This document shows, piece by piece, positions 1 to 64,000 of a DNA stretch of 64,000 nt. Source of the DNA: Cytobacillus firmus (GTDB lineage Bacteria > Bacillota > Bacilli > Bacillales > Cytobacillaceae); contig NZ_CP098323.1 of NCBI RefSeq assembly GCF_023657595.1, positions 2,070,001 through 2,134,000 of the forward strand, in the 5' to 3' direction. The notes below the pieces were generated by a model. The model did no database searches. It was not told where the DNA came from and saw only the letters and a program-made list of their open reading frames with translations. The number at the start of each line of letters is the position of its first letter. Position 1 is the first letter of the stretch. The position numbers were made by a program, and so were the translations under genes.

Positions 1-522
1 GAAATTTCCAAAGGGCAGAACACTTACCGTATTACTTTTGAACGTTTTGTCCTGGCGGCATTTTTAGATGATATACTGAGGGAAGCCAACGGACGTTTAT
101 CGAAGATGACCAGCGGGAGATATATGCTGCTTCGAAAAACAGACCGTTCAAAGGGCAACGCACAAAGCGGCCTGGAATTACTTGTGTTTGATCAATACAC
201 TGGGCAGGAAAGGCATGTTAAAACTTTATCCGGCGGGGAAAGCTTTAAAGCCGCGCTTGCACTTGCTCTTGGTCTGGCAGACGTGGTGCAGCAATACGCA
301 GGAGGCGTATCTCTTGAGACGATGTTCATTGATGAAGGATTTGGGACACTAGATCCCGAATCATTGGATCAGGCAATAGAAGCATTGATCGAAATTCAAA
401 GCAGCGGAAGGCTAGTAGGTATTATCTCGCATGTTCCTGAGCTGAAGGAAAGGATAGATGCGCGTCTGGAAGTAACTGCAAGCCAGACAGGAAGCCGAAC
501 ACAGTTTCAATTTTTAAATTAG
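1..522 (+). CDS. sbcC: Exonuclease SbcC, C-terminal end (partial)
   Basis: The frame is open from the first base of the window, so this is the 3' end of a gene that begins upstream; 173 residues are visible. The ABC-type signature LSGGESFKAALALALGLAD (about 226-282) followed by the Walker B/D-loop stretch MFIDEGFGTLDPESL (about 322-366) and the switch histidine region IISHVPELKERI is the C-terminal ATPase half of SbcC/Rad50. SbcC pairs with the SbcD nuclease to process hairpins and DNA ends; sbcD, if adjacent as usual, would lie left of the window. A strong terminator follows directly, so this gene ends its operon. Confidence 0.93.
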   Translation, partial: EISKGQNTYRITFERFVLAAFLDDILREANGRLSKMTSGRYMLLRKTDRSKGNAQSGLELLVFDQYTGQERHVKTLSGGESFKAALALALGLADVVQQYAGGVSLETMFIDEGFGTLDPESLDQAIEALIEIQSSGRLVGIISHVPELKERIDARLEVTASQTGSRTQFQFLN

Positions 523-530
523 GATTCAGA

Positions 531-562
531 GGAAAAAGGATAGACCTCCTATCCTTTTTCCC
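531..562 (+). terminator. Rho-independent terminator after sbcC
   Basis: AAAAAGGATA (533-542) pairs with TATCCTTTTT (550-559) around a 7-base loop; GG/CC extends the stem and the right arm supplies the T run. Confidence 0.85.
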
Positions 563-587
563 ATACTATTAAAGTTGGTGATGACTC

Positions 588-1265
588 TTGAGTAAGAAAG
601 TCGTTTTATCATGGAGCGGCGGCAAAGACAGCTGTCTGGCTCTGGATGTTCTGGTAAAACAGGGGTATGAGGTTGCATGTCTTCTGACAACGGTTCCGCA
701 GGAAATTGGCAGAACCTTTGGGCATGGGGAAAAAAAGGAATTAATCCAGCTTCAGGCTAAAAGTTTATCCATACCTGCAGAGTTTATTTATTGTACCTTT
801 GAAGATTACTCTGAACGTTTTGTGAGTGATTTAAGAAAAATAAAAGATACATATGGGATTACAGGCATTGCATATGGGGATCTTTACTTGGATGGACACC
901 GTGAATGGGGAGAAAAAACAGCGGCTGAAGCAGGATTGGATGCGGTATACCCTCTATGGATGGAGGAGAAGGATAGTCTTAAGGCTTTAAAAGCCTTTGT
1001 GGTATCAGGCTATAAAGCCAAAGTCATACGGGTTCTGGAAGAGGTATTGGACAATTCCTGGCTGGGCAAAGAACTTGATTATGACTTTGTAAGCAAAATA
1101 GAAGGTGAGCCCGTATGTCCGATGGGTGAATCAGGTGAATATCATACATTTGTGTATGACGGTCCGCTATTTTCTAATAGGATTCAGCTGGACTCTCCTG
1201 AAGTGATTCAGCTTGAGACAACAAAGAAATTGGAATTTGGCGAGTTTAGGCTCGCTGTAAAATAA
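588..1265 (+). CDS. Dph6-type ATP pyrophosphatase (diphthine-ammonia ligase family)
   Basis: 225 residues. The N-terminus carries the PP-loop SGGKDS at residues 10-15, which binds ATP in N-type ATP pyrophosphatases. The C-terminal motif CPMGESGEYHTFVYDGPLF matches the conserved end of the Dph6/MJ0570 family. In archaea and eukaryotes Dph6 makes the last amide of diphthamide on EF2, but bacteria have no diphthamide, so the substrate here is unknown. The start is TTG at 588: the only nearby ATG (581) reads four codons to a stop. The ribosome site is weak (GGTGATG). It stands between two terminators' worth of spacing, with a SET-domain gene 37 bases downstream that is probably cotranscribed. Confidence 0.85.
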   Translation: MSKKVVLSWSGGKDSCLALDVLVKQGYEVACLLTTVPQEIGRTFGHGEKKELIQLQAKSLSIPAEFIYCTFEDYSERFVSDLRKIKDTYGITGIAYGDLYLDGHREWGEKTAAEAGLDAVYPLWMEEKDSLKALKAFVVSGYKAKVIRVLEEVLDNSWLGKELDYDFVSKIEGEPVCPMGESGEYHTFVYDGPLFSNRIQLDSPEVIQLETTKKLEFGEFRLAVK

Positions 1266-1302
1266 TAATAAACGTCAATGACGGGAATGTGCAGGTAATG
1301 AA

Positions 1303-1677
1303 ATGATTGAAATTAAGACATCAGCAGTAAGCGATGGCGAACATAACAGAGGAGTCTTTGCTACTCGGGATATCAAGAAGGGTGAACTGATTCATGAGGC
1401 TCCGGTTCTTCCTTATCCAAACAATGAGCATCAGCATATTGAAAAAACCACTCTGGCAGACTATGCATTTGAATACGGGAAAAATCACAGTGCCCTTTTA
1501 TTAGGCTATGGAATGCTTTTCAACCATTCCTACCAGCCAAATGCAGTATATGATATTAACTTTGACAACCATACGTTTGATTTTTTCGCCTATAAAGATA
1601 TTAAAGCAGGTGAAGAGGTTTTGATTAATTATAATGGGGAAGCTGAAAATGATGATCCCCTTTGGTTTAATAAATAA
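1303..1677 (+). CDS. SET domain-containing protein (putative lysine methyltransferase)
   Basis: 124 residues, essentially one bare SET domain. Visible SET motifs are RGVFATRDIKKGELI (residues 16-30), the knot-forming LFNHSYQPNAVY (about 72-83; compare NHSCxPN in the family) and GEEVLINYN (about 103-111), which carries the catalytic-type tyrosine. SET proteins transfer a methyl group from S-adenosylmethionine to lysine; bacterial members are uncommon and their targets mostly unknown. No pre- or post-SET region is present. It follows the Dph6-like gene by 37 bases. ATG start with the G-rich GGGAATGTGCAGG upstream; fairly sure of family, not of target. Confidence 0.85.
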   Translation: MIEIKTSAVSDGEHNRGVFATRDIKKGELIHEAPVLPYPNNEHQHIEKTTLADYAFEYGKNHSALLLGYGMLFNHSYQPNAVYDINFDNHTFDFFAYKDIKAGEEVLINYNGEAENDDPLWFNK

Positions 1678-1745
1678 TTTTACTGGAGTCCACCTCTTTC
1701 CTGGCCGGGGAGTTATAGTCTCCAGGCCAGAAGGGAGGGTATAGT

Positions 1746-2477
1746 TTGTCTCAGTTTTTTTCTCACAATTATCAAGCTTTCCCTTTCAGTACTTTTACCC
1801 TATCCCATATTGCCATGATTGCATTATTTACTGGAGTTGCGGTGTTTTTATACATATTCAGAAAAACTATAAAAAGATATGACCGGAAACTCAGGATGAT
1901 TATGTTTCTCTTGCTTTTTGTATTGGAGCTCCTCTATCATTTCTGGCTTTATATTGGAGGCTATTGGGAAATTTCCTTCACTTTGCCGCTTCAGCTTTGT
2001 TCCATAAGCTTACTTCTTTGTTTAGTATTATTAGCAACGGAATCTAAGGCCGTATTCCAAATTGTCTATTACATCGGCGTCACAGGTGCGTTAATGGCCA
2101 TTCTGACTCCTGAGCTGTTTTTAGGCTTTCCTCATTTCCGATTTTTTCAATTTTTTATTACTCATAATCTAATCATCTGGACTTGTCTTTATTTCGTGTT
2201 TGTTCGTCAATTCAGACCAACAGGAAGGGGTCTGATCGAATCTTTTGTCTTCTTAAACCTCTGTGCAGCTGCGGCATTTTTTGCAAATAAGCTAACGGGC
2301 GGGAACTATATGTTTCTGGCCCGTAAGCCGCAGAATAATTCATTATTAGATTACTTTGGGCCTTATCCTTATTACATAATAACACTGGAAATAGCGGCAT
2401 TATTCCTGTTTTTATTACTGCTGCTTCCATTTAAAATGATTGGCAAAAATAAAGATGGAAAGGCGGAATCTGCATGA
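1746..2477 (+). CDS. ywaF: YwaF/TIGR02206-like integral membrane protein
   Basis: 243 residues with about seven hydrophobic segments (near 20-38, 48-66, 75-92, 98-115, 130-152, 165-180 and 205-230) and a basic tail. The pattern LYHFWLYIGGYW...LPLQLCSISLLLCLVLL is typical of the YwaF family of Bacillus membrane proteins, whose function is unknown. The TTG start at 1746 lies a suitable distance after AGAAGGGAGGG. The 3' end overlaps the pantothenate kinase gene by four bases (ATGA), so the two are translationally coupled. Confidence 0.82.
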   Translation: MSQFFSHNYQAFPFSTFTLSHIAMIALFTGVAVFLYIFRKTIKRYDRKLRMIMFLLLFVLELLYHFWLYIGGYWEISFTLPLQLCSISLLLCLVLLATESKAVFQIVYYIGVTGALMAILTPELFLGFPHFRFFQFFITHNLIIWTCLYFVFVRQFRPTGRGLIESFVFLNLCAAAAFFANKLTGGNYMFLARKPQNNSLLDYFGPYPYYIITLEIAALFLFLLLLLPFKMIGKNKDGKAESA

Positions 2478-3274
2478 AACCTGCAAAAATAGGGATTGAT
2501 GCCGGAGGTTCTTTGCTGAAGATGGCATTTGAAGAACAAGGACAAATCCATTATAAAAACTATCTGATTAATGAGCTGGATAATTTAATGAATTGGCTTA
2601 AGATGACTGCTGCTGATGCCGAAGTTGCCTTGACAGGCGGGAAGGCTGAATATCTAAAAAAAGAGTATTTTCAAAATGCCCTGATCTTTCCTGAATTTGA
2701 GTCTTCCAGTATAGGTGCATCCTATTTGCTTAAGCAAGATGGATTAACCTATCAGAATTTCATCTTAAGTATTATAGGCACAGGGACATCGATTTGCCTA
2801 AACAGCGGCGGGAAAATCTCAAGGGTTTCCGGAAGCGGCATCGGCGGGGGCACATTGATGGGTCTGGGACGTTTACTGACTGGTGAAAAGGATTTCATCA
2901 GGCTCGTTTCGCTGGCTGGCAGCGGGAAAGCAGAGAATGCAGATATAATGGTCAATGATATTTATTCACCATTCGATTCGCCGATAGATGGAAGCCTGAC
3001 TGCCAGTAATTTTGGGAAGATTAAGGATGATCAGATAAGTAAGGAAGACAAAGCTGCCAGCTTAACTAACATGATTACAGAAACGATTGTACTCCTAAGC
3101 ACTCAGGCAGCAGTTCGGAACCAAATCGACGATATCATTTATATAGGAAGCACGCTTCTGCAAAATGCCCCATTAAAGCACCTTTTAGAGAAATATACCG
3201 CTATGGTTGGCAAAAAACCTGTTTTTATTCAGAACGGAACTTACTGTGGAGCACTAGGTGCGCTGCTGTCCTGA
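2474..3274 (+). CDS. coaW: Type II pantothenate kinase
   Basis: 266 residues. The N-terminal phosphate-binding motif KIGIDAGGSLLKMAF (5-19) and the second loop SIIGTGTSICL (about 99-109), followed by SGSGIGGGTLMGLGRLL, are those of the type II (eukaryote-like, staphylococcal) pantothenate kinases of the actin/ASKHA fold. It phosphorylates pantothenate, the first step to coenzyme A. Staphylococcal type II enzymes lack feedback inhibition by CoA; that may apply here but is inference. Start ATG overlaps the stop of the YwaF-like gene. Length is normal for the family. Confidence 0.9.
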   Translation: MKPAKIGIDAGGSLLKMAFEEQGQIHYKNYLINELDNLMNWLKMTAADAEVALTGGKAEYLKKEYFQNALIFPEFESSSIGASYLLKQDGLTYQNFILSIIGTGTSICLNSGGKISRVSGSGIGGGTLMGLGRLLTGEKDFIRLVSLAGSGKAENADIMVNDIYSPFDSPIDGSLTASNFGKIKDDQISKEDKAASLTNMITETIVLLSTQAAVRNQIDDIIYIGSTLLQNAPLKHLLEKYTAMVGKKPVFIQNGTYCGALGALLS

Positions 3275-3352
3275 TAAAACCAGATGATTGAAAGATTCTT
3301 TTTTTCAGGATACAGTTGAAAAAGAATGCAAAAGAAGCAGGTGGCAGATTTA

Positions 3353-5230
3353 ATGAAAAGATATTTTACAATCGGTATGGCTGGCCATATCGATCATGGA
3401 AAAACTACATTGACGAAAGCATTAACAAATGTGGATACAGATAGGCTTAAAGAAGAAATAGAAAGGCAGATATCCATAGAACTGGGATTTGCCCCTTTGC
3501 ATGAAGATGAGGAAATTCAAATATCAGTAGTGGATGTACCAGGTCATGAACGCTTTATCAGACAGATGATTGCCGGTGTTGCAGGGATAGACTTAGTCAT
3601 CCTTGCTGTCGCAGCCGATGAAGGAGTAATGCCCCAAACAAGAGAGCACCTGGAAATTCTCGATTTCCTCGGGATCCGTAATGGCATTGTCGCCATAACA
3701 AAGATTGATCGTGTCGATGAAGAGTTCACCGATCTTGTAAAAGAAGAAATTCTTGAGGAACTGAAAGGAACTATTTTTGAAGATGTTCCATTTATGTTAA
3801 CAGATAGCCTGTCAGGCAAAGGAATTGAAGAGTTAAAGCAGCTGATTATCCAAACCCTGAAAGAACAGGACACACGGGATGCAAAAGGCGCCTTCCGGCT
3901 TCCAATCGATCAGGTATTCACGGTGAAAGGGCAGGGTACTGTAGTCAGAGGCACTGTTTATGAAGGAAAAGTAGAAGAGGGACAGCTTCTAAAAATCATG
4001 CCAAATGGCATCGAGACCAGGGCACGCCAGCTGCAGGTGCATCATCAGCCTGCAAAAGCAGCATTTGCAGGGCAAAGGGCGGCGATTAACCTTGCGAGTG
4101 TTTCGAAGGAGGATATAGAGCGGGGGGAGGTCCTTGTTTCATCTGAGCATTTCAGCGTCACAAAAACCATTGATGTAGCTGTAAGAATGGTAGGGGATTT
4201 AGAGCATATCGTCAAACAGAGAATGCCGATTAAATGCCATATTGGTACGGCAGAAGTCATGGGCAAAATCGTCTTTTTTGACCGTAATGAATTATCCAAT
4301 GCAGAAGGTGAAATTCTCTGCCAGCTGCGTTTGGAAGAGGAAGTGGTAGCAAAAAGGGGAGATCGGTTTATTTTAAGACGGCCAAGTCCCCAGGAGACCA
4401 TCGGGGGGGGCTGGGTTATTGATCCCAATGGAGAAAAGTACCGGTTCGGCCAAAAAACCATTGAGGATTTAAGCAGGAAAAAAGAAGGAACACCGACAGA
4501 TCGCATAATAGCCGTGTTGTTCGAAGATAAGGTCCTTTCTCTTTCAGAGATTACAGCAAAGACTTCACTGGATGAATTGACGGTTCAAGAAATACTTAAA
4601 GAAGAAGATTTCCAGGGCATCAGCAGCAAGGAATTCACTTTAGCAGCCATCCAAGAGGCAATAGAGGAAGAAATAGCTGACCGCCTGAATGAGTTCCATC
4701 TGGAAAATCCAATGAGGCAAGGGGCCAATAAAGCAGAATTGCTGCAGGCAATGCAAAATATATATCCAAAAATACTGGTTGAATTTGTCTTAAATTCAGG
4801 TATTGAAAAAAATGCATTTCAACGAAAAGGTCAGTTTTTGCAGAATAAAGGTTTTCATCCTCATGTACCGAAAAGCTGGCAAAAACGTACTGACAACCTT
4901 CTTGCTGAATTAAAAAGAGATGGCTATAAAGTAAAGCCGTTTGATGAATATTACGCTTCCGCAGGAATCCCTGAGAATCTAAAAGGCGATCTAAAACGAT
5001 ATTTAGAAGACCAGGAAATAGTCATACCGCTTGATTCACAATACTTTTGGCACGGTGATCATTTTAGGGCAGCAGTAGAAGAATTAAAAAAGAGAACAGA
5101 TGCTGAATTTGAAGTAAGCAGTGCAAAGGAAGTATTAGGTCTTTCCAGAAAGTATATGATTCCATTTCTCGAAAAACTTGATTCTTTAGGAATGACACGC
5201 AGAACAGAAAATAAGAGAATCTGGATGTAA
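3353..5230 (+). CDS. selB: SelB-type selenocysteine-specific elongation factor
   Basis: 625 residues from the ATG at 3353, chosen because AGGTGG lies 10 bases upstream; an in-frame ATG at 3326 would add nine residues but has no ribosome site. Domains: translational GTPase with G1 GHIDHGKT, G3 DVPGHE, G4 TKID; two beta-barrel domains to about residue 340; then winged-helix repeats as in SelB, which bind the SECIS mRNA hairpin. The pattern TDRLKEE...SIELGFAPL is SelB-like rather than EF-Tu-like. Odd point: switch I reads ERQISIELGF where SelB normally has RGITIDLGF, so both the glycine and the Mg-coordinating threonine differ (Q and S). No selA, selD or tRNA-Sec lies nearby. Confidence 0.82.
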   Translation: MKRYFTIGMAGHIDHGKTTLTKALTNVDTDRLKEEIERQISIELGFAPLHEDEEIQISVVDVPGHERFIRQMIAGVAGIDLVILAVAADEGVMPQTREHLEILDFLGIRNGIVAITKIDRVDEEFTDLVKEEILEELKGTIFEDVPFMLTDSLSGKGIEELKQLIIQTLKEQDTRDAKGAFRLPIDQVFTVKGQGTVVRGTVYEGKVEEGQLLKIMPNGIETRARQLQVHHQPAKAAFAGQRAAINLASVSKEDIERGEVLVSSEHFSVTKTIDVAVRMVGDLEHIVKQRMPIKCHIGTAEVMGKIVFFDRNELSNAEGEILCQLRLEEEVVAKRGDRFILRRPSPQETIGGGWVIDPNGEKYRFGQKTIEDLSRKKEGTPTDRIIAVLFEDKVLSLSEITAKTSLDELTVQEILKEEDFQGISSKEFTLAAIQEAIEEEIADRLNEFHLENPMRQGANKAELLQAMQNIYPKILVEFVLNSGIEKNAFQRKGQFLQNKGFHPHVPKSWQKRTDNLLAELKRDGYKVKPFDEYYASAGIPENLKGDLKRYLEDQEIVIPLDSQYFWHGDHFRAAVEELKKRTDAEFEVSSAKEVLGLSRKYMIPFLEKLDSLGMTRRTENKRIWM

Positions 5231-5248
5231 AGAGTTTGTTAATAATAG

Positions 5249-5275
5249 ATCAGCCTTAAGGGCTGGTCTATTTTT
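5249..5275 (+). terminator. Rho-independent terminator after selB
   Basis: GATCAGCC-TTAAG-GGCTGGTC hairpin followed by TATTTTTATT. About 240 further bases to the next gene contain no open frame; they are AT-rich and include GTTACA/GTTACC direct half-repeats near 5331-5352. Confidence 0.85.
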
Positions 5276-5516
5276 ATTGTATAAAAGAAAGTTTAGTTAA
5301 AATATTCAGTTAAACAATGAAAAACTACCCGGTTACACCAGAAAAGTTACCCTTTTTTACCAATATATCCGTGTCGAAATTACTACAGATTGACCGTTTT
5401 ATGCAATTATATGAAATTATAGATTATTTTACCTGTTTATCCATAATTTTAGGGTAGGATTTTACTAGAATAATTACTAATATTAGGATGTCAAAGAAAT
5501 TTAAGGAGTGTACAAC

Positions 5517-6503
5517 TTGAAGAAACAACTACTTACATTGGCTGCGACAGCTGGTTTTTTGATTACACCGTTCAATGGAGAAGCAAGTGCTCATGAAAAT
5601 AAATATATTGTTCAGACTGGCGACACATTATGGGGAATATCACGCTCTAACAATCTTTCAATTGAAGAGTTAAAGACTTGGAATAGTATCTCAGGATCGA
5701 CAATATATAAAGGACAAGCCCTGACTCTGTTAGCACCGCACAGCCATAACGATTCAACAAGCGGGTCTCAAAGCGCTGCAGTCAGCTACACTGTGAAATC
5801 AGGCGATACTTTATGGGGAATTGCAAGAAATCACGGCCTTTCGGTCAGGACACTAAAGAGCCTTAACGGAATCAGCAGTGACACGATATATCCAGGGCAA
5901 AAGCTGCAAGTTAAAGGCTCTGCTCAAACAGCTACACCTTCTGCTCCGGCAGGCACTGGATCTTATACCATCCAAAGAGGAGACACTCTTTCGGGGATTG
6001 CATCTCGCCATAACATATCGGTTTCACAATTAAAAGCAATGAACAATCTTTCTTCTGACTTAATTTATGCTGGCCAAACTCTAAAGGTATCCGGTTCAGC
6101 AACAAGCAAGCCGGCTGAATCACAGGTTGCAGCTCAATCGACATCAAAGGTGAATGAACTCGTTTCTGAGGCAAAGAAATACATCGGTTCACCTTATGAA
6201 TGGGCAGGCAGCACACCTGCAGGGTTTGACTGCAGCGGCTACCTGAACTATGTATATGGTAATGTGGGAATCTCTATTCCTCGTACAGTAGCATCCATTT
6301 GGGATGCCACAAAACATGTTGCATCACCAAAAGTTGGGGATTTGGTTTTCTTTGAAACTTACAAGTCCGGACCATCCCATGCCGGAATCTATCTTGGCAA
6401 TTACAAATTTATTCATGCTGGATCATCACGAGGTGTAGAAATCAGCGACATGAATAATTCATATTGGAAGCCTCGTTATTTAGGAGCTAAAACAACTTTC
6501 TAA
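5517..6503 (+). CDS. Secreted LysM-NlpC/P60 peptidoglycan endopeptidase (LytE/CwlS type)
   Basis: 328 residues. Start is TTG at 5517, eight bases after AAGGAG; the GTG inside that ribosome site is not used. A signal peptide ends near residue 25 (EASA-HE). Three LysM domains, each beginning with the YxVQ/KxGDTLxGI pattern, occupy about 29-72, 90-134 and 147-190, separated by Ser/Ala/Pro linkers. The C-terminal NlpC/P60 domain (about 210-327) shows the catalytic Cys in FDCSGY and His in [10 protein letters not shown] and FIHAGSS. Proteins of this design cut D-Glu-DAP bonds at septa and side walls during growth. Single-gene unit between two terminators. Confidence 0.93.
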
Positions 6504-6520
6504 TAACCTGCTCTTAAAAA

Positions 6521-6555
6521 TACTCAACGCCTCTAATTCGGCGTTGAGTATTTTT
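6521..6555. terminator. Bidirectional terminator
   Basis: TACTCAACGCC (6521-6531) and GGCGTTGAGTA (6540-6550) form an 11-bp perfect stem followed by TTTTTATT. It sits between convergent genes (endopeptidase and csbD). Confidence 0.88.
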
Positions 6556-6556
6556 A

Positions 6557-6748
6557 TTAATCTCTCCGATCATTGAAAGTCTTTGACAGTGCTTCTTTTG
6601 CATCTCCCCATTTTTCCTGGGCCTGTCCTTTTACTTTATCCATATTTCCTTCAGCTTCTTTGGATTCATTATTGGTCAATTTGCCGTATTGTTTTTTAAG
6701 TTCGCCTTTTAATTGATCTGCATTGCCATTTGTCTGATCTCTGTTCAT
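6557..6748 (-). CDS. csbD: CsbD-family general stress protein
   Basis: 63 residues, MNRDQTNGNADQLKGEL..., highly charged, no hydrophobic segment. The repeats NADQLKGELKKQYGKLTNNE and EGNMDKVKGQAQEKWGDAK are the two helical halves typical of CsbD proteins. In Bacillus csbD belongs to the sigma-B general stress regulon; biochemical role unknown. ATG at 6748 is preceded by GAGGAGGAAATAC, so the longer reading upstream is not needed. Promoter type was not determined. Confidence 0.9.
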   Translation of the reverse strand: MNRDQTNGNADQLKGELKKQYGKLTNNESKEAEGNMDKVKGQAQEKWGDAKEALSKTFNDRRD

Positions 6749-6968
6749 TTGTATTTCCTCCTCTATTACTGTTTGATTATTGTTTACCCAAATTCTATTA
6801 TTCAAAACTACCCAAGTTTTTTTTCCTGGCAGCAGCTGCACTTATTTTATTTGCAGTAAGGACTAAAATAATAATCGATGACAATTTATGAAAGGTGAAG
6901 TTTTCACAAAGTCTTGTTACAATAAGAAACAGCAATCTGTGGAACCCACAAAGAAAGGACAAAAAACC

Positions 6969-7523
6969 TTGCTTTTTAGAAAACTAAGAAATTTTATTGT
7001 CTTTTTATTAGTCCCTGCAGCTTGCGGACTTTTAATCTATCAATATATTCATTTTATAGAAGAAACTGATTTCCCTGATGTGCCGCCACCAACTTCCCTT
7101 CACCCTTTGGTTGAAGATAAGAAAGACGAGCTGATTGCCGAGGCTGCTGATAAGGGCATTAACGTAGTCATCACCCAGGATTTCAGAAGCATTGAAGAAC
7201 AGGATGCTTTATATGAAAAAGGCCGTACTGCTGAGGGAAATATTGTTACCCATGCAAAAGGCGGGGAGTCCTACCATAATTTTGGCCTGGCAATTGATTT
7301 CGCACTGATGTCCGTAGATGGCCAGGTGATCTGGGACATGAATTATGACGGCAACGGCAACAGCAGGGCCGATTGGATGGAGGTTGTTAAGATTGCAAAG
7401 GACCTTGGTTTTGAATGGGGTGGAGACTGGACACAATTCAAGGACTATCCACACCTTCAAATGGATTTCGGTCTTTCTATCTGGGAGCTGCAGAGAGGGA
7501 AGGGGCCGCCTGAAGCCGAATGA
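6969..7523 (+). CDS. M15 (VanY/CwlK-type) cell-wall peptidase, membrane anchored
   Basis: 184 residues from TTG at 6969, chosen because AAAGGAC precedes it; an ATG at 6888 would give 211 residues but lacks a ribosome site. An N-terminal basic stretch and one hydrophobic segment (FIVFLLVPAACGLLIYQYI) make a signal anchor, leaving the enzyme outside. The M15 zinc site is seen in SYHNFGLAIDF (His and Asp ligands) and in DYPHLQMDFG (His ligand); QDFRSIEEQDALYEKGR is the family's substrate-side motif. The family includes L-alanyl-D-glutamate peptidase CwlK and D,D-carboxypeptidases; this reads closest to CwlK. Exact bond cut is not certain. Confidence 0.85.
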   Translation: MLFRKLRNFIVFLLVPAACGLLIYQYIHFIEETDFPDVPPPTSLHPLVEDKKDELIAEAADKGINVVITQDFRSIEEQDALYEKGRTAEGNIVTHAKGGESYHNFGLAIDFALMSVDGQVIWDMNYDGNGNSRADWMEVVKIAKDLGFEWGGDWTQFKDYPHLQMDFGLSIWELQRGKGPPEAE

Positions 7524-7530
7524 TAATAAG

Positions 7531-7560
7531 AGAAACTGCACTCGAGTGCAGTTTCTTTAT
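7531..7560. terminator. Bidirectional terminator
   Basis: A perfect 26-base palindrome, AGAAACTGCACTC and its complement (7531-7556), flanked by T/A runs between convergent genes. Confidence 0.85.
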
Positions 7561-7563
7561 TTG

Positions 7564-8613
7564 CTAAATAATCATCTCAGATTGTACATAGTGATACAGC
7601 AGTTTAGCAGTATTTTCAATCGAATCCTCATGTGTACGCTCAAAAGCATGTGATGAATCAATTCCTGGGCCGATCAAGCCGTGTACGATATCATGGCCGG
7701 AACGGATGGCTGCTGATGCATCAGAACCGTAAAATGGGTAAATATCCAGCTTGTACCCGATTCCATTTTCCTCGGCAAGCTGCACGAGACGCTTTCTTAA
7801 TTCGTAGTGATAAGGACCGCTTGCATCCTTCACACAGATGGATACCGTATATTCATCAGTGGATTGGCCATCACCCATCGCACCCATATCCACAGCCAGA
7901 TATTCGACCGTTTCCGCTGTAATATTGGAATTGCCGCCATAGCCGATTTCTTCATTGTTTGAGATGAGGAAATGGGTTGTGTACGGCAGCTCAGTGTTAT
8001 CGGCTTTCAGCTGTTTAATCAGCTGAAGAAGGATCGCCACACTAGCCTTATCGTCAAGATGGCGTGATTTAATGAAGCCTGCAGGGGTCGTCTGCACACG
8101 CGGGTCAAAGGATACAAAATCACCGACCCCGATTCCCAACCCACGGACTTCGTCAGCATTATGTACTTTTTCATCAAGGCGAATTTCCATGTTTTCCTGG
8201 TTTCTTTCAGCTTTCCCGGCATCTTTATAGACATGAACAGAAGTCTGATGCATCAGAATAGTGCCGGTGAATTTTTTGCCTGATGATGTTTCGATTTCAC
8301 AGTACTCTCCTTCAATCGAGTTGTATTTAAATCCGCCGATTAAATCAATCTTCAGGCGTCCGCTCGGCTTTATTTCCTTTACAATCGCGCCAAGGGTATC
8401 AACGTGCGCAGTCAGCATTCTGTGATTATTTTCGTCTTTTCCAGGAAGGGTTGCAATAAGTCCTCCTTTCCGGTTGCGCTTCGTTTCCACATTAAGCTCG
8501 TTTAAAAACTTTTCTACATATGTAATCACTTCATTTGTATTTCCGGAAGGACTTGGAATTGAAACAATCTTTTTTAATAAGCTGATCGTTTCTTTTGTAC
8601 TCGGGTATGCCAT
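7564..8613 (-). CDS. M42-family metallo-aminopeptidase (YhfE-like)
   Basis: 349 residues. Metal and catalytic motifs of family M42 are present: TAHVDTLGAIV (His/Asp), SRHLDDKASVAILL (bridging Asp), SNNEEIGYGG (catalytic Glu and Glu ligand), VDMGAMGDG (Asp) and the C-terminal GIDSSHAFERTHEDS (His). These are cytosolic dinuclear-metal aminopeptidases or deblocking enzymes; Bacillus YhfE is the nearest remembered relative. ATG start at 8613 preceded by GAGAGGAG. Stands alone, convergent with the M15 peptidase. Confidence 0.9.
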   Translation of the reverse strand: MAYPSTKETISLLKKIVSIPSPSGNTNEVITYVEKFLNELNVETKRNRKGGLIATLPGKDENNHRMLTAHVDTLGAIVKEIKPSGRLKIDLIGGFKYNSIEGEYCEIETSSGKKFTGTILMHQTSVHVYKDAGKAERNQENMEIRLDEKVHNADEVRGLGIGVGDFVSFDPRVQTTPAGFIKSRHLDDKASVAILLQLIKQLKADNTELPYTTHFLISNNEEIGYGGNSNITAETVEYLAVDMGAMGDGQSTDEYTVSICVKDASGPYHYELRKRLVQLAEENGIGYKLDIYPFYGSDASAAIRSGHDIVHGLIGPGIDSSHAFERTHEDSIENTAKLLYHYVQSEMII

Positions 8614-8685
8614 TCAAAAACTCCTCTCAAATTATTCTCACGCAATTCTTATTATACTGTTATTTGTCGGGATAAGCATGTGCTA

Positions 8686-8712
8686 TAAATAAAAAACTGC
8701 CATAACGGCAGT
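8686..8712 (-). terminator. Terminator of the AI-2E family gene
   Basis: On the minus strand, ACTGCC-GTTAT-GGCAGT is followed by TTTTTTATTTATAG. Confidence 0.8.
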
Positions 8713-8720
8713 CCATTTGA

Positions 8721-9806
8721 TTAAATCTCTTCGGATAGCAGGCTTTTCCTTGTTCTTAATCGGTAAAACCTTCTGAAGTCTTTTACGAGAACCTTTATGA
8801 CAGAATAAAAAGGTATAGCAATCAGGATTCCGATAAAACCATAAATCGATCCTGCTGCCATTAAGATAATAATGACTGTAAGCGGATGGAGGTTAAGTCT
8901 TTTGCCCATCACATGAGGTGAGACGAGATTGCTTTCAAGAAGCTGAACTGAAATCAGTACCATGATAATTTTCAATACCATTCCCGGTCCCTGCAATAAC
9001 CCGATGAATACTGCAGGAATGATTCCGAGTACAGGACCAAGAAAAGGGACAACAGTCAGGAACATCGCAAACACAGCTAATATCAATGCGTATTCCAATC
9101 CGATAATCATATATCCGGCATACATTAACACGCCATCGACGACTGCCACAATAAACTGGCCGGTTACATAGGAAAATAAGGTCTTGTCTATATCCCCCAA
9201 AATCCGCTGGCCTTCTTCCTCGTGTTTGTCAGGAAGGTATTTTAAAAGAAAAGGCCTGAGCTTGTGGTCATCCTTAAGGAAGTAGAAAAGAATAAAAGGT
9301 ACAACAAAGATGACAGTGACAATACTAGTAATGGTAGAAAAAACTTTCATAACATTTTCTCCTGCCCCTGATAAAAGTGTTTCCAGGAAGTTCAGTACTT
9401 TATTTTTTACACGGTCATAGGAGAACATGCCCATATTATTTTCCTCAACCACTTTCTCCGTTTCATCCGATAAGTCTTCCATCTTAGCAGGCAGATTTTC
9501 GCTGATTTCTGCTATCTGGCTGCCAATTGTTGTGCCCAGCAGATTAAAACCTAAATATCCTAAACCCAGGACCGCAGCAAAAATAAGCAGAATGCTCGCT
9601 GTTTTTGGCACAGCCCTTGAAACCAGCCTGACGAGGGGTCTTAGAATATAGTAAAAAATGCCGGCAATTAAAACAGGGAAGAAAATAGTTGCAATCAGGG
9701 CACGGATCGGCCATAAGAAATAATCAATTTTCCCAAGGAGGAAAATGATGATTAACACGAAGATAGTGCCTGCTGCATATTTAAAAAATGGTTTATTGAT
9801 CCACAT
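8721..9806 (-). CDS. AI-2E family transporter (UPF0118 permease)
   Basis: 361 residues from ATG at 9806 (MWINKPFFKY). A GTG at 9845 in the same frame has a tight AAAGGA site and would add 13 residues; the shorter start matches how such proteins usually begin. Seven to eight membrane segments: two near the N-terminus, one at about 55-80, a long extracellular/coiled region (about 90-160), then five in the C-terminal half. FLTVVPFLGPVLGIIPAVFIGLLQGP and HVMGKRLNLHPLTVIIILMAAGSIYGFIGILIAIP are family signatures. The family includes TqsA and various Na+/H+ or small-molecule exporters; substrate here unknown. Confidence 0.88.
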   Translation of the reverse strand: MWINKPFFKYAAGTIFVLIIIFLLGKIDYFLWPIRALIATIFFPVLIAGIFYYILRPLVRLVSRAVPKTASILLIFAAVLGLGYLGFNLLGTTIGSQIAEISENLPAKMEDLSDETEKVVEENNMGMFSYDRVKNKVLNFLETLLSGAGENVMKVFSTITSIVTVIFVVPFILFYFLKDDHKLRPFLLKYLPDKHEEEGQRILGDIDKTLFSYVTGQFIVAVVDGVLMYAGYMIIGLEYALILAVFAMFLTVVPFLGPVLGIIPAVFIGLLQGPGMVLKIIMVLISVQLLESNLVSPHVMGKRLNLHPLTVIIILMAAGSIYGFIGILIAIPFYSVIKVLVKDFRRFYRLRTRKSLLSEEI

Positions 9807-9941
9807 GCATATACCCCAACCCTTATATATGTATTTACTACTCACTGTTCCTTTTTTTAAACAGGATTAAACACCGGTTTAAGAATCTATGTAAGAGGAA
9901 TAGTTTAAGAATGAACTATATTACAGTGAGGGAATCTGACG

Positions 9942-10976
9942 ATGCTATTTTTAAAAAATGTAACCATGCAGGAAATACTGCTGTTTTTATTGTTTGCAGG
10001 AGTGATATTGGCTGCCAAATGGACAGTTAACTTTCTTGTGAAAAAGAGGAGGGGCAAGTCTGTTCAGAACGACCGGATCATGCAGGGAGTTTCTTCACTC
10101 GTGAACTGGGCTGCTTTTTATGGAATTATCATTCTATTCTTGTTCTATTTTTCAAAGGAGAAGTGGCTTTTTTATACCTTGTTCACAGCAGGGGAAGTAG
10201 ATGTGACGCTATATTTAATAATTGTAGCGTTTTTGACAGTCTCACTCGCAAGTCGAATCGTAAAAGTATTCACCAAATATGTATTAACATCTGTTTATGA
10301 ATTCTATGGGGTTGACCGGGGGCTCGGCTATTCATTCAACAGAATGATCTATTATACTGTCATGATTGCAGCGCTCGCCATCAGTCTGACAACGGTTGGC
10401 CTTGATTTAACAGCGGCTGCTGCCATACTGGGTGTTCTCGGTATTGGGATAGGGTTCGGCATGCGCAATATTGCCGGTAACTTTATTTCAGGCATTATTA
10501 TCCTCTTCGAACGACCCATTGAAATTGGGGAAATGATTGAGATAAACAACAAAATCGGTAAAATAGAAAGCATCCGTCTCAGATCCACTATCGTCCGCAC
10601 AGCTAAAGAGGGAACCCTGATTGTGCCAAACCAATACTTTATCGAACAGATCATTAAAAACCGTACAGGATCAGAAATGCTTGCCCAGGTTCAAATCAGC
10701 GTAGTGTACGGGACTGATACTGAAAAAGTTGATAAGCTTCTGAGAGACGCTGTGGATATGGTAATCCCCAAAACAGAAGGGGTTTTAACCGCTCCTGCAC
10801 CTGATATCCGCTTTGTCGATTTTCGCAGTAAAGCCATGGACTTTCTAATAGAGGTCCCTGTTGCAAACTTTGAAGCCAAGCAGAAATTTGAAAGCCGGCT
10901 AAGACATGTAATTGCAGAGAGCTTTTATTTGAACGGAATTGAGCTTGCCTCAGCACAGCTGCTGCCCAGTGAATGA
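9942..10976 (+). CDS. MscS-family mechanosensitive ion channel
   Basis: 344 residues. Four hydrophobic segments (about 10-30, 48-68, 84-105, 127-148), then the pore helix AAAAILGVLGIGIGFGMRNIAGNFISGIIILFERP with the Ala/Gly packing pattern of MscS TM3, the beta-domain (IGEMIEINNKIGKIESIRLRSTIVRT, IVPNQ), and an alpha/beta C-terminal domain. Such channels open under membrane tension and release solutes on osmotic downshock. Divergent from the AI-2E gene; a terminator follows. Confidence 0.92.
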   Translation: MLFLKNVTMQEILLFLLFAGVILAAKWTVNFLVKKRRGKSVQNDRIMQGVSSLVNWAAFYGIIILFLFYFSKEKWLFYTLFTAGEVDVTLYLIIVAFLTVSLASRIVKVFTKYVLTSVYEFYGVDRGLGYSFNRMIYYTVMIAALAISLTTVGLDLTAAAAILGVLGIGIGFGMRNIAGNFISGIIILFERPIEIGEMIEINNKIGKIESIRLRSTIVRTAKEGTLIVPNQYFIEQIIKNRTGSEMLAQVQISVVYGTDTEKVDKLLRDAVDMVIPKTEGVLTAPAPDIRFVDFRSKAMDFLIEVPVANFEAKQKFESRLRHVIAESFYLNGIELASAQLLPSE

Positions 10977-11003
10977 AGGATAAAGTTAGCAGGAGAAATA
11001 ACG

Positions 11004-11034
11004 AAAACACCAGCTGCTAAGGGCTGGTGTTTTC
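11004..11034. terminator. Rho-independent terminator after mscS-family gene
   Basis: AAAACACCAGC (11004-11014) and GCTGGTGTTTT (11023-11033), near-symmetric, between convergent genes. Confidence 0.85.
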
Positions 11035-11045
11035 CTACGTAAAAT

Positions 11046-11231
11046 CTATTTTCCTAACAGAGCTTTCACTCCAAGATAAAGAATGGCAAGACCAAAGATG
11101 ATCATAGCCAGACTGCCGACAACGGTGAAAAAGCTGGCAATACCTGAAGTAATAACTGCAGAAACAGGTACCATTGTCATGCCGTAGCCAGCAAGCATAC
11201 ATGCAAGATATAATAATGCCAATTGATACAT
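11046..11231 (-). CDS. Small integral membrane protein, function unknown
   Basis: 61 residues, almost wholly hydrophobic: two predicted membrane helices (about 3-28 and 33-57) with a short loop, ending KALLGK. An excellent ribosome site, GGAAAGGAGG, lies eight bases before ATG 11231, so I accept it over the overlapping, out-of-frame minus-strand ORF. No family recognised. Confidence 0.7.
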   Translation of the reverse strand: MYQLALLYLACMLAGYGMTMVPVSAVITSGIASFFTVVGSLAMIIFGLAILYLGVKALLGK

Positions 11232-11335
11232 TACAAATCCCTCCTTTCCATACTAACGTATGAAAAGGAAGCAATCTTGCTTGGTCTAATATCCCGAATC
11301 TTCAGAATAACTCAAAAATAATTCTGTTGAATTAT

Positions 11336-11770
11336 TTAATGTGCATGCTTTGCTTCCTGTACTGCAATGATTTTCAGGGCAGTTAATTCTTCCTCGGATA
11401 ACCTTTCTGTTAAAAGACTGTATAGTTCGTTTTTCTCTGCAGCAGTCAATCCGCCTTTAACTTTTGAAGCACTCTTCTGGATTTCATCAATCGAGAAGCT
11501 TTCTGAAATCTTTTTCATAGCCTCTTCTTTTGTCTTGATCGGCAATGATGTCTTTTGAAGATCTACAGCTATTAAATCATCCTCACTGCTTCCAAGCAGT
11601 GCCTCTACATTTGGGTCACTGGCAAGCATCGCAAGGTCATCCTCAGTAATGCTGCCGGCAACTTCTGTCATTACTTTATTTGATATGGAGTTCATTGAAG
11701 CAAAATAAATGAGAAAACCCAATAGAATAAAAGACCCTCCAGTGATTGTCCAAAAAATAATTTTTTTCAA
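11336..11770 (-). CDS. Hypothetical membrane-anchored protein
   Basis: 144 residues: one N-terminal membrane helix (KKIIFWTITGGSFILLGFLIYFA) then a soluble acidic/helical domain with two similar halves (ITEDDLAMLASDPNVEALLG and LTAAEKNELYSLLTERLSEEEL) and a His-rich end KHAH. No family recognised. The only in-frame start is TTG at 11770, with no visible ribosome site. A six-codon reading frame with a strong AGAGGAG site ends 13 bases upstream (ATG at 11804), so the gene may be translated by re-initiation. Confidence 0.65.
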   Translation of the reverse strand: MKKIIFWTITGGSFILLGFLIYFASMNSISNKVMTEVAGSITEDDLAMLASDPNVEALLGSSEDDLIAVDLQKTSLPIKTKEEAMKKISESFSIDEIQKSASKVKGGLTAAEKNELYSLLTERLSEEELTALKIIAVQEAKHAH

Positions 11771-11783
11771 CTTTATGGACTGC

Positions 11784-11804
11784 TCAAGAAGCGAACAGTT
11801 CCAT
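11784..11804 (-). other. Six-codon leader ORF upstream of the hypothetical gene
   Basis: ATG at 11804 is preceded by AGAGGAGTGTGA and reads MELFAS then TGA. It stops 13 bases before the TTG of the next gene. This may be a coupling or leader peptide; only the sequence geometry supports it. Confidence 0.35.
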
Positions 11805-11928
11805 TCACACTCCTCTCATTTTCTTTCTTCTTAAATTGTATATGGTTAGTTCCTTCTTTTGCAAATCTTTCTTATATGCAGAACGTATGTGCTATAATAG
11901 ATGAATAGTAAAATAAGGGGCCGTTTCA

Positions 11929-14220
11929 ATGGATAATAAGATAAAAATATCAGTAAGATCACTGGTTGAATATGTATATAAAAGCGGCAGCATTGAAACG
12001 GGCTTCCGTTCTGCAGTGCCGCTTTCAGAAGGAACAAGAATTCATCAGAGAATTCAAAAGCAGTATGGGGAAGAGGATCAAAAAGAAGTGTATCTGCAAG
12101 CAGGATTAACCTTCAATCACCTCGACTTTCAGCTCGATGGAAGATGTGACGGGCTTATCATTAAAAATGGCGAACGGATTATTGATGAAATTAAGTCTGT
12201 ATCTCTCCCTCTATCTGAAATTGATAAATTTGCATATCCAGTCCATTGGGCTCAGGCTAAATGCTATGCTTTCATGTATGCGAAAGACAAAAATATTTCA
12301 AATATGACAGTTCAATTAACATATGTACATGCTAAAACAAATGAAGTGAAAAGATTTCTGCAAAGCTATTCGTTTTGTGAACTGGAAGAATTCATAGTGC
12401 ATCTTCTCGAATCCTATTCTCCCTACACAGAATTAAGGGTTCGGCATCAAAAGGATTTAATAAAAAGTCTTCAGGAACTGACTTTTCCTTTTCCAGCTTA
12501 TCGAAATGGCCAGAGGAAATTGGCAGGGGCAGTATACAAAACCATTGCCGAAGGGAAAAACTTATTTGCCAACGCACCTACAGGCATTGGCAAAACCATT
12601 TCAACCCTTTTTCCAGCATTAAAAGCCATTGGGGAAGGACATATTCAGAGGATCATCTATGCCACGGCTAAAACCATTACCCGTCAGGCTGCAGAAGGGG
12701 CCATTAGCCTGATGAGGGATAATGGTTTGAATCTTAAATCGGTCACAATCACGGCCAAGGACAAAATTTGCTTTAAGGAAGAAACCAAATGCCACAAAGA
12801 CAGCTGTGAGTTTGCCAATGGGTATTACGACAGGATTAATAATGCAATACTTGATCTCCTGAAAAATGAGAGCATGATAACCAGAACGACAATTGAAAAA
12901 TATGCACTGAAGCATAAAGTCTGCCCTTTTGAATTTTCATTGGATGCTGCATATGCAGCTGACACCATTGTTGGTGATTATAATTATATTTTCGATCCGA
13001 AGATCTCACTGAAGCGATTGCTGGAAGAGGAGAAAAAGAAGACGTCGCTCCTGATCGATGAAGCACATAACCTTGTGGACCGCGGAAGGGAAATGTATTC
13101 AAGCTCGCTTGACAAATCAGCCTTTCTTCAATTGAGCAGAAGCTTTAAGGGGAAGGGTGAAAGGATTCAAAAAAGTGCAAAACAGGTTAATGGAATTTTT
13201 ATTGCATTAAAAAAGAAATGTGGTGAAAATCAGGAAATCGCAGAAAAAGATCCTCCTGAAGAACTTTTTGAAGTTCTTGAGGAATTTGTTCAATATGCCG
13301 AAGACTATCTGGGGCAAAACAGAGACAATACGGACGAAGAATTGCTGGAAGTATTCTTTGCTGCCCAGAACTTTATCAGAATAGGTAAACTGTATGATGA
13401 AAGGTTTGTAACGTATATTCAAAAGCAGAGAAATGACCTGAACATCAAGCTATTTTGCCTGGATCCATCGAATCTTCTGCACAAGGCCAGAAAAGGATAT
13501 AAATCATCAATCTTTTTTTCTGCTACCTTAATGCCTCTTAATTATTATTTGGACATGCTTGGCTTTCAAGAGGAAGACTATATTTTAACCGTACCTTCTC
13601 CTTTCTCAAAAGATCAGGCTAAGGTATACATACAGCCGATTTCCACAAGATATCGCGACCGGGAAGTGTCTATCGGACCGATCGTCAGTACTATTAAGAG
13701 CATGTTAAAGGAACAGAAGGGGAACTACTTGATCTTCTTTCCATCCTATCAATATATGGAGGATGTTTATCGTCGGTTACTCGATGAGGAACTGCCGGCA
13801 CATACAATCATTCAAAGGACTGGAATGGATGAAGGGGAAAGGGAGAAGTTTCTGGATGCATTTCAGCCAAATCCTTCTGGAACTCTGTTGGGGTTCGCCG
13901 TCATGGGCGGGATTTTTTCAGAGGGAATTGATTTGCAGGGAGATAGGCTGAACGGTGTATTCGTGGTGGGTGTAGGGCTTCCGCAGTTAGGGTTTGAACG
14001 CAACATTATGAAAGCTTATTTTAATCAGCAAGGAAAAAACGGCTATGATTATGCCTATACTTATCCTGGAATGAACAAGGTTTTGCAGGCAGGGGGCAGA
14101 TTGATCCGCTCTGAGGACGATACAGGAATGATTGTTTTAATGGATGACAGGTATGTGCAGGCAAAATATCGGGCCCTGCTGCCAGAGGAATGGAAGGATT
14201 TTAAAGTATTAAGAAGTTAA
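11929..14220 (+). CDS. Rad3/XPD-like (DinG family) helicase with N-terminal PD-(D/E)XK domain
   Basis: 763 residues. The first 170 or so contain a nuclease-like core: LDGRCDGLII...RIIDEIKSV gives the D...ExK pattern, with QAKCYAFMYA as in RecB/Cas4-type folds. The helicase part follows: AYRNGQRKL (Q-like), Walker A NAPTGIGKT (about 218-226), four cysteines placed as in the XPD FeS domain (KICFKEETKCHKDSCEF and KHKVCPFEF), Walker B LLIDEAHNLVDR, then motif IV-VI stretches FFSATLMPL, GIFSEGIDLQGDR and QAGGRLIRSEDD. It is expected to unwind DNA 5' to 3' with an FeS cluster, probably in repair. ATG start follows AATAAGGGGCCG. Confidence 0.9.
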   Translation: MDNKIKISVRSLVEYVYKSGSIETGFRSAVPLSEGTRIHQRIQKQYGEEDQKEVYLQAGLTFNHLDFQLDGRCDGLIIKNGERIIDEIKSVSLPLSEIDKFAYPVHWAQAKCYAFMYAKDKNISNMTVQLTYVHAKTNEVKRFLQSYSFCELEEFIVHLLESYSPYTELRVRHQKDLIKSLQELTFPFPAYRNGQRKLAGAVYKTIAEGKNLFANAPTGIGKTISTLFPALKAIGEGHIQRIIYATAKTITRQAAEGAISLMRDNGLNLKSVTITAKDKICFKEETKCHKDSCEFANGYYDRINNAILDLLKNESMITRTTIEKYALKHKVCPFEFSLDAAYAADTIVGDYNYIFDPKISLKRLLEEEKKKTSLLIDEAHNLVDRGREMYSSSLDKSAFLQLSRSFKGKGERIQKSAKQVNGIFIALKKKCGENQEIAEKDPPEELFEVLEEFVQYAEDYLGQNRDNTDEELLEVFFAAQNFIRIGKLYDERFVTYIQKQRNDLNIKLFCLDPSNLLHKARKGYKSSIFFSATLMPLNYYLDMLGFQEEDYILTVPSPFSKDQAKVYIQPISTRYRDREVSIGPIVSTIKSMLKEQKGNYLIFFPSYQYMEDVYRRLLDEELPAHTIIQRTGMDEGEREKFLDAFQPNPSGTLLGFAVMGGIFSEGIDLQGDRLNGVFVVGVGLPQLGFERNIMKAYFNQQGKNGYDYAYTYPGMNKVLQAGGRLIRSEDDTGMIVLMDDRYVQAKYRALLPEEWKDFKVLRS

Positions 14221-14221
14221 A

Positions 14222-14248
14222 AACATCCTGCTCAAAGAGCAGGATGTA
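14222..14248. terminator. Bidirectional terminator
   Basis: ACATCCTGCTC-AAA-GAGCAGGATGT hairpin between convergent genes. Confidence 0.82.
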
Positions 14249-14255
14249 AATCGTA

Positions 14256-14882
14256 TTATTTAGTAATGACAGGACCTTTCGGGGCTTGCATTTTTCCGAG
14301 TGCTCTTTCGAAAACCGGGTAAAAGAATTGTACAACAAGTCCAAGTGTTAATGTTACCACGATTGTGCCTACTCCGATTGCACCTCTGAATAAAAATGCA
14401 AGCAGCAAAGCAAAGCTCTCGCTGATGATCCTTGAATTCCTTAAATTTAATCCGAATCTGGTGTGAATGGCTACCATTAATGTATCCATCGGGCTTGCCG
14501 GAAATTTAGCCTGAAGATAGATGGCAACTCCCATTCCCATCAAAAGGATTCCAACGAATAATATGATTGATTGCATTGCCAATGTCTGCGGCGATAGGTC
14601 ACCAAAAATGATGAGAAGCCAAAAGTCAATCAGTGCGCCAATAATCAAAATGGAGATGGCTGCAAGGACTTCAGGCTTTTTTTTCATTAGAAAGGCATTT
14701 ATAAAAATGAGCACGATCCCATTTATAAAAACAAAGGTGCCAACTGTTAAGTTAAACATTTGCGATTCACCAACAGCCAGGGCATCCCATGCAGAAGCTC
14801 CGAGGTTTGACCTGATAATCAGGGCTACACCCATTGTCAGGATCAGCATCCCAATTATAAAAAATAATAGACGTTCTTTCAT
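14256..14882 (-). CDS. YczE/YyaS-type membrane protein
   Basis: 208 residues from ATG 14882 (MKERLLFFIIGM), chosen for GGAGAG six bases upstream; an earlier in-frame start at 14936 lacks such a site. Five membrane segments. The motifs GVALIIRSNLGASAWDALAVG and GVAIYLQAKFPASPMDTLMVAI are the repeated Leu-Gly-x-x-x-x-D pattern of the YczE/YyaS/YitT-related family. Function unknown; B. subtilis YczE is needed for surfactin production post-transcriptionally. Divergent from the LTA synthase gene. Confidence 0.8.
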   Translation of the reverse strand: MKERLLFFIIGMLILTMGVALIIRSNLGASAWDALAVGESQMFNLTVGTFVFINGIVLIFINAFLMKKKPEVLAAISILIIGALIDFWLLIIFGDLSPQTLAMQSIILFVGILLMGMGVAIYLQAKFPASPMDTLMVAIHTRFGLNLRNSRIISESFALLLAFLFRGAIGVGTIVVTLTLGLVVQFFYPVFERALGKMQAPKGPVITK

Positions 14883-15210
14883 GAAGACTCTCCAATCCAA
14901 CTTGTTTAATTTTAGCTTGGCCCTTTTTAAAATCAATACTCCTTCAGCATTGAAATTATGAAGGGAAAATTCATTTTACCATTAAAATATATTGGGTAAC
15001 AGGTTGTTTTAGTAAAAGTTGTTGGTTTTTGCAGGAAAAAGGCGAAAGATATAAAGGAGATAACCATTTTCATCGATTTGAAATTGTGCTATATTATTTT
15101 ACATTCGTTCACCATTTATTAATGCTGCATCTACAAAATTTTTACATAATAAAAACTTAGCCGCTGCTAAGTTTTTCGTATTGTACAATTTAAGAGGTGA
15201 AACCACACTA
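14883..15210. other. Divergent intergenic region with hairpin
   Basis: 328 bases without a gene. The only clear structure is the inverted repeat at 15151-15176 (listed separately). An AAAGGAGATAACC stretch near 15053 resembles a ribosome site but no ORF follows it. Confidence 0.5.
15151..15178 (+). promoter_or_regulatory. Terminator-like leader hairpin upstream of LTA synthase gene
   Basis: AAAAACTTAGC (15151-15161), loop CGCT, GCTAAGTTTTT (15166-15176): a perfect 11-bp stem ending in five T, only 35 bases before the start codon. Could be an attenuator or the end of a small leader RNA. Confidence 0.55.
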
Positions 15211-17178
15211 ATGAGAAAGTTATTTAAATCGCCTGTCAAATTGGCGAAAAGCAGCCTTGCTGTATTCTTTCTGACTGTCATTCTTTTTTGGCTAAAAACA
15301 TATGTAGCCTATCGCATTGAATTTAACTTAGGGATTAATAATGACATACAGCGATTTCTCCTGTTTTTGAATCCGTTAAGTTCTACACTGGTATTCCTGG
15401 GATTGGCTTTGTTATTTAAAGGGAAATGGCAATCCGGCATGCTTATTGGCTTGGATTTCTTCTTATCCTTCCTGCTTTATGCAAATGTCGTTTATTATCG
15501 ATTCTTTAACGACTTTATTACGGTTCCTGTTCTAATGCAGGCAAAAGTAAATGGGGGGCAGCTGGGAGATAGTGCTCTGTCGTTAATGACTCCTTGGGAT
15601 ATCTTTTATTTTACAGATACACTGCTGCTTCTTTTTCTGGCAATCAGGAAGTGGTACAAACCTGGAAAGAAAATTAGCCGAAAACCAGCCCTGGCTGTTA
15701 TGGCTGCCGGGATTATTGTTTTCTTCATCAATCTTGGAATTGCAGAGAATGACCGCCCTGAACTGCTTACACGTTCTTTTGACCGCAATTATTTGGTGAA
15801 ATACCTGGGAGCATACAATTTCACGATTTATGATATTGTGCAGAATGCGAAGTCTGCCAGCCAGAGAGCTCTTGCGGATACGAACGATGTGACTGAAGTG
15901 GAGAACTATGTTAAAGCAAAATATGCACCTCCAAACCCTGAATACTTCGGAAAAGCCAAGGGCATGAATGTTATTTATGTATCCATGGAATCACTGCAGA
16001 CTTTTATTATAGATTACAAGCTGAATGGAAAAGAAGTTACCCCATTCCTGAACTCACTGGCACATAGCGGCAAGACATTTTACTTTGATAATATAGTCAA
16101 TCAAACCGGACAGGGAAAGACTTCCGATGCTGAGTTCATCATGGATACATCGCTATATCCCATGTCACAGGGAGCCGTTTATGTAACAAAAGCTCAAAAT
16201 ACATTCCATGGCACACCTGCTATCTTAAAGCCACATGGCTATACTTCAGCAACTTTCCATGGAAACTACAAGACATTCTGGAATCGTAACGAAATGTATA
16301 AAACCATGGGCTATGATAAGTTTTTTGATGCTGAGTATTACAATATGAGCGATGAAAACACGAAAAACTATGGATTGAAAGATAAGCCTTTTTTCAAGGA
16401 ATCCATGCAGATGCTAACCAGTCTTCCGCAGCCATTTTATACAAAGTTCATCACTCTTTCTAACCACTTCCCTTTTAAGATGGATGAGTGGGATACTGAT
16501 TTTCCTGCTGGAGAAACAGAAAATGATGTGGTTAATCACTACTTCCAGTCGGCGAATTATATGGACCAGGCACTCGAGCAGTTCTTTAACGATTTAAAGG
16601 ATTCCGGACTGTATGATCACACAGTAGTTGTCTTATATGGAGATCATTACGGAATTTCTGAAAACCACAATGAGGCAATGGCAGAGGTGATCGGAAAAGA
16701 AATTACTCCGTTCGAATACGCCAGGCTTCAAAGAGTGCCAGTATTCATACATGTACCGGGAGTAGATGGCGGCATTATCCATAATGTCGGCGGACAGGTA
16801 GATGTGCGTCCGACTTTACTTCACCTGCTGGGCATTGATACGAAAAATCACCTTGAAATGGGATCAGATCTGTTATCGGCAAAACACCGTGAAGTTGTCC
16901 CATTCCGAAACGGCAACTTTATTTCACTGGAATATACCCAAATTGAAGAAACCTGCTATTTTACGGAAACCGGCGAAATAGCTGAGGCTAATGCATGTAA
17001 GTCACTTTCTGATCAGGCGAAAATAGAGCTGGAAATGTCGGACAACATTGTTTATAAAGACCTGCTGCGCTTTTATAAGCCGGAAGGATTTGTTCCAGTG
17101 AACCGGAGTGATTATTCATATATTAAGAAAGAGGTCCCGTTTAAAGAGGAAAGAAATGGGCCTGGTGTACAGAAGTAA
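15211..17178 (+). CDS. Lipoteichoic acid synthase-family protein (LtaS paralogue)
   Basis: 655 residues from ATG 15211 (AGAGGTG lies about 12 bases upstream; the TTG at 15181 is less likely). Five N-terminal membrane helices (to about residue 185) precede an extracellular sulfatase-like domain. The nucleophile threonine is in TGQGKTSDAEF, after YVSMESLQTF (metal-binding Glu); VVLYGDHYG supplies Asp/His ligands and FHGNYKTFWNRNEM the substrate arginine/tryptophan region. LtaS enzymes polymerise glycerol-phosphate from phosphatidylglycerol on the outer membrane face. Bacillus has several (LtaS, YfnI, YqgS, YvgJ); which paralogue this is cannot be told here. Confidence 0.9.
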   Translation: MRKLFKSPVKLAKSSLAVFFLTVILFWLKTYVAYRIEFNLGINNDIQRFLLFLNPLSSTLVFLGLALLFKGKWQSGMLIGLDFFLSFLLYANVVYYRFFNDFITVPVLMQAKVNGGQLGDSALSLMTPWDIFYFTDTLLLLFLAIRKWYKPGKKISRKPALAVMAAGIIVFFINLGIAENDRPELLTRSFDRNYLVKYLGAYNFTIYDIVQNAKSASQRALADTNDVTEVENYVKAKYAPPNPEYFGKAKGMNVIYVSMESLQTFIIDYKLNGKEVTPFLNSLAHSGKTFYFDNIVNQTGQGKTSDAEFIMDTSLYPMSQGAVYVTKAQNTFHGTPAILKPHGYTSATFHGNYKTFWNRNEMYKTMGYDKFFDAEYYNMSDENTKNYGLKDKPFFKESMQMLTSLPQPFYTKFITLSNHFPFKMDEWDTDFPAGETENDVVNHYFQSANYMDQALEQFFNDLKDSGLYDHTVVVLYGDHYGISENHNEAMAEVIGKEITPFEYARLQRVPVFIHVPGVDGGIIHNVGGQVDVRPTLLHLLGIDTKNHLEMGSDLLSAKHREVVPFRNGNFISLEYTQIEETCYFTETGEIAEANACKSLSDQAKIELEMSDNIVYKDLLRFYKPEGFVPVNRSDYSYIKKEVPFKEERNGPGVQK

Positions 17179-17306
17179 GATTCAGGAGCGGAGAGAATAC
17201 TCTCTGCTCTTTTTTAACCCTTAAATATATGCAGAAAGTATGGAGTTTACTGAGAAAATGCAAGGGTAGAATATCATTGAAAAGATATAATGAAAGGGTG
17301 ATAAGG

Positions 17307-17636
17307 ATGTACAACCAATCTTTTGAAGAATGCATCCAAGCTTGTTTAGAGTGCATGAAAGCCTGTAATGTATGCTATGATGCATGCTTGGGAGAAGAGG
17401 ATGTTAAAATGATGGCAGAATGTATTCGACTGGACAGGGAGTGTGCTGATATCTGTGCCTTTGCTGCTAAGGCAATGCAGTCTGACAGCCCCTTTGCCAA
17501 GCAAATTTGCAATCTATGTGCAGATATATGTGATGCCTGCGGAAATGAGTGCAAAAAACACGATCACGATCATTGCCAGCGCTGCGCTGAAGCATGCTTT
17601 AAGTGTGCAGAAGAATGCCGTAAAATGGCTGCTTAA
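17307..17636 (+). CDS. Cys-rich four-helix-bundle copper-binding-type protein (DUF326/Csp-like)
   Basis: 109 residues with 20 or so cysteines in CxxxC and CxxC spacings (CIQACLECMKACNVCYDAC, CNLCADICDACGNEC, CQRCAEACFKCAEEC) plus a HDHDHC cluster. This is the pattern of the DUF326 family and of bacterial copper storage proteins (Csp), in which inward-facing Cys bind Cu(I). No signal peptide, so cytosolic. Start ATG 17307 follows AAAGGGTGATAAGG; the longer frame upstream has no site. Next gene is a YdhK-like lipoprotein. Confidence 0.85.
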   Translation: MYNQSFEECIQACLECMKACNVCYDACLGEEDVKMMAECIRLDRECADICAFAAKAMQSDSPFAKQICNLCADICDACGNECKKHDHDHCQRCAEACFKCAEECRKMAA

Positions 17637-17646
17637 ATCATCAGAC

Positions 17647-17677
17647 AAAACAGACATCCAGCAGGGTGTCTGTTTTT
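17647..17677 (+). terminator. Rho-independent terminator
   Basis: AAAACAGACATCC and GGGTGTCTGTTTTT with a four-base loop. Confidence 0.85.
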
Positions 17678-17828
17678 AATCCAGATTATTTGCAATATTT
17701 GGTTATGAAGACTGTACATATTTTCCGTCTGAAAAGGCAGTATTAATTTAGACATTTGCATACCTGTTTCATAATTTCTGCACAATTTATTGCCATACTA
17801 ACTTCATGAAGAAAAGGAGGAATTGAAT

Positions 17829-18428
17829 ATGTTAACAAGAAAAAAATTCGCCATTTGGTTTGTTTCCCTGGCTGCAGCGTTAACTTTAACTGCATGCGGC
17901 GGAAATGACGGGAATACTGGAGAGGAAAGTGCCAGCAAGGAAGAGAATACAACGAATAATGAAAGCAGCGGCCATTCAGGAGGCCATTCAGACATGGATC
18001 ATTCCGGCTCCGGAGAAGTTCCTGAAGGAATAAAGGAAGCTGAAAACCCTAAATATGAAGTTGGAAGCAAAGCCTTTATAACAGAAGGACATATGGAGGG
18101 AATGGAGGGAGCGGAAGCAACCATTGCAGGTGCATATAATACAATCGTATATACGGTCTCTTATACACCAACCACTGGCGGTAAAAAAGTTGAAAACCAT
18201 AAATGGGTAGTTCACGAGGAGATTGCTGATGCAGGTGAGGAGCCATTTAAAGAAGGCGACGAGGTAACATTAAACGCAAGCCACATGAAGGGAATGGAAG
18301 GAGCAACTGCCGAAATCGATTCTGTGAAGGAAACAACTGTCTATATGGTTGACTTTACTACAGCTGACGGGCAGGAAGTAAAAAATCACATGTGGGTAAC
18401 AGAAAACGAGCTTTCTCCTGCTGAATAA
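17829..18428 (+). CDS. ydhK: YdhK-like lipoprotein with two DUF1541 repeats
   Basis: 199 residues. A lipoprotein signal (FVSLAAALTLTACGG) puts the mature N-terminal Cys near residue 24. A Ser/Asn/Glu linker and a His-rich segment (GHSGGHSDMDHSGSG) follow, then two DUF1541 repeats of about 55 residues each: FITEGHMEGMEGAEATIAGA...NHKWVVHEE and LNASHMKGMEGATAEIDSV...NHMWVTENE. The Met/His residues suggest metal, perhaps copper, binding outside the cell; that is inference, strengthened by the Cys-rich neighbour. Start is ATG 17829, eight bases after AAAAGGAGG. Confidence 0.87.
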   Translation: MLTRKKFAIWFVSLAAALTLTACGGNDGNTGEESASKEENTTNNESSGHSGGHSDMDHSGSGEVPEGIKEAENPKYEVGSKAFITEGHMEGMEGAEATIAGAYNTIVYTVSYTPTTGGKKVENHKWVVHEEIADAGEEPFKEGDEVTLNASHMKGMEGATAEIDSVKETTVYMVDFTTADGQEVKNHMWVTENELSPAE

Positions 18429-18436
18429 TATAGAAA

Positions 18437-18473
18437 GTTAAAGAGCTTATCAGCAGAAGATAAGCTCTTTAAC
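18437..18473. terminator. Bidirectional terminator overlapping a stop codon
   Basis: A perfect 15-bp inverted repeat, GTTAAAGAGCTTATC and complement, loop AGCAGAA. It contains the stop codon of the convergent TVP38 gene. Confidence 0.85.
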
Positions 18474-19029
18474 TTAATTTATACTTTTTATATGAATAGT
18501 AAACTAAAAAGAAGAACGCAACTAAAAGAAGAAAGGCTATTTGCAGCTCCCTTTCAAATTTTAGTATATGTGAAACCGCAAAGGCTTCCATGAACAAAGC
18601 AGGTATTTTACCGATCGTGCTGGCAATGCCAAAGGGCAGAAGCATCATTTTGCTGTATGCAGCTGCCAGTGTGACTGCACCTGATGGGACAAAAGGCAAG
18701 ACCCTCAGCAAAACAACCATGAAAAACGCATCTGTACCTTCCGCACTCTGAAGCTTTGAAAAAAATTTGTTATTCTTTAGCTGAGGAAAAGAGGAGGTAA
18801 GCTTGGTGATCCCTTTGCGATAAAGTATAAAACTTATAATTGCTCCGGCTGCTTCTCCGATGATCAAAAGGACTAGACCCACTTTTAAATCAAAAGCGGC
18901 AACTGTTCCAGCCGTAATAAAGGCACTTGGGAGGAATCCCGTTATCGCTGCAGCAATGTTCATGAAGATACTAAATAAAGCCGCCAATATCGGTTCATCT
19001 GAAAGCGATTCGATGATATCAGAAAACAT
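18469..19029 (-). CDS. TVP38/TMEM64 (VTT/DedA-like) membrane protein
   Basis: 186 residues with about five hydrophobic segments. The motifs ITGFLPSAFITAGTVAAFDLKVGLVLLIIGEAAGAIISFILYRKG and VVLLRVLPFVPSGAVTLAAAYSKM are the VTT-domain pattern (proline-containing re-entrant helices, R-x-x-P-x-x-P). Such proteins act as lipid scramblases or transporters in the membrane. It is the last gene of a kinase-regulator-membrane protein operon, three bases after the response regulator, so the pair probably controls or senses the same envelope condition. Confidence 0.85.
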   Translation of the reverse strand: MFSDIIESLSDEPILAALFSIFMNIAAAITGFLPSAFITAGTVAAFDLKVGLVLLIIGEAAGAIISFILYRKGITKLTSSFPQLKNNKFFSKLQSAEGTDAFFMVVLLRVLPFVPSGAVTLAAAYSKMMLLPFGIASTIGKIPALFMEAFAVSHILKFERELQIAFLLLVAFFFLVYYSYKKYKLS

Positions 19030-19032
19030 CTA

Positions 19033-19710
19033 TTAATCCTTTCCGGCCCATTTATAGCCTAAACCCCAGACAGTCGTCAGATACTCATCTGCAGGAAACC
19101 CGGCTTTCCTTAATTTTTCACGTAAATTTCTTACATGCGAATCAATGGTGCGATCTTCGATTGACACCCCATAACCCCAAACAGAGCCTATTAAATGCTC
19201 ACGTGAGAAAACTCTGTTCAAGTTTGAGAGAAAAAGGCTTAACATTGAAAACTCTTTTGGGGTTAACAGAATTTCCTTATTTTTATAGGAAAGCTCAAAA
19301 GAATCTTCTTTAAGTTCCAGCCCTTTAAAGGTTTTGGTTTTTCCATCTTTTTTGCTTCTTCTCAAAACCGCTTCAATCCTTGCAGATAATTCCTCTTCAT
19401 CGAACGGCTTCAGAATATAATCATCTGCTCCAATGTTCAATCCTTTTACAATGTCAGGCTTTTCGCTTTTGGCAGTGAGCATGATGATAGGAATATCCCA
19501 ATATTTTTTAATTTCCTTGCATACACTCCATCCATCCATATCAGGCATCATGACATCTAAAAGGACCAGATCTGCAGAATGGGTTTCCAAGTAAAGCAAG
19601 GCATCTGAACCTGAAGTCAATTTTATGTAATTGTAGCCGCGGGGCGCTAAGTATAGAGAAATTAGATCAAGCATTCTAGTTTCATCGTCAACCAAAAGTA
19701 TTGTTTTCAT
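19033..19710 (-). CDS. OmpR/PhoB-type response regulator
   Basis: 225 residues. Receiver domain 1-115: acidic pocket DDE (7-9), phospho-acceptor Asp in LVLLDVMMPDMDGW, Thr in MLTAK, Lys in LKPFD. A winged-helix DNA-binding domain follows (ELLTPKEFSMLSLFLSN, RTIDSHVRNLREKL, VWGLGYKW). ATG overlaps the stop of the kinase gene (ATGA), with GGAAAG inside the kinase end as ribosome site. Confidence 0.93.
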   Translation of the reverse strand: MKTILLVDDETRMLDLISLYLAPRGYNYIKLTSGSDALLYLETHSADLVLLDVMMPDMDGWSVCKEIKKYWDIPIIMLTAKSEKPDIVKGLNIGADDYILKPFDEEELSARIEAVLRRSKKDGKTKTFKGLELKEDSFELSYKNKEILLTPKEFSMLSLFLSNLNRVFSREHLIGSVWGYGVSIEDRTIDSHVRNLREKLRKAGFPADEYLTTVWGLGYKWAGKD

Positions 19711-21092
19711 CTTTCCGTTTCTCCCTTAAAAACAATTTCAAATTCTGTTCCGTCACCTTCTCTGCTGAAGACAGAAATAGTCCCTCCATGGGCATGGACA
19801 AGTTCTTTCACAATGGCGAGTCCAAGACCTGTGCCCCCAAGAGCTCTTGCACGTGATTTATCCACCCGGTAAAAACGATTAAAGATAAGTGGCAGGTCCT
19901 CTTCAGAGATTCCTCTTCCGGAATCATTTATTCTGATGATGACATGTTTTTTAGTCCTGCTTACCTCTACTGTTGTTTTATTTCCAGCTGAGGAATATTT
20001 AATCGCGTTATCCAGAAGATTAAATATGATTTGCTCCAGCCTTGATCCATCCGCAGAAAGGATGATTGATTCAGGGCAGCTGACAGATAGCTGCATGCCT
20101 TTTTCAGCGAATGCCGGAGAAAATTTTGTTTCAATTTTATTCATGAATTCGTTCAGGTCTATTGGTTTTTTTATAATATCAAAGGTATTTTTATCGATCT
20201 TAGCCAAATCGAAAAGATTTTTAACCATATCTGAAAGCCGGTTCGTTTCCTCCAGGATAATCGATAAATACTGATTTCTCTCTTCCGGGCTCAGGTTCCG
20301 CTTCTGAACTATATCCGCATATCCTTTAATATAAGTAAGAGGAGTGCGAAGCTCGTGGGAAATGCTGGATAAAAATTCACTTCGTTCTTCTCTGAGATAA
20401 TTCAGGTCTCCTGCCAATAACTGGATGGACCTTGCTAAATCCCCAAGTTCATCGTCACCTGTTTTAGGTAGGGAAACTGAAAAATCACCGCTGCTTATTT
20501 GTGAGGTGGCTTCCTTCATTTTAATCAGCGGTTTCGCCAGAGCCTTTGATAAAAAGATAATGATCGTAATGGTAAAAATGACGGCAACGAACCCGGCGAT
20601 TAAAAATTGTTCATTTAAGCGTGAGATTAACGACTGAATCCAGGCTGTATCTTGAAACATATATACATGGCCAATCAGCACACCATTCTGTTCAATCGGG
20701 CTGACAGTTGAAATATAATCTTCTTCTTTCCAATTGTCACCGATGGTTTTGCCCTCCCTTTCAGAAGAAATAGCCGGCTTTTCTATGTACCTTTGGATCA
20801 AACTGCTATCAACAGAAGAACCAAGGATCTCCTTGGCTGAATTTGTAATAACTACATCTGTAGTGGCTTCAGATTCCATCAGAGCTACATGGGAAATCGT
20901 ATTTTCATCAAAATGCTTTTCGAGTATAGAACGGTGTGAATTGCCGCGTGTCTGCAAGGCTATGAGCTCTTCTTCCACACGTGATTCAACAAGGGTACTA
21001 TGTAAAAAGAAGAACATAGTTGTTTCAAGGCCAAAAAGGATCAGAAGGAACAGCAGACCGAGCTTCACAGACAGTTTTTTCAAAGAACTCAC
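19707..21092 (-). CDS. Membrane sensor histidine kinase
   Basis: 461 residues. TM1 about 10-30, an extracellular sensor of about 130 residues, TM2 about 165-187, HAMP (about 188-240), dimerisation/phospho-acceptor domain with SISHELRTPLTYIKGYADIV, and HATPase with N box LLDNAIKYSS, G1 NDSGRGISEEDL and G2 ALGGTGLGLAIV. It phosphorylates the OmpR-type partner. GTG start at 21092 has no clear ribosome site; a TTG three codons in is possible. Signal unknown. First gene of a three-gene operon. Confidence 0.92.
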   Translation of the reverse strand: MSSLKKLSVKLGLLFLLILFGLETTMFFFLHSTLVESRVEEELIALQTRGNSHRSILEKHFDENTISHVALMESEATTDVVITNSAKEILGSSVDSSLIQRYIEKPAISSEREGKTIGDNWKEEDYISTVSPIEQNGVLIGHVYMFQDTAWIQSLISRLNEQFLIAGFVAVIFTITIIIFLSKALAKPLIKMKEATSQISSGDFSVSLPKTGDDELGDLARSIQLLAGDLNYLREERSEFLSSISHELRTPLTYIKGYADIVQKRNLSPEERNQYLSIILEETNRLSDMVKNLFDLAKIDKNTFDIIKKPIDLNEFMNKIETKFSPAFAEKGMQLSVSCPESIILSADGSRLEQIIFNLLDNAIKYSSAGNKTTVEVSRTKKHVIIRINDSGRGISEEDLPLIFNRFYRVDKSRARALGGTGLGLAIVKELVHAHGGTISVFSREGDGTEFEIVFKGETER

Positions 21093-21242
21093 TCATTTCA
21101 AATCAATTACTTCTATTATAGTCGAAATGTTTGAAGAAACGATGCAGAAGAGGTATATGTTTTAATAGGACTGTAGAAGGTAAAATAGAATAATGATTAA
21201 TACTAACGAAAAAAGTATACAGTCATACAGGAGGTTTTTTTA

Positions 21243-21476
21243 ATGAGCGAATGTAAATTGGATCATACTCCGGAAGATGTTCAAAAGAAATTTGAACAGC
21301 AGAGAGGTTTTCTCCCGGAAGATATGAACCCGCTGTTTCAGTCATTTTTCCAGCAGGAACATACACAGGATATTTTAAATGAGGTCTTCCATCTGCTGAA
21401 AAAATTTGATCTTGCTTCTGAAGAAGAACGAACAGAGCGTGTCAGCAGGCTTTACCTTGTACTAAAGAATGTATAA
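21243..21476 (+). CDS. Small soluble protein, function unknown
   Basis: 77 residues, acidic and predicted helical (DILNEVFHLLKKFDLASEEERTERVSRLYLVLKNV), with the start MSECKLDHTPEDVQKKFEQQ. A strong CAGGAGG site precedes the ATG by eight bases and a terminator follows, so it is very likely expressed alone. No family recognised. Confidence 0.75.
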   Translation: MSECKLDHTPEDVQKKFEQQRGFLPEDMNPLFQSFFQQEHTQDILNEVFHLLKKFDLASEEERTERVSRLYLVLKNV

Positions 21477-21481
21477 TATTG

Positions 21482-21515
21482 AATTGCCGCATATAAATCA
21501 GATGCGGCAATATTT
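21482..21515 (+). terminator. Rho-independent terminator
   Basis: ATTGCCGCAT and ATGCGGCAAT arms around ATAAATCAG, then ATTTATTTAT. Confidence 0.8.
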
Positions 21516-21615
21516 ATTTATCTTACAATTTTTTTGTAGCTATTAAAATTTTATTTTAACTATATTGTTTTTATGGTATTATGAAATTGAAGAGAAATAT
21601 AGAGTAGTATAATAT

Positions 21616-21629
21616 TGAAAGCGATTTCA
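21616..21629 (+). promoter_or_regulatory. CcpA-type cre site, serine dehydratase operon
   Basis: TGAAAGCGATTTCA matches the cre consensus TGNAARCGNWWNCA at every position. It lies just downstream of a TATAAT (-10) at 21608-21613, where CcpA would block transcription of the YheO-like regulator and sdaAB-sdaAA. Confidence 0.72.
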
Positions 21630-21647
21630 TAAAAGGAAGTGACGAAG

Positions 21648-22322
21648 TTGAAGGAATGCCATAGACCTGTATTTGATTTGGCGATCCGGACTGCTGATAT
21701 GCTTGTGCGAATGTTTGGTTCCCGCTGTGAAGTGGCCGTTCACGATTTCAGCGACTTAAAAAAATCGCTTATCCATATAGCAGGAGATATAACAGAAAGA
21801 AAGATCGGCTCACCCATCACCGACCTTGTATTAAAGGAATTAGCCAAACATAAAAACGAAGTTAATGATATTGCGAATTATAAAACTCAGTCAAAAAAAG
21901 GAAATGTTATGAAATCATCTACGATTTTTCTCCGGGATGATGAAAATAAAGTAATTGGCGCATTATGCCTTAATTATGATATTAGTCTGCTCATGCAATT
22001 CGGAGGAGAAATTGAACAATTTATCAGCTTTGATGAACATTCGTCTAAATCGGAAACCTTTTTTAATTCCGTTCAGGATGTTATTCACGAGATGGTAGAT
22101 CAGGTTCTTCAGGGCTTTAAGAAGGCACCTTCATTGATGACGCTTGAAGAAAAAGTCGAATGTGTACGCCAGCTTGAAGATAAAGGGACATTCCTCATTA
22201 AAGGGGCAACTGATTATGTCGCATCGGTTCTGGGGGTTTCGAAATTTACCATCTATAATTACCTGCAGAAAATCAGAACAATAAATGAGCTCCAGCCTGA
22301 AGCAGCCTTGGAGCATAAATAA
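21648..22322 (+). CDS. YheO-like PAS/HTH transcriptional regulator
   Basis: 224 residues. TTG 21648 lies eight bases after AAAAGGAAG; the GTG at 21639 overlaps that site. The N-terminal YheO-like PAS region (CEVAVHDFSDLKKSLIHIAGDITERKIGSPITDLVL) and IFLRDDENKVIGALCLNYD precede a C-terminal helix-turn-helix (KGATDYVASVLGVSKFTIYNYLQKIR). Relatives such as DauR control amino acid breakdown. It is 78 bases before sdaAB, with no terminator between, so it probably regulates L-serine deamination. Confidence 0.85.
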   Translation: MKECHRPVFDLAIRTADMLVRMFGSRCEVAVHDFSDLKKSLIHIAGDITERKIGSPITDLVLKELAKHKNEVNDIANYKTQSKKGNVMKSSTIFLRDDENKVIGALCLNYDISLLMQFGGEIEQFISFDEHSSKSETFFNSVQDVIHEMVDQVLQGFKKAPSLMTLEEKVECVRQLEDKGTFLIKGATDYVASVLGVSKFTIYNYLQKIRTINELQPEAALEHK

Positions 22323-22400
22323 GAGTAGTTATTAAAATAGATGCTGTTATCAATACAGCTGTATCCAATTATAGACCTTAACAGTAAAGGGGCATACAAA

Positions 22401-23063
22401 ATGAAATACAGATCAGCATTTGATATTATCGGCCCGGTTATGATCGGTCCTTCAAGCTCTCATACAGCAGGAGCTGCACGCATTGGACGTGTTGCCCGGA
22501 CTCTTTTTGGAAAACAGCCGTCCAAAGCAGAGATTTCCTTATATGGTTCTTTTGCAAAAACCTATAAAGGACATGGCACGGACGTGGCGATTGTTGGCGG
22601 TATCCTTGACTTTGATACCTTTGACGAGCGAATTCCTTCTGCCCTTCAATTAGCTGAAGAAGCTGAGATTGAAGTCATTTTTACAGTTGAAGATACTGTT
22701 ACAGACCATCCTAATACGGTAAGAGTGAAGCTAACTGAAGGTGATCGTGAAATTGAACTTGTAGGAATATCCATTGGCGGCGGAACTATTGAAATAACTG
22801 AACTGAATTCCTTTGAACTTAAATTATCCGGGGAGCATCCTGCCATTTTAGTTGTTCATAACGATCAGTTTGGTGTTATCTCCGCTGTAACGAATATTTT
22901 ATCCAAGCACCAGATCAACATCGGCCATATGGAAGTTTCGCGCAAGGAAAAAGGAAAAATGGCCATCATGGTTATTGAAGTGGATCAGAAGATCGACCAG
23001 GATGTGATGACGGAGCTTGAAGGGCTTCCAAATGTAACGCAAATAATCAGAATGGTTGACTAA
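22401..23063 (+). CDS. sdaAB: L-serine dehydratase, beta subunit (FeS type)
   Basis: 220 residues from ATG 22401 (AAAGGGG eight bases upstream; the longer frame from 22341 lacks a site). N-terminal substrate/catalytic-side domain with GPVMIGPSSSHTAGAARIGR, and a C-terminal ACT domain (about 148-220: AILVVHNDQFGVISAVTNILSKHQINIGHMEVSR) that normally binds serine allosterically. With the alpha subunit it forms the [4Fe-4S] enzyme converting L-serine to pyruvate and ammonia. 31 bases before sdaAA. Confidence 0.95.
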   Translation: MKYRSAFDIIGPVMIGPSSSHTAGAARIGRVARTLFGKQPSKAEISLYGSFAKTYKGHGTDVAIVGGILDFDTFDERIPSALQLAEEAEIEVIFTVEDTVTDHPNTVRVKLTEGDREIELVGISIGGGTIEITELNSFELKLSGEHPAILVVHNDQFGVISAVTNILSKHQINIGHMEVSRKEKGKMAIMVIEVDQKIDQDVMTELEGLPNVTQIIRMVD

Positions 23064-23094
23064 TAGTTAGCTGGTCATCAGGAGGGAAAGTCTA

Positions 23095-23973
23095 ATGTTA
23101 TTTAGAAATGTTGCTGAGCTTGTAGAGCTCGCTGAAAATAAAGGTGTAAAAATAGCTGAAATCATGATTCAGCAGGAGATAGAAGTAACGGGATTAACAC
23201 GTGATGAAATTATTGCCAAAATGGACCGCAACCTGACTGTCATGGAACAGGCAGTTGAGAGGGGACTCAAAGGGGTAACATCTGTTACAGGACTTACAGG
23301 CGGCGATGCAGTTCTTCTGCAAAAATACATTCAGAGCGGAAAGGCTTTATCAGGAAATATTTTATTGGATGCTGTCAGCAAAGCAGTCGCAACCAATGAA
23401 GTTAATGCAGCAATGGGTATAATCTGTGCCACACCGACAGCAGGTTCAGCGGGCGTGGTGCCGGGTACGTTGTTCGCTGTAAAAGAAGTCCTCAAACCCA
23501 CACGGATGGAAATGATCGAATTCCTGTTTACTTCCGCAGCTTTTGGCTTTGTTGTGGCAAACAATGCCTCCATTTCAGGTGCAGCTGGAGGATGTCAGGC
23601 TGAGGTGGGGTCTGCAAGCGGCATGGCGGCAGCTTCCATCGTAGAACTGGCAGGCGGAACACCAAAGCAGGCCGCCGAAGCGATGGCAATTACACTTAAG
23701 AATATGCTGGGCCTTGTATGTGATCCAGTTGCCGGACTAGTAGAAGTTCCATGTGTAAAGCGGAATGCCATGGGTGCATCCAATGCCATGACTGCGGCGG
23801 ATATGGCACTTGCCGGAATTACGAGCAGAATTCCATGTGATGAAGTCATTAATGCAATGTTCCTAATCGGACAATCCATGCCTTCAGCACTAAGGGAAAC
23901 AGCTGAGGGAGGACTCGCTGCTACGCCTACCGGCAGAAGACTGCAGGTAAAGATTTTTGGTAAAAAGCAGTAA
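23095..23973 (+). CDS. sdaAA: L-serine dehydratase, alpha subunit (FeS type)
   Basis: 292 residues. Cluster cysteines are seen in GIICATPTAGSAGVVPG, GAAGGCQAEVGSASGMAA and LVCDPVAGLVEVPC, the standard positions of the alpha subunit. SVTGLTGGDAV is also family-typical. CAGGAGGG precedes the ATG. Forms the enzyme with the upstream beta subunit; the YheO-like gene and cre site suggest control by amino acid and carbon status. Confidence 0.95.
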   Translation: MLFRNVAELVELAENKGVKIAEIMIQQEIEVTGLTRDEIIAKMDRNLTVMEQAVERGLKGVTSVTGLTGGDAVLLQKYIQSGKALSGNILLDAVSKAVATNEVNAAMGIICATPTAGSAGVVPGTLFAVKEVLKPTRMEMIEFLFTSAAFGFVVANNASISGAAGGCQAEVGSASGMAAASIVELAGGTPKQAAEAMAITLKNMLGLVCDPVAGLVEVPCVKRNAMGASNAMTAADMALAGITSRIPCDEVINAMFLIGQSMPSALRETAEGGLAATPTGRRLQVKIFGKKQ

Positions 23974-23990
23974 ATTTATTTTATGGCCTT

Positions 23991-24026
23991 TAAACACCAA
24001 TTCATTAGTGAATTGGTGTTTAAATT
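23991..24026 (+). terminator. Terminator of the serine dehydratase operon
   Basis: TAAACACCAATTCA-TTAG-TGAATTGGTGTTTA, a 14-bp perfect stem. Confidence 0.8.
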
Positions 24027-24084
24027 TGGAAGGAAAAAAGGTATGCTTATTTAGGGAAATTTTATAAAGGGGAGAAATAAGAGT

Positions 24085-25203
24085 TTGAAAGTTATAAGAT
24101 GGACTATTATTACTATTGTTATTGTGTTTATGCTTTTAATGGGCATAGCTGCTCCTGCTGCATTTATCGGGTTAGCAGTCTTTTTAATTGGTTTATATTT
24201 AAGTAACCAGCACCGTAAATATAAAATTAATTTTAAAAAATCGGGCTGGATTATGGCAGCAGGCTTCATTTTATCCATATTTTTAGCAACTGCAGATTCC
24301 GATGCAACCGAAACGGTAAATGAGCCTGAGAAGGAACAAATACAATCAGAAGAGAATGAAGCAGAGAAAAAAGCTGAAGACGAAAAGCTTGCCCAAGAGA
24401 AGGCTGAAGAAGAGGAAGCAAAAAAGCAAGCTGAGGAGCAAGAACGGCTAGAAGCAGAACAGGAAGAAAAACAGAAGCAGGAAGAGGAAGAAAAGCAAAA
24501 ACAGGAACAAGTACAAAGTCAGGCTGCGGAGAGCTTAGGCCTGGAATTAGTTACCGTTGGCAGAGTAGTAGACGGTGACACAATTGAAACTTCTGACGGC
24601 AGGAAAGTCCGCCTCATTGGAGTGAACACTCCCGAATCAACGACAAGAGTAGAAGAATACGGAAAAGAAGCAAGCCAATTCACCACATCTGAGCTGACTG
24701 GCAAGAAAATCTGGATGCAAAAGGATGTTTCAGACACAGATCGGTATGGCCGCCTGCTGAGAATTGTTTGGCTGGATATTCCGGCGGATGATATGGACGA
24801 AGGTGAAATACGTGAAAAAATGTTCAATGCCCATTTGGTACTGAATGGTTATGCGGAGCCATCCACCTACAATCCGGATGTGAAATATAGTGAATACTTT
24901 AGAGAATTTGGCAGGGAAGCAAGAGAAGCCAACAAAGGGTTATGGGCCCTGGGAGATGAAGGAACGACTAAAGGGGACCTGGATTCTAAAGCTGTGAGCG
25001 GTTCAAAAAGTAAAACCGGTAAAAGCGGGTCCAATGACAGCAGCGGTACAGCCGGCAATTCAACTTCTTCAGAAAGCGGTTCAGAGTCCTATCAAAACTG
25101 TACGGAGTTGAGAAAGGTATATCCAAATGGTGTGCCATCTACACACCCTGCATATGATTCAAAGCATGATAGAGATAAAGACAATTATGCTTGTGAACGA
25201 TAA
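24085..25203 (+). CDS. Membrane-anchored thermonuclease with excalibur domain
   Basis: 372 residues. Three hydrophobic segments near the N-terminus (about 7-27, 28-45, 56-74), a long Glu/Lys/Gln coiled coil (about 84-150), a staphylococcal-nuclease domain (about 157-290), a Gly/Ser linker and a C-terminal excalibur Ca-binding motif (YQNCTELRKVYPNGVP...DRDKDNYAC). SNase active-site residues are visible: Asp in VDGDTIE, Arg in KVRLIGVNTPE with the following Glu, and Arg in DRYGRLLR. Likely an extracellular, wall-close Ca-dependent DNase/RNase. TTG start after GGGGAGAAATAAGAG. Terminator at 25210-25235. Confidence 0.88.
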   Translation: MKVIRWTIITIVIVFMLLMGIAAPAAFIGLAVFLIGLYLSNQHRKYKINFKKSGWIMAAGFILSIFLATADSDATETVNEPEKEQIQSEENEAEKKAEDEKLAQEKAEEEEAKKQAEEQERLEAEQEEKQKQEEEEKQKQEQVQSQAAESLGLELVTVGRVVDGDTIETSDGRKVRLIGVNTPESTTRVEEYGKEASQFTTSELTGKKIWMQKDVSDTDRYGRLLRIVWLDIPADDMDEGEIREKMFNAHLVLNGYAEPSTYNPDVKYSEYFREFGREAREANKGLWALGDEGTTKGDLDSKAVSGSKSKTGKSGSNDSSGTAGNSTSSESGSESYQNCTELRKVYPNGVPSTHPAYDSKHDRDKDNYACER

Positions 25204-25209
25204 GAGAAG

Positions 25210-25242
25210 GGCTGGCTCAGGATGTAGAGCCAGCCTCTTTTA
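25210..25242 (+). terminator. Rho-independent terminator
   Basis: GGCTGGCTC and GAGCCAGCC, then TCTTTTAAT. Confidence 0.85.
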
Positions 25243-25272
25243 ATAGGCTGCAGTGTGAAAAATAAAAAATTA

Positions 25273-25294
25273 AGAGCACTGGCGCCAGTGCTCT
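25273..25294 (-). terminator. Palindromic terminator overlapping the stop of the small minus-strand gene
   Basis: AGAGCACTGGC and complement form a perfect 22-base palindrome; on the minus strand it is followed by TTAATTTTTTATTTTT. Confidence 0.75.
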
Positions 25295-25514
25295 ATGAGG
25301 TTCTTTTATGGTGGCCATTCAATTTAATAAGAGAGCCTCTTTTAATCCAGTAATGAAAGTTTTCTGCCGGAAAAACTCCGCGTCCATTTGATCTGTCCAT
25401 CTGAATGACAACGCTGTTCTGGGTCACCTCCAGAATTTTAAGAGTTTGGGAACGGTTAAGATTTGGCATGAAGGTACTTGTGATTTCAAATTGCATATCC
25501 TTATCCAGGTTCAA
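25293..25514 (-). CDS. Small conserved-looking protein, function unknown
   Basis: 73 residues from TTG 25514, eight bases after AGGAGG; the GTG at 25523 lies in that site. Predicted beta-rich: MQFEITSTFMPNLNRSQTLKILEVTQNSVVIQMDRSNGRGVFPAENFHYWIK (quoted here in parts by position 5-56), with no signal or membrane segment. No family recognised. Confidence 0.68.
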   Translation of the reverse strand: MNLDKDMQFEITSTFMPNLNRSQTLKILEVTQNSVVIQMDRSNGRGVFPAENFHYWIKRGSLIKLNGHHKRTS

Positions 25515-25699
25515 TGATGGCACCTCCTGATTGTTTTATTAAAATTATTATCCCCATACAACGTTTTTCTATCCAATTATTGGCCGGTATATTTTTGGTC
25601 CATACTCTGAGAACTTATAAGATAAATTAAACTTTTGAATATTTGCAATTAACGTTATAATTCACTTAGTACATGATTTTTCATAAGAAGGTGAAGTAT

Positions 25700-26650
25700 G
25701 TGAGAGAAAAGATTAAAGTTGGATTGATAGGGATGGGTGCCGTAGGGGAAAGAATACTCCGTCAATTTCGGCAGAATGAGGAGTTTGAGATTGCAGCACT
25801 TTGTGATCGAAATGCTGAACGACTAGATAAATTTAAAGCTGAGCTGCCGGATGCAACAATGCATACCAATTATTTGGATGTACTTCAGGATGAAACCATC
25901 AAGCTGATCTATTTAGGTGTTCCGCCAAAATTTCATCATACAATTGCAATGGATATTATAAAGAGCGGCAAGCATCTTCTTTGTGAGAAGCCTCTGGCCA
26001 ATTCCATTGAAGAGGCCAAGGAAATGTGTGAAGCTGCTGTGAATGCCGGGATCATACACGCAATGAATTTTCCCATGGCATATAGTCCTGCTTTTAAATT
26101 GTTTAAGGATAAGATACATAATGGTGAGCTGGGTAAGATTAAGAAAGTTGAACTGCACCTGCAGTTTAAGCAATGGCCGCGTGAATGGCAGCAGAACGAT
26201 TGGATATCAAGCAGGGAACATGGAGGCTTTATCAGGGAAGTAGCGCCCCATTTCATCCACATGATTCATGATACCTTCGGAGAATTGGACAATGTCCATT
26301 CTTTTGTTGAATTCCCTGAAGATGAACGATTATGTGAAACAAGCTTTTCGACATTTTTAACGCTGCCAGGCGGTATTCCGGTTGTGTTTAACGGAATAGC
26401 CGGAATCGGGCAGCAAGAACATCTGTCTTTTAAAGTTTTTGGTGATAAAGGAACTTTAGATATGCAGAACTGGAGTATTCTGGTTCAAACTACCACTGAA
26501 AAGAACGGAGAAATTATAAAGCTTGATGAGCCAGAAACCAGTCTTGCTGCAGAACTCCTCAAAGCAATAAGAGGAGATAAAGCATTTTTGGTATCCTTTA
26601 AAGAAGGCCACCAGGTGCAAAAGGTATTAGAAAGAATCCTATTGAATTGA
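25700..26650 (+). CDS. Gfo/Idh/MocA-family NAD(P)-dependent oxidoreductase
   Basis: 316 residues from GTG 25700 (AAGGTGAAGTAT upstream; the ATG at 25673 has no site). Rossmann motif VGLIGMGAVGERIL near the N-terminus, then LGVPPKFHHTIA and the catalytic-type LLCEKPLANS. The C-terminal half is the alpha/beta substrate domain with EVAPHFIHMIHD, placing a conserved His. The family acts on sugars, inositols and related alcohols; the substrate cannot be told. Alone between intergenic gaps, with a terminator after. Confidence 0.88.
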   Translation: MREKIKVGLIGMGAVGERILRQFRQNEEFEIAALCDRNAERLDKFKAELPDATMHTNYLDVLQDETIKLIYLGVPPKFHHTIAMDIIKSGKHLLCEKPLANSIEEAKEMCEAAVNAGIIHAMNFPMAYSPAFKLFKDKIHNGELGKIKKVELHLQFKQWPREWQQNDWISSREHGGFIREVAPHFIHMIHDTFGELDNVHSFVEFPEDERLCETSFSTFLTLPGGIPVVFNGIAGIGQQEHLSFKVFGDKGTLDMQNWSILVQTTTEKNGEIIKLDEPETSLAAELLKAIRGDKAFLVSFKEGHQVQKVLERILLN

Positions 26651-26652
26651 TC

Positions 26653-26678
26653 AGAGGCACATTTGTGTCTCTTTTTTC
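26653..26678 (+). terminator. Rho-independent terminator
   Basis: AGAGGCAC-ATTT-GTGTCTCT followed by TTTTTT. Confidence 0.8.
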
Positions 26679-26738
26679 ACTTATAAGCCAACAGTCATTA
26701 TCAAGAAACAATGCTCGAAAAAAACAGGTGTCTTAATG

Positions 26739-26782
26739 TATAATAATTTAGTGAGAGTTCTTCAGAAAACTGAAGACTCTAT
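26739..26782 (+). promoter_or_regulatory. Promoter -10 and leader hairpin of yeeI
   Basis: TATAAT at 26739-26744 is a perfect -10. A leader hairpin follows: AGAGTTCTTCAG (26754-26765), loop AAAA, CTGAAGACTCT to 26780, with one bulged T. A good -35 was not seen. Confidence 0.45.
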
Positions 26783-26819
26783 AACTTATTTGATCCAAAG
26801 TTGAAAGAGAGTGGGACAT

Positions 26820-27539
26820 ATGGGCCGTAAATGGAACAATATCAAAGAAAAGAAAGCCTCAAAAGACGCAAATACGAGCCGTGTTTATTCCAAGTTTGCA
26901 CTTGAGATATATGTGGTTGCCAAGCAAGGGGAGCCTGATCCGGAAGCAAACCAGGCCCTGAAATTTGTGCTTGAGCGTGCAAAAACATATAACGTGCCAA
27001 GAAATATTATTGATCGTGCAATAGAAAAAGCAAAAGGCGGAGCGGAAGAAAACTATGATGAGCTTCGCTACGAAGGATTCGGGCCTAGCGGATCCATGAT
27101 TATTGTTGATGCATTAACGAATAACGTAAATCGCACAGCTTCTAATGTACGTGCTGCATTTGGAAAGAATGGCGGAAATATGGGTGTGAGCGGATCTGTT
27201 TCCTATATGTTCGACTCAACCGCTGTTATCGGCATTGAAGGCAAATCAGAGGAAGAAGTACTGGAAATACTAATGGAAGCAGACGTAGACGCACGTGATA
27301 TTCTGGAAGAAGAAGATACGGTAATTGTATATGCTGAGCCCGATCAGTTTCATGCAGTTCAGGAAGCATTCAAGTCAGCAGGCATCAATGAGTTTGCTGT
27401 TGCTGAATTAACAATGCTCCCGCAAAATGAAGTCACCCTTGAAGCTGATGCACAGGTGCAATTTGAAAAACTGATTGACGCCCTTGAAGACCTGGAAGAT
27501 GTCCAGCGTGTATATCATAATGTTGATTTAGGTGAATAA
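26820..27539 (+). CDS. yeeI: YebC/PmpR-family protein YeeI
   Basis: 239 residues from ATG 26820 ([20 protein letters not shown]), the same start as Bacillus YeeI; a GTG nine bases upstream is in frame. Three-domain YebC fold: basic N-terminal helices, [29 protein letters not shown] in the middle, and a C-terminal [13 protein letters not shown]. Older annotations call the family transcriptional regulators; recent work on relatives points to ribosome-associated roles at proline stretches. One paralogue usually accompanies YrbC. Confidence 0.92.
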
Positions 27540-27896
27540 TGAAGAGGAGTCCGCTTAATAGCTGGGCTCCATTTTTATTTAATAAGTTTTCCATAATCAT
27601 GTTATGTAAACTATAAATCCATTATCATTTCCACTAAATGAAATTAAGGTTGTCGGAAAAAATGAACCTCTATTAAAAATAGAGGCGGTAAGTGCAGTTT
27701 TATGATGAAATCAGATGATATCTGTCGAATATCATATTGCTAGCGCGCGCTATTAATGTCTGCCTGATATAGATAATGCCATTAACTTCCCACTTTTTAT
27801 AATTCTGGTTATTGGAAAATAACTGAAATAAGAATTTTTGTGTTTTAATCACTTCAGTGATGGGAACAAAAATAGGGAAAGGAGAGTTTTACACAC
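27540..27896. other. Intergenic region with several palindromes, no gene
   Basis: 357 bases. After the yeeI terminator (GGAGTCC 27546-27552 with GGGCTCC 27564-27570, then ATTTTTATTT) no ORF with a ribosome site is seen. Symmetric elements: CCTCTATT-AAA-AATAGAGG (27667-27685), ATGATAT-N7-ATATCAT (27715-27735) and TAGCGCGCGCTA (27741-27752). The last is GC-rich in AT-rich surroundings. Could hold an untranslated RNA or protein-binding sites. Confidence 0.5.
27546..27580 (+). terminator. Rho-independent terminator after yeeI
   Basis: GGAGTCC...GGGCTCC stem followed by ATTTTTATTT. Confidence 0.75.
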
Positions 27897-28088
27897 ATGA
27901 ATAAATTTAAAGTTATTTATACTTTTGAAAAAGGCGTTACCGTAACAGAAGAGATTGAAGCAGAAAATAAATCCGAGGTAATCGGGAGCATTAAGGATCT
28001 GGAAGGGTATGTTGAACTGACATGTTCTGAAGGTCACTATCACCGATTTGATTTCGCTGATGTAAAGTTAGTCACAATCACAGAATAA
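27897..28088 (+). CDS. Small protein, function unknown
   Basis: 63 residues: MNKFKVIYTFEKGVTVTEEI... with alternating beta/helix pattern (beta, beta, helix around ENKSEVIGSIKDL, beta, beta) and HYHRFDF near the end; acidic, no membrane segment. GGAAAGGAGAG precedes ATG by about 11 bases, and a terminator follows at once, which supports it as real. No family recognised. Confidence 0.7.
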   Translation: MNKFKVIYTFEKGVTVTEEIEAENKSEVIGSIKDLEGYVELTCSEGHYHRFDFADVKLVTITE

Positions 28089-28093
28089 AAGGA

Positions 28094-28142
28094 AGGCCGG
28101 AATCGGCCTCCCCCCCTGAGCCCGCCTGATTAGCGGGCTTTT
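28094..28142 (+). terminator. Double hairpin terminator region
   Basis: AGGCCG-GAAT-CGGCCT (28094-28109) and AGCCCGC-CTGATTA-GCGGGCT (28119-28139) then TTTTCAC; ends the small plus-strand gene facing the sortase operon. Confidence 0.72.
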
Positions 28143-28741
28143 CACTTTCTAACAAGATCCCCAATCAGAATGTATCTCTGTGGCGCATCTCCAATAAAAT
28201 TAAATGGGTAACAGGTGGTTACAGTCAGAGTTGCTCTAGGTTTAGGAACAATAACTGTTCTGTCGTCTGCATCGACAATCCTGATTTTACGCACCTTATA
28301 AGTGAACTCTCCGGCTGAAGTATTCACGACAAGCAGATCACCTATCTCTACTTCGCCAAGTTTACGAAAGACGGTATCCCGGTGGCCGGACAGGACAGAA
28401 TTATCTTCTTCTCCAGGAAGGACGCTGCCTGCATAATGGCCAACGCCTTTTTCCAGTTCATCTTCATTAGTGCCATGGAAGATTGGCAAATCCGCTGATA
28501 TCTTCGGTATTGACAGGACACCCATTTCTTCGCCCATTTTAGGACGGACATTGTAAAGGTTATGAGGCTCCGTTTTTTGTGCGGCCTTCACTTCTGTTTT
28601 TACATTGCTGCTCGGGGGAGCTATATGGGCTGAAGTCTTTTGATCATTCAAATATGGCATAAGATTTGAAGCGGCAAGCCAAACCCCACCCAAAATAAAA
28701 GCCAGACCAATAACTCCTTTTAACGTGAGTTTTCTTTTCAC
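28142..28741 (-). CDS. srtD: Class D sortase
   Basis: 199 residues. N-terminal signal anchor (GVIGLAFILGGVWLAASNLMPYL), a linker, then the sortase beta-barrel: LSIPKISADLPIFHGTNEDEL, catalytic His in LSGHRDTVFR, catalytic Cys in LTVTTCYPF and Arg in APQRYIL. The TLTVTTCYPF pattern and short N-terminus indicate class D. The GTG start overlaps the stop of the upstream surface-protein gene by four bases, so enzyme and substrate are made together. Class D sortases attach LPNTA-type proteins to the cell wall, in B. anthracis during sporulation. Confidence 0.92.
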   Translation of the reverse strand: MKRKLTLKGVIGLAFILGGVWLAASNLMPYLNDQKTSAHIAPPSSNVKTEVKAAQKTEPHNLYNVRPKMGEEMGVLSIPKISADLPIFHGTNEDELEKGVGHYAGSVLPGEEDNSVLSGHRDTVFRKLGEVEIGDLLVVNTSAGEFTYKVRKIRIVDADDRTVIVPKPRATLTVTTCYPFNFIGDAPQRYILIGDLVRK

Positions 28742-29922
28742 GCCTCTTTCACTTTCCGTCTGAGTAAAATGGCAATCCCAATTAGGAGAAGTCCAATGCC
28801 TGCTATTACTCCTTCAATATAGTTTCCTGCTGTGTTTGGCAGTTTTCCGCCTTTCACAGTTTTTACAGGCTTTGAAGCCTGTTTTACTTTACCAGGATCT
28901 TGTTTTTTAATTACCGTTTCGGCCTGATCCAAATCGGTCACTGTGTCCTCTATTAGCTCCGAACTGAACATGTCAGCTGTAATAATCATATCTGCCAGGA
29001 ACTGGCCTTGTGTATTATATAGCTCTATAAGCATGTCGTAGCCATTTGTATCTTCTAAAGCAATCATTTCAGCTGTTGTTAAATGGATTTTTTCACCATC
29101 TTTAAATAGGTAAAACTCGGCATCAAGCTGGAACAGATTCATCATTTCCTGCATAATGCTGATTAGTTCAGCAATTTCTGCTTCTGTTAAGTCATCGGCA
29201 CTGTCAAACTCGCCAAATGCCATTAACCGGCTTTCAAGATCCATCATTTTATCAAGCAATTCTGGATCTTCGAAATCCAGAGTCATAAAATGTGCAAATA
29301 ATGCTTCAAGTTCTTCATCGGTAAGATCTATATCTCCAAGAATTTGAGTCATTTCGTCATCACCGGGCATTTCATCGCCGCCCATATAAATGGAAACCAT
29401 GATATCAAGATCCTCAATATATTCGTAGTTTTCAAGGGAGTCATCGTTCTCCTCAAGCAGAGAAAGGAGCTCTTCTTTTGTAAGTCCGTAATCATTTAAT
29501 AGCTGCTGAAGAGTTTCGTCGTTAATTTCAGTGCCTGTATAGGTTAAAAAAGAAACAGTTGAATCCAATGCATCAAAATATCTAAACACATCGCTAACAT
29601 CATCAGTTGGTTCCATTTCTCCGTTCTCGACCAGCAATGCCGTTAATTCTTCCTCATTTTCAAAACCATAGTCAGCCAGCAGCTGCTGAAGGTTTTCTTC
29701 AGTAATAGGCTCACCAAGATATTCAATCATTTCTTCGATTGTCTCGAAATCTTCAATACTCATATCCCAAAAGTATTCCAGATGGTCATTTAAGCCTTTT
29801 TCAGACCAATTTGTTTCCTTCAGGAATTTTGTCACTTCCGCATTGCTTGGAGCTGCCAGGCTGACAGCCGGAAACAGGCTCAACAAAAAGATCAATGCTA
29901 TAACAATACTTAGTCTTTTCAA
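28738..29922 (-). CDS. Processed acidic surface protein with LPNTA sorting signal
   Basis: 394 residues from TTG 29922, eight bases after GGAGG. Signal peptide to about residue 24 (SLFPAVSLA-AP). The mature part is extremely acidic, with repeated units around LTEEELLSLLEEN / ITEENLQQLLADYGF / LTDEELEALFAHF, each about 65-70 residues apart in several copies. The C-terminus has LPNTA, a hydrophobic helix (IEGVIAGIGLLLIGIAILL) and RRKVKEA: a complete cell-wall sorting signal. This matches the family known as processed acidic surface protein that accompanies class D sortases. Structural role unknown. Confidence 0.88.
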   Translation of the reverse strand: MKRLSIVIALIFLLSLFPAVSLAAPSNAEVTKFLKETNWSEKGLNDHLEYFWDMSIEDFETIEEMIEYLGEPITEENLQQLLADYGFENEEELTALLVENGEMEPTDDVSDVFRYFDALDSTVSFLTYTGTEINDETLQQLLNDYGLTKEELLSLLEENDDSLENYEYIEDLDIMVSIYMGGDEMPGDDEMTQILGDIDLTDEELEALFAHFMTLDFEDPELLDKMMDLESRLMAFGEFDSADDLTEAEIAELISIMQEMMNLFQLDAEFYLFKDGEKIHLTTAEMIALEDTNGYDMLIELYNTQGQFLADMIITADMFSSELIEDTVTDLDQAETVIKKQDPGKVKQASKPVKTVKGGKLPNTAGNYIEGVIAGIGLLLIGIAILLRRKVKEA

Positions 29923-30272
29923 TGGTAGTTCCTCCAAATAAGATAATTAATTCTAGAATAATATAATGGAAAAAATATTTTTCGGATAGAATTGTTATTT
30001 GGGATTTTATTAGCTATAATATTTGGTTTTTTTGCAGCAGAAAGGGACGGAAGAAATCCTTGTTTATCAAGGGATTTAATAATTGGGGGCATAGAATTCA
30101 GAACAAAACTGTGCGTGAAGTTCCTTAATGCACCATTTCTTCCTGTAATTAAATAAAGTTTAAATACACTTCCCTGCGAAGTAATAAATGCCAAATCAGG
30201 GATTGATTAATTTGTTTTATGTGTGTAATATTACACTAAAAGAACCGATTATAACTAAAAGAGGTGGATCCT
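29923..30272. other. Divergent intergenic region, no gene
   Basis: 350 AT-rich bases between the sortase operon and the giant membrane gene. One perfect palindrome, GTGTAATATTACAC at 30223-30236, lies 37 bases before the latter's start and may be an operator. No convincing ORF: the minus-strand frame across 29919-30194 has no ribosome site and poor composition. Confidence 0.45.
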
Positions 30273-33200
30273 TTGAACCCACAGACAGAAAAAGATTATC
30301 ACGACATATTTCATGCTGAACTCACTAAATTGAAAGAGAAGGACTATATTTCACCAGAACATTATGAAATGACTATGAAAGCCCATCATCAGTACTATCA
30401 GGACCTTGAAGAGATGAAAAGAGAGCACATAAAGGCTGTAAATGCTGCAGAAGAAATCAGACTAAAGCCCATTCAGCCGGCAAAAAAAACTGTGAAAAAG
30501 AAGTTATCTCAGGAAGAAATCCGTGAAAGGAACATTTCCTGGCTGCTGAATATTGGAGTCATCCTGCTCCTGATCGGCGGACTTTTTGTTGCAACAAGCA
30601 ACTGGGCGACAATGTCGAATTTTATGAGAAGTGCATCCATTGCAGTGGTTTCCCTTCTTTTCTATGGCTTTGCGTTTATTTCCGGAAAGTTGCTGAAAAT
30701 TGAAAGAACATCGTTTGCTTTCATTGTTCTTGGGAGTTTATTTTTGCCAATATTCATTTTGTCTGTCGGCTGGTTTGAACTGCTTGGCCCATATCTTTCC
30801 TTTTATGGGGAAGGACGCTATATACTTGGAGCGGCTGGCAGCTTATTGATCTTTCCAATATACGGTATATTTGCTAAGAAACTGAATTCCCGTCTTTTTG
30901 TCTGGTTTGCTTTTATTGCCCTGACTGCATGTGCAGGTTATATCCTGGCAGCATTCAGCCTTGAAAATGACAGTTTTTATCTAGGTTTAATGATTTTTAA
31001 TGCTCTTTTGTCTGCAGCCTTTCATCGCATAAAAAAGCATACTTTCCTTAAATTATTTACAAGAGAAATGGTTTATTTTGCTCAAATCAATTTAGTGATC
31101 TCCACTTTATTGATGCTTATCTTTTTCAATAGCCATGTTTTTTACAGTGTGAATATCCTGTTGACTGCAGCCGTTTATTTATCAATGGTGTATGTAACAG
31201 GCAGGAAGGAGTTTCATTTCGTCTTCAGCTTACTGATTGTCTATGGTGCCTATCAGCTGATTGAAAACAGTATGTTAAATGCAGCTGGCCCGGTTTTCTA
31301 TGCGCTTGCAGGAATTGGTTTTCTGTTTGTTCCTATGGTAATGGATAAGCAATATTCCTGGGAGAAGATTTTCAGACTGACCAGTGCAGGAGTTTCGCTA
31401 CTTGCTTTTCTTTATATTTCAATCGAAGGAATCCTGTTAACGGCCGGGGAACCCTCTGTATCACTGCTGCTGGCTTATACAATACTCGCGGGGCAGTTTA
31501 TATATTTGGCAAATATTATGGGAAACAGGCTGTTTGCTTACCTGGCACCTGTATTTTTAGCTTCTGCCCTATTCCAAGCAGTTCTTATGCTGGATAAAGC
31601 CATCCCGTTCAACAATCTATCTTTACCTGTTTTCTTCATTGGCTTTGTGCTTTTTATCAGTTTCGGTTATCTGCTTAAATATCCGCTAATTAAAGTCGTG
31701 GAATCAAGCTCACGCGATGTGGCTGTCAGTATTATGCTGTTTTCGGCTGTGATAGCTGCAGGACTTCTTGATTGGCTTGCTGCAGGCACCGTGCTATTAA
31801 TCTTCAGCTTTGTCCTGTACCTCATGAATAAGGCTGAAAATCGGATTTTTTATACAGAAACGATTCCCTGGGCTATTCCATTGTCAATCGGGTTTGCCTT
31901 TATGTTTTATGGTGAACATCTGCGAAGTTACTCAAGCTTTTATCAGAAGGAGCTGGGTATGGCCATGAATACCGTAATGGCAAGTATAGCCCTCCTTATC
32001 CTTTATGTCATCCTTTCTAAGAAAGGGCACAAAACTCAAGCCAAAAACGTGTTTTTAATTTCGCTGGGATTTTATACAATCTCACTGTTTACAGCCGCTG
32101 CTTTGACGATCAATGAAGTTTGGATGAGACCTGCAGTATTTATAGGCGGTATAATAATGTACCTTGTCCTATATCAATTCCATAAGCAAAGCTGGATTCC
32201 GTTTGTGACAGCATCGATTTCACTTTTTACTTACTTTATGATTTTGATTGGTTTACCATTTAACTTTACATTTTTTAATTGGGTTCAATTTCCGCTAGGG
32301 GCATGGATCCTGCTTGGTGCGGCTTTTTATATTTCTAAAAAAGACGTTGTCCTGGCAAGAGGGTTCAGCTGGATTGGCCATATCTTCATGCCTTTTGCCA
32401 TGATCCTAACATTTTTCCTTTACAGGGAAGATAGTATCTGGCCATTTATAGCCACCCTGGCAGTCTATTGGATCAGTTTCAAGGTTTCTGCTAATGAGTG
32501 GAAAGTAAAGATATTCCTCTACAGCTCATTTATGACTTTGTTTATGGTGATTTTGACAGGTATGGAGCATATTTGGGAGGAGAGCTATAGTGAGTATGCT
32601 ATATTATCAGTCAGCTGTGCCGTACTCTTATTCTGGATGACTGGTAAAACTCAGGATAAACAGAGGAGTGTTTACTTTTTTATACCCTGGTCTGTGATTG
32701 GGTTATTGGCTTTTCTGGCGTCCTATCCCTTTGGAGTTCTCCCGTTTATCGTATCTATTATCTATGCAGCAGGGTTAATCTTATATATGCATAGAACCAA
32801 GCTTGATATATTAGGTGCTATTCCATTGTTTTTACTGTATGCAGCAGTACTTAAATTCTTATTCATTAACGGTATTGCTCCAGATATGAAAATTGTGATT
32901 TCCGCTGGCTTCGGCATGGCTGCGGTTTTCACCGGCAAAATGGTATATGCCAAAATTTTCATGGGCAAAAAAGCTGATAGCTACACAATTATTTCCCTGC
33001 TATTTTTGCTTACCGCTTATCTTTTTCCGGCGGTTTCCCTATGGGCGGAAGTTCTCCCTGGACTCCTGATCAGCGCATTTTTATTTTTTCAGAGGAGCAG
33101 AGTGGCATCTAAATACTATAGGCTCCCTGAATTGCTGGCAGGAGCAGTATTACTGGAGCCATATTATAGTGTATTAAGGAATATTGAAATACCGGATCTT

Positions 33201-33659
33201 TTTATTAGAGAGGCATATGTTCTCCCTTGGTTCATCCTGATTATTTTTGTCAGGAAAGTCCTGAAGGGGCAGTACTCAAAGCTGACCAGTAAAATTCAGT
33301 GGGGAGTTCTCATAGCAGTATCGTTGCTGCTTGTGCAGGATGCTCTTTCAAGTAATACGGTTTATGATGCACTTATAGTCGGTACGCTCTCGCTAACCTC
33401 GATGCTGGCCGGCACTTTTTGGAGGGTAAAGTCTTATTTCTTTGTAGGTTCCGGGGTTCTGCTCCTGAATGTACTGCTTCAAACCAGACCGTATTGGGGG
33501 AACCTCCCTTGGTGGGCATACCTTTTAATCGCAGGCTCTATTCTCATTTCTGCAGCAAGCTATAATGAATGGCAGAAACAGAAAACAGCAAAAGGTGAAG
33601 AGCCTTTAATTTCTAAATGGAAAAATAACATAGTCAATAAGTTAAAAGAATGGTCCTGA
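30273..33659 (+). CDS. Giant polytopic membrane protein, function unknown
   Basis: 1128 residues from TTG 30273 (AGAGGTGG six bases upstream; the GTG at 30264 overlaps it). The first 90 residues are charged and helical (HDIFHAELTKLKEKDYISPEHYEM, then KKLSQEEIRERNISWLLNIGVILLLIGG), followed by about 30 hydrophobic segments to the end and a short basic tail. The junction NISWLLNIGVILLLIGGLFVATSNW resembles DUF2157-type membrane proteins. No transporter or enzyme motif was found. Single gene with its own terminator. Confidence 0.75.
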   Translation: MNPQTEKDYHDIFHAELTKLKEKDYISPEHYEMTMKAHHQYYQDLEEMKREHIKAVNAAEEIRLKPIQPAKKTVKKKLSQEEIRERNISWLLNIGVILLLIGGLFVATSNWATMSNFMRSASIAVVSLLFYGFAFISGKLLKIERTSFAFIVLGSLFLPIFILSVGWFELLGPYLSFYGEGRYILGAAGSLLIFPIYGIFAKKLNSRLFVWFAFIALTACAGYILAAFSLENDSFYLGLMIFNALLSAAFHRIKKHTFLKLFTREMVYFAQINLVISTLLMLIFFNSHVFYSVNILLTAAVYLSMVYVTGRKEFHFVFSLLIVYGAYQLIENSMLNAAGPVFYALAGIGFLFVPMVMDKQYSWEKIFRLTSAGVSLLAFLYISIEGILLTAGEPSVSLLLAYTILAGQFIYLANIMGNRLFAYLAPVFLASALFQAVLMLDKAIPFNNLSLPVFFIGFVLFISFGYLLKYPLIKVVESSSRDVAVSIMLFSAVIAAGLLDWLAAGTVLLIFSFVLYLMNKAENRIFYTETIPWAIPLSIGFAFMFYGEHLRSYSSFYQKELGMAMNTVMASIALLILYVILSKKGHKTQAKNVFLISLGFYTISLFTAAALTINEVWMRPAVFIGGIIMYLVLYQFHKQSWIPFVTASISLFTYFMILIGLPFNFTFFNWVQFPLGAWILLGAAFYISKKDVVLARGFSWIGHIFMPFAMILTFFLYREDSIWPFIATLAVYWISFKVSANEWKVKIFLYSSFMTLFMVILTGMEHIWEESYSEYAILSVSCAVLLFWMTGKTQDKQRSVYFFIPWSVIGLLAFLASYPFGVLPFIVSIIYAAGLILYMHRTKLDILGAIPLFLLYAAVLKFLFINGIAPDMKIVISAGFGMAAVFTGKMVYAKIFMGKKADSYTIISLLFLLTAYLFPAVSLWAEVLPGLLISAFLFFQRSRVASKYYRLPELLAGAVLLEPYYSVLRNIEIPDLFIREAYVLPWFILIIFVRKVLKGQYSKLTSKIQWGVLIAVSLLLVQDALSSNTVYDALIVGTLSLTSMLAGTFWRVKSYFFVGSGVLLLNVLLQTRPYWGNLPWWAYLLIAGSILISAASYNEWQKQKTAKGEEPLISKWKNNIVNKLKEWS

Positions 33660-33667
33660 GAAATTTA

Positions 33668-33705
33668 ACCTAGCCCTCCATTATATGGGCTAGGTCTTTT
33701 TATTA
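33668..33705 (+). terminator. Rho-independent terminator
   Basis: ACCTAGCCC and GGGCTAGGT arms, then CTTTTTATT. Confidence 0.85.
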
Positions 33706-33741
33706 ACTTTAAAATAAAAAAGTAAATTTTCAGAAAATAAG

Positions 33742-33770
33742 TTGACTTTTTCCTATTTACACGGTATCTT
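33742..33770 (+). promoter_or_regulatory. Candidate sigma-A promoter of the paa operon
   Basis: TTGACT (33742-33747), 17-base spacer, TATCTT (33765-33770). Confidence 0.6.
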
Positions 33771-33771
33771 T

Positions 33772-33789
33772 GTGTTAAATATATAACAC
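33772..33789. promoter_or_regulatory. Palindrome GTGTTA-N6-TAACAC at the paaK promoter
   Basis: GTGTTA-AATATA-TAACAC, perfect six-base arms, beginning two bases after the -10 and so covering the likely start point. Binding protein unknown. Confidence 0.45.
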
Positions 33790-33799
33790 TTATTTTATC

Positions 33800-33818
33800 T
33801 AACGATATTTAAACGTTA
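33800..33818. promoter_or_regulatory. Candidate aromatic-regulon operator (paaK)
   Basis: TAACG-ATATTTAAA-CGTTA, a perfect inverted repeat with nine-base spacer, 38 bases before the paaK start. Best copy of a motif that recurs through 33.8-50.8 kb. Confidence 0.5.
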
Positions 33819-33856
33819 TATTAAATTATTATCCTAATATTCTGGGAGGTCATGTC

Positions 33857-35164
33857 TTGATTCTGCATGATATTGAAACGGAAAGCCGCGATATGATAGA
33901 GGAATTGCAGCTGGACCGGCTCAGGCAGACAGTGGAGAGAGTATATAACCATGTGCCTTTTTATCGGAAAAAGTTTTTGGAAAGTAATATTGCGCCTCAA
34001 GACGTTACCAGCCTGGATGATATTCAAAAGCTGCCCTTTACTGTGAAAGCAGATTTGCGGGAACATTACCCATTCGGGCTTTTTGCTGTGGATAAAAAAG
34101 AAATTGTGCGTCTGCACGCTTCATCAGGAACGAGCGGAAAGCCGACTGTAGTGGGCTACACCCGGAATGACATCGAAATGTGGAGCAATCTGATAGCCAG
34201 GGCAATCTCCATTGGAGGAGGGGAACCTGGTCAGATATTGCATAATGCTTATGGGTACGGGCTGTTTACCGGCGGATTGGGCCTGCATTATGGCAGCGAA
34301 CAGCTTGGCATGGCAACCGTACCTGTTTCTGGAGGAAACACAGAGAGACAAATTATGCTGATTCAGGACTTTAAGCCGGAGGTTATTTGCGGAACTCCTT
34401 CATATGTTCTCAATTTAGCAGAGAAGATGGAGGAGCGGGGAATCGAGCCGGCAAGTACATCATTAAAATTTGGGATATTTGGGGCTGAACCCTGGTCTGA
34501 AGAAATGCGGAAAGCACTTGAAGCTAAGCTTGGGATTAAAGCATGCGATATTTATGGGTTGAGTGAAGTGCTGGGACCGGGCATAGCTATGGAATGCCAT
34601 GAAGCTCAGGATGGGCTGCACATTGCAGAGGATCACTTTTTTGCAGAGGTGATCGATCCAATAAAAATGACACCGCTTCCAAGCGGAGAAGAAGGTGAGC
34701 TTGTTTTTACCAGTTTAACGAAGGAAGCTTTTCCTGTCATCCGCTATCGGACTGGGGACATCGCCTCCCTTTCAAAAGAGAAATGTGCGTGCGGAAGAAC
34801 CACGATCCGCATGAGCCGTGTGAAAGGCCGCATTGACGATATGCTCAATGTTAATGGTGTAAACATCTTTCCGTCCGAAATTGAACGGTGTATTCTTCAA
34901 GTGCCTGAGCTTGCTCCCCATTATCAAATCCACGTGCATAAAAAGGGAAGCTTAAAAGTTTTAGAGCTTCATGCTGAATGGAGCGAAGAGTTTTATAGGG
35001 ATATGGGAGAAGCGGAATTTGTAAAAAAGAAGATTCAGGAAGCATTGAAACAAAACTGCTTTATTACCATCAGACTTGTTCTCCATCCGCCCAAAACGCT
35101 GCCGAGATCGGAAGGGAAAGCTGTCAGGGTTGTAAGCCCGGCAGTGGAAAATGCAGTAACCTGA
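33857..35164 (+). CDS. paaK: Phenylacetate-CoA ligase
   Basis: 435 residues. AMP-forming adenylate enzyme: P-loop-like LHASSGTSGKPTVVGYT (about 91-107), GIFGAEPWSEEMR, substrate region DIYGLSEVLGPGIAMEC, VIRYRTGDIASL, and the C-terminal hinge KGRIDDMLNVNGVNIFPSEIE with lysine region LPRSEGKAVRV. It activates phenylacetate with ATP and CoA to phenylacetyl-CoA, the entry step of the aerobic hybrid pathway. TTG start eight bases after GGGAGG. First gene of paaK-A-B-C-D-EthD-F-G. Confidence 0.95.
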   Translation: MILHDIETESRDMIEELQLDRLRQTVERVYNHVPFYRKKFLESNIAPQDVTSLDDIQKLPFTVKADLREHYPFGLFAVDKKEIVRLHASSGTSGKPTVVGYTRNDIEMWSNLIARAISIGGGEPGQILHNAYGYGLFTGGLGLHYGSEQLGMATVPVSGGNTERQIMLIQDFKPEVICGTPSYVLNLAEKMEERGIEPASTSLKFGIFGAEPWSEEMRKALEAKLGIKACDIYGLSEVLGPGIAMECHEAQDGLHIAEDHFFAEVIDPIKMTPLPSGEEGELVFTSLTKEAFPVIRYRTGDIASLSKEKCACGRTTIRMSRVKGRIDDMLNVNGVNIFPSEIERCILQVPELAPHYQIHVHKKGSLKVLELHAEWSEEFYRDMGEAEFVKKKIQEALKQNCFITIRLVLHPPKTLPRSEGKAVRVVSPAVENAVT

Positions 35165-35198
35165 ATGAACTATTTTAAACTCACTGGGGGTGAAACAC

Positions 35199-36158
35199 AT
35201 GTCAGAAGCTCTTTTCTTTCAAGAAATGACGGAAGAACAAAAATATGAGCAGTTCATGAAACGCATTAATGCAGGAGAAAAAATTGAAGCGGATGATTGG
35301 ATGCCGGAAGATTATCGAATGACATTAATCAAATTAATTTCAATGCATGGTATCAGTGAAATTATGGGAGCACTTCCTGAAAAGGAATGGGTGCCGAAAG
35401 CTCCTTCATTAAAACGCAAGCTGGGCATCATGGCAAAGGTACAGGATGAGATGGGACATGGTCAGCTGCTGCTTCGTGTTGCGGAGGATTTAATGAAGCC
35501 CCTCGGCAAAAACCGTGAAGATATTATGCAGGATTTATTCAGCGGCAGACTGAAATTCCATAATGTCTTTCATATGGAAGCACCAACATGGGGGGATGCC
35601 GGTCTGATTGGCTGGCTGGTTGACGGTGCAGCGATCATTACCCAGACCAATATGCTTAACGCCTCTTACGGACCTTATGCAAGAGCACTTAAGAGAATTT
35701 GCGCGGAGGAGGTTTTTCATGCCCAGCATGGTGAAGCCATAATTATGGCCCTGGCTGAAGGAACCGGCGAGCAAAGAGCGATGGTTCAGGATGCGGTTAA
35801 CCGATGGTGGGAAGCGCTGTTAATGTTCTTTGGCCCGGGTGATGCTTCTACAACAGGCACTTCCAAACAGGACACAACGATAAAATACAGAATTCGGACA
35901 AAGACGAACGAAGACTTAAGACAGGACTTTTTTACAAAATATATTCCCCGAGTTCTCTCGCTTGGCCTCACTCTGCCGGACGAGACGATGCATTTCGATC
36001 AGGAGCGGGAGCTTTGGGTTTATAAGCAGCCTGATTGGAATAGGTTCAAGGACATTATTAAAAATAATGGGCCAAAATCTCAAGAGCGGCTCGGCCTCCG
36101 GCGCACAGCTTATGATACTAACAAATGGGTGCGTGAAGCTCTCAATACTGCAAACTAA
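35199..36158 (+). CDS. paaA: Phenylacetyl-CoA 1,2-epoxidase, catalytic subunit PaaA
   Basis: 319 residues from ATG 35199 (GGGGGTG upstream). Ferritin-like di-iron four-helix protein: metal-ligand motifs AKVQDEMGHGQLLLR (ExxH) and CAEEVFHAQHGE (ExxH) are both present. PaaA with PaaC forms the core of the multicomponent monooxygenase that makes ring-1,2-epoxyphenylacetyl-CoA. 34 bases after paaK; 24 before paaB. Confidence 0.95.
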   Translation: MSEALFFQEMTEEQKYEQFMKRINAGEKIEADDWMPEDYRMTLIKLISMHGISEIMGALPEKEWVPKAPSLKRKLGIMAKVQDEMGHGQLLLRVAEDLMKPLGKNREDIMQDLFSGRLKFHNVFHMEAPTWGDAGLIGWLVDGAAIITQTNMLNASYGPYARALKRICAEEVFHAQHGEAIIMALAEGTGEQRAMVQDAVNRWWEALLMFFGPGDASTTGTSKQDTTIKYRIRTKTNEDLRQDFFTKYIPRVLSLGLTLPDETMHFDQERELWVYKQPDWNRFKDIIKNNGPKSQERLGLRRTAYDTNKWVREALNTAN

Positions 36159-36182
36159 ACCGTTCAGATGGGAGGGGTACCT

Positions 36183-36533
36183 TTGGGTAACGAAGGATTT
36201 TATCAGGAATATGAAGTTTTTAGTCAAAGAACAGATACCTCGCCTCTGCAATATCAATTTTCCCTGCTGGCGCCAAATCGGGAGCTTGCACTCGTCATGG
36301 CGCAGGAAAATTTTATGAGGAGAGAGCCGGCTGCTGATATCTGGGTCGTCAAACGCTCTGATATCCGGAAGATGACTCCGGAAGAAAAGCAATCACTTCA
36401 GCGTCTGGACAACAAAGAATACCGCACGACAAAAGGATATGGCTATCTGAAGAAAAAGTGGCGCCACTATGAGCAGGAAATGCTTGATGAAAAGGAAATA
36501 CTTTCATGGGGAGGGATGAAGAAAGGTGACTGA
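36183..36533 (+). CDS. paaB: Phenylacetyl-CoA epoxidase subunit PaaB
   Basis: 116 residues from TTG 36183, seven bases after GGAGGG; an ATG at 36168 is upstream of that site. The sequence YEVFSQRTDTSPLQYQFSLLAPN...ALVMAQENFMRREPAADIWVVKRSDI is typical of PaaB, a small subunit that bridges PaaAC heterodimers. The 3' end overlaps paaC by eight bases. Confidence 0.92.
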   Translation: MGNEGFYQEYEVFSQRTDTSPLQYQFSLLAPNRELALVMAQENFMRREPAADIWVVKRSDIRKMTPEEKQSLQRLDNKEYRTTKGYGYLKKKWRHYEQEMLDEKEILSWGGMKKGD

Positions 36534-37347
36534 GCCAGCAGGAAATATGCCTATCGACGCTAAGATTAAGCCGCCACTGACATCATTATTGTATCAGCTG
36601 GCTGACGATGATTTCATTCTTGCCTACCGTGGATCAGAGTGGCTTGGCCTGGCGCCTCACATAGAGGAGGATGTCGCCTTTTCATCCATCAGCCAGGATA
36701 CCATGGGCCATGCGGCCATGTTTTATCAGCTGCTGGCTGATCTCGGGGAAGGCAATGTAGACAGTCTTGCTCATGCAAGAAAAACATCTGAAAGGAGAAA
36801 TGCAGTCCTTTTGGAATTGGTAAATGGACCAGGTCATTATCTGTCTTCAGCACAATATGACTGGGCATTTGCGGTTGTAAGAAATTATTTTTATGCCCAA
36901 GCGAAAAAAATCAGAATGGATTCTCTGAAAAACTCTTCTTATCAGCCTTTAGCCGAAGTGGCATTAAAGGTCAATATGGAGCTTTATTACCACCTTCTTC
37001 ACTGGAAAACATGGTTTATACAGCTGATGCAGGCTGGCGGGGAAGCCAGAACGAGAATGGAAGCGGCCATTGGAAGGGTATTAGCGGATTTCGAAGGAGT
37101 CCTGAATTTGGGACCCCTGGCAAAAGAAATGGCTGAACATGGCCTCATTGACAAGGAAGACGTTTTAAAGCAGCGCTGGCTGTTTATCATGAAGCCTGTT
37201 TTTGAATCTGTCAAACTGGCAGTCTCAGAAGCAGACCTGGCTATGAAGACTGGAAACGGACGAATAGGAGAGCATACTGCCGACCTTGATGACGCTTTAT
37301 CCACTTTGAGCGAGGTATATAACATAAATCCAGCTGCAAGCTGGTAA
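36526..37347 (+). CDS. paaC: Phenylacetyl-CoA epoxidase, structural subunit PaaC
   Basis: 273 residues from GTG 36526 overlapping paaB; ATG 36547 with AGGAAAT is an alternative. Ferritin-like fold with LADDDFILAYRGSEWLGLAPHIEEDVAFSSISQDTMGHAAMFYQLL; PaaC is the non-catalytic partner of PaaA. 21 bases before paaD. Confidence 0.93.
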   Translation: MTEPAGNMPIDAKIKPPLTSLLYQLADDDFILAYRGSEWLGLAPHIEEDVAFSSISQDTMGHAAMFYQLLADLGEGNVDSLAHARKTSERRNAVLLELVNGPGHYLSSAQYDWAFAVVRNYFYAQAKKIRMDSLKNSSYQPLAEVALKVNMELYYHLLHWKTWFIQLMQAGGEARTRMEAAIGRVLADFEGVLNLGPLAKEMAEHGLIDKEDVLKQRWLFIMKPVFESVKLAVSEADLAMKTGNGRIGEHTADLDDALSTLSEVYNINPAASW

Positions 37348-37368
37348 GTTTTCTAAAGGGTGATGTAA

Positions 37369-37866
37369 ATGGAGCAGGATCAAATATTGCTAAAAAACGT
37401 GTTAGAAGCGCTTCATAATGTTAAAGACCCTGAAATAGATACCATTTCAATCGTTGATTTAGGAATGGTAGAACAGATTAAGGTGGAGGGTCAGTCAGTT
37501 TTGATTAAACTGCTGCCTACTTTTATGGGATGCCCTGCCCTGGATATTATTCAAAAAAACGTTGAAGGCGAGCTGAGGAAAGCAGGGATTTTTGAAAAAA
37601 TAGAAGTCCAGTTTATCTATCATCCGCCATGGACGTCTGACCGGGTAACAGAGACAGGCAGGATAAAGCTAAAGGAATTCGGGATCGCGCCACCTCCAAA
37701 ATTCATAAGTGAAACGGGCGAATGGCATGTGGATTGTCCTTTTTGCGGGTCCGCATACACGACGATGGATAACCTTTTTGGCCCCACAGCCTGCCGCAGC
37801 ATCTTATACTGCAAATCCTGCAAGAACCCTTTTGAAGCTATGAAACCAGTATCGACTATGATGTAG
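37369..37866 (+). CDS. paaD: Phenylacetate pathway FeS/metal assembly factor PaaD
   Basis: 165 residues. N-terminal MIP18/DUF59 domain (NVKDPEIDTISIVDLGMV...PTFMGCPALDII) and a C-terminal zinc ribbon (CPFCGSAYTTMDNLFGPTACRSILYCKSC). PaaD is required for active epoxidase, probably for maturing its iron or FeS parts. PaaE, the usual FeS/flavin reductase client, is absent from the window. Confidence 0.93.
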   Translation: MEQDQILLKNVLEALHNVKDPEIDTISIVDLGMVEQIKVEGQSVLIKLLPTFMGCPALDIIQKNVEGELRKAGIFEKIEVQFIYHPPWTSDRVTETGRIKLKEFGIAPPPKFISETGEWHVDCPFCGSAYTTMDNLFGPTACRSILYCKSCKNPFEAMKPVSTMM

Positions 37867-37929
37867 CAGGTATCTTTAAAAATAAAATCCAATACGTAAA
37901 ACTATTAAAAATTGAGAGGAAGTTGACAA

Positions 37930-38238
37930 ATGGTAAAATTAATCGCTCTTTATAAGCATCCTGAAAATAAGGAGGCATTTGATGATCATTATTTTAACAC
38001 GCACGCGCCCCTTACAGCCAAAATTCCGGGTCTCCGAAAAATGGAAGTTACAAAAATTGTGGGCAGCCCTATGGGAGGCGAAGGGAAGTACTATTTGATG
38101 TGCGAAATGTACTATGACAGCCATGAAGCATTGCAGGAAGCCATGAGAACAGACGAAGGCAAGGCATCAGGCAAAGACGCCATGAAATTTGCAGGTGATA
38201 TTATCACACTTATGATCGGTGAGGAAGCAGATGAGTAA
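37930..38238 (+). CDS. EthD-family small protein
   Basis: 102 residues, a dimeric alpha-beta barrel type: MVKLIALYKHPENKEAFDDHYFNTHAPLTAKIPGLRKMEV with the family's Y...HxPL pattern. EthD-type proteins act in oxygenase systems or as lyase/isomerases of aromatic intermediates. Lying inside the paa operon between paaD and paaF, it probably serves this pathway. It overlaps paaF by eight bases. Confidence 0.85.
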   Translation: MVKLIALYKHPENKEAFDDHYFNTHAPLTAKIPGLRKMEVTKIVGSPMGGEGKYYLMCEMYYDSHEALQEAMRTDEGKASGKDAMKFAGDIITLMIGEEADE

Positions 38239-39010
38239 AAGCTATGAAACCATTGAAGTTTCACAGCAAGGAAAACTTGGATTAATCGTTTTGAACCGGC
38301 CCAAGGTTCTAAATGCTATTAATCGCACGATGGTTTCAGAGATTCTTGCTGCAATGGAGGGCTTTGAGGCAGACTCAACCGTCAAGGCCATCGTATTAAG
38401 CGGCAATGGAAGAGCCTTTGCAGCCGGGGCAGACATTGATGAAATGGCAAATGATCATGCGATCGATTTTGAGCTTCGCAATCAATTTAAAGATTGGGAT
38501 CGGCTGGCCATGATCAAGAAACCGATTATCGGAGCGGTGCAGGGCTTTGCCCTTGGCGGAGGCTTTGAGCTAGCGTTATGCTGTGATTTGCTTTATGCGG
38601 CGGATAATGCTGAATTTGGGTTTCCGGAGGTGAACCTTGGCGTTATGCCTGGTGCAGGCGGCACGCAAAGGCTTACTAAGCTTGTCGGAAAAACGAAAGC
38701 AATGGAATGGCTTTTTACCGGCAAAAGAATCTCGGCGAGGGAAGCGCTTCACCACGGCATCGTCAACCAGCTTATAGCAGAAGAGCTTCTGATGGAAGAA
38801 ACAATGAAAGCGGCTGAGCATATTTCCAGCCAGGCGCCAATCGCCATACGCCTCATAAAAGAAGCGGTCCTAAAGGCAGTTGACACTCCTTTAAATGAAG
38901 GAATGGAATTCGAAAGAAAGAATTTTTACCTATTATTCTCGACAGAAGATCAAAAAGAAGGAATGAATGCCTTTATTGAAAAACGCAAGCCTCATTTTAA
39001 AGGAAAGTAG
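38231..39010 (+). CDS. paaF: Enoyl-CoA hydratase PaaF
   Basis: 259 residues from ATG 38231 (GAGGAAGCAG upstream). Crotonase fold with oxyanion-hole stretches AFAAGADIDEM and GFALGGGFELALCCDLLYA, and both catalytic-type Glu positions near FGFPEVNLGVMPGAGGTQRL. PaaF hydrates 2,3-dehydroadipyl-CoA. Assignment between PaaF and PaaG follows the intact hydratase Glu pair here. Confidence 0.9.
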   Translation: MSKSYETIEVSQQGKLGLIVLNRPKVLNAINRTMVSEILAAMEGFEADSTVKAIVLSGNGRAFAAGADIDEMANDHAIDFELRNQFKDWDRLAMIKKPIIGAVQGFALGGGFELALCCDLLYAADNAEFGFPEVNLGVMPGAGGTQRLTKLVGKTKAMEWLFTGKRISAREALHHGIVNQLIAEELLMEETMKAAEHISSQAPIAIRLIKEAVLKAVDTPLNEGMEFERKNFYLLFSTEDQKEGMNAFIEKRKPHFKGK

Positions 39011-39028
39011 AGGAGGTGTACATAGCGA

Positions 39029-39802
39029 ATGTTTGAAACTGTTAAATACGAGGTCGGAAACGGTGTAGCATGGATTACCTTAAACCGGCCGGATAAGCTG
39101 AATGCGTTCACCGAACAGCTGAATAAAGAGGTTCAGCATTCCGTAAAACAGGCAAGCAGAGATAAAGAAGTCAGATGTCTTGTCATTACAGGTGAAGGAC
39201 GTGCATTCTGCTCCGGCCAGGATCTTCAGGGTGTAAATGAGGACATGGATCATGGTGAGGTTCTTCGGCAGTTCTATAATCCAATGGTGATGGAGATTCA
39301 TAGATGCGAAAAACCTATTATCGCGGCTGTTAATGGGGTGGCAGCAGGTGCCGGAATGAGTCTTGCGTTAGCCTGCGATTTCAGGCTCCTGTCTGAAAAA
39401 GCCAGTTTTTTAGAAGCTTTTATTCATGTCGGGCTTGTGCCTGATGCCGGCAATCTATACTTTCTGCCAAAACTTATCGGTCATGCCAAAGCTATGGAGC
39501 TTGCTGTGCTTGGTGAAAAAATTAATGCAGAGGAAGCCAAAGAGCTGGGCCTTGCTACTAAGGTAATTCCTATGGAGCAATGGCAGGCTGAAATAACTGC
39601 TTTTGCAGAAAGGCTTGCCAGTATGCCGACAGCGGCGATTGCTGTAATCAAGAAAAACCTGAAAGCGAGCTGGGATTCAACTCTGGAAGAAAGTCTGGAG
39701 CGGGATGCACAAGGACAGCGGATTGCGGGCCTTACTCTTGATCATAAAGAGGGTGTAGCGGCATTTATGCAAAAGCGGAAGCCTGTGTTTCAAGGGAAAT
39801 AA
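39029..39802 (+). CDS. paaG: 2-(1,2-epoxy-1,2-dihydrophenyl)acetyl-CoA isomerase PaaG
   Basis: 257 residues, crotonase fold: GRAFCSGQDLQGVNED, VNGVAAGAGMSLALACDFRLL, and FIHVGLVPDAGNLYFLPKLIG, where the Asp in VPDAG is the isomerase catalytic position of PaaG (hydratases have Glu). It opens the ring by isomerising the epoxide to oxepin-CoA. GAGGAGGTG precedes ATG. Last gene before a terminator. Confidence 0.9.
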   Translation: MFETVKYEVGNGVAWITLNRPDKLNAFTEQLNKEVQHSVKQASRDKEVRCLVITGEGRAFCSGQDLQGVNEDMDHGEVLRQFYNPMVMEIHRCEKPIIAAVNGVAAGAGMSLALACDFRLLSEKASFLEAFIHVGLVPDAGNLYFLPKLIGHAKAMELAVLGEKINAEEAKELGLATKVIPMEQWQAEITAFAERLASMPTAAIAVIKKNLKASWDSTLEESLERDAQGQRIAGLTLDHKEGVAAFMQKRKPVFQGK

Positions 39803-39834
39803 CCTTTATAAAACTATAAAACTTAGAATTACTT

Positions 39835-39853
39835 TTAGAATATTTGCCCGTTA
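39835..39853. promoter_or_regulatory. Candidate aromatic-regulon operator (paaH)
   Basis: TTAGA-ATATTTGCC-CGTTA: right half-site perfect, left weak; shares ATATTT and CGTTATA with the paaK copy. Confidence 0.35.
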
Positions 39854-39866
39854 TATGGTTTGCGAG

Positions 39867-39897
39867 CATCTCGTATCGGGTGCTCGTCTTTTTTTAA
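39867..39897 (+). terminator. Terminator within the paa cluster, between paaG and paaH
   Basis: CGAGCATC-TCGTATCG-GGTGCTCG then TCTTTTTTT. It splits paaK-G from paaH-J, or attenuates the latter. Confidence 0.8.
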
Positions 39898-39917
39898 ACT
39901 GAAAGGAGGAGTATACC

Positions 39918-40784
39918 TTGAAAAATATTGTCGTGATCGGTTCAGGTGTCATGGGGCGCGGGATTGCGTATGTAAGTGCAGTCGGGGGCTTCCATACAAC
40001 CATTGTAGATATCAGCCAGGAGCAATTAATCCGTGCGGAAAAAGAGATTGACAGCATCTTTGAAAAAGGGCTCGCGAGGAAGAAAATTACAGCTGCTGAT
40101 ATGGAAGAAAGCAAGAACCGGCTTAACTATTCTGTAAGTCTTGCACAGCATGTAAGTGAAGCAGATCTTGTTATTGAAGCCGTCCCTGAAGTGATGGATA
40201 TAAAGAGAAATATTTTTGAAGTGATCGATCAGCACGCTTCAGAGCATTGCTGTTTTGCAACAAACACCTCTACCATGAGTCCAACTGAGATTGGGTCCTT
40301 TACCAATCGCCCGGACAAAGTGATTGCCATGCATTTCTTTAACCCGGTCCATAAAATGCCGCTTGTAGAAATTATTAAAGGGCTTGAAACGAGCGAAGAA
40401 ACAGCACAGTTAATAAAACATGCTGCCGAGCAAATGGGAAAAGAAACAGTCGTCATAAATGAGTTTCCGGGCTTTGTGACGAGCAGGATCAGCGCGCTCG
40501 TGGGAAATGAGGCATTTTATATGCTCCAGGAAGGTCTCGGTACTCCCGAAGAAATTGATAAAGCCATTAAGCTTGGTCTGAACTATCCCATGGGCCCCTT
40601 CGAACTGGGCGACCTTGTCGGCCTCGATACACGCCTGAATAATTTAAAATACCTTCACAGCAAGCTGGGTGAAAAATACCGGCCGGCACCGCTGCTTGAA
40701 CAGTATGTGAAAGCTGGCAGGCTTGGTCGTAAAACGGGCAGAGGTGTTTATGATTACACTGCCAGAGAGGAAGTCAGGCAATGA
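39918..40784 (+). CDS. paaH: 3-hydroxyacyl-CoA dehydrogenase PaaH
   Basis: 288 residues. Rossmann motif VVIGSGVMGRGIAYV; catalytic MHFFNPVHKMPLVEII (His) and VVINEFPGFVTSRI; C-terminal LGLNYPMGPFELGDLVGLD. It oxidises 3-hydroxyadipyl-CoA to 3-oxoadipyl-CoA with NAD. TTG start eight bases after AAAGGAGGAG. Overlaps paaJ by four bases (ATGA). Confidence 0.92.
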   Translation: MKNIVVIGSGVMGRGIAYVSAVGGFHTTIVDISQEQLIRAEKEIDSIFEKGLARKKITAADMEESKNRLNYSVSLAQHVSEADLVIEAVPEVMDIKRNIFEVIDQHASEHCCFATNTSTMSPTEIGSFTNRPDKVIAMHFFNPVHKMPLVEIIKGLETSEETAQLIKHAAEQMGKETVVINEFPGFVTSRISALVGNEAFYMLQEGLGTPEEIDKAIKLGLNYPMGPFELGDLVGLDTRLNNLKYLHSKLGEKYRPAPLLEQYVKAGRLGRKTGRGVYDYTAREEVRQ

Positions 40785-41977
40785 GAAAAGCAGTAATCGT
40801 TGATGCCGTCCGAACTCCGATTGGAAGATATAAAGGCGGGTTAAAGGATATCCGTCCCGATGATTTGGGAGCTATCGTTATTAAGGCCCTGCTGGATAGA
40901 AACCCCGTAGTGGACCCTGCAGAAATTGAAGAGGTCATAATGGGAAATGCAAATCAGGCAGGAGAAGATAATCGCAATGTCGCCAGGATGGCAGCCTTGC
41001 TCGCCGGTTTGCCTGTCGAAGTGGCTGCTTCAACGGTTAACCGGCTTTGCGGATCTGGTTTAGATGCGGTTAATTATGCTGCACGCGCTATTTTGGCAGG
41101 AGAAGGAAATATTTTTATTGCCGGTGGTACGGAAAGCATGACCCGTGCACCATTTGTCATGGCAAAGCCAAGCAGCGAGTTTCCAAGAGGGAATATGGAA
41201 ATGTATGACACAACCATCGGCTGGCGATTTACAAACAGCAGGCTTGAGAATATGTATGGTGCCGAAAGCATGCCTAAGACGGCAGAAAATGTTGCAGAGA
41301 AATATGGTATATCCCGAGAAGAACAGGACCAGTTTGCACTTGAAAGCCAGAAGAGAGCAAAATCAGCTATTGAAAACGGGTTATTTGACGATGAAATCAT
41401 TCCTGTTACATACATGGATAAAAAAGGGAAAGAAATCACGATTTCACATGATGAGCATCCCCGTCCGGAAACAACTTATGAAAAGCTCTCAAGTTTAAAG
41501 CCTATCTTCCAGGGGGGAACTGTTACGGCCGGCAATGCTTCAGGGGTTAACGACGGTGCCTCTGCATTGCTGCTGATGTCTGAGGAAAAAGCCCGTGAAC
41601 TGGGATTAAAGCCCCTCGGATCTTATATTGTTTCCGCAGCAGCAGGGCTTGAACCGTCGATTATGGGAGCAGGTCCTGTTTATTCCACTCAGAAAGCCTT
41701 AAAGAGGGCGGGACTTGCCATGAGTGATATAGATTTAACTGAATTAAATGAAGCGTTTGCTTCACAATCCCTCGCCTGCATCAAAGAACTGGGCGCAGAT
41801 CCGGAACGGGTAAACGTGAATGGGGGAGCGATTGCATTTGGCCATCCGCTTGGGGCGAGCGGCGCACGTATCCTGACAACATTATTGCATGAGATGAAGC
41901 GCAGGAATTCTAAATATGGCCTGGCAACGATGTGTGTGGGTGTCGGGCAGGGGATATCAACAATTGTTGAGCGCTGA
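40781..41977 (+). CDS. paaJ: 3-oxoadipyl-CoA/acetyl-CoA C-acyltransferase (thiolase)
   Basis: 398 residues. Thiolase nucleophile in [15 protein letters not shown] (about Cys 89), [17 protein letters not shown] (His) and [15 protein letters not shown] (second Cys). Cleaves 3-oxoadipyl-CoA to succinyl-CoA and acetyl-CoA. Coupled to paaH; a terminator overlaps its stop codon. Confidence 0.93.
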
Positions 41978-42007
41978 CCATAGAGGCATTATACTCTATG
42001 GTTTTTA
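41977..42007 (+). terminator. Terminator after paaJ
   Basis: ACCATAGAG-GCATTATA-CTCTATGGT then TTTTTAAAG. Confidence 0.8.
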
Positions 42008-42103
42008 AAGCTCTTAACGATTTTAGCGTTGGAGAAGGAAGGCAATTATTTAGTATGCCGAAAAAGTATTTTCAAAACTGCCTAATTTTAGTACAATAAT
42101 ATA

Positions 42104-42122
42104 TAACGAAATTTTTCCGCTC
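42104..42122. promoter_or_regulatory. Candidate aromatic-regulon operator (paaX)
   Basis: TAACG-AAATTTTTC-CGCTC: left half perfect, right half keeps only CG; in front of paaX, so possibly autoregulatory. Confidence 0.3.
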
Positions 42123-42154
42123 AACCGACATGATGAAATGAGGATGAAGGCAAG

Positions 42155-43030
42155 TTGAATACGAGATCAATGATTTTCACACTTTATGGTGATTATATTT
42201 CACATTATGGAAGCAAAATTTGGATCGGCAGTCTTATAAAGCTTTTAAGTGAATTTGGGCACAATGACCAGTCCGTCAGAGCGGCTATTTCAAGGATGAA
42301 TAAGCAGGGTTGGGTAAGTGCAGAAAAGATCGGCAATAAAAGCTATTATTCCTTAACGCCAAGAGGCCAGAAAAGGATTGAGGAAGCGGCTAAGCGTATT
42401 TTTAAATTAAAGCCTGAGGAGTGGGATGGCGAGTGGCGCATCCTTATGTATACCATCCCGGAGGAAATACGCAATGTGAGGGATGAATTGCGCAAGGAGC
42501 TTGTATGGAGCGGTTTTGGATCCATGTCCAGCAGCTGCTGGATCTCTGCTAATAATCTTGAGAAACAAGTATTTGATTTGATTGAGAAATATGATATTGC
42601 CAACTATGTTGATTTCTTTATTGCCCGTTATGCAGGACCGCATAAAAATATCGAAATTGTAGAAAAGAGCTGGAACCTGACAGAAATCAACGAAAGATAC
42701 CAGGAGTTTATTTCTCAATACAGCCAGAAATATATCATTGATAAAAATAAGATTCTGAAGGGAAATATGACTGATGCAGAATGTTTCGTAGAAAGAACGA
42801 AGCTTGTGCATGAATACCGGAAGTTCCTATTTGTGGACCCTGGTCTGCCTGAAGAGCTTCTGCCTGATAAGTGGCTGGGCAGTCATGCTGCTGCCTTATT
42901 CAGTGAATATTATAAAGAACTGGCAGAACCCGCATCCAGATTCTTTGAAAGTGTTTTTAAAGAAGGAAATGAACTGAAAAACAGAGATGCTGATTATGAC
43001 GCATTAAATCACCCCTATATGGTAGAGTGA
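42155..43030 (+). CDS. paaX: PaaX-family transcriptional repressor
   Basis: 291 residues. N-terminal winged helix (SMIFTLYGDYISHYGSKIWIGSLIKLLSEFGHNDQSVRAAISRMNKQGWV) and the PaaX effector/C-terminal parts (EWDGEWRILMYTIPEEIRNVRDELRKEL...FGSMSSSCWISA; LPDKWLGSHAAALFSEYYKELAEPA). PaaX proteins repress phenylacetate genes and release DNA on binding phenylacetyl-CoA. TTG start; AAGG four bases upstream is close. It has its own terminator and is transcribed separately from the paa genes it follows. Confidence 0.93.
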   Translation: MNTRSMIFTLYGDYISHYGSKIWIGSLIKLLSEFGHNDQSVRAAISRMNKQGWVSAEKIGNKSYYSLTPRGQKRIEEAAKRIFKLKPEEWDGEWRILMYTIPEEIRNVRDELRKELVWSGFGSMSSSCWISANNLEKQVFDLIEKYDIANYVDFFIARYAGPHKNIEIVEKSWNLTEINERYQEFISQYSQKYIIDKNKILKGNMTDAECFVERTKLVHEYRKFLFVDPGLPEELLPDKWLGSHAAALFSEYYKELAEPASRFFESVFKEGNELKNRDADYDALNHPYMVE

Positions 43031-43034
43031 TAAA

Positions 43035-43072
43035 GAGCCATCTTGCTGCAGACAAGCAGGATGGCTCAATTA
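43035..43072 (+). terminator. Terminator after paaX
   Basis: GAGCCATCTTGCT and AGCAGGATGGCTC arms, then AATTATTTT. Confidence 0.82.
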
Positions 43073-43148
43073 TTTTCGCAAACAAAGGAATCGAATCTAT
43101 TTCCATCAGTAAATATTAAAGCTTTCCTCGCAGTATCATTATATAAAT

Positions 43149-43676
43149 CTAACGTAAAAGATCTATCGGCACCTCAAACGTTTTCCACAAAAATATAATC
43201 CAGATGAACCCGATTCCCACTGCTGCTAACGGCCGATTATGATGAATCCTAAGAATAATAAACATGAAAACATTAAAAAAGAACGACCATTGAATGGACC
43301 AGCCATTTAAATGCTCAATGAGGTTCAAATAGTAAAGATTGATAAATTCAATTGAGGTATATAGAAACACCCATAGCAAAATCCATCCAGCCTGCTTGAG
43401 GAGTCCAGCCGGATAACGGCCGATGAAAATTAGAATAGTTACCGGATACACGATTGCCATAATCATGAGATTAATGATCGGGTGTCCAATAAGGATATTT
43501 TCTGCAAATATGGTCTCTTTATATTGCCACATTGGGTAATTGCGAAAAAGAAAGTTTTTTAACAAATCACCTCCAATAAAAAAAAGTATAGTCGGGTAGT
43601 ATTCACGCCAGTTTCTCCAATCCCCCCATTTCAGTCCCGCCAATAAAAAGAAAAAATTATAAAATAAATGCATCAT
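43149..43676 (-). CDS. CBO0543-family membrane protein
   Basis: 175 residues, five to six membrane segments, with WREYYPTILFFIGGDLLKNFL near the N-terminus and YNFFFLLAGLKWGDW before it, the look of CBO0543-type Bacillus proteins, function unknown. GAGGG precedes the ATG. Divergent from two further membrane genes of the same kind. Confidence 0.75.
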   Translation of the reverse strand: MMHLFYNFFFLLAGLKWGDWRNWREYYPTILFFIGGDLLKNFLFRNYPMWQYKETIFAENILIGHPIINLMIMAIVYPVTILIFIGRYPAGLLKQAGWILLWVFLYTSIEFINLYYLNLIEHLNGWSIQWSFFFNVFMFIILRIHHNRPLAAVGIGFIWIIFLWKTFEVPIDLLR

Positions 43677-43817
43677 ATCCCTCTTTCAATACGAATCCCA
43701 AAAATAAAACATCGCATTAATGAATAAATATATGTTTCCTAAACAATATTATTTTTATGATACATTTCTTGATGATAGTTAATTAATCGCGAGAATCCAT
43801 TCAAATAAGGTGATTTT

Positions 43818-44300
43818 ATGGTTCTGCCTGCAGCTCTTGTAATTGCATTTTATACACTAAGTTTCTTTTTCTTTATAGAAAAAAAGCTTTCCTTTATGCA
43901 AAACTCTCTGGTTCTTATGCTAATTTCCATTGCAGCCCGAAATTACACAACCATACTTGCCCTTCAATTAAAGTGGATTCATATAACAGAAGACTCTATT
44001 TTATTTATTGTCTTTTTGATTCATCGTGAAATTATTGGCCCCTTTCTAGTTCTAATGTTTATTAATTTATATTGGAAAACTCAATCTGGCGTAAAAAGGG
44101 TAAGTGTCTTCTCCATATTCTTAATCTGTCTTCTTGGAATGGATCTTTTCAGCTTGATGTCCGGTGTAATTACATTTTTAGACTGGAATTTAATTAAAGC
44201 AGGCATAGGAAATTTGGCCTTTTTGATTGCCGGGCTCGGATTGTCCAGGGGGATAATGTATCTAAAGCAGGAGCCTACTAAATTTGGAAAAGGTATATGA
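43818..44300 (+). CDS. Membrane protein, function unknown
   Basis: 160 residues with four hydrophobic helices (about 3-22, 27-48, 62-84, 92-113, and a fifth near 130-148). ATAAGGTGAT precedes the ATG. It overlaps the next gene by 17 bases and so is coupled to it. No family recognised, although the arrangement suggests a partner of the CBO0543-type protein downstream. Confidence 0.68.
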   Translation: MVLPAALVIAFYTLSFFFFIEKKLSFMQNSLVLMLISIAARNYTTILALQLKWIHITEDSILFIVFLIHREIIGPFLVLMFINLYWKTQSGVKRVSVFSIFLICLLGMDLFSLMSGVITFLDWNLIKAGIGNLAFLIAGLGLSRGIMYLKQEPTKFGKGI

Positions 44301-44784
44301 AAGAGCTTTTGACGCAAATGAATGGTTTGTATTAGCAAATTTACTGATATCGCTAATTCTTATATGGAAACTGCCCAAAAAATTATCTGGCTTGGAAACG
44401 GCAGTTCATTTCACCATCGGCGTATTTATCGGGATGTTCTTCGATCATACCATTAGTATCAGGCCGTGGGATTTATATGATGTAAATGATACATCGAATT
44501 ATCAAATCATTGATCTTTTGAGCTATATTTTGTACGGGCCATACAGTTATTTTTTTGTTTATTTATATGTGAAACTAAATCTAAATGGATATAAGAATAT
44601 CCTGTATGTCACCCTCTGGTCTATTCTTGCTGTACTGATTGAATGGTTCACTGTTAAGCTCGGCATATTTCATTATGAAAAAGGCTATCAGATGGCCTGG
44701 TCTTTTCCTATTTATGCATTTGTTCAAACCCTGCAAATCATGTTTTATAAAATTTCACTAAAAATGGAAAAGCGTACTGAATAG
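44284..44784 (+). CDS. CBO0543-like membrane protein
   Basis: 166 residues, four or five membrane segments, with ISIRPWDLYDVNDTSNYQIIDLLSYILYGPYSYFFVYLYV and EWFTVKLGIFHYEKGYQMAWSFPIYAFVQTLQI, typical of the CBO0543 group. TTG start about ten bases after AGGAGC, within the end of the preceding gene. Function unknown. Confidence 0.72.
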   Translation: MEKVYERAFDANEWFVLANLLISLILIWKLPKKLSGLETAVHFTIGVFIGMFFDHTISIRPWDLYDVNDTSNYQIIDLLSYILYGPYSYFFVYLYVKLNLNGYKNILYVTLWSILAVLIEWFTVKLGIFHYEKGYQMAWSFPIYAFVQTLQIMFYKISLKMEKRTE

Positions 44785-44898
44785 AGGTCTGTCTGCAAAA
44801 CAGCGATATGCATGTAACGGTCATTTTAACTTGAGGCATAGCTGCACCTTCATTGTTAAGTATATGTGTTCCTAATTGTCAAACTATTAAAATTAGTA

Positions 44899-44917
44899 TA
44901 ACATTATTTTAACGAAG
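44899..44917. promoter_or_regulatory. Weak candidate aromatic-regulon operator
   Basis: TAACA-TTATTTTAA-CGAAG, immediately before the AAGGAGG site of the FabK-like gene; only partly symmetric. Confidence 0.22.
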
Positions 44918-44928
44918 GAGGAATTTTA

Positions 44929-45879
44929 TTGAATAGATTAACAGACATATTAAATATTAAATATCCAATTATTCAGGGCGGCATGGGGAATATAAGCAAT
45001 GCCATTTTAACAGCGGCCGTTTCGGAAGCCGGCGGGCTGGGCACGATCGGAGCAGGAACAATGCTTCCTGAGGATGTTGAAAGAATAATTGAGGAAACTA
45101 AGAGTTTAACAGATAAGCCATTTGCTGTTAACGTTGCATTAAGTGTCTCCCCATATGTAAAGGAAATTCTTTCTCTTGTCATTAAGCATAAGGTTCCTGC
45201 AGTTTCCCTTTCGGCCGGAAACCCTGCTCCTTTTATTCCAAAGCTTCATGAGAATGGGGTGAAGGTCATAACTGTTGCTGCTTCCGTAAGACAGGCGATG
45301 AAAGCAGAGGCAGCAGGAGCTGATATCATTGCGGCGGAAGGGTATGAGGCAGCAGGAATCAATAGTGCTCTTGAAACGACTACACTCGTATTGATTCCTC
45401 AAATAATAGGCAATGTCGCAGTCCCGGTAGTGGCAGCAGGAGGAATCGGCGATGGCAAAGGGCTTGCTGCCATGCTTGCACTGGGGGCGAGCGGTGTTCA
45501 AATGGGCACCAGATTCATAGCAACCAAAGAAGCGCCATTTCATCCGGAATATAAAAAGAAAATCATTGAAGCATCTGATCATGAAACCCTTATAGTGGGA
45601 CGTTCAGTAGGCAGAATTCGAAGAGTTCTTTCCACCGGTTATGCCAATAAATTATTAGGTTACGAAAAACAAGGGATTTCTATTGATGAGTTTAATAAAC
45701 TCACTTCTGAAGACTATCATAAAATTGGAGCGATAAATGGAAACGGTGACGAAGGTTTTATGAACAGCGGCCAGATAGCCGGCCTGATTTCCGATCTGCC
45801 AAGCGTAAAGGAGCTCTTGGATAAGATGATAGAGGATGCTGATCTTCAGCTCCAAAAGGCTAATAAGCTATTAAACTAG
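44929..45879 (+). CDS. FMN-dependent nitronate monooxygenase / FabK-like protein
   Basis: 316 residues, TIM-barrel: IKYPIIQGGMGNISNAILTAAVSEAGGLGTIGAG, VSLSAGNPAPFIP, ADIIAAEGYEAAGINS and phosphate-binding VPVVAAGGIGDGKGLAAMLALGASGVQMGTRFIATKEA. The family covers nitronate monooxygenases and enoyl-ACP reductase II; the EGYEAAG where nitronate enzymes have the catalytic His-containing QGxEAGGH leaves the activity open. TTG start after AAGGAGG. Single gene with terminator, in the aromatic block but of unclear link. Confidence 0.8.
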   Translation: MNRLTDILNIKYPIIQGGMGNISNAILTAAVSEAGGLGTIGAGTMLPEDVERIIEETKSLTDKPFAVNVALSVSPYVKEILSLVIKHKVPAVSLSAGNPAPFIPKLHENGVKVITVAASVRQAMKAEAAGADIIAAEGYEAAGINSALETTTLVLIPQIIGNVAVPVVAAGGIGDGKGLAAMLALGASGVQMGTRFIATKEAPFHPEYKKKIIEASDHETLIVGRSVGRIRRVLSTGYANKLLGYEKQGISIDEFNKLTSEDYHKIGAINGNGDEGFMNSGQIAGLISDLPSVKELLDKMIEDADLQLQKANKLLN

Positions 45880-45912
45880 CAAGCAGGTTTTAAACACCTG
45901 CTTGCTTTTTTA
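45878..45912 (+). terminator. Rho-independent terminator
   Basis: AGCAAGCAGGT (45878-45888) and ACCTGCTTGCT (45896-45906), then TTTTTAT. Confidence 0.87.
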
Positions 45913-45954
45913 TAAAGATGATTTATTAAAATATATCAAATTTTTAGAATATTA

Positions 45955-45984
45955 TTGACACTCTCGGGTTCCGGGTGATAATAT
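45955..45984 (+). promoter_or_regulatory. Promoter of the TrpXYZ-type importer
   Basis: TTGACA (45955-45960) with GATAAT (45977-45982, 16-base spacer) or TAATAT (45979-45984, 18). Confidence 0.6.
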
Positions 45985-46002
45985 AACGTTGTATTTACGA
46001 TA
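45984..46002. promoter_or_regulatory. Candidate aromatic-regulon operator (importer)
   Basis: TAACG-TTGTATTTA-CGATA, directly after the -10, where a repressor would block initiation. Confidence 0.48.
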
Positions 46003-46019
46003 TCTAAAGTAAATATCAT

Positions 46020-46041
46020 ATAAATGGTAAAAACCATTTAT
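46020..46041. repeat. Inverted repeat in importer leader
   Basis: ATAAATGGT-AAAA-ACCATTTAT, nine-base perfect arms; possible second operator or leader hairpin. A further hairpin, CTATCAG-CAAG-CTGATAG, lies at 46080-46097. Confidence 0.5.
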
Positions 46042-46052
46042 TTACTTCAACA

Positions 46053-46066
46053 TGTAAGCGTATACA
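46053..46066 (+). promoter_or_regulatory. CcpA-type cre site, importer leader
   Basis: TGTAAGCGTATACA fits TGNAARCGNWWNCA at every position; downstream of the promoter, so a roadblock-type site. Confidence 0.7.
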
Positions 46067-46126
46067 TAAGGTGTGTAAGCTATCAGCAAGCTGATAGTTA
46101 AATAAAGTAGTATAGGGGGTCATATA

Positions 46127-47140
46127 ATGAAAAAATCGTTGAAAGCTTTTTCTTTATTAATGGCTGCAGGCATGCTTGTTTTGAGCGGCTGCGGACAGGA
46201 GAAATCCAGTGGTTCTTCTTCAGAAGGTAATGAAAAGAAGCAGCAGTACACAATTGGCATTACACAATTTGTCGAGCATCCTTCCCTGGATGCAGCGACA
46301 GAGGGATTTAAAAAAGCTTTGGAAGATGAGGGATTTAAAGAAGGCGATAATGTAAAATTTGATTTCCAAAATGCTCAGGCGGATATGAACAATACCCAGA
46401 CGATCGCTAATAATTTTGTCGGTGATAAAGTAGATATGATTTTTGCAAATGCTACTCCAAGTGCTGTTAGTGCTCTTAATGCGACTAAAGATATTCCAAT
46501 TCTCTTTACATCTGTTACAGATCCTGTTGGAGCCGGTCTTGTTGAATCATTTGATCAGCCTGGAGACAATATTACAGGCACAACAGATAACCACCCGGAA
46601 GGAACGGCAAAAACGATTGATTTTATGATTGATGAAGCGGGTGTTAAAAATATTGGCATCATCTACAATTCCGGAGAGCAAAATTCCGAGGTTCAGGTTA
46701 AACAGGTGAAAGATCTTGCAGAACCAAAAGGAGCCAAGATTGTTGAAGCCTCTGTTTCAACCTCTGCAGAAGTAAAACAGGCTGCCGACTCCCTTGTTGG
46801 AAGGGTGGATGCCATCTATATCCCTACGGATAATACAGTTGTGTCTGCTTTGGAATCGGTTATCTCTGTCGCTGACAGCAAAAAAATTCCTTTATTCGTC
46901 GGTGAGCTTGATTCCATGAAACGCGGAGCTATAGCAGCCAGCGGATTCAACTACTTTGATCTTGGTTACCAGACAGGCAAAATGGCAGCTGAGATCTTAA
47001 AAGGAAACAAAAAGCCTTCTGAAATTCCGGTTGAGCTTCCTGGAAGCCTGAAACTGGTCATCAATAAAAAAGCAGCTGAAGCACAGGGACTGGAAGTAAA
47101 AGAGGAATGGGCTGATTTCGCAGAGTTCCATGAAGAGTAG
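46127..47140 (+). CDS. ABC importer lipoprotein, TrpX type
   Basis: 337 residues. Lipoprotein signal MKKSLKAFSLLMAAGMLVLSGCGQ, mature Cys near 22. The two-lobed periplasmic-binding fold of the ABC_sub_bind (TrpX-like) family: YTIGITQFVEHPSLDAATEGFKKAL, MIFANATPSAVSALNAT, DIPILFTSVTDPVGAGLV, NIGIIYNSGEQNSEVQVK, LFVGELDSMKRGAIAASG. In streptococci TrpX binds tryptophan. Given its neighbours, phenylalanine, tyrosine or their keto acids are plausible ligands here; that is inference. AGGGGGTC precedes ATG. Confidence 0.88.
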   Translation: MKKSLKAFSLLMAAGMLVLSGCGQEKSSGSSSEGNEKKQQYTIGITQFVEHPSLDAATEGFKKALEDEGFKEGDNVKFDFQNAQADMNNTQTIANNFVGDKVDMIFANATPSAVSALNATKDIPILFTSVTDPVGAGLVESFDQPGDNITGTTDNHPEGTAKTIDFMIDEAGVKNIGIIYNSGEQNSEVQVKQVKDLAEPKGAKIVEASVSTSAEVKQAADSLVGRVDAIYIPTDNTVVSALESVISVADSKKIPLFVGELDSMKRGAIAASGFNYFDLGYQTGKMAAEILKGNKKPSEIPVELPGSLKLVINKKAAEAQGLEVKEEWADFAEFHEE

Positions 47141-47148
47141 GAAAATCC

Positions 47149-47186
47149 GCCGGCTGGAAATGCAAATATCCGGCCGGCTGCTTTTT
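47149..47186 (+). terminator. Intercistronic hairpin, importer operon
   Basis: GCCGGCTGG and CCGGCCGGC arms (one T-G pair), then TGCTTTTT. Likely partial terminator or mRNA-protecting stem that lets more binding protein than permease be made. Confidence 0.6.
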
Positions 47187-47218
47187 AAGCTAAAACAAAA
47201 TAAAGGGTGTGATTCTTA

Positions 47219-48250
47219 GTGTTTACAGCGATATTCGGTGCATTCGAGTCAGGGGTTATCTACGCAATTATGGCACTTGGAGTATATCTTTCGTTCAGGG
47301 TCCTGGACTTTCCGGATTTAACGGTCGATGGAAGCTTTGTGACTGGAGCAGCTGTAGCTGCAACCATGATTGTCAGCGGGGCTAATCCTTTTCTTGCTAC
47401 GGTCACTGCATTATTTGCTGGTTTTATTGCCGGCTGCCTAACGGGTATTATTCATACTTTTGGAAAAATTAATGCTCTGTTATCTGGAATCCTGATGATG
47501 ATTGCCCTGTATTCGATAAACCTTCGTATCATGGGTAAATCAAATGTTCCTCTCCTGAACACAGAAACAGCCATTACACATGTAAGAGATTTTTGGGATA
47601 AAACAGGAATCGATTCTTTTTTCAATTCTATTTTGTCCATGGTAGGGCTGGGCGACAGCCTCCCGAGAACATGGGGCATTATTCTCTTTATGCTGGTTGT
47701 CACATTGGCTATAAAATTTTTGACAGATCGCTTTCTTCAGACTGAGATTGGTTTAGCTTTAAGGGCTACTGGTGACAACAAGAGGATGATCCGCAGTCTT
47801 TCTGCCAATACCAACATGATGGTGATTTTGGGGCTTGGCCTTTCCAATGCAATGGTCGCTTTCTCAGGAGCACTGATTGCCCAGCAGGGCGGATTCGCCG
47901 ATGTTGGTATGGGTATCGGAATGATTATTATCGGACTGGCTTCAGTTATTATCGGTGAAGCCTTGTTTGGAACAAAAACAATTGCCAGAACGACTTTAGC
48001 GGTCATTGGCGGAGCAATTATCTATCGTATCGTGGTTACTATGGCGCTAAGGGTAGAGTTCCTTGAGCCGGGTGATATGAAGCTGATTACAGCAACTATC
48101 GTCATCCTTGCATTAATAATGCCGAAGATTATTGACCGCACGAAGGAGAAGAAACGGAAAGCTAAAAGACTGGCAGGAAGCATGAACATAAGTGAATTGC
48201 CATCAGGCAGAAAGGGTGAGACTGGTGCTGCAATTAAATCAGATTCATAA
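47219..48250 (+). CDS. ABC importer permease, TrpY type
   Basis: 343 residues, about eight to nine membrane segments, with FESGVIYAIMALGVYLSFRVLDFPDLTVDGSFVTGAA at the start and the coupling-loop region FLQTEIGLALRATGDNKRMIRSLSANTNMMVILGLGLSNAMVAFSGAL, typical of TrpY/LivH-like permeases. GTG start after AAAGGGTGTG. Overlaps the ATPase gene by 26 bases. Confidence 0.88.
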   Translation: MFTAIFGAFESGVIYAIMALGVYLSFRVLDFPDLTVDGSFVTGAAVAATMIVSGANPFLATVTALFAGFIAGCLTGIIHTFGKINALLSGILMMIALYSINLRIMGKSNVPLLNTETAITHVRDFWDKTGIDSFFNSILSMVGLGDSLPRTWGIILFMLVVTLAIKFLTDRFLQTEIGLALRATGDNKRMIRSLSANTNMMVILGLGLSNAMVAFSGALIAQQGGFADVGMGIGMIIIGLASVIIGEALFGTKTIARTTLAVIGGAIIYRIVVTMALRVEFLEPGDMKLITATIVILALIMPKIIDRTKEKKRKAKRLAGSMNISELPSGRKGETGAAIKSDS

Positions 48251-49019
48251 AGTCTTCAATGAAGGGACACCAGATGAAAAGATTGCACTTGATACGATCA
48301 ATCTAACATTGAATGAGGGAGACTTTGTCACAGTCATCGGAAGTAATGGGGCAGGGAAATCCACTTTAATGAATATTATTTCGGGCGTCATGATACCTGA
48401 TGTGGGGTCTGTGTTTATCGACAGTCAAAATGTCACAGGCATGTCGGAATATAACCGGGCAAAGCTTATAGGCAGGGTTTTTCAGGATCCGATGGCTGGC
48501 ACTGCCCCGTCCATGACAATTGAAGAAAATCTGGCCATGGCGTTTTCAAGGAATAAAACAAGAACATTACGAAAAGGTGTGACGAAAAAGCGCAGGGATT
48601 ATTTCCGTGAAGTTCTTGAAAGCCTTCATCTTGGCCTTGAAGACCGTTTAAATGCTAAGGTCGGTTTATTATCAGGAGGAGAACGGCAGGCACTTTCATT
48701 ATTAATGGCAACCTTCACAGAGCCTTCCATTCTTTTGCTGGATGAACATACAGCTGCCCTCGACCCGGCACGTGCAGAGCTTATTACAAATCTCACAAAA
48801 GAAATTGTTCAAAAGTATAATTTAACAACCTTAATGGTCACACATAATATGCAGCAGGCGCTGGATTTAGGAAACAGACTGATTATGATGGATAAAGGCC
48901 AGATTATACTTGAAGTAGATGATGGACAGAAACAGCATTTGACAATTGAACAGCTGTTGAATGAATTTCAGCGAATCCGCGGAACAAAAATGGCAAGTGA
49001 TCGTGCACTGCTTTCTTAA
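48225..49019 (+). CDS. ABC importer ATPase, TrpZ type
   Basis: 264 residues from GTG 48225 (AAAGGGTGA upstream; GTG 48216 possible). Walker A IGSNGAGKSTL, Q-loop FQDPMAGTAPSMTIEENL, signature LLSGGERQALSLLM, Walker B SILLLDEHTAALDP (Glu followed by His as in the family), switch MVTHN. Powers the importer encoded just upstream. A terminator follows. Confidence 0.9.
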   Translation: MLQLNQIHKVFNEGTPDEKIALDTINLTLNEGDFVTVIGSNGAGKSTLMNIISGVMIPDVGSVFIDSQNVTGMSEYNRAKLIGRVFQDPMAGTAPSMTIEENLAMAFSRNKTRTLRKGVTKKRRDYFREVLESLHLGLEDRLNAKVGLLSGGERQALSLLMATFTEPSILLLDEHTAALDPARAELITNLTKEIVQKYNLTTLMVTHNMQQALDLGNRLIMMDKGQIILEVDDGQKQHLTIEQLLNEFQRIRGTKMASDRALLS

Positions 49020-49025
49020 AATAAT

Positions 49026-49061
49026 AAAAAGGATTAGCCAATTTGCCGGTTAATCCTTTTT
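49026..49061 (+). terminator. Terminator of the importer operon
   Basis: AAAAAGGATTA and TAATCCTTTTT arms with a GC-containing loop. Confidence 0.85.
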
Positions 49062-49104
49062 ACATGGATCAAATCAAAAGAATTTTTAAAGTTTTTACAA
49101 TTTA

Positions 49105-49134
49105 TTGACTATTCATTTAACGTAATGGTATCAT
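49105..49134 (+). promoter_or_regulatory. Promoter of the thioesterase/PheDH unit
   Basis: TTGACT (49105-49110), 18-base spacer, TATCAT (49129-49134). Confidence 0.55.
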
Positions 49135-49152
49135 ATCGTTAAATAAACGTCA
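49134..49152. promoter_or_regulatory. Candidate aromatic-regulon operator (thioesterase/PheDH)
   Basis: TATCG-TTAAATAAA-CGTCA begins where the -10 ends; a second TAACG half-site is inside the promoter spacer at 49118-49122. Confidence 0.42.
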
Positions 49153-49184
49153 TACATATTTATAATCAAAAAGGGAGGGGTGTT

Positions 49185-49574
49185 ATGAAACCTGGGCTGC
49201 AAATTGGGAACCAGGCAGTTATCCGTGCAGTGGTCTCACCTGAAATGTTCGCACAATTTGAAGGAGAGGTCATTCATCCTGTCTATTCCACTGTAACCAT
49301 GATCTATCACATGGAGTGGGCCTCCCGACTCCTGATCACCCCCTATTTGGATGAGGAAGAAGAAGGGATGGGTGGAGCTGTTTCTGCCAGGCATTTATCT
49401 CCGTCACCTGAAGGATCCTCCATTGTTATAACAGCTACCGTATCCAAGCTGGAAGGAAATTCAGTTTACTCAACTGTATCCGTCCATAATGGAGAAAACC
49501 TTGCTGGCGAAGGTGAAGTCAAACAGGTGATTCTGAAGAAAAGCAGGATTGCACAGTTGTTAAAGAAAGATTAA
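49185..49574 (+). CDS. FlK-type hotdog thioesterase
   Basis: 129 residues. The pattern VYSTVTMIYHMEWASRLLITPYLDEEEEGMGGAVSARHLSPSPEGSSIVITATVSKLEG follows fluoroacetyl-CoA thioesterase FlK: small residue/Thr before the hydrophobic helix, Glu in MEWA, then a His in ARHLSPSP. FlK-type proteins hydrolyse small or activated acyl-CoAs. Here it leads the PheDH unit and may stand in for PaaI, which frees CoA from dead-end ring-hydroxylated CoA esters. AGGGAGGGG precedes ATG. Confidence 0.78.
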   Translation: MKPGLQIGNQAVIRAVVSPEMFAQFEGEVIHPVYSTVTMIYHMEWASRLLITPYLDEEEEGMGGAVSARHLSPSPEGSSIVITATVSKLEGNSVYSTVSVHNGENLAGEGEVKQVILKKSRIAQLLKKD

Positions 49575-49624
49575 AAGAATAGCAGTATCAGAGTTACAAA
49601 AAAGGGATTTTAATTAAATTATAT

Positions 49625-49638
49625 TGTAAGCGCTACCA
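49625..49638 (+). promoter_or_regulatory. CcpA-type cre site before phenylalanine dehydrogenase
   Basis: TGTAAGCGCTACCA matches TGNAARCGNWWNCA throughout, 21 bases before the start codon; predicts glucose repression of phenylalanine breakdown. Confidence 0.68.
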
Positions 49639-49658
49639 TATATAAAGGGGAGAACGAA

Positions 49659-50768
49659 ATGACAGATATGTTTCAAAAAATTAAAGACCATGAACAGGTC
49701 GTATTCTGCAACGATGAATCTACCGGACTAAAGGCAATCATTGCTATCCACAGCACAAGGCTGGGGCCGGCATTGGGAGGCTGCCGCATGTTTCCGTATA
49801 AAAGCGTTGATGATGCCCTTGAGGATGTCCTCCGATTATCAAAAGGCATGACCTATAAATGTGCGGCTAGTGATTGTGACTTCGGAGGCGGGAAGGCTGT
49901 CATTATCGGGGATCCATTAAAAGATAAAACACCTGAGCTGTTCCGTGCTTTTGGCCAATTTGTTGAATCATTGAACGGACGCTTCTATACAGGAACAGAC
50001 ATGGGTACTTCTACAGAGGATTTCGTTCATGCACTAAAGGAAACGAATTGCATTGTGGGGGTTGATGAGGTTTATGGGGGAAGCGGCGATTCTTCTGTAC
50101 CAACAGCGCAGGGTGTTATTTACGGCCTCCAGGCAACAAATAAAGCACTGAGCGGAACAGACGACCTTTCAGGCAAGAGTTATGCCATTCAGGGACTTGG
50201 CAAAGTGGGGTATAAAGTCGCAGAAAGGCTGCTGGAGGAAGGGGCAGATTTATTTGTGACAGATATCAGCCAGCAGGCAATCGACCAGCTCCTCAGCAAG
50301 GCGAAAGAAATTGGTGCCGGTGTGAAGGTTTTATCCAGCAATGAGATATATGAGGCCGAGGCAGACTTTTTTGTTCCTTGTGCAATGGGAGGCATCATTA
50401 ATGATGACACAATCGACTTGCTTAAAGTAAAAGCAATTGTAGGCTCTGCCAATAACCAGCTAATGGATATACGCCATGGCCAAATCCTAAAAGATAAGGG
50501 AATTTTATACGCACCTGATTATATTGTAAATGCAGGGGGATTAATCCAGGTCGCAGATGAATTATATACACCTAATAAAGAAAGGGTACTCCGCAAAACG
50601 AAAGCTATTTATAACTCTCTTCTGAACATCTACGAACATGCTGAAGCAAATGGAATTACAACAGTTGAAGCATCCAACCAATTCTGCGAGAGCCGCATTG
50701 AAGCACGCACACGCAGAAACAGCTTTTTCTCCCATATGAAACGCCCGAAGTGGGCAGTAAGAACCTAA
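49659..50768 (+). CDS. pdh: Phenylalanine dehydrogenase
   Basis: 369 residues. Glu/Leu/Phe/Val dehydrogenase superfamily: [12 protein letters not shown], catalytic-Lys regions [27 protein letters not shown], Rossmann [39 protein letters not shown] and GSANNQL. The details [43 protein letters not shown] and the end [13 protein letters not shown] are those of Bacillus phenylalanine dehydrogenase, not leucine dehydrogenase (which has GLNLGGGKTVI and SSGNPSPVTAYGV). It deaminates Phe to phenylpyruvate with NAD. AAAGGGG precedes ATG. Confidence 0.9.
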
Positions 50769-50782
50769 TTTTTTTGCTTGGA

Positions 50783-50801
50783 TAACAATATTTGTACCGT
50801 A
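50783..50801. promoter_or_regulatory. Weak candidate aromatic-regulon operator (dehydrogenase complex)
   Basis: TAACA-ATATTTGTA-CCGTA agrees with the paaK copy at 14 of 19 positions but is not symmetric. Confidence 0.28.
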
Positions 50802-50842
50802 TAAAAGTTATTAAAATAATTTACCAGCCAAAGGGTGAGAAG

Positions 50843-51910
50843 ATGGAAAATCACTTTCCGATCAGGCGAATAATGAACGAAAATGGAACGATCATCAATT
50901 CTGATTATAAAGAAAAAGTAACTGAAAAGATCGTAAAAGAGTTTTATAGACATATGGTAAGAATCCGTACTTTTGACCGCAAAGCTATTTCACTTCAGCG
51001 GCAGGGCAGGATAGGCACATATGCTCCTTATGAAGGTCAGGAGGCTTCCCAGGTCGGAACTGCTGTTGCGCTGGGGGAGAGCGATTGGATGTTTCCTACC
51101 TATCGCGACCACGGAGCAGCTATGACCTTTGGCCACTCACTGCGAAACATCCTGTTGTTTTGGAACGGAAGAAATGAAGGGTGTGTGCCGCCTGACGGAA
51201 AGAAGATCTTCCCTCCAGGCATTCCGATTGCGACACAAATCCCTCATGCAGCAGGAGCTGCATTCGCAGAAAGGAAAAAAGGCACTGCCAATGCTGCTAT
51301 TGCTTATTTTGGTGATGGTGCAACCTCAGAGGGAGATTTCCATGAAGGCTTAAATTTTGCCAGCGTATTTAAAGCTCCGGTTGTCTTTTTTAATCAGAAC
51401 AATCAATACGCCATTTCTGTACCGCTTGAGAAGCAGATGAATACAAAAACGATTGCCCAGAAAGCCCTGGCATATGATATTCCAGGAGTCAGGATTGATG
51501 GGAATGATGTTTTCATGGTTTATTTTGAAACACTAAAAGCCTTAGAGCGGGCCCGTAAAGGTGAAGGGCCGACACTCATTGAAGCCATGACATGGAGATA
51601 TGGTGCACACACTACTGCAGATGACCCATCCAAATACCGCGATCAATCGGAAAGCAATAGCAGAAGACAGGAGACTGACCCTATTTTAAGGCTGGAACGC
51701 TGGATGAAAAATGAAGGAATATTTGATGAGATTTGGCAAAAGGCAATAGAAGAGGAAGCAGCAGCTGAAATAGACAAAGCTGTAGATGAAATGGAGGATT
51801 TTCCTCCTGTAGATCCTGCTGTTATTTTTGACTATGTCTTTGCTGAGCCTACTTGGCAAATCAAGCAGCAAAAAGAAGAGTATCTGAAGCTGATTGGAGG
51901 CGGCCGTTAA
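50843..51910 (+). CDS. 2-oxoacid dehydrogenase complex E1 alpha
   Basis: 355 residues from ATG 50843 (AAAGGGTGAG upstream). Thiamine-diphosphate motif GDGATSEGDFHEGLNFASVFKAPVVFFNQNN (GDG...NN) and YEGQEASQVGTAVAL, MFPTYRDHGAAMTFG; phosphate/phosphorylation-loop region YGAHTTADDPSKYR. Belongs to the PDH/BKDH E1 alpha type. Placed 75 bases after PheDH, it probably takes phenylpyruvate as its 2-oxoacid. The stop overlaps the E1 beta start (TAATG). Confidence 0.92.
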   Translation: MENHFPIRRIMNENGTIINSDYKEKVTEKIVKEFYRHMVRIRTFDRKAISLQRQGRIGTYAPYEGQEASQVGTAVALGESDWMFPTYRDHGAAMTFGHSLRNILLFWNGRNEGCVPPDGKKIFPPGIPIATQIPHAAGAAFAERKKGTANAAIAYFGDGATSEGDFHEGLNFASVFKAPVVFFNQNNQYAISVPLEKQMNTKTIAQKALAYDIPGVRIDGNDVFMVYFETLKALERARKGEGPTLIEAMTWRYGAHTTADDPSKYRDQSESNSRRQETDPILRLERWMKNEGIFDEIWQKAIEEEAAAEIDKAVDEMEDFPPVDPAVIFDYVFAEPTWQIKQQKEEYLKLIGGGR

Positions 51911-52905
51911 TGAAAACAGCAGTTGGAGCAAAAACCATGACATTAGTGCAAGCCATTACGGATGCTTTAGATACTATGCTGAATGAAAAGGAAGAGGTTT
52001 TGCTGCTGGGCGAGGATATCGGCAGGAACGGCGGAGTTTTCCGTGCAACCGATGGTCTCCAGGCTAAGTACGGCGAAGGCCGTGTTATCGATACGCCTTT
52101 AAGTGAAGCCGGTTTTGTCGGAGCGGGGATTGGAATGGCTGTGAATGGATTTTTACCGGTGATCGAAATTCAGTTTCTTGGCTTTATCTATCCTGCATAT
52201 GAACAGATCATGACCCATGCTTCAAGGCTCCGGATGCGGACAATGGGACATTTTACTGTTCCGATGGTAATAAGGGCTCCATATGGAGCGGGGGTTAGGG
52301 CTCCGGAAATTCACTGTGATTCAACAGAAGCTATTTTCACTCACATGCCCGGCATCAAGGTCGTCTGCCCATCCAGCCCTTATGACGCCAAAGGACTGCT
52401 GATTGCTGCGATTGAAGACCCGGATCCAGTTCTGTTTCTTGAGCCGATGCGCTGCTATCGTTCGGCCAGAGAGGAAGTGCCTGAAGGGAAGTATACAGTT
52501 GAAATAGGAAAAGGCAAAAAACTCATGGATGGGGACGATGTAACGGTCATCACGTGGGGAGCCATGGTGCCAGAGGCTATGAAAGCGGCAAAGCAGATGA
52601 AAGAAAATAACGTACATTGTGATGTAATTGATTTAAGAACCCTATTTCCACTGGATAAAGACATGATTGCAGAATCTGTCCAAAAGACAGGGAGAACAGT
52701 TATTGTCCATGAAGCTCATGCCACCGGCGGAGTCGGAAATGATGTGCTTGCCATCATTAATGATACATCCTTTTTATATCAGAAAGCACCTGTTGAACGG
52801 GTTACTGGATTTGATGCGCCAGTTCCATACTTTGGTTTTGAGGACCATTACCTGCCAACTCCGGCAAGGATTCAGCAGGCAATAGAAAAAGTAATGAAGT
52901 TTTAG
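51910..52905 (+). CDS. 2-oxoacid dehydrogenase complex E1 beta
   Basis: 331 residues from ATG 51910, sharing a base with the E1 alpha stop. Transketolase-like: LLGEDIGRNGGVFRATDGLQAKYG, DTPLSEAGFVGAGIGMAVNG, EIQFLGFIYPAYEQIMTHASRLRMRT, and C-terminal VIVHEAHATGGVGNDV. Completes the heterotetrameric E1 with the alpha subunit. Confidence 0.93.
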   Translation: MKTAVGAKTMTLVQAITDALDTMLNEKEEVLLLGEDIGRNGGVFRATDGLQAKYGEGRVIDTPLSEAGFVGAGIGMAVNGFLPVIEIQFLGFIYPAYEQIMTHASRLRMRTMGHFTVPMVIRAPYGAGVRAPEIHCDSTEAIFTHMPGIKVVCPSSPYDAKGLLIAAIEDPDPVLFLEPMRCYRSAREEVPEGKYTVEIGKGKKLMDGDDVTVITWGAMVPEAMKAAKQMKENNVHCDVIDLRTLFPLDKDMIAESVQKTGRTVIVHEAHATGGVGNDVLAIINDTSFLYQKAPVERVTGFDAPVPYFGFEDHYLPTPARIQQAIEKVMKF

Positions 52906-52916
52906 GAGGGGAAGCC

Positions 52917-54140
52917 GTGGAGGTGAAACTGCACGATATTGGTGAAGGAATGACGGAAGCAGATATTAATTGCTTTTTAGTTAAGCCGGGGGATGCAGTC
53001 AAAGCAGACGATCCGCTTGTTGAAGTACAGACTGATAAAATGACTGCTGAAATACCTGCCCCGAAAGCAGGCATTATTAAGGAATTTACAGTGCAGCCTG
53101 GCGATACGGTTAAAGTGGGTTCGACCATTTTAATTTTAGAATCTGCTGGTGAGGAAGGCGCTGAAAAAGAGAATGCTGTTTCTATTCCTGTTTACACACA
53201 TTCGCCGCAGAAGCAAAACCATTCTTTTGTGGCATTCAAAGGAAATCGGGTTCTTGCTTCTCCTTTCACAAGAAAAATAGCGCGCGATAATGACATTGAT
53301 ATTGAGAAAATCATAGGAACAGGTCCTGCTGGCCGTATTTTAGATGAAGACATCTATCAATACATAGCTTCTCTTCAGACGAAGCCGGCCCATGATGAAC
53401 AGGAACAAGCAACTTTGAATGAAAACATAAAAAGTCCCCCTGCTGAGAAAGAGATCATTCCGTTCAGGGGCAGACGGAAGCAGATTGCCAGGAAAATGGC
53501 ACAATCACTCTTTACCATTCCCCATTGTACCCATTTTGAAGAAATCGATGTAACCGAGCTGATTGCTTTCAGAAAAGAGCTTAAGCTTCTAAACCTAAAT
53601 ATATCTGCTACAGCCTTTTTCCTGAAGGCTTTATCAATTTGCCTGAAGGAATTTCCTGTGTTTAATGCAGTGCTGCATGAAGAAAAGGAAGAAATACATT
53701 TGGCAGGTGAACATCATATCGGTATTGCGGTTGATACGGACGAAGGTCTAATCGTTCCGGTCATAAAGCATGTCGAAAATAAAACAATTAGAGAAATTCA
53801 TGCAGAAATGAAAAATCTGACGGAAAAAGCAGTGGAGAATAAGCTTACTGTTAAAGAAATTTCTGAGGGGACTTTTACAATCAGCAATGTGGGGCCTCTT
53901 GGCGGAAGCTTTGGAGCAACTCCGATTATCCAGCATCCGCAAACCGCTTTGGTATCTTTCCATAAAACAAAAAAGATGCCTGTTGTGACCGATGATGACC
54001 AGATTGTCATTCGGTCAATGATGAATATATCAATGTCTTTTGATCATAGAGTTGCAGACGGGGCGACAGCTGTACGCTTTACAAACCGCTTTGCTGAATT
54101 GATTAAAAATCCGAAAATGCTTGTTCTGGAGATGGTATAA
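52917..54140 (+). CDS. 2-oxoacid dehydrogenase complex E2 (dihydrolipoyl acyltransferase)
   Basis: 407 residues. One lipoyl domain with the lipoylated Lys in VQTDKMTAEI (about residue 42), a peripheral-subunit-binding domain (ASPFTRKIARDNDIDIEKIIGTGPAGRILDEDI, about 118-150) and a catalytic domain ending in SFDHRVADGATAV, the HxxxDG motif. GTG start after AGGAGGGG. Transfers the acyl group, here probably phenylacetyl, to CoA. Adjacent to E3 with no gap. Confidence 0.93.
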   Translation: MEVKLHDIGEGMTEADINCFLVKPGDAVKADDPLVEVQTDKMTAEIPAPKAGIIKEFTVQPGDTVKVGSTILILESAGEEGAEKENAVSIPVYTHSPQKQNHSFVAFKGNRVLASPFTRKIARDNDIDIEKIIGTGPAGRILDEDIYQYIASLQTKPAHDEQEQATLNENIKSPPAEKEIIPFRGRRKQIARKMAQSLFTIPHCTHFEEIDVTELIAFRKELKLLNLNISATAFFLKALSICLKEFPVFNAVLHEEKEEIHLAGEHHIGIAVDTDEGLIVPVIKHVENKTIREIHAEMKNLTEKAVENKLTVKEISEGTFTISNVGPLGGSFGATPIIQHPQTALVSFHKTKKMPVVTDDDQIVIRSMMNISMSFDHRVADGATAVRFTNRFAELIKNPKMLVLEMV

Positions 54141-55583
54141 ATGGTAGTTGGAGAACTGGCACATGAGCGTGATGTCATCGTAATCGGCGGCGGCCCCGGG
54201 GGCTATCATGCCGCAATCCGCGCTGCACAGCTGGGGCGAAATGTTACATTAGTTGAACAGGATCAGCTTGGCGGGATCTGTTTAAATAAAGGGTGCATAC
54301 CTTCCAAGATTCTCACACAGTCTGCTGAAAAATTCACTTCATTCCAGGAAGGGGAAAATTGGGGGCTTGAAGGAGGAAATATTTCATTAAACTTAAACAA
54401 GCTCCAGGAATACAAGCAGAAGAAAATTAAGCAGCTCCGGGCAGGAATTGAAGCCCTCTGTCAAGCTAATAAAATAGAAGTTCTTAATGGTTCAGCCTTT
54501 TTTCTGTCAGAGGATAAGATTGGGATCGAAAAAGGAGACCAATTTGACGTTTTCCGATTTCAAAATGCCATCATTGCGACCGGCGGCAGACCGGAAAAAC
54601 CTCTTTGGTTCAGAGAAATAAGTGAATTAGTATTCGATCAGCATTCCATTTCAAATTTGAGTGAAATACCCGATAAACTATTAATCTATGGCAATGATTA
54701 CATTGCCCTCGAAATAGGTATGGCCTATCAGGCACTGGGATCTAAAGTGACTCTGATCCTCGAAGATGGAAAAGAGGATTTTGATTTTGATCAGTCCATT
54801 TGCCGGGAACTGAAGAGGATATTAAAAAAGAAAAAAATAGATATTGTAAGAAATTCGGATGTATTGGGACTTGAGCATAATGAAGGAATGTTAACAGTAA
54901 CTTTTGAGAGTAAAGGAAAAAGAGAAACCATTTCAGGCACACATCTATTTGTTTCATCTTCCATTCGGCCAAACACTGACCAGCTGGGACTCTCCCGTAT
55001 AGGGGTGGAGCAATGTGAAGCAGGGTTTATTAAGGTTGACCGTCAAAGCCGGACAACACAGAAACATATTTTCGCAGTCGGTGATGTAACAGAAGGTCCT
55101 GCACTTGCGGTAAAAGCTATTAAACAAGGAAAAACAGCCGCTGAAGCAATTGCGGGAATTAAATCGGAATCAGATTTTCACTTCATTCCGATTGCTGCAC
55201 ATACACAGCCTCCTATTGCGTGTGCGGGGTTAACGGAACAGGAAGCCATTAACATGGGCTATGACATTGAAATTGGTGTATCCTCATTATCTGCCAACGG
55301 ATTCAGCACATTGAGCGGGAAAAAAGATGGATTTATAAAAGTGATCAGCTGCAGGAAAAAACAAGTTCTTCTGGGGATCCACATGGTAGGCTCCGGAGCA
55401 ATAGAATTAATTTCAGCTGGAATTACTGCATTGGAAATGGGAGCAAGGGATGAAGATTTAATTTTCCCTAACTACCCGCATCCAAGTATAAATGAAGGCT
55501 TGCTGGAAGCTGTAGAAGCTTTAAAGAATTTGGCTGTTCACATACCGCCCCTAAGCAAAAAAACGCAAAAAATAAAAGTATAA
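54141..55583 (+). CDS. lpdA: 2-oxoacid dehydrogenase complex E3 (dihydrolipoamide dehydrogenase)
   Basis: 480 residues. FAD motif VIVIGGGPGGYHAAIRAAQLG, redox disulfide GGICLNKGCIPSK, NAD domain, FAVGDVTEGPALAVKAIKQG, and the interface His-Glu near NYPHPSINEGLLEA. Immediately follows E2, so the complex has its own dedicated E3. Several positions are less canonical than housekeeping Lpd (for example KLLIYGNDYIALEIG for the usual GxGxxG), worth noting but not disabling on sequence alone. Confidence 0.9.
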   Translation: MVVGELAHERDVIVIGGGPGGYHAAIRAAQLGRNVTLVEQDQLGGICLNKGCIPSKILTQSAEKFTSFQEGENWGLEGGNISLNLNKLQEYKQKKIKQLRAGIEALCQANKIEVLNGSAFFLSEDKIGIEKGDQFDVFRFQNAIIATGGRPEKPLWFREISELVFDQHSISNLSEIPDKLLIYGNDYIALEIGMAYQALGSKVTLILEDGKEDFDFDQSICRELKRILKKKKIDIVRNSDVLGLEHNEGMLTVTFESKGKRETISGTHLFVSSSIRPNTDQLGLSRIGVEQCEAGFIKVDRQSRTTQKHIFAVGDVTEGPALAVKAIKQGKTAAEAIAGIKSESDFHFIPIAAHTQPPIACAGLTEQEAINMGYDIEIGVSSLSANGFSTLSGKKDGFIKVISCRKKQVLLGIHMVGSGAIELISAGITALEMGARDEDLIFPNYPHPSINEGLLEAVEALKNLAVHIPPLSKKTQKIKV

Positions 55584-55626
55584 ATTCCTTTAATGCAGAA
55601 GTGCATTATAGCTTTAACTTGAACTC

Positions 55627-55656
55627 TTGAGAACATTTACACGTTTCCTATATGAT
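55627..55656 (+). promoter_or_regulatory. Candidate promoter of hppD
   Basis: TTGAGA (55627-55632), 18-base spacer, TATGAT (55651-55656). A very weak version of the regulon motif (TGAGA-ACATTTACA-CGTTT) overlaps it at 55628-55646. Confidence 0.5.
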
Positions 55657-55696
55657 GAATTCAAAATATTATTAATATTAAAACGGAGGGGTTAGC

Positions 55697-56812
55697 ATGC
55701 AAAATGAAAAATTGTTGAAGGAACAGAAGGTAGCCGATTTCTTTCCTGTGAAGGAGGTAGATTATTTAGAAATCTATACAGGAAATGCAAAACAATCCTG
55801 CCATTATTTCTGCACAGCTTTCGGTTTTAAGCCAGTTGCTTATTCCGGTCTGGAAACCGGCAATAGAGAAACAGTCTCTTATGTCCTTCAGCAGAGAAAG
55901 ATTCGCCTGGTGATCACAGGAACATTAAATGACAGTTCCAGAGTTTCAAATTTCATTCATAAGCATGGAGATGGTGTAAAAGATATAGCATTAACTGTTG
56001 ATGATGTTGAAAAGGCATACAAAGCAGCGGTTGAAAGAGGTGCAATCGAAATACAGCCTCCAGCTGAGATAAAAGACGAATACGGCACGGTCAAAAAGGC
56101 AGTTATTGGTACATATGGAGATACCATTCATACACTTGTTGAACGGAATGATTATAAAGGGGTATTCATGCCTGGCTTTGAGCCTTATCAAACTGAAGTT
56201 CCATTTGAGGATGCAGGTTTTATCGGCGTCGACCATGTTGTTGGAAATGTAGAGAGAATGGAGGAATGGGTGAATTATTATGCAAATGTAATGGGCTTTA
56301 AGGAAATGAAGCACTTTACAGATAAAGACATTACAACAGAATATTCCGCTCTGATGTCCAAGGTTATGCATAATGGAGGCAGAATTAAGTTCCCAATTAA
56401 CGAGCCTGCAGAAGGGAAGCGCAAATCCCAGATTGAAGAATACCTTGAATACTACAACGGGGCTGGAGTACAGCATCTGGCCATTCTGACAGAAGATATT
56501 GTCAGCACTGTCAGCATCCTTCGCAAAAATGGGGTAGAGTTCTTAAGCACTCCAGATTCTTATTATGAAATGCTTTCTGAGCGCGTAGGGAAAATTGATG
56601 AAGAGATCGACAAATTGAAGGAATTAAATATTCTCGTTGACCGCGATGACGAAGGCTATCTGCTTCAAATTTTCACAAAACCAATCGTAGACCGTCCGAC
56701 CTTATTCATTGAAATCATTCAGCGTAAAGGTGCCAGAGGGTTTGGTGAAGGCAACTTTAAAGCACTCTTTGAATCTATTGAACGTGAGCAGGAAAGACGG
56801 GGGAATTTATAA
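55697..56812 (+). CDS. hppD: 4-hydroxyphenylpyruvate dioxygenase
   Basis: 371 residues. Two vicinal-oxygen-chelate halves. Iron ligands fit GVDHVVGNV (His), GVQHLAILTEDI (His) and FIEIIQRKGARGFGEGNFKALFESIEREQ (Glu), the last being the diagnostic C-terminal helix. It converts 4-hydroxyphenylpyruvate to homogentisate in tyrosine breakdown. Good ribosome site (GGAGGGG). A strong terminator directly follows, before the aminotransferase gene. Confidence 0.96.
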   Translation: MQNEKLLKEQKVADFFPVKEVDYLEIYTGNAKQSCHYFCTAFGFKPVAYSGLETGNRETVSYVLQQRKIRLVITGTLNDSSRVSNFIHKHGDGVKDIALTVDDVEKAYKAAVERGAIEIQPPAEIKDEYGTVKKAVIGTYGDTIHTLVERNDYKGVFMPGFEPYQTEVPFEDAGFIGVDHVVGNVERMEEWVNYYANVMGFKEMKHFTDKDITTEYSALMSKVMHNGGRIKFPINEPAEGKRKSQIEEYLEYYNGAGVQHLAILTEDIVSTVSILRKNGVEFLSTPDSYYEMLSERVGKIDEEIDKLKELNILVDRDDEGYLLQIFTKPIVDRPTLFIEIIQRKGARGFGEGNFKALFESIEREQERRGNL

Positions 56813-56823
56813 CTTTTCAGCTT

Positions 56824-56853
56824 AAAAGGGAGAAAGCATTTCTCCCTTTTTTA
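56824..56853 (+). terminator. Terminator between hppD and the aminotransferase gene
   Basis: AAAAGGGAGAAA-GCA-TTTCTCCCTTTT then TTAATAA; 12-bp perfect stem. Confidence 0.87.
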
Positions 56854-56879
56854 ATAAATTTTAGAAGGAGGCAGACCAG

Positions 56880-57974
56880 ATGGCTAGAATCCAGACAAAA
56901 AGCGCTGTGGAAAAGATTGTTTCTTATCCGCTTGGCAGCTCGCCGGAAGAGATCAAAGAAAAGTACAATTTAATGGCTGTCCGGAAAATGTCTGATAATG
57001 AAAATGTGTATGGCTGTTCACCCGAAGTCAGGAACAGCATCAGCAAAGCGATGAACAGTCTTTACTTTTACCCGGATGGCACTGTTTCCCTCCTCAAACG
57101 CAAGCTGGCCGGATTCTATAATATAAGTGAAGATAACTTTCTGGTCAGCAATGGTTCAGAAGAGATCATCCGATTATTGACTAGAGCATACATAAGTGCT
57201 GGAGATGAAGCTGTCATGGCTCAGAATACATTTCCACGATATGAAACAAACGTCCTTATTGAAGGAGGCAGTGCGATAACAGTACCGCTGCAAAATGGAA
57301 CACATAACTTAAGAGCCATGTATGAGAAGATGAATGAAAAAACAAAGATGGTGTTTATCTGCAATCCCAACAATCCTACAGGAACCATAGTCGGAAAAAC
57401 AGAACTGCTGCAATTCATTGATAAAGTTCCTTCAAACATCCTGATTATTCTTGATGAAGCATACTATGAATATGTGAATTCCGAGGATTATCCTGACTCT
57501 ATTCCGCTTCTTGCACAGAGGCCTAACTTAATCATCCTAAGGACTTTCTCCAAAATCTATGGTCTTGCAGGACTCCGTGTCGGCTATGGAATCATGCATC
57601 GGGAGATCGTGAATGACCTTCATAAGGTAAAAGATGTATTTAATGTCAACCACCTGGCACAGGCAGCGGCTTCTGCAGCACTAAATGATCAGGACTTTAT
57701 AAAGGATTGTGCACAAAAAAATGCCGAAGAGATGAAATTTGTGTGCCAAAAACTAACTGAATTACATGTCGGCTATTTTCCTTCCCAAACTAATTTTATG
57801 TATATTTTCAGCCAGCTTCCTATTGCAGACAACTTGATTGCAAATGGCTTGGTTGTCCGGAAAATGAAGCTTGACGGCTATCTTGATGCTTTTCGGATGA
57901 CGTTAGGAACAAGGGAAGATAATGAAGCGGCATTGGCTGTGATAAACAAACTTCTGAATGAAAAGGCGGTGTAG
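56880..57974 (+). CDS. HisC-like class II aminotransferase (likely aromatic)
   Basis: 364 residues. PLP enzyme of the histidinol-phosphate aminotransferase type: NENVYGCSPEV, YPDGTVSLLKRKLA, NPNNPTGTIV, ILDEAYYEYV and the Schiff-base Lys in RTFSKIYGLAGLRVGYG. HisC relatives often act on aromatic amino acids; lying between hppD and hmgA, this one most likely makes 4-hydroxyphenylpyruvate from tyrosine. AGAAGGAGG precedes ATG. First gene of a four-gene unit ending in hmgA. Confidence 0.87.
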   Translation: MARIQTKSAVEKIVSYPLGSSPEEIKEKYNLMAVRKMSDNENVYGCSPEVRNSISKAMNSLYFYPDGTVSLLKRKLAGFYNISEDNFLVSNGSEEIIRLLTRAYISAGDEAVMAQNTFPRYETNVLIEGGSAITVPLQNGTHNLRAMYEKMNEKTKMVFICNPNNPTGTIVGKTELLQFIDKVPSNILIILDEAYYEYVNSEDYPDSIPLLAQRPNLIILRTFSKIYGLAGLRVGYGIMHREIVNDLHKVKDVFNVNHLAQAAASAALNDQDFIKDCAQKNAEEMKFVCQKLTELHVGYFPSQTNFMYIFSQLPIADNLIANGLVVRKMKLDGYLDAFRMTLGTREDNEAALAVINKLLNEKAV

Positions 57975-57979
57975 GGCAT

Positions 57980-58600
57980 ATGGAATTAAATCCACAGAGT
58001 CTCGAGTGGAAAGACGCATATAAGCTGATGGTTGGCTCAATTCTGCCGCGTCCCATTGCGTTTGTTACCACTATGGACACAGATGGAAATGTTAATGCAG
58101 CTCCATTCAGCTTTTTTACAGCCATATGTGCAGATCCGATGCTGATTTGCTTTTCACCTATGCGAAAAGGGACAGATGGCTCTAAGAAAGATACGCTTGC
58201 TAATATTGAAGCCACTAAGGAATTCGTTATTAACATCGTCAGTGAAGACTTTACTGAAAAGATGAATATTTGTGCAGCGGATTATCCGGCTGGTATAGAC
58301 GAACTGGACGCAGCGGGTCTCGAAAAAGAAAAAAGTGCCTCTGTTAAGCCTCCTAGGGTTAAAGAATCAAAAGTCCACTTAGAATGCAGTCTCTATCAGG
58401 TACTTCACTTTGGAGAACAACCCGGTTCAGGAAGTCTGGTAATTGGAAAAGTGGAGCATGTGCATGTTGCTGAAGAGCTTTACGAAAATGGAAGGATTAA
58501 TTCCGAAAAGCTGAAGCCTGTTGGCCGGATGGCAGGACATATCTATACGAGGCCAATGACTGATGTATTTGAATTGATCCGAAAAACGGACCCAAGGTGA
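57980..58600 (+). CDS. Flavin reductase-like (DIM6/NTAB) protein
   Basis: 206 residues, split-barrel FMN-binding fold: MVGSILPRPIAFVTTMDTDGNVNAAPFSFFTAICADPMLICFSP and TKEFVINIVSEDFTEKMN, with IGKVEHVHVAEEL near the end. Such proteins supply reduced FMN or act as flavoredoxins. No oxygenase needing reduced flavin is adjacent, so its role in the homogentisate operon is unclear. Five bases after the aminotransferase gene, five before the FAH gene. Confidence 0.85.
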   Translation: MELNPQSLEWKDAYKLMVGSILPRPIAFVTTMDTDGNVNAAPFSFFTAICADPMLICFSPMRKGTDGSKKDTLANIEATKEFVINIVSEDFTEKMNICAADYPAGIDELDAAGLEKEKSASVKPPRVKESKVHLECSLYQVLHFGEQPGSGSLVIGKVEHVHVAEELYENGRINSEKLKPVGRMAGHIYTRPMTDVFELIRKTDPR

Positions 58601-58604
58601 TGCT

Positions 58605-59528
58605 ATGAAATTCATAACCTTTCGAAAACCGGATGGATCTATAAGAGCGGGCTGGCTGAAGAATGAGGAGTATGCTGTTGATATGCATGAAGCGACCAAT
58701 GGTGTTCTGCCCAAAACAATGCTGGCATTCCTTGAGAATCATGAGTTTTTTATGGAGTACCTATCTTCCAGCAAAAAACTGAAGAACACGGATAAAGGGG
58801 TATATCCTTTATCCGAAGTGAACTTAATGGCTCCACTGCCAAATCCAAAAAGCTTTCGGGATTTCTATGCTTTTGAAGAACACGTGAAAACGGCAAGAGA
58901 TAACCGCGGACTTGATATGATACCCGAATGGTATGAAATACCCGTCTTTTATTTTTCAAATCATCTGAGCATTAAGGGTCCAAATGAAGAAATTTCGCGT
59001 CCCAAGCATTGTGAATGGCTTGATTACGAGCTCGAAATTGCCTGTATTATCGGCAAAGAAGGAAAGGATATTAAAGCTGCCGAAGCGGATGATTATATAT
59101 TTGGGTATTGCATCCTGAATGATTGGAGTGCAAGAGATATTCAGCGAAAAGAAATGAAGGTAGGTCTTGGCCCTGCCAAAGGGAAGGATTTTGCCACTTC
59201 TGTCGGGCCATATATCGTTACAAAGGATGAGCTTGAGAATTTCCGTGTTGAAAATGGCTATGATTTGCTGATGACAGCAAAAGTCAACGGAACTCTTCTT
59301 TCAGAAGGGAATATGCAGGATATCTACTATTCCTTTTACGAAATGCTTGAGCGGGCTTCAGATGGTGTAACACTCTGCCCAGGTGAAATGATAAGCTCCG
59401 GGACTGTTGGCAGCGGCTGCATCCTTGAGCTGGGCACCGATGTGCACCGCTGGCTTAAGCCTGGAGATGAGGTTGAGCTTGAAATTGGCAATCTCGGAAT
59501 ATTAAAAAATCGGATCGCAAATGAGTGA
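58605..59528 (+). CDS. Fumarylacetoacetate hydrolase-family protein
   Basis: 307 residues. FAH C-terminal catalytic domain motifs: DYELEIACIIGKEGKDI (metal-binding Glu residues), FGYCILNDWSARDIQ, and GTVGSGCILELG with KPGDEVELEIGNLGILKN. Operon context with hmgA points to cleavage of fumaryl- or maleylacetoacetate to fumarate/maleate and acetoacetate. Ribosome site GGTGATG overlaps the end of the flavin reductase gene. Confidence 0.88.
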   Translation: MKFITFRKPDGSIRAGWLKNEEYAVDMHEATNGVLPKTMLAFLENHEFFMEYLSSSKKLKNTDKGVYPLSEVNLMAPLPNPKSFRDFYAFEEHVKTARDNRGLDMIPEWYEIPVFYFSNHLSIKGPNEEISRPKHCEWLDYELEIACIIGKEGKDIKAAEADDYIFGYCILNDWSARDIQRKEMKVGLGPAKGKDFATSVGPYIVTKDELENFRVENGYDLLMTAKVNGTLLSEGNMQDIYYSFYEMLERASDGVTLCPGEMISSGTVGSGCILELGTDVHRWLKPGDEVELEIGNLGILKNRIANE

Positions 59529-59537
59529 GGTGGAAAT

Positions 59538-60692
59538 ATGTTTTATCGTCAAATGGGGAAAATCCCGCACAAACGCCATACAACCTTCAAAAAATCGGAT
59601 GGAACTCTATTCAGGGAACAGGTAATGGGAACAAAAGGTTTTTCCGGCACCCAATCCATTCTTTATCATCACTATATGCCGACAGAAGTAGCACGAACTG
59701 AACTGATCGGAAAATATGTTCCAGAGTATGAAGATCAGGGGAGCTTAAAGCATAGGCATTTGTTTACAGATCAAATTGAAAAGAAAGGGGATGCACTTTC
59801 AGCAAGGGAATATCTGCTCGGGAATGATGACCTTTTAATAGGCACCATAAATATTACTGAGCCCATGAAAAGCTTTTACCGGAATGGCGATGGAGATGAG
59901 ATGCTCTACATTCACTATGGAACCGGAAAAGTTGAGACCATGTTCGGAACTTTATCCTATCGTCCTGGAGACTATGTCATTATTCCGATTGGCACTATTT
60001 ACCGCGTAATTCCGGATAAAGAGCAGATGACTAAAGTGCTCCTTGTTGAGTCTTTCAGCCAGATTACAACACCAAGAAGATACCGGAATGAGTATGGGCA
60101 GCTGCTTGAACATAGTCCATTTTGCGAACGGGATATCAGGGGACCGGAAACACTGGAAACATATGATCAAAAAGGAGAATATGAAATTATCACGAAAACC
60201 AGGGGATATTTGCATTCTCATATTCTGAATCATCACCCGCTTGATGTGGAGGGCTGGGACGGCTATCTTTATCCGTGGGTCTTTAATATAGAAGATTTTG
60301 AACCGATTACCGGAAGGGTGCATCAGCCTCCGCCGGTCCATCAGACATTTGAAGGCCATAACTTTGTTGTGTGTTCCTTTGTTCCCAGATTATATGACTA
60401 TCATCCAGAGGCCATCCCTGCCCCTTACTATCACAGCAATGTCAACAGTGATGAACTGCTGTACTATGTGGAAGGCAATTTCATGAGCAGGAAGGGGATT
60501 AGAGAAGGCTCCATCACCCTTCATCCAAGCGGGATTCCACATGGCCCTCACCCTGGAAAAACAGAAGCCAGCATAGGGAAAAAGGAAACTCTTGAGCTTG
60601 CTGTTATGATTGATACATTCAAGCCGTTAAAGCTGGTGAAACACGCTAATCTAATAGAAGATGAGAAGTACATGTTTACTTGGGTGGAGTAG
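59538..60692 (+). CDS. hmgA: Homogentisate 1,2-dioxygenase
   Basis: 384 residues. Cupin-type ring-cleaving oxygenase. Iron ligands fit PYYHSNVNSDELLYYVEGNF (His and Glu) and GIPHGPHPGKTEAS (His). The N-terminal FSGTQSILYHHYMPTEV and the HQPPPVHQTFEGHNFVVCSF strand are typical of the bacterial enzyme, slightly shorter than the human form. It opens homogentisate to maleylacetoacetate. No isomerase gene follows. Terminator directly after. Confidence 0.95.
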   Translation: MFYRQMGKIPHKRHTTFKKSDGTLFREQVMGTKGFSGTQSILYHHYMPTEVARTELIGKYVPEYEDQGSLKHRHLFTDQIEKKGDALSAREYLLGNDDLLIGTINITEPMKSFYRNGDGDEMLYIHYGTGKVETMFGTLSYRPGDYVIIPIGTIYRVIPDKEQMTKVLLVESFSQITTPRRYRNEYGQLLEHSPFCERDIRGPETLETYDQKGEYEIITKTRGYLHSHILNHHPLDVEGWDGYLYPWVFNIEDFEPITGRVHQPPPVHQTFEGHNFVVCSFVPRLYDYHPEAIPAPYYHSNVNSDELLYYVEGNFMSRKGIREGSITLHPSGIPHGPHPGKTEASIGKKETLELAVMIDTFKPLKLVKHANLIEDEKYMFTWVE

Positions 60693-60728
60693 AAAAAAAG
60701 CACTTTCCTTTCGGAGAGTGCTTTTTTA
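60693..60728. terminator. Bidirectional terminator
   Basis: AAAAAAAGCACTTTCC and GGAGAGTGCTTTTTT arms (one T-G pair), between convergent hmgA and degV-family genes. Confidence 0.85.
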
Positions 60729-61580
60729 ACTTGCGTTCTGCCAAATAATGGCTAGAGTTCCCTCGCCGGCATGTGCAGCGATCGTTGAACTAATATCACC
60801 AATGAAAATATCGAGGCGCGGAAAATGGGACTTTATTTCTTCGGCCAGCTCCTCCGCATTTGCAGGCACATTCCCATGCATGATTTGAACCTGGGGGATT
60901 GTGTGGTTTTCATATGAATTCCCAAGCAATTCTATCATTCTTTTGATTGCTTTTTTTTCTGAACGGACTTTATCAAACAGTTCAAACTCCCCATCCCGGT
61001 TAATGCGGATAATTGGCTTTATTTTTAATATGCTTCCCAGCAGGTATTGTGTGCCTGACATTCTGCCGCCCTTATAAAATTGCTCAAGGCTTCCAAGCAA
61101 TATATAATTCTCGGATTTCTCTGTCTCACTTTGCAGGATATCTGCAATTTTATGCGCCGGCATATCATTTTCAGCAAGCTTTAATCCTTTATTGATCAAT
61201 GTTGTAATAGCATAAGACATACATTTAGAATCGACTGTGAAAATAGGAAACTCTGCCAGCTCTGCTCCGGCTATACAGCTATTTAGCGTGCCGCTAAGCT
61301 TGCTGGATACATGAACAGCAACTGCAGCATCATATTCCGGCTTCAATGATTCAAATAGTTCCGCAAATTTTCCGGCGGAGGGCTGTGAAGTTTTAGGAAC
61401 TTCTTTTTCATTGCGAATCCGGCTATACAGCTGATCTGTATTTAAATCAATACCATCTTCATAGGATTCCTCACCGAATGTAATAGTTAGAGGAACCACA
61501 TAAACGTCAGGATGTCCCAGCATCTCCTTAGTAACATAGGCTGTGCTGTCTGTAATCCAGGCAATTTTCTTTTTTATCAT
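60726..61580 (-). CDS. DegV-family fatty acid-binding protein
   Basis: 284 residues from ATG 61580 (MIKKKIAWITDSTAY; AAAGGAC is about 12 bases upstream); the longer frame to 61670 is unsupported. Motifs ITDSTAYVTKEML, TSQPSAGKFAELF, VHVSSKLSGTLNS, VDSKCMSYAI and EQFYKGGRMSG are the DegV/FakB pattern that binds a fatty acid for phosphorylation by FakA. Confidence 0.9.
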   Translation of the reverse strand: MIKKKIAWITDSTAYVTKEMLGHPDVYVVPLTITFGEESYEDGIDLNTDQLYSRIRNEKEVPKTSQPSAGKFAELFESLKPEYDAAVAVHVSSKLSGTLNSCIAGAELAEFPIFTVDSKCMSYAITTLINKGLKLAENDMPAHKIADILQSETEKSENYILLGSLEQFYKGGRMSGTQYLLGSILKIKPIIRINRDGEFELFDKVRSEKKAIKRMIELLGNSYENHTIPQVQIMHGNVPANAEELAEEIKSHFPRLDIFIGDISSTIAAHAGEGTLAIIWQNAS

Positions 61581-61805
61581 AAATGTTTTAAGTCCTTTGT
61601 CAATTATTTTGGAATAAATTGAACCGCTTCCATTATTGAAAACTCCCCTCATTATACACGAATAGACCATTACCTGTATTGCTTTTTAGTGATCCATTTA
61701 TAGGAAATATCCTGTGTATGTCAGTTAGAAGTATATATGGAGCACTTGAAGGCAAATAAGAATCTTTTGTGAACAATGAATGTAATGATAAAAAGTATCT
61801 TAAAA

Positions 61806-61832
61806 TGAAAAAATCCCCTGCGTGGCAGGGGA
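61806..61832 (-). terminator. Terminator of the ABC-F gene
   Basis: On the minus strand TCCCCTG-CCACG-CAGGGGA is followed by TTTTTTCATTTTA. Confidence 0.83.
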
Positions 61833-61848
61833 GAGTCCTTAATCTTTA

Positions 61849-63402
61849 TTAAAAAACTTTCGTAGTCCAATCCTCACAATTCCAAATATCGGTCGCAATT
61901 TCACGATAGAAATCAGGTTCGTGGGAAACCATCAGGATACTTCCGCGGTATGCCTTTAAAGCACGCTTTAATTCTTCTTTTGCATCCACATCCAAGTGAT
62001 TGGTAGGTTCGTCCAGAATTAATAAATTCGTTTCTGTGTTTAATATTTTACACAATCGAACCTTCGCTTTTTCGCCACCAGAAAGGACTTCGACTTTACT
62101 TTCAATATGTTTCGTCGTTAATCCGCATTTTGCAAGAGCAGCACGAACTTCAGCCTGATTCATACTTGGGAACTCGCTCCAGATTTCTTCAATACAAGTG
62201 TTATAGTTGGACTGTTTAACTTCCTGTTCGAAGTAACCGATGTGTTGATACTCACCGCGTTCCACTATACCCGAAATTGGATTAATCAAGCCAAGAATAC
62301 TTTTTAACAGAGTAGATTTACCAATACCGTTAGCACCCACAAATGCAATTTTTTGTCCGCGTTCCATTTTCAAATTAAGAGGGCGGGAAAGTGGTTCATT
62401 GTAACCAATAACAAGATCTTCAGTCGTGAAAATCCAGCGGCTGGCTGCACGAGCTTCTTTGAAAATAAACTCTGGTTTCGGCTTCTCTCTCCCCAATTCA
62501 ATAATTTCCATTTTGTCGAGCTTCTTTTGACGGGACATCGCCATATTGCGAGTCGCAACACTTGCCTTGTTGCGGGCAACGAAATCCTTTAAATCGGCAA
62601 TTTCTTGTTGTTGCCGCTTGTATGCAGATTCCAGCTGCTGCTTTTTCATTTCATATACTTTTAAGAAGTTATCATAGTCCCCAGCATAGCGATTCAACTC
62701 CTGGTTTTCCATGTGATAGATCAAGTTAACAACACTGTTCAGGAATGGAATATCATGTGAAATCAAAATAAATGCATTCTCATATTCCTGTAAATAGCGC
62801 TTCAGCCATTCGATATGCTGTTCATCCAAATAGTTTGTAGGCTCGTCCAGTAATAGGATTTCAGGCTTTTCCAGCAAAAGCTTAGCCAGCAAAACTTTGG
62901 TACGCTGCCCACCGCTAAGGTCATCTATATCTCTATCAAGTCCAACTTCGTCTAATCCCAGGCCACGGGCAACTTCCTCAACTTTTGAATTAATTTGATA
63001 GAAATCATTACTATCTAAAGTTTCTTGCAGCTCTCCAACTTCTGCAAGTAATGCATCGATATCAGCACCTTCATCACCCATTTTTGCATAAAGTTCATTG
63101 ATCTCTGTTTCAGCATCAAAAAGATATTGAAAAGCAGTACTTAAAGCTTCACGCATCGTAGTGCCTTTTTTGAGTACAGCATGCTGATCTAAGTAACCAA
63201 CACGAACTTTTCGTGACCACTCAACTTTCCCCTCGTCGGGCTGCAGCTTCCCGGTAACTATATTCATGAAAGTAGACTTACCCTCACCATTTGCCCCTAC
63301 TAGCCCAACGTGTTCACCTTTTAAAAGCCGAAAAGACACATCATTGAAAATCGCACGATCACCGAAACCGTGACTTAAGTTTTGTACGTTTAATACGCTC
63401 AT
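61849..63402 (-). CDS. yfmM: ABC-F ATPase, YfmM-like
   Basis: 517 residues, two ABC domains without membrane segments: Walker A GANGEGKST and GANGIGKST, signatures LSGGQRTKVLLAKLLL and LSGGEKAKVRLCKIL, Walker B ILLLDEPTNYLD and LLILDEPTNHLD. The linker between them (about 235-310) is the P-site tRNA interaction region with YKRQQQEIADLKDFVARNKASV. ABC-F proteins act on ribosomes, some protecting against antibiotics; YfmM of B. subtilis is the closest remembered. AGAAGGGG precedes ATG. Confidence 0.88.
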   Translation of the reverse strand: MSVLNVQNLSHGFGDRAIFNDVSFRLLKGEHVGLVGANGEGKSTFMNIVTGKLQPDEGKVEWSRKVRVGYLDQHAVLKKGTTMREALSTAFQYLFDAETEINELYAKMGDEGADIDALLAEVGELQETLDSNDFYQINSKVEEVARGLGLDEVGLDRDIDDLSGGQRTKVLLAKLLLEKPEILLLDEPTNYLDEQHIEWLKRYLQEYENAFILISHDIPFLNSVVNLIYHMENQELNRYAGDYDNFLKVYEMKKQQLESAYKRQQQEIADLKDFVARNKASVATRNMAMSRQKKLDKMEIIELGREKPKPEFIFKEARAASRWIFTTEDLVIGYNEPLSRPLNLKMERGQKIAFVGANGIGKSTLLKSILGLINPISGIVERGEYQHIGYFEQEVKQSNYNTCIEEIWSEFPSMNQAEVRAALAKCGLTTKHIESKVEVLSGGEKAKVRLCKILNTETNLLILDEPTNHLDVDAKEELKRALKAYRGSILMVSHEPDFYREIATDIWNCEDWTTKVF

Positions 63403-63640
63403 TTTTTTACCCCTTCTCTAATATTCCATGTGGATATCTTACTAGATTTAAACTGTTTTTTCTATCTAAAGTTATTTCCTGTGAAAAATGCAATTCAATT
63501 ATTGGGATAAAATGAATTCTGCCCTTATTTAATTATAGGCTCTTTTAAAACTGATGGTTAATTTTATAGCATTGAAAAATAGGCGGGAAGTAATATTGGG
63601 AGATCAGCAAATAGGGGGTCACATTAACACTTCAACCGGA
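63403..63640. other. Leader/intergenic region of the ABC-F gene
   Basis: About 240 AT-rich bases. On the minus strand a TATAAT (-10) occurs near 63530 with a weak TTAACC -35 about 18 bases earlier. No leader peptide with a good ribosome site was found. Confidence 0.35.
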
Positions 63641-63641
63641 A

Positions 63642-63673
63642 AAAAGGTGCCAATTAGGTTATTGGCACCTTTT
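63642..63673 (-). terminator. Terminator of the catalase gene
   Basis: AAAAGGTGCCAAT (63642-63654) and ATTGGCACCTTTT (63661-63673), symmetric; minus strand continues with TTTTTTCC. Confidence 0.85.
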
Positions 63674-63688
63674 ACTATTTCTAATGGT

Positions 63689-64000
63689 TCACTTGACTCC
63701 CTGCGGAACTGCCAGGCCAAGGCCTTTAGCAATACGTGTACCGTAATCAGGATCCGCTTTAAAGAAATGCTGAATCTGGCGCAGTTTAATTTCTTCTTTT
63801 TCTACAGGCTTCATGGCAGCAACAATGTTTGCCACAAGACGGGAGCGTTCCTCTTCACTCATTAAGCGGTATAGATCACCGGCTTGTGTGTAGTGGTCAT
63901 TATGGTCATACGCAACGCTTTCGGCTAAACCGGATACAGGGTATGCAGCCTGTTTGTGCTCCTGTACTTCAGTTGGTCCCCCAAAGCTGTTCGGCTCGTA
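63689..64000 (-). CDS. katA: Catalase, C-terminal end (partial)
   Basis: 103 residues visible; the gene begins beyond the right edge. The frame reads [27 protein letters not shown], then [31 protein letters not shown] and [26 protein letters not shown], which is the C-terminal part of clade 3 monofunctional haem catalases (KatA type). Stop TGA at 63689-63691. Confidence 0.9.

Follow-up and report, generated by a model that had tools for sequence, protein, structure and literature searches.

The indolepyruvate/phenylpyruvate:ferredoxin oxidoreductase IorAB depends on ferredoxin and has an architecture unlike that of a 2-oxoacid dehydrogenase complex. It converts arylpyruvates to arylacetyl-CoA (PMC5109826), the net conversion that we propose here for a complex from Cytobacillus firmus. 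In the pristinamycin biosynthesis of Streptomyces pristinaespiralis, the pyruvate dehydrogenase (PDH)-like PglB/PglC is suggested to convert phenylpyruvate to phenylacetyl-CoA (PMC7089894). Compared by description and not by sequence, PglB/PglC resembles our system in this suggested conversion but serves antibiotic biosynthesis with only two E1-type genes in its operon, whereas the genes analyzed here appear catabolic and include phenylalanine dehydrogenase (PheDH), E2, E3, and the phenylacetate (paa) genes. The PDH of Geobacillus stearothermophilus, representing the Bacillales PDH, has the same architecture and provides the closest solved E1 subunits; the catalytic Tyr, alpha-His, and beta-His of its E1 (PMC2663715) are conserved in ours. 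The Bacillales PDH differs in clade, genome context, and candidate operator, and the genome analyzed here has a pdh operon of its own. The branched-chain (bkd) complex of the same genome is built in the same way and is likewise paired with a member of this amino acid dehydrogenase family, but its companions are leucine dehydrogenase (LeuDH), ptb, and buk, where our complex has PheDH and paa. In the open-licence literature, no paper on a phenylpyruvate dehydrogenase that forms phenylacetyl-CoA was found, and papers that mention both PheDH and phenylacetyl-CoA gave, in the passages covered, no description of this complex; subscription journals may contain one.

Gene content of the locus

The window (the whole stretch of DNA analyzed, 64,000 nucleotides) carries, in this order and with all reading frames open, paa and paaX genes, an ABC importer, a FlK-type thioesterase, PheDH, E1alpha-E1beta-E2-E3, and the HPPD/homogentisate genes. 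Every gene that the preliminary description had placed in this row, between paa on one side and the homogentisate genes on the other, was found. The same arrangement recurs in many species and is therefore not due to chance. The features are as follows.

33800–33818, no strand: candidate operator TAACGATATTTAAACGTTA upstream of paaK, exact match to TAACG-N9-CGTTA
33857–35164, forward: paaK, phenylacetate-CoA ligase (TIGR02155, 622.6 bits; cut-off 646.3)
35190–37866, forward: paaABCD, phenylacetyl-CoA epoxidase genes (TIGR02156/02157/02158/02159, each above cut-off)
38219–41977, forward: PaaF/PaaG-type crotonases, 3-hydroxyacyl-CoA dehydrogenase, and PcaF/PaaJ-type thiolase (below the equivalog cut-offs for PaaF, PaaG, and PcaF)
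42155–43030, forward: paaX, phenylacetate pathway regulator (TIGR02277, 342.8 bits; cut-off 264.55)
45984–46002, no strand: candidate operator ahead of the importer genes, with 1 mismatch
46127–47140, forward: importer solute-binding protein (SBP), TrpX-like (299.9 bits; NCBIfam cut-off 390)
47219–48250, forward: importer permease (PF02653)
48192–49019, forward: importer ATPase
49123–49152, no strand: a pair of overlapping candidate operators ahead of the FlK-PheDH-E1 operon (49123, 1 mismatch; 49134, 2 mismatches)
49185–49574, forward: FlK-type hot-dog thioesterase (PF22636, 106.6 bits; cut-off 27)
49659–50768, forward: phenylalanine dehydrogenase, by pocket residues
50843–51910, forward: E1alpha of the proposed phenylpyruvate (arylpyruvate) dehydrogenase (alternative ORF start 50792)
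51910–52905, forward: E1beta, with a start codon (ATG) that overlaps the stop of E1alpha (TAATG; alternative ORF start 51853)
52917–54140, forward: E2, with one lipoyl domain, a subunit-binding domain, and an acyltransferase domain with the DHR-DG motif (motifs by eye)
54141–55583, forward: E3, dihydrolipoyl dehydrogenase (TIGR01350, 411.6 bits; cut-off 408.8)
55697–60692, forward: tyrosine/homogentisate branch with HPPD (55697–56812), HisC-like aminotransferase, flavin reductase, FAH-family, and HmgA-like (59538–60692) genes

About 3 kb with other genes separates the end of paaX (43030) from the importer. Judged from relatives, among which E1alpha homologs have about 355 residues, 50843 and 51910 are the likely starts of E1alpha and E1beta. 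The overlap of these two genes and the start of E3 directly after the E2 stop probably reflect translational coupling. The importer, previously described as TrpXYZ-type, is an ABC system with a TrpX-like solute-binding protein; the score of the latter falls below the cut-off, so that Trp is not fixed as the ligand. The nearest solved relative of the FlK-type thioesterase is 2cwz. Rfam, the library of which includes the T-box, gave no match at gathering thresholds across positions 28000–64000, and the sigma-54 promoter motif [TC]GGCA[CT]-N4/5-TTGC[AT] had no match within the window.

Four pocket positions distinguish the Bacillus badius PheDH from LeuDH: F86, G123, V144, and L306 (PMC8543943). 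The window enzyme has F75, G112, V133, and L295 at these positions, versus L, A, T, and V in the LeuDH of the same genome (identified by 78% identity to 1leh). By its substrate-pocket residues, the product of 49659–50768 is PheDH and not LeuDH, as had been proposed. If the assignment of the complex holds, this enzyme, used in biocatalysis, gains a clear physiological partner.

We consider it very probable that E1alpha-E1beta-E2-E3 form a catabolic complex, a dehydrogenase dedicated to phenylpyruvate (arylpyruvates). PheDH would oxidize L-Phe to phenylpyruvate, which the thiamine-diphosphate E1 is predicted to decarboxylate, placing the phenylacetyl group on the lipoyl arm of E2; E2 would transfer this group to CoA, and E3 would regenerate the lipoyl group with NAD. 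Phenylacetyl-CoA would then enter the adjacent paa pathway without a decarboxylase, an aldehyde dehydrogenase, or the ATP-consuming PaaK. FlK may hydrolyze excess or off-path acyl-CoAs. The conversion of phenylpyruvate to phenylacetyl-CoA by the complex, the central claim of the preliminary description, is supported as a prediction by the co-occurrence with paaA and PheDH, by a palindrome common with paa, and by linkage kept despite rearrangement. If this is correct, a large group of common soil bacteria would have an ATP-free, CoA-linked bridge by which Phe reaches the phenylacetyl-CoA pathway. Many soil relatives of Bacillus seem to carry this complex, with a chemistry predicted from their genomes.

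Relation to other 2-oxoacid dehydrogenases

Translations and alignments of E1alpha and E1beta contain the GDG...NN stretch, which is the thiamine-diphosphate motif, as well as YR, GAHT, and PEIH. E2 has the lipoyl lysine, the subunit-binding domain, and DHR-DG, and E3 has the redox disulfide (both by eye in translations), all motifs of 2-oxoacid dehydrogenase complexes. On these features, the set is a 2-oxoacid dehydrogenase multienzyme complex of the E1 alpha2beta2 class. The genome encodes, in addition, its own pdh operon, one further, unassigned complex, and a bkd operon at another place, which includes LeuDH, phosphate butyryltransferase (ptb), and butyrate kinase (buk); the check for such a bkd operon, called for in the preliminary description, came out in favor of its interpretation. 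By sequence identity, E1 is nearer to PDH (E1alpha, 41%; E1beta, 49%) than to the own bkd subunits (36% and 42%), and neither bkdAA/bkdAB orthology nor a bkd context was found.

This proximity raises the alternative that the complex is a second pyruvate or branched-chain oxoacid dehydrogenase and that its position in the cluster is incidental. The identity of E1beta to that of PDH is consistent with this alternative, and so is the match of E1alpha to the NCBIfam PDH equivalog TIGR03181 (476.4 bits, above the cut-off of 411.35). The own PDH E1alpha scores 478.4 bits, so that TIGR03181 cannot tell one from the other. In the tree, however, the window E1alpha falls in a clade of 52 rows (100/97), separate from the PDH group that includes the characterized G. 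stearothermophilus E1alpha, and the genome already has both pdh and bkd. Together with the distribution and the paa box on the operon of the complex, described below, these observations make a second PDH or branched-chain enzyme highly improbable. Among the matches listed, the NCBI-named relatives of E1alpha bear a pyruvate dehydrogenase name; the assignment to arylpyruvates, if true, would correct a recurrent misannotation.

The E1alpha residues Q52, T59, E64, H90, W107, and T258 are common to the group (50 clade and 12 divergent sequences). T59 stands where PDH and BKD have Phe, which we take to be the side-chain pocket residue F66alpha of the Thermus E1. This signature was dropped as proof of substrate: T59, W107, and mostly H90 are also present in archaeal and other control E1s, including haloarchaeal and Bipolaricaulota proteins without a known substrate. 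E64 is the sole signature residue confined to the Bacillota group (49/51 in the clade).

Other Phe routes were also surveyed. The genome encodes an aromatic amino acid hydroxylase, a second route for Phe, and paaK, which would serve free phenylacetate; we count both as alternatives against the main reading. Three of the four TPP_enzyme_N proteins are IlvB, Xsc, and MenD; the fourth (L096), without such an assignment, is counted likewise. No IorA match over the cut-off was found in the genome, which, like the identity of those three proteins, favors the main reading; the only weaker match, a pair of adjacent ORFs of 578 and 288 residues, was taken for KorAB. For the L009 set, neighbored by a DRL-type oxidoreductase and a chemotaxis receptor, the label "aco" was rejected, with no NCBIfam match at E <= 1e-130 for its E1a, E1b, and E2, and the set is left unassigned.

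Candidate operator and co-occurrence with paa

A common palindrome is found before paa and before the operon of the complex, and in other loci TAACGTT-N5-AACGTTA precedes FlK-PheDH-E1 and paaA. With at most one mismatch, the box is present before FlK in 16/32 regions and before paaA in 10/20 (absent from the other 16 and 10), and before the SBP gene in 7/27; in non-target regions it is found in 12/447, and before HPPD in 0/12. The regions of FlK and paaA that lack it weigh against the main reading. At two mismatches, 1/12 HPPD regions has it; at locus L017, a 1-mismatch site lies 111 bp before HPPD, outside the trimmed regions used for the 0/12 count. The window has no candidate operator before HPPD. 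A scan of spacings N4–N15 across 50 loci yielded 60 matches at N9 and 19–44 at the others; the 44 at N14 probably reflect overlapping sites at FlK promoters. By inspection, the box differs from both the E. coli PaaX site TGATTC-N27-GAATCA and the Thermus PaaR site CNAACGNNCGTTNG (PMC9493321). This palindrome probably places both the importer and the FlK-PheDH-complex operon in the paa regulon. PaaX is most likely the protein that binds it, and phenylacetyl-CoA, which the complex itself is predicted to make, would release PaaX. The predicted paa operator in Bacillaceae is directly testable.

Across 151 family genomes, the window-type E1alpha is present in 69, all 69 of which have paaA, and in 0/74 of those without paaA. 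The two genes lie on one contig in 64/69 genomes and within 40 kb in 63/69, and this PheDH accompanies E1alpha in 68/69. The association of E1alpha with paaA is one-way and exceptionless, whereas bkd E1alpha is near universal (150/151), which argues against the second PDH or branched-chain enzyme discussed above. The presence of paaA in all these genomes, along with the box common with paaA/paaK, also argues against formation of phenylacetyl-CoA mainly for release by FlK as phenylacetate, in excretion or signaling and not ring degradation. The position of FlK at the head of the operon and its presence in 37 of 51 close loci would fit such a role, which we regard as very unlikely.

Variant loci and the 4-hydroxyphenylacetate connection

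Of the 51 close loci, 36 carry PheDH, 39 carry listed paa genes, and 16 yielded no E3; at the B. badius locus (L056), E1 is the only part of the complex. Seven of the 14 more distant loci have neither PheDH nor the listed paa genes nearby. These gaps, like the genomes with the complex but no paaA described next, weigh against the main reading. In its favor, other gene orders and lineages again show the complex linked to paa or PheDH (L049, L053, L058, L065, L067, L070, L071, L072, L074, and L077). Each of the 21 loci without the listed paa genes was followed up: paaA is encoded elsewhere in 15 genomes and is absent from six. In five of these six, the complex lies beside 4-hydroxyphenylacetate-type genes (L064 is unexplained), and the group therefore probably comprises arylpyruvate dehydrogenases. 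L045, L047, L050, and L059 combine an aminotransferase gene and E1a-E1b-E2 with CHMI and two FAH-family genes; HpaE was further recognized in L045, and L050 also has an aldehyde dehydrogenase. In L052, E1a-E1b-E2-E3 is followed by genes for a DapA-family protein, an aldehyde dehydrogenase, HpaB, and a glyoxalase/extradiol-family protein.

These loci suggest a broader arylpyruvate dehydrogenase with a lineage-dependent main substrate: phenylpyruvate beside paa, and 4-hydroxyphenylpyruvate beside hpa-type genes, giving 4-hydroxyphenylacetyl-CoA that would then be hydrolyzed. The window enzyme may also accept 4-hydroxyphenylpyruvate or indolepyruvate. The five hpa-type gene sets, all in paaA-less genomes, favor this possibility, as does an alpha/beta hydrolase gene downstream of E2 or E3 in L045, L046, L047, L050, and L059 (preceded by a gene for an NhaC-type antiporter in L045, L047, and L059). 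However, L046 has the hydrolase but also paaA in its genome and no identified hpa-type gene at the locus, and L051 has CHMI and FAH genes at the locus yet paaA elsewhere. Within the window, 4-hydroxyphenylpyruvate is the substrate of HPPD, no box precedes the HPPD gene, and the operon has PheDH, not an aminotransferase. On balance, we lean slightly toward the broader specificity.

With dedicated phenylpyruvate oxidation still the preferred reading for the window, the variants point, with somewhat better than even probability, to a widespread and so far unrecognized Bacillota family of NAD-linked arylpyruvate dehydrogenases, often filed as PDH. As an interchangeable module, its members would combine PheDH or an aminotransferase and the complex with paa, or act with a hydrolase and 4-hydroxyphenylacetate meta-cleavage, the paa form being under the PaaX box and product-controlled. 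The two modules would also differ in how the acyl-CoA is handled: the paa variant would use it directly, and the 4-hydroxyphenylacetate variant would cleave it to the free acid.

Gene content and predicted reaction

All the genes named in the preliminary description (importer, FlK-type thioesterase, phenylalanine dehydrogenase, E1alpha-E1beta-E2-E3) were found in the window in the order stated. The genome is a single contig of 4.98 Mb, and the nearest named relatives of the window E1alpha (90% identity) come from Cytobacillus. These genes are preceded by paaK, paaABCD, beta-oxidation-type genes and paaX and are followed by HPPD, the first gene of the homogentisate branch, and by genes for a HisC-like aminotransferase, a flavin reductase, an FAH-family protein and an HmgA-like protein. 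Stop and start codons overlap or abut at the E1alpha-E1beta and E2-E3 junctions.

Features of the window (positions in the window)
28142-29937: class D sortase gene, adjoining a gene for a "processed acidic surface protein" (TIGR04383)
30264-33659: ORF of 1131 aa located 5' of paaK, with a weak DUF2157 match alone (27.8 bits, cut-off 32.4)
35190-41977: paa cluster; no paaE (reductase) or paaZ (ring opening) was seen among its annotated ORFs
37930-38238: EthD-family gene directly after paaD, as in several relatives
44929-45879: FabK/nitronate-monooxygenase-like gene between paaX and the importer; present in 35 of 51 close loci among the matches listed
46127-47140: TrpX-like solute-binding protein (SBP) of the ABC importer; best solved relatives 6hni, 3lkv and 3lft
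49185-49574: FlK-type thioesterase
49659-50768: amino acid dehydrogenase
50843-55583: E1alpha, E1beta, E2 and E3
59538-60692: HmgA-like protein (64 bits against an NCBIfam cut-off of 511), which we regard as a divergent type of homogentisate dioxygenase

The complex is predicted from sequence to function as a phenylpyruvate dehydrogenase. The dehydrogenase would convert L-Phe to phenylpyruvate, giving NADH; E1-E2-E3 would convert phenylpyruvate to phenylacetyl-CoA, CO2 and NADH; and phenylacetyl-CoA would enter paaABCD and the subsequent steps. In the route through a decarboxylase, an aldehyde dehydrogenase and PaaK, ATP is used by PaaK, and the proposed route would save this ATP. FlK probably removes off-path or surplus acyl-CoA. 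PglB/PglC of an antibiotic pathway have previously been proposed to carry out this reaction (PMC7089894), and a ferredoxin-linked IorAB route is already known (PMC5109826). A search of the open-access literature turned up no account of an NAD-linked complex that degrades phenylpyruvate in Bacillaceae.

Other routes from Phe were sought in the same genome. A profile search for IorA gave no match over the cut-off; two neighbouring ORFs matched below it, and we take these for KorAB. Four proteins contain TPP_enzyme_N, three of which are IlvB, sulfoacetaldehyde acetyltransferase and MenD. The fourth, a PRK07064-type enzyme (L096, about 2.603 Mb), could be an aryl 2-oxoacid decarboxylase. The genome also encodes an aromatic amino acid hydroxylase (PRK14056), and therefore a second Phe route is open, through Tyr to homogentisate.

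Identity of the dehydrogenases

Profile search detected six E1_dh matches in the genome, including the window E1alpha. The check for a separate bkd operon proposed in the preliminary description was run, and one is present.

Other E1_dh matches in the genome
L007: bkd (branched-chain oxoacid dehydrogenase) operon, with phosphate butyryltransferase, LeuDH and butyrate kinase
L008: pdh (pyruvate dehydrogenase) set; E1alpha above the TIGR03181 cut-off, grouping with the G. stearothermophilus chain in the tree
L009 (about 4.627 Mb): further E1-E2-E3 set, type not assigned; it adjoins genes for a DRL-type oxidoreductase (PF21135) and a chemotaxis receptor
L010: SucA-length match adjoining SucB
L011:7924-8896 (about 2.866 Mb): E1alpha ORF of half length (206 aa), with another same-strand ORF overlapping it; apparently a broken or incomplete paralogue of E1alpha

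The window E1alpha is 41% identical to that of the pdh set, 36% to that of the bkd operon and 34% to that of L009; the respective values for E1beta are 49%, 42% and 39%. The window E1alpha scores above the cut-off of the pyruvate dehydrogenase model TIGR03181 (476.4 bits; 478.4 for the genome's own PDH E1alpha). A tree of 87 E1alphas places it in a 52-row clade (support 100/97) apart from the PDH group; the positions of long branches, including L009 and the bkd rows, are uncertain in this tree.

The claim that the amino acid dehydrogenase is a PheDH, not a LeuDH, was borne out by the substrate pocket. By overall score, its nearest PDB relatives are solved LeuDHs, so the two identities cannot be told apart from score alone. 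Four of the B. badius PheDH pocket positions listed in PMC8543943 distinguish the window enzyme from LeuDH. All four hold the PheDH residue in the window enzyme, and none does in the genome's own LeuDH, which is 78% identical to 1leh. Across the 40 locus dehydrogenases that, among the reference set, match the window enzyme best, the PheDH residue occupies these positions in 38, 40, 36 and 39 proteins, respectively. On these pocket residues, we identify the window enzyme as PheDH.

Co-occurrence and a shared palindrome

We surveyed 151 family genomes with completeness of at least 95% (E1alpha, E<=1e-120; PheDH, E<=1e-140). E1alpha was detected in 69, paaA in 77 and PheDH in 71. All 69 E1alpha-bearing genomes encode paaA, 68 of them also PheDH of the window type, and none of the 74 genomes without paaA contains E1alpha (Fisher p = 2e-34, which overstates the independence of the genomes because the E1alpha-positive ones come mostly from a few genera; by genus, E1alpha is found in 9/24 and paaA in 13/24). 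The control, bkd E1alpha, is present in 150/151. E1alpha and paaA share a contig in 64 of the 69 genomes, at most 40 kb apart in 63 (median distance, 15.7 kb), and lie on separate contigs in five. Eight genomes have paaA without E1alpha. One of the eight, G067, carries PheDH 588 bp short of the end of a contig, and its E1alpha may therefore be absent from the assembled sequence. One genome of the same genus as the window (G131) lacks E1alpha, paaA and PheDH at the survey thresholds.

Inspection of the intergenic stretches of the window revealed the palindrome TAACG-N9-CGTTA 5' of paaK (33800), the importer (45984) and FlK (49123), with no other match at <=1 mismatch in window 30000-62000. Since the box had been derived from the window itself, it was scored in 70 further loci, a set that excludes the window and its close copy L012. 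At <=1 mismatch, it occurs upstream of FlK in 16/32 regions, paaA in 10/20, SBP in 7/27, paaX in 3/27, E1alpha in 2/24, paaK in 1/14 and PheDH in 0/18, together 39/162 against 12/447 for all other regions (Fisher p = 8e-15, for loci that are mutually related, L055 and L091 being partly near-copies). None of the 12 HPPD upstream regions has it at this threshold; L017 contains one extra 1-mismatch site 111 bp 5' of HPPD. At <=2 mismatches, the counts are 25/32 for FlK, 15/20 for paaA, 13/27 for SBP, 33/312 for unclassified genes and 1/12 for HPPD. Positions 6, 7 and 14, unused in the search, show conservation too, which lengthens the arms to TAACGTT...AACGTTA.

With one or two mismatches, the box also precedes paa in four genomes that have paaA and lack E1alpha (L115-L118, counted among the 20 paa upstream stretches), and for this reason it looks like a general paa operator, the complex having apparently joined that regulon. 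PaaX is the likely binder, given that paaX adjoins and that PaaX/PaaR of other bacteria answer to phenylacetyl-CoA (PMC9493321); the box differs from the sites which that source gives for PaaX of E. coli and PaaR of Thermus.

Neighborhoods of relatives

The neighborhood sample comprised the best 80 loci from a scan of genome contigs, and the counts that follow hold among the matches listed. PheDH is found in 36/51 close-group loci, in 35 of these within 2.5 kb of E1alpha (mid-point distance), and paa genes (PaaK, A-D, X or PcaF) in 39/51, including L048, where a PcaF-type thiolase is the sole such gene. The 14 more distant loci include five with paa genes (Brevibacillus, a Bacillus, Tumebacillus, Alicyclobacillus and Paenibacillus), four with PheDH (among them Thermoactinomyces and Kroppenstedtia, with PaaF/G-type genes) and seven with neither. 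When the 21 loci without these paa genes were checked genome-wide, paaA was found elsewhere in 15 and was absent in six.

Five of these six genomes without paaA combine the complex with 4-hydroxyphenylacetate (hpa-type) genes. L045, L047, L050 and L059 contain an aminotransferase gene, E1alpha-E1beta-E2, CHMI and a pair of FAH-family genes; L045 additionally encodes HpaE, and L050 an aldehyde dehydrogenase. In L052, the complex is followed by genes for a DapA-family protein, an aldehyde dehydrogenase, HpaB and a glyoxalase/extradiol-family protein. An alpha/beta hydrolase encoded 3' of E2 or E3 in L045, L046, L047, L050 and L059, and preceded by an NhaC-type antiporter gene in L045, L047 and L059, would fit cleavage of aryl-acetyl-CoA to feed a free-acid pathway. 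Against this reading, no hpa-type gene was identified at L046, which comes from a paaA-bearing genome. In L051, CHMI/FAH genes accompany the complex, and paaA lies at another site in the genome.

NhaC-type Na+/H+ antiporter genes also lie beside or near the complex in L050 and L057; the antiporter may serve all these antiporter-bearing loci as the transporter for the amino acid or aryl acid. In Bacillus badius (L056:9938-12049), E1alpha-E1beta of the clade occur with no local E2/E3 or PheDH, and paaA lies elsewhere in the genome. Two Paenibacillus loci, L062 and L064, encode a distant E1 of this type (E1alpha 53% in L064, whose genome is the sixth of those without paaA) and a very different E2. 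The E1alphas of Bipolaricaulota and haloarchaea (L075, L076, L080-L082, L084, L085, L087 and L090) carry T59 and W107, and usually H90, as does the proposed arylpyruvate group, and their substrates could also be aromatic.
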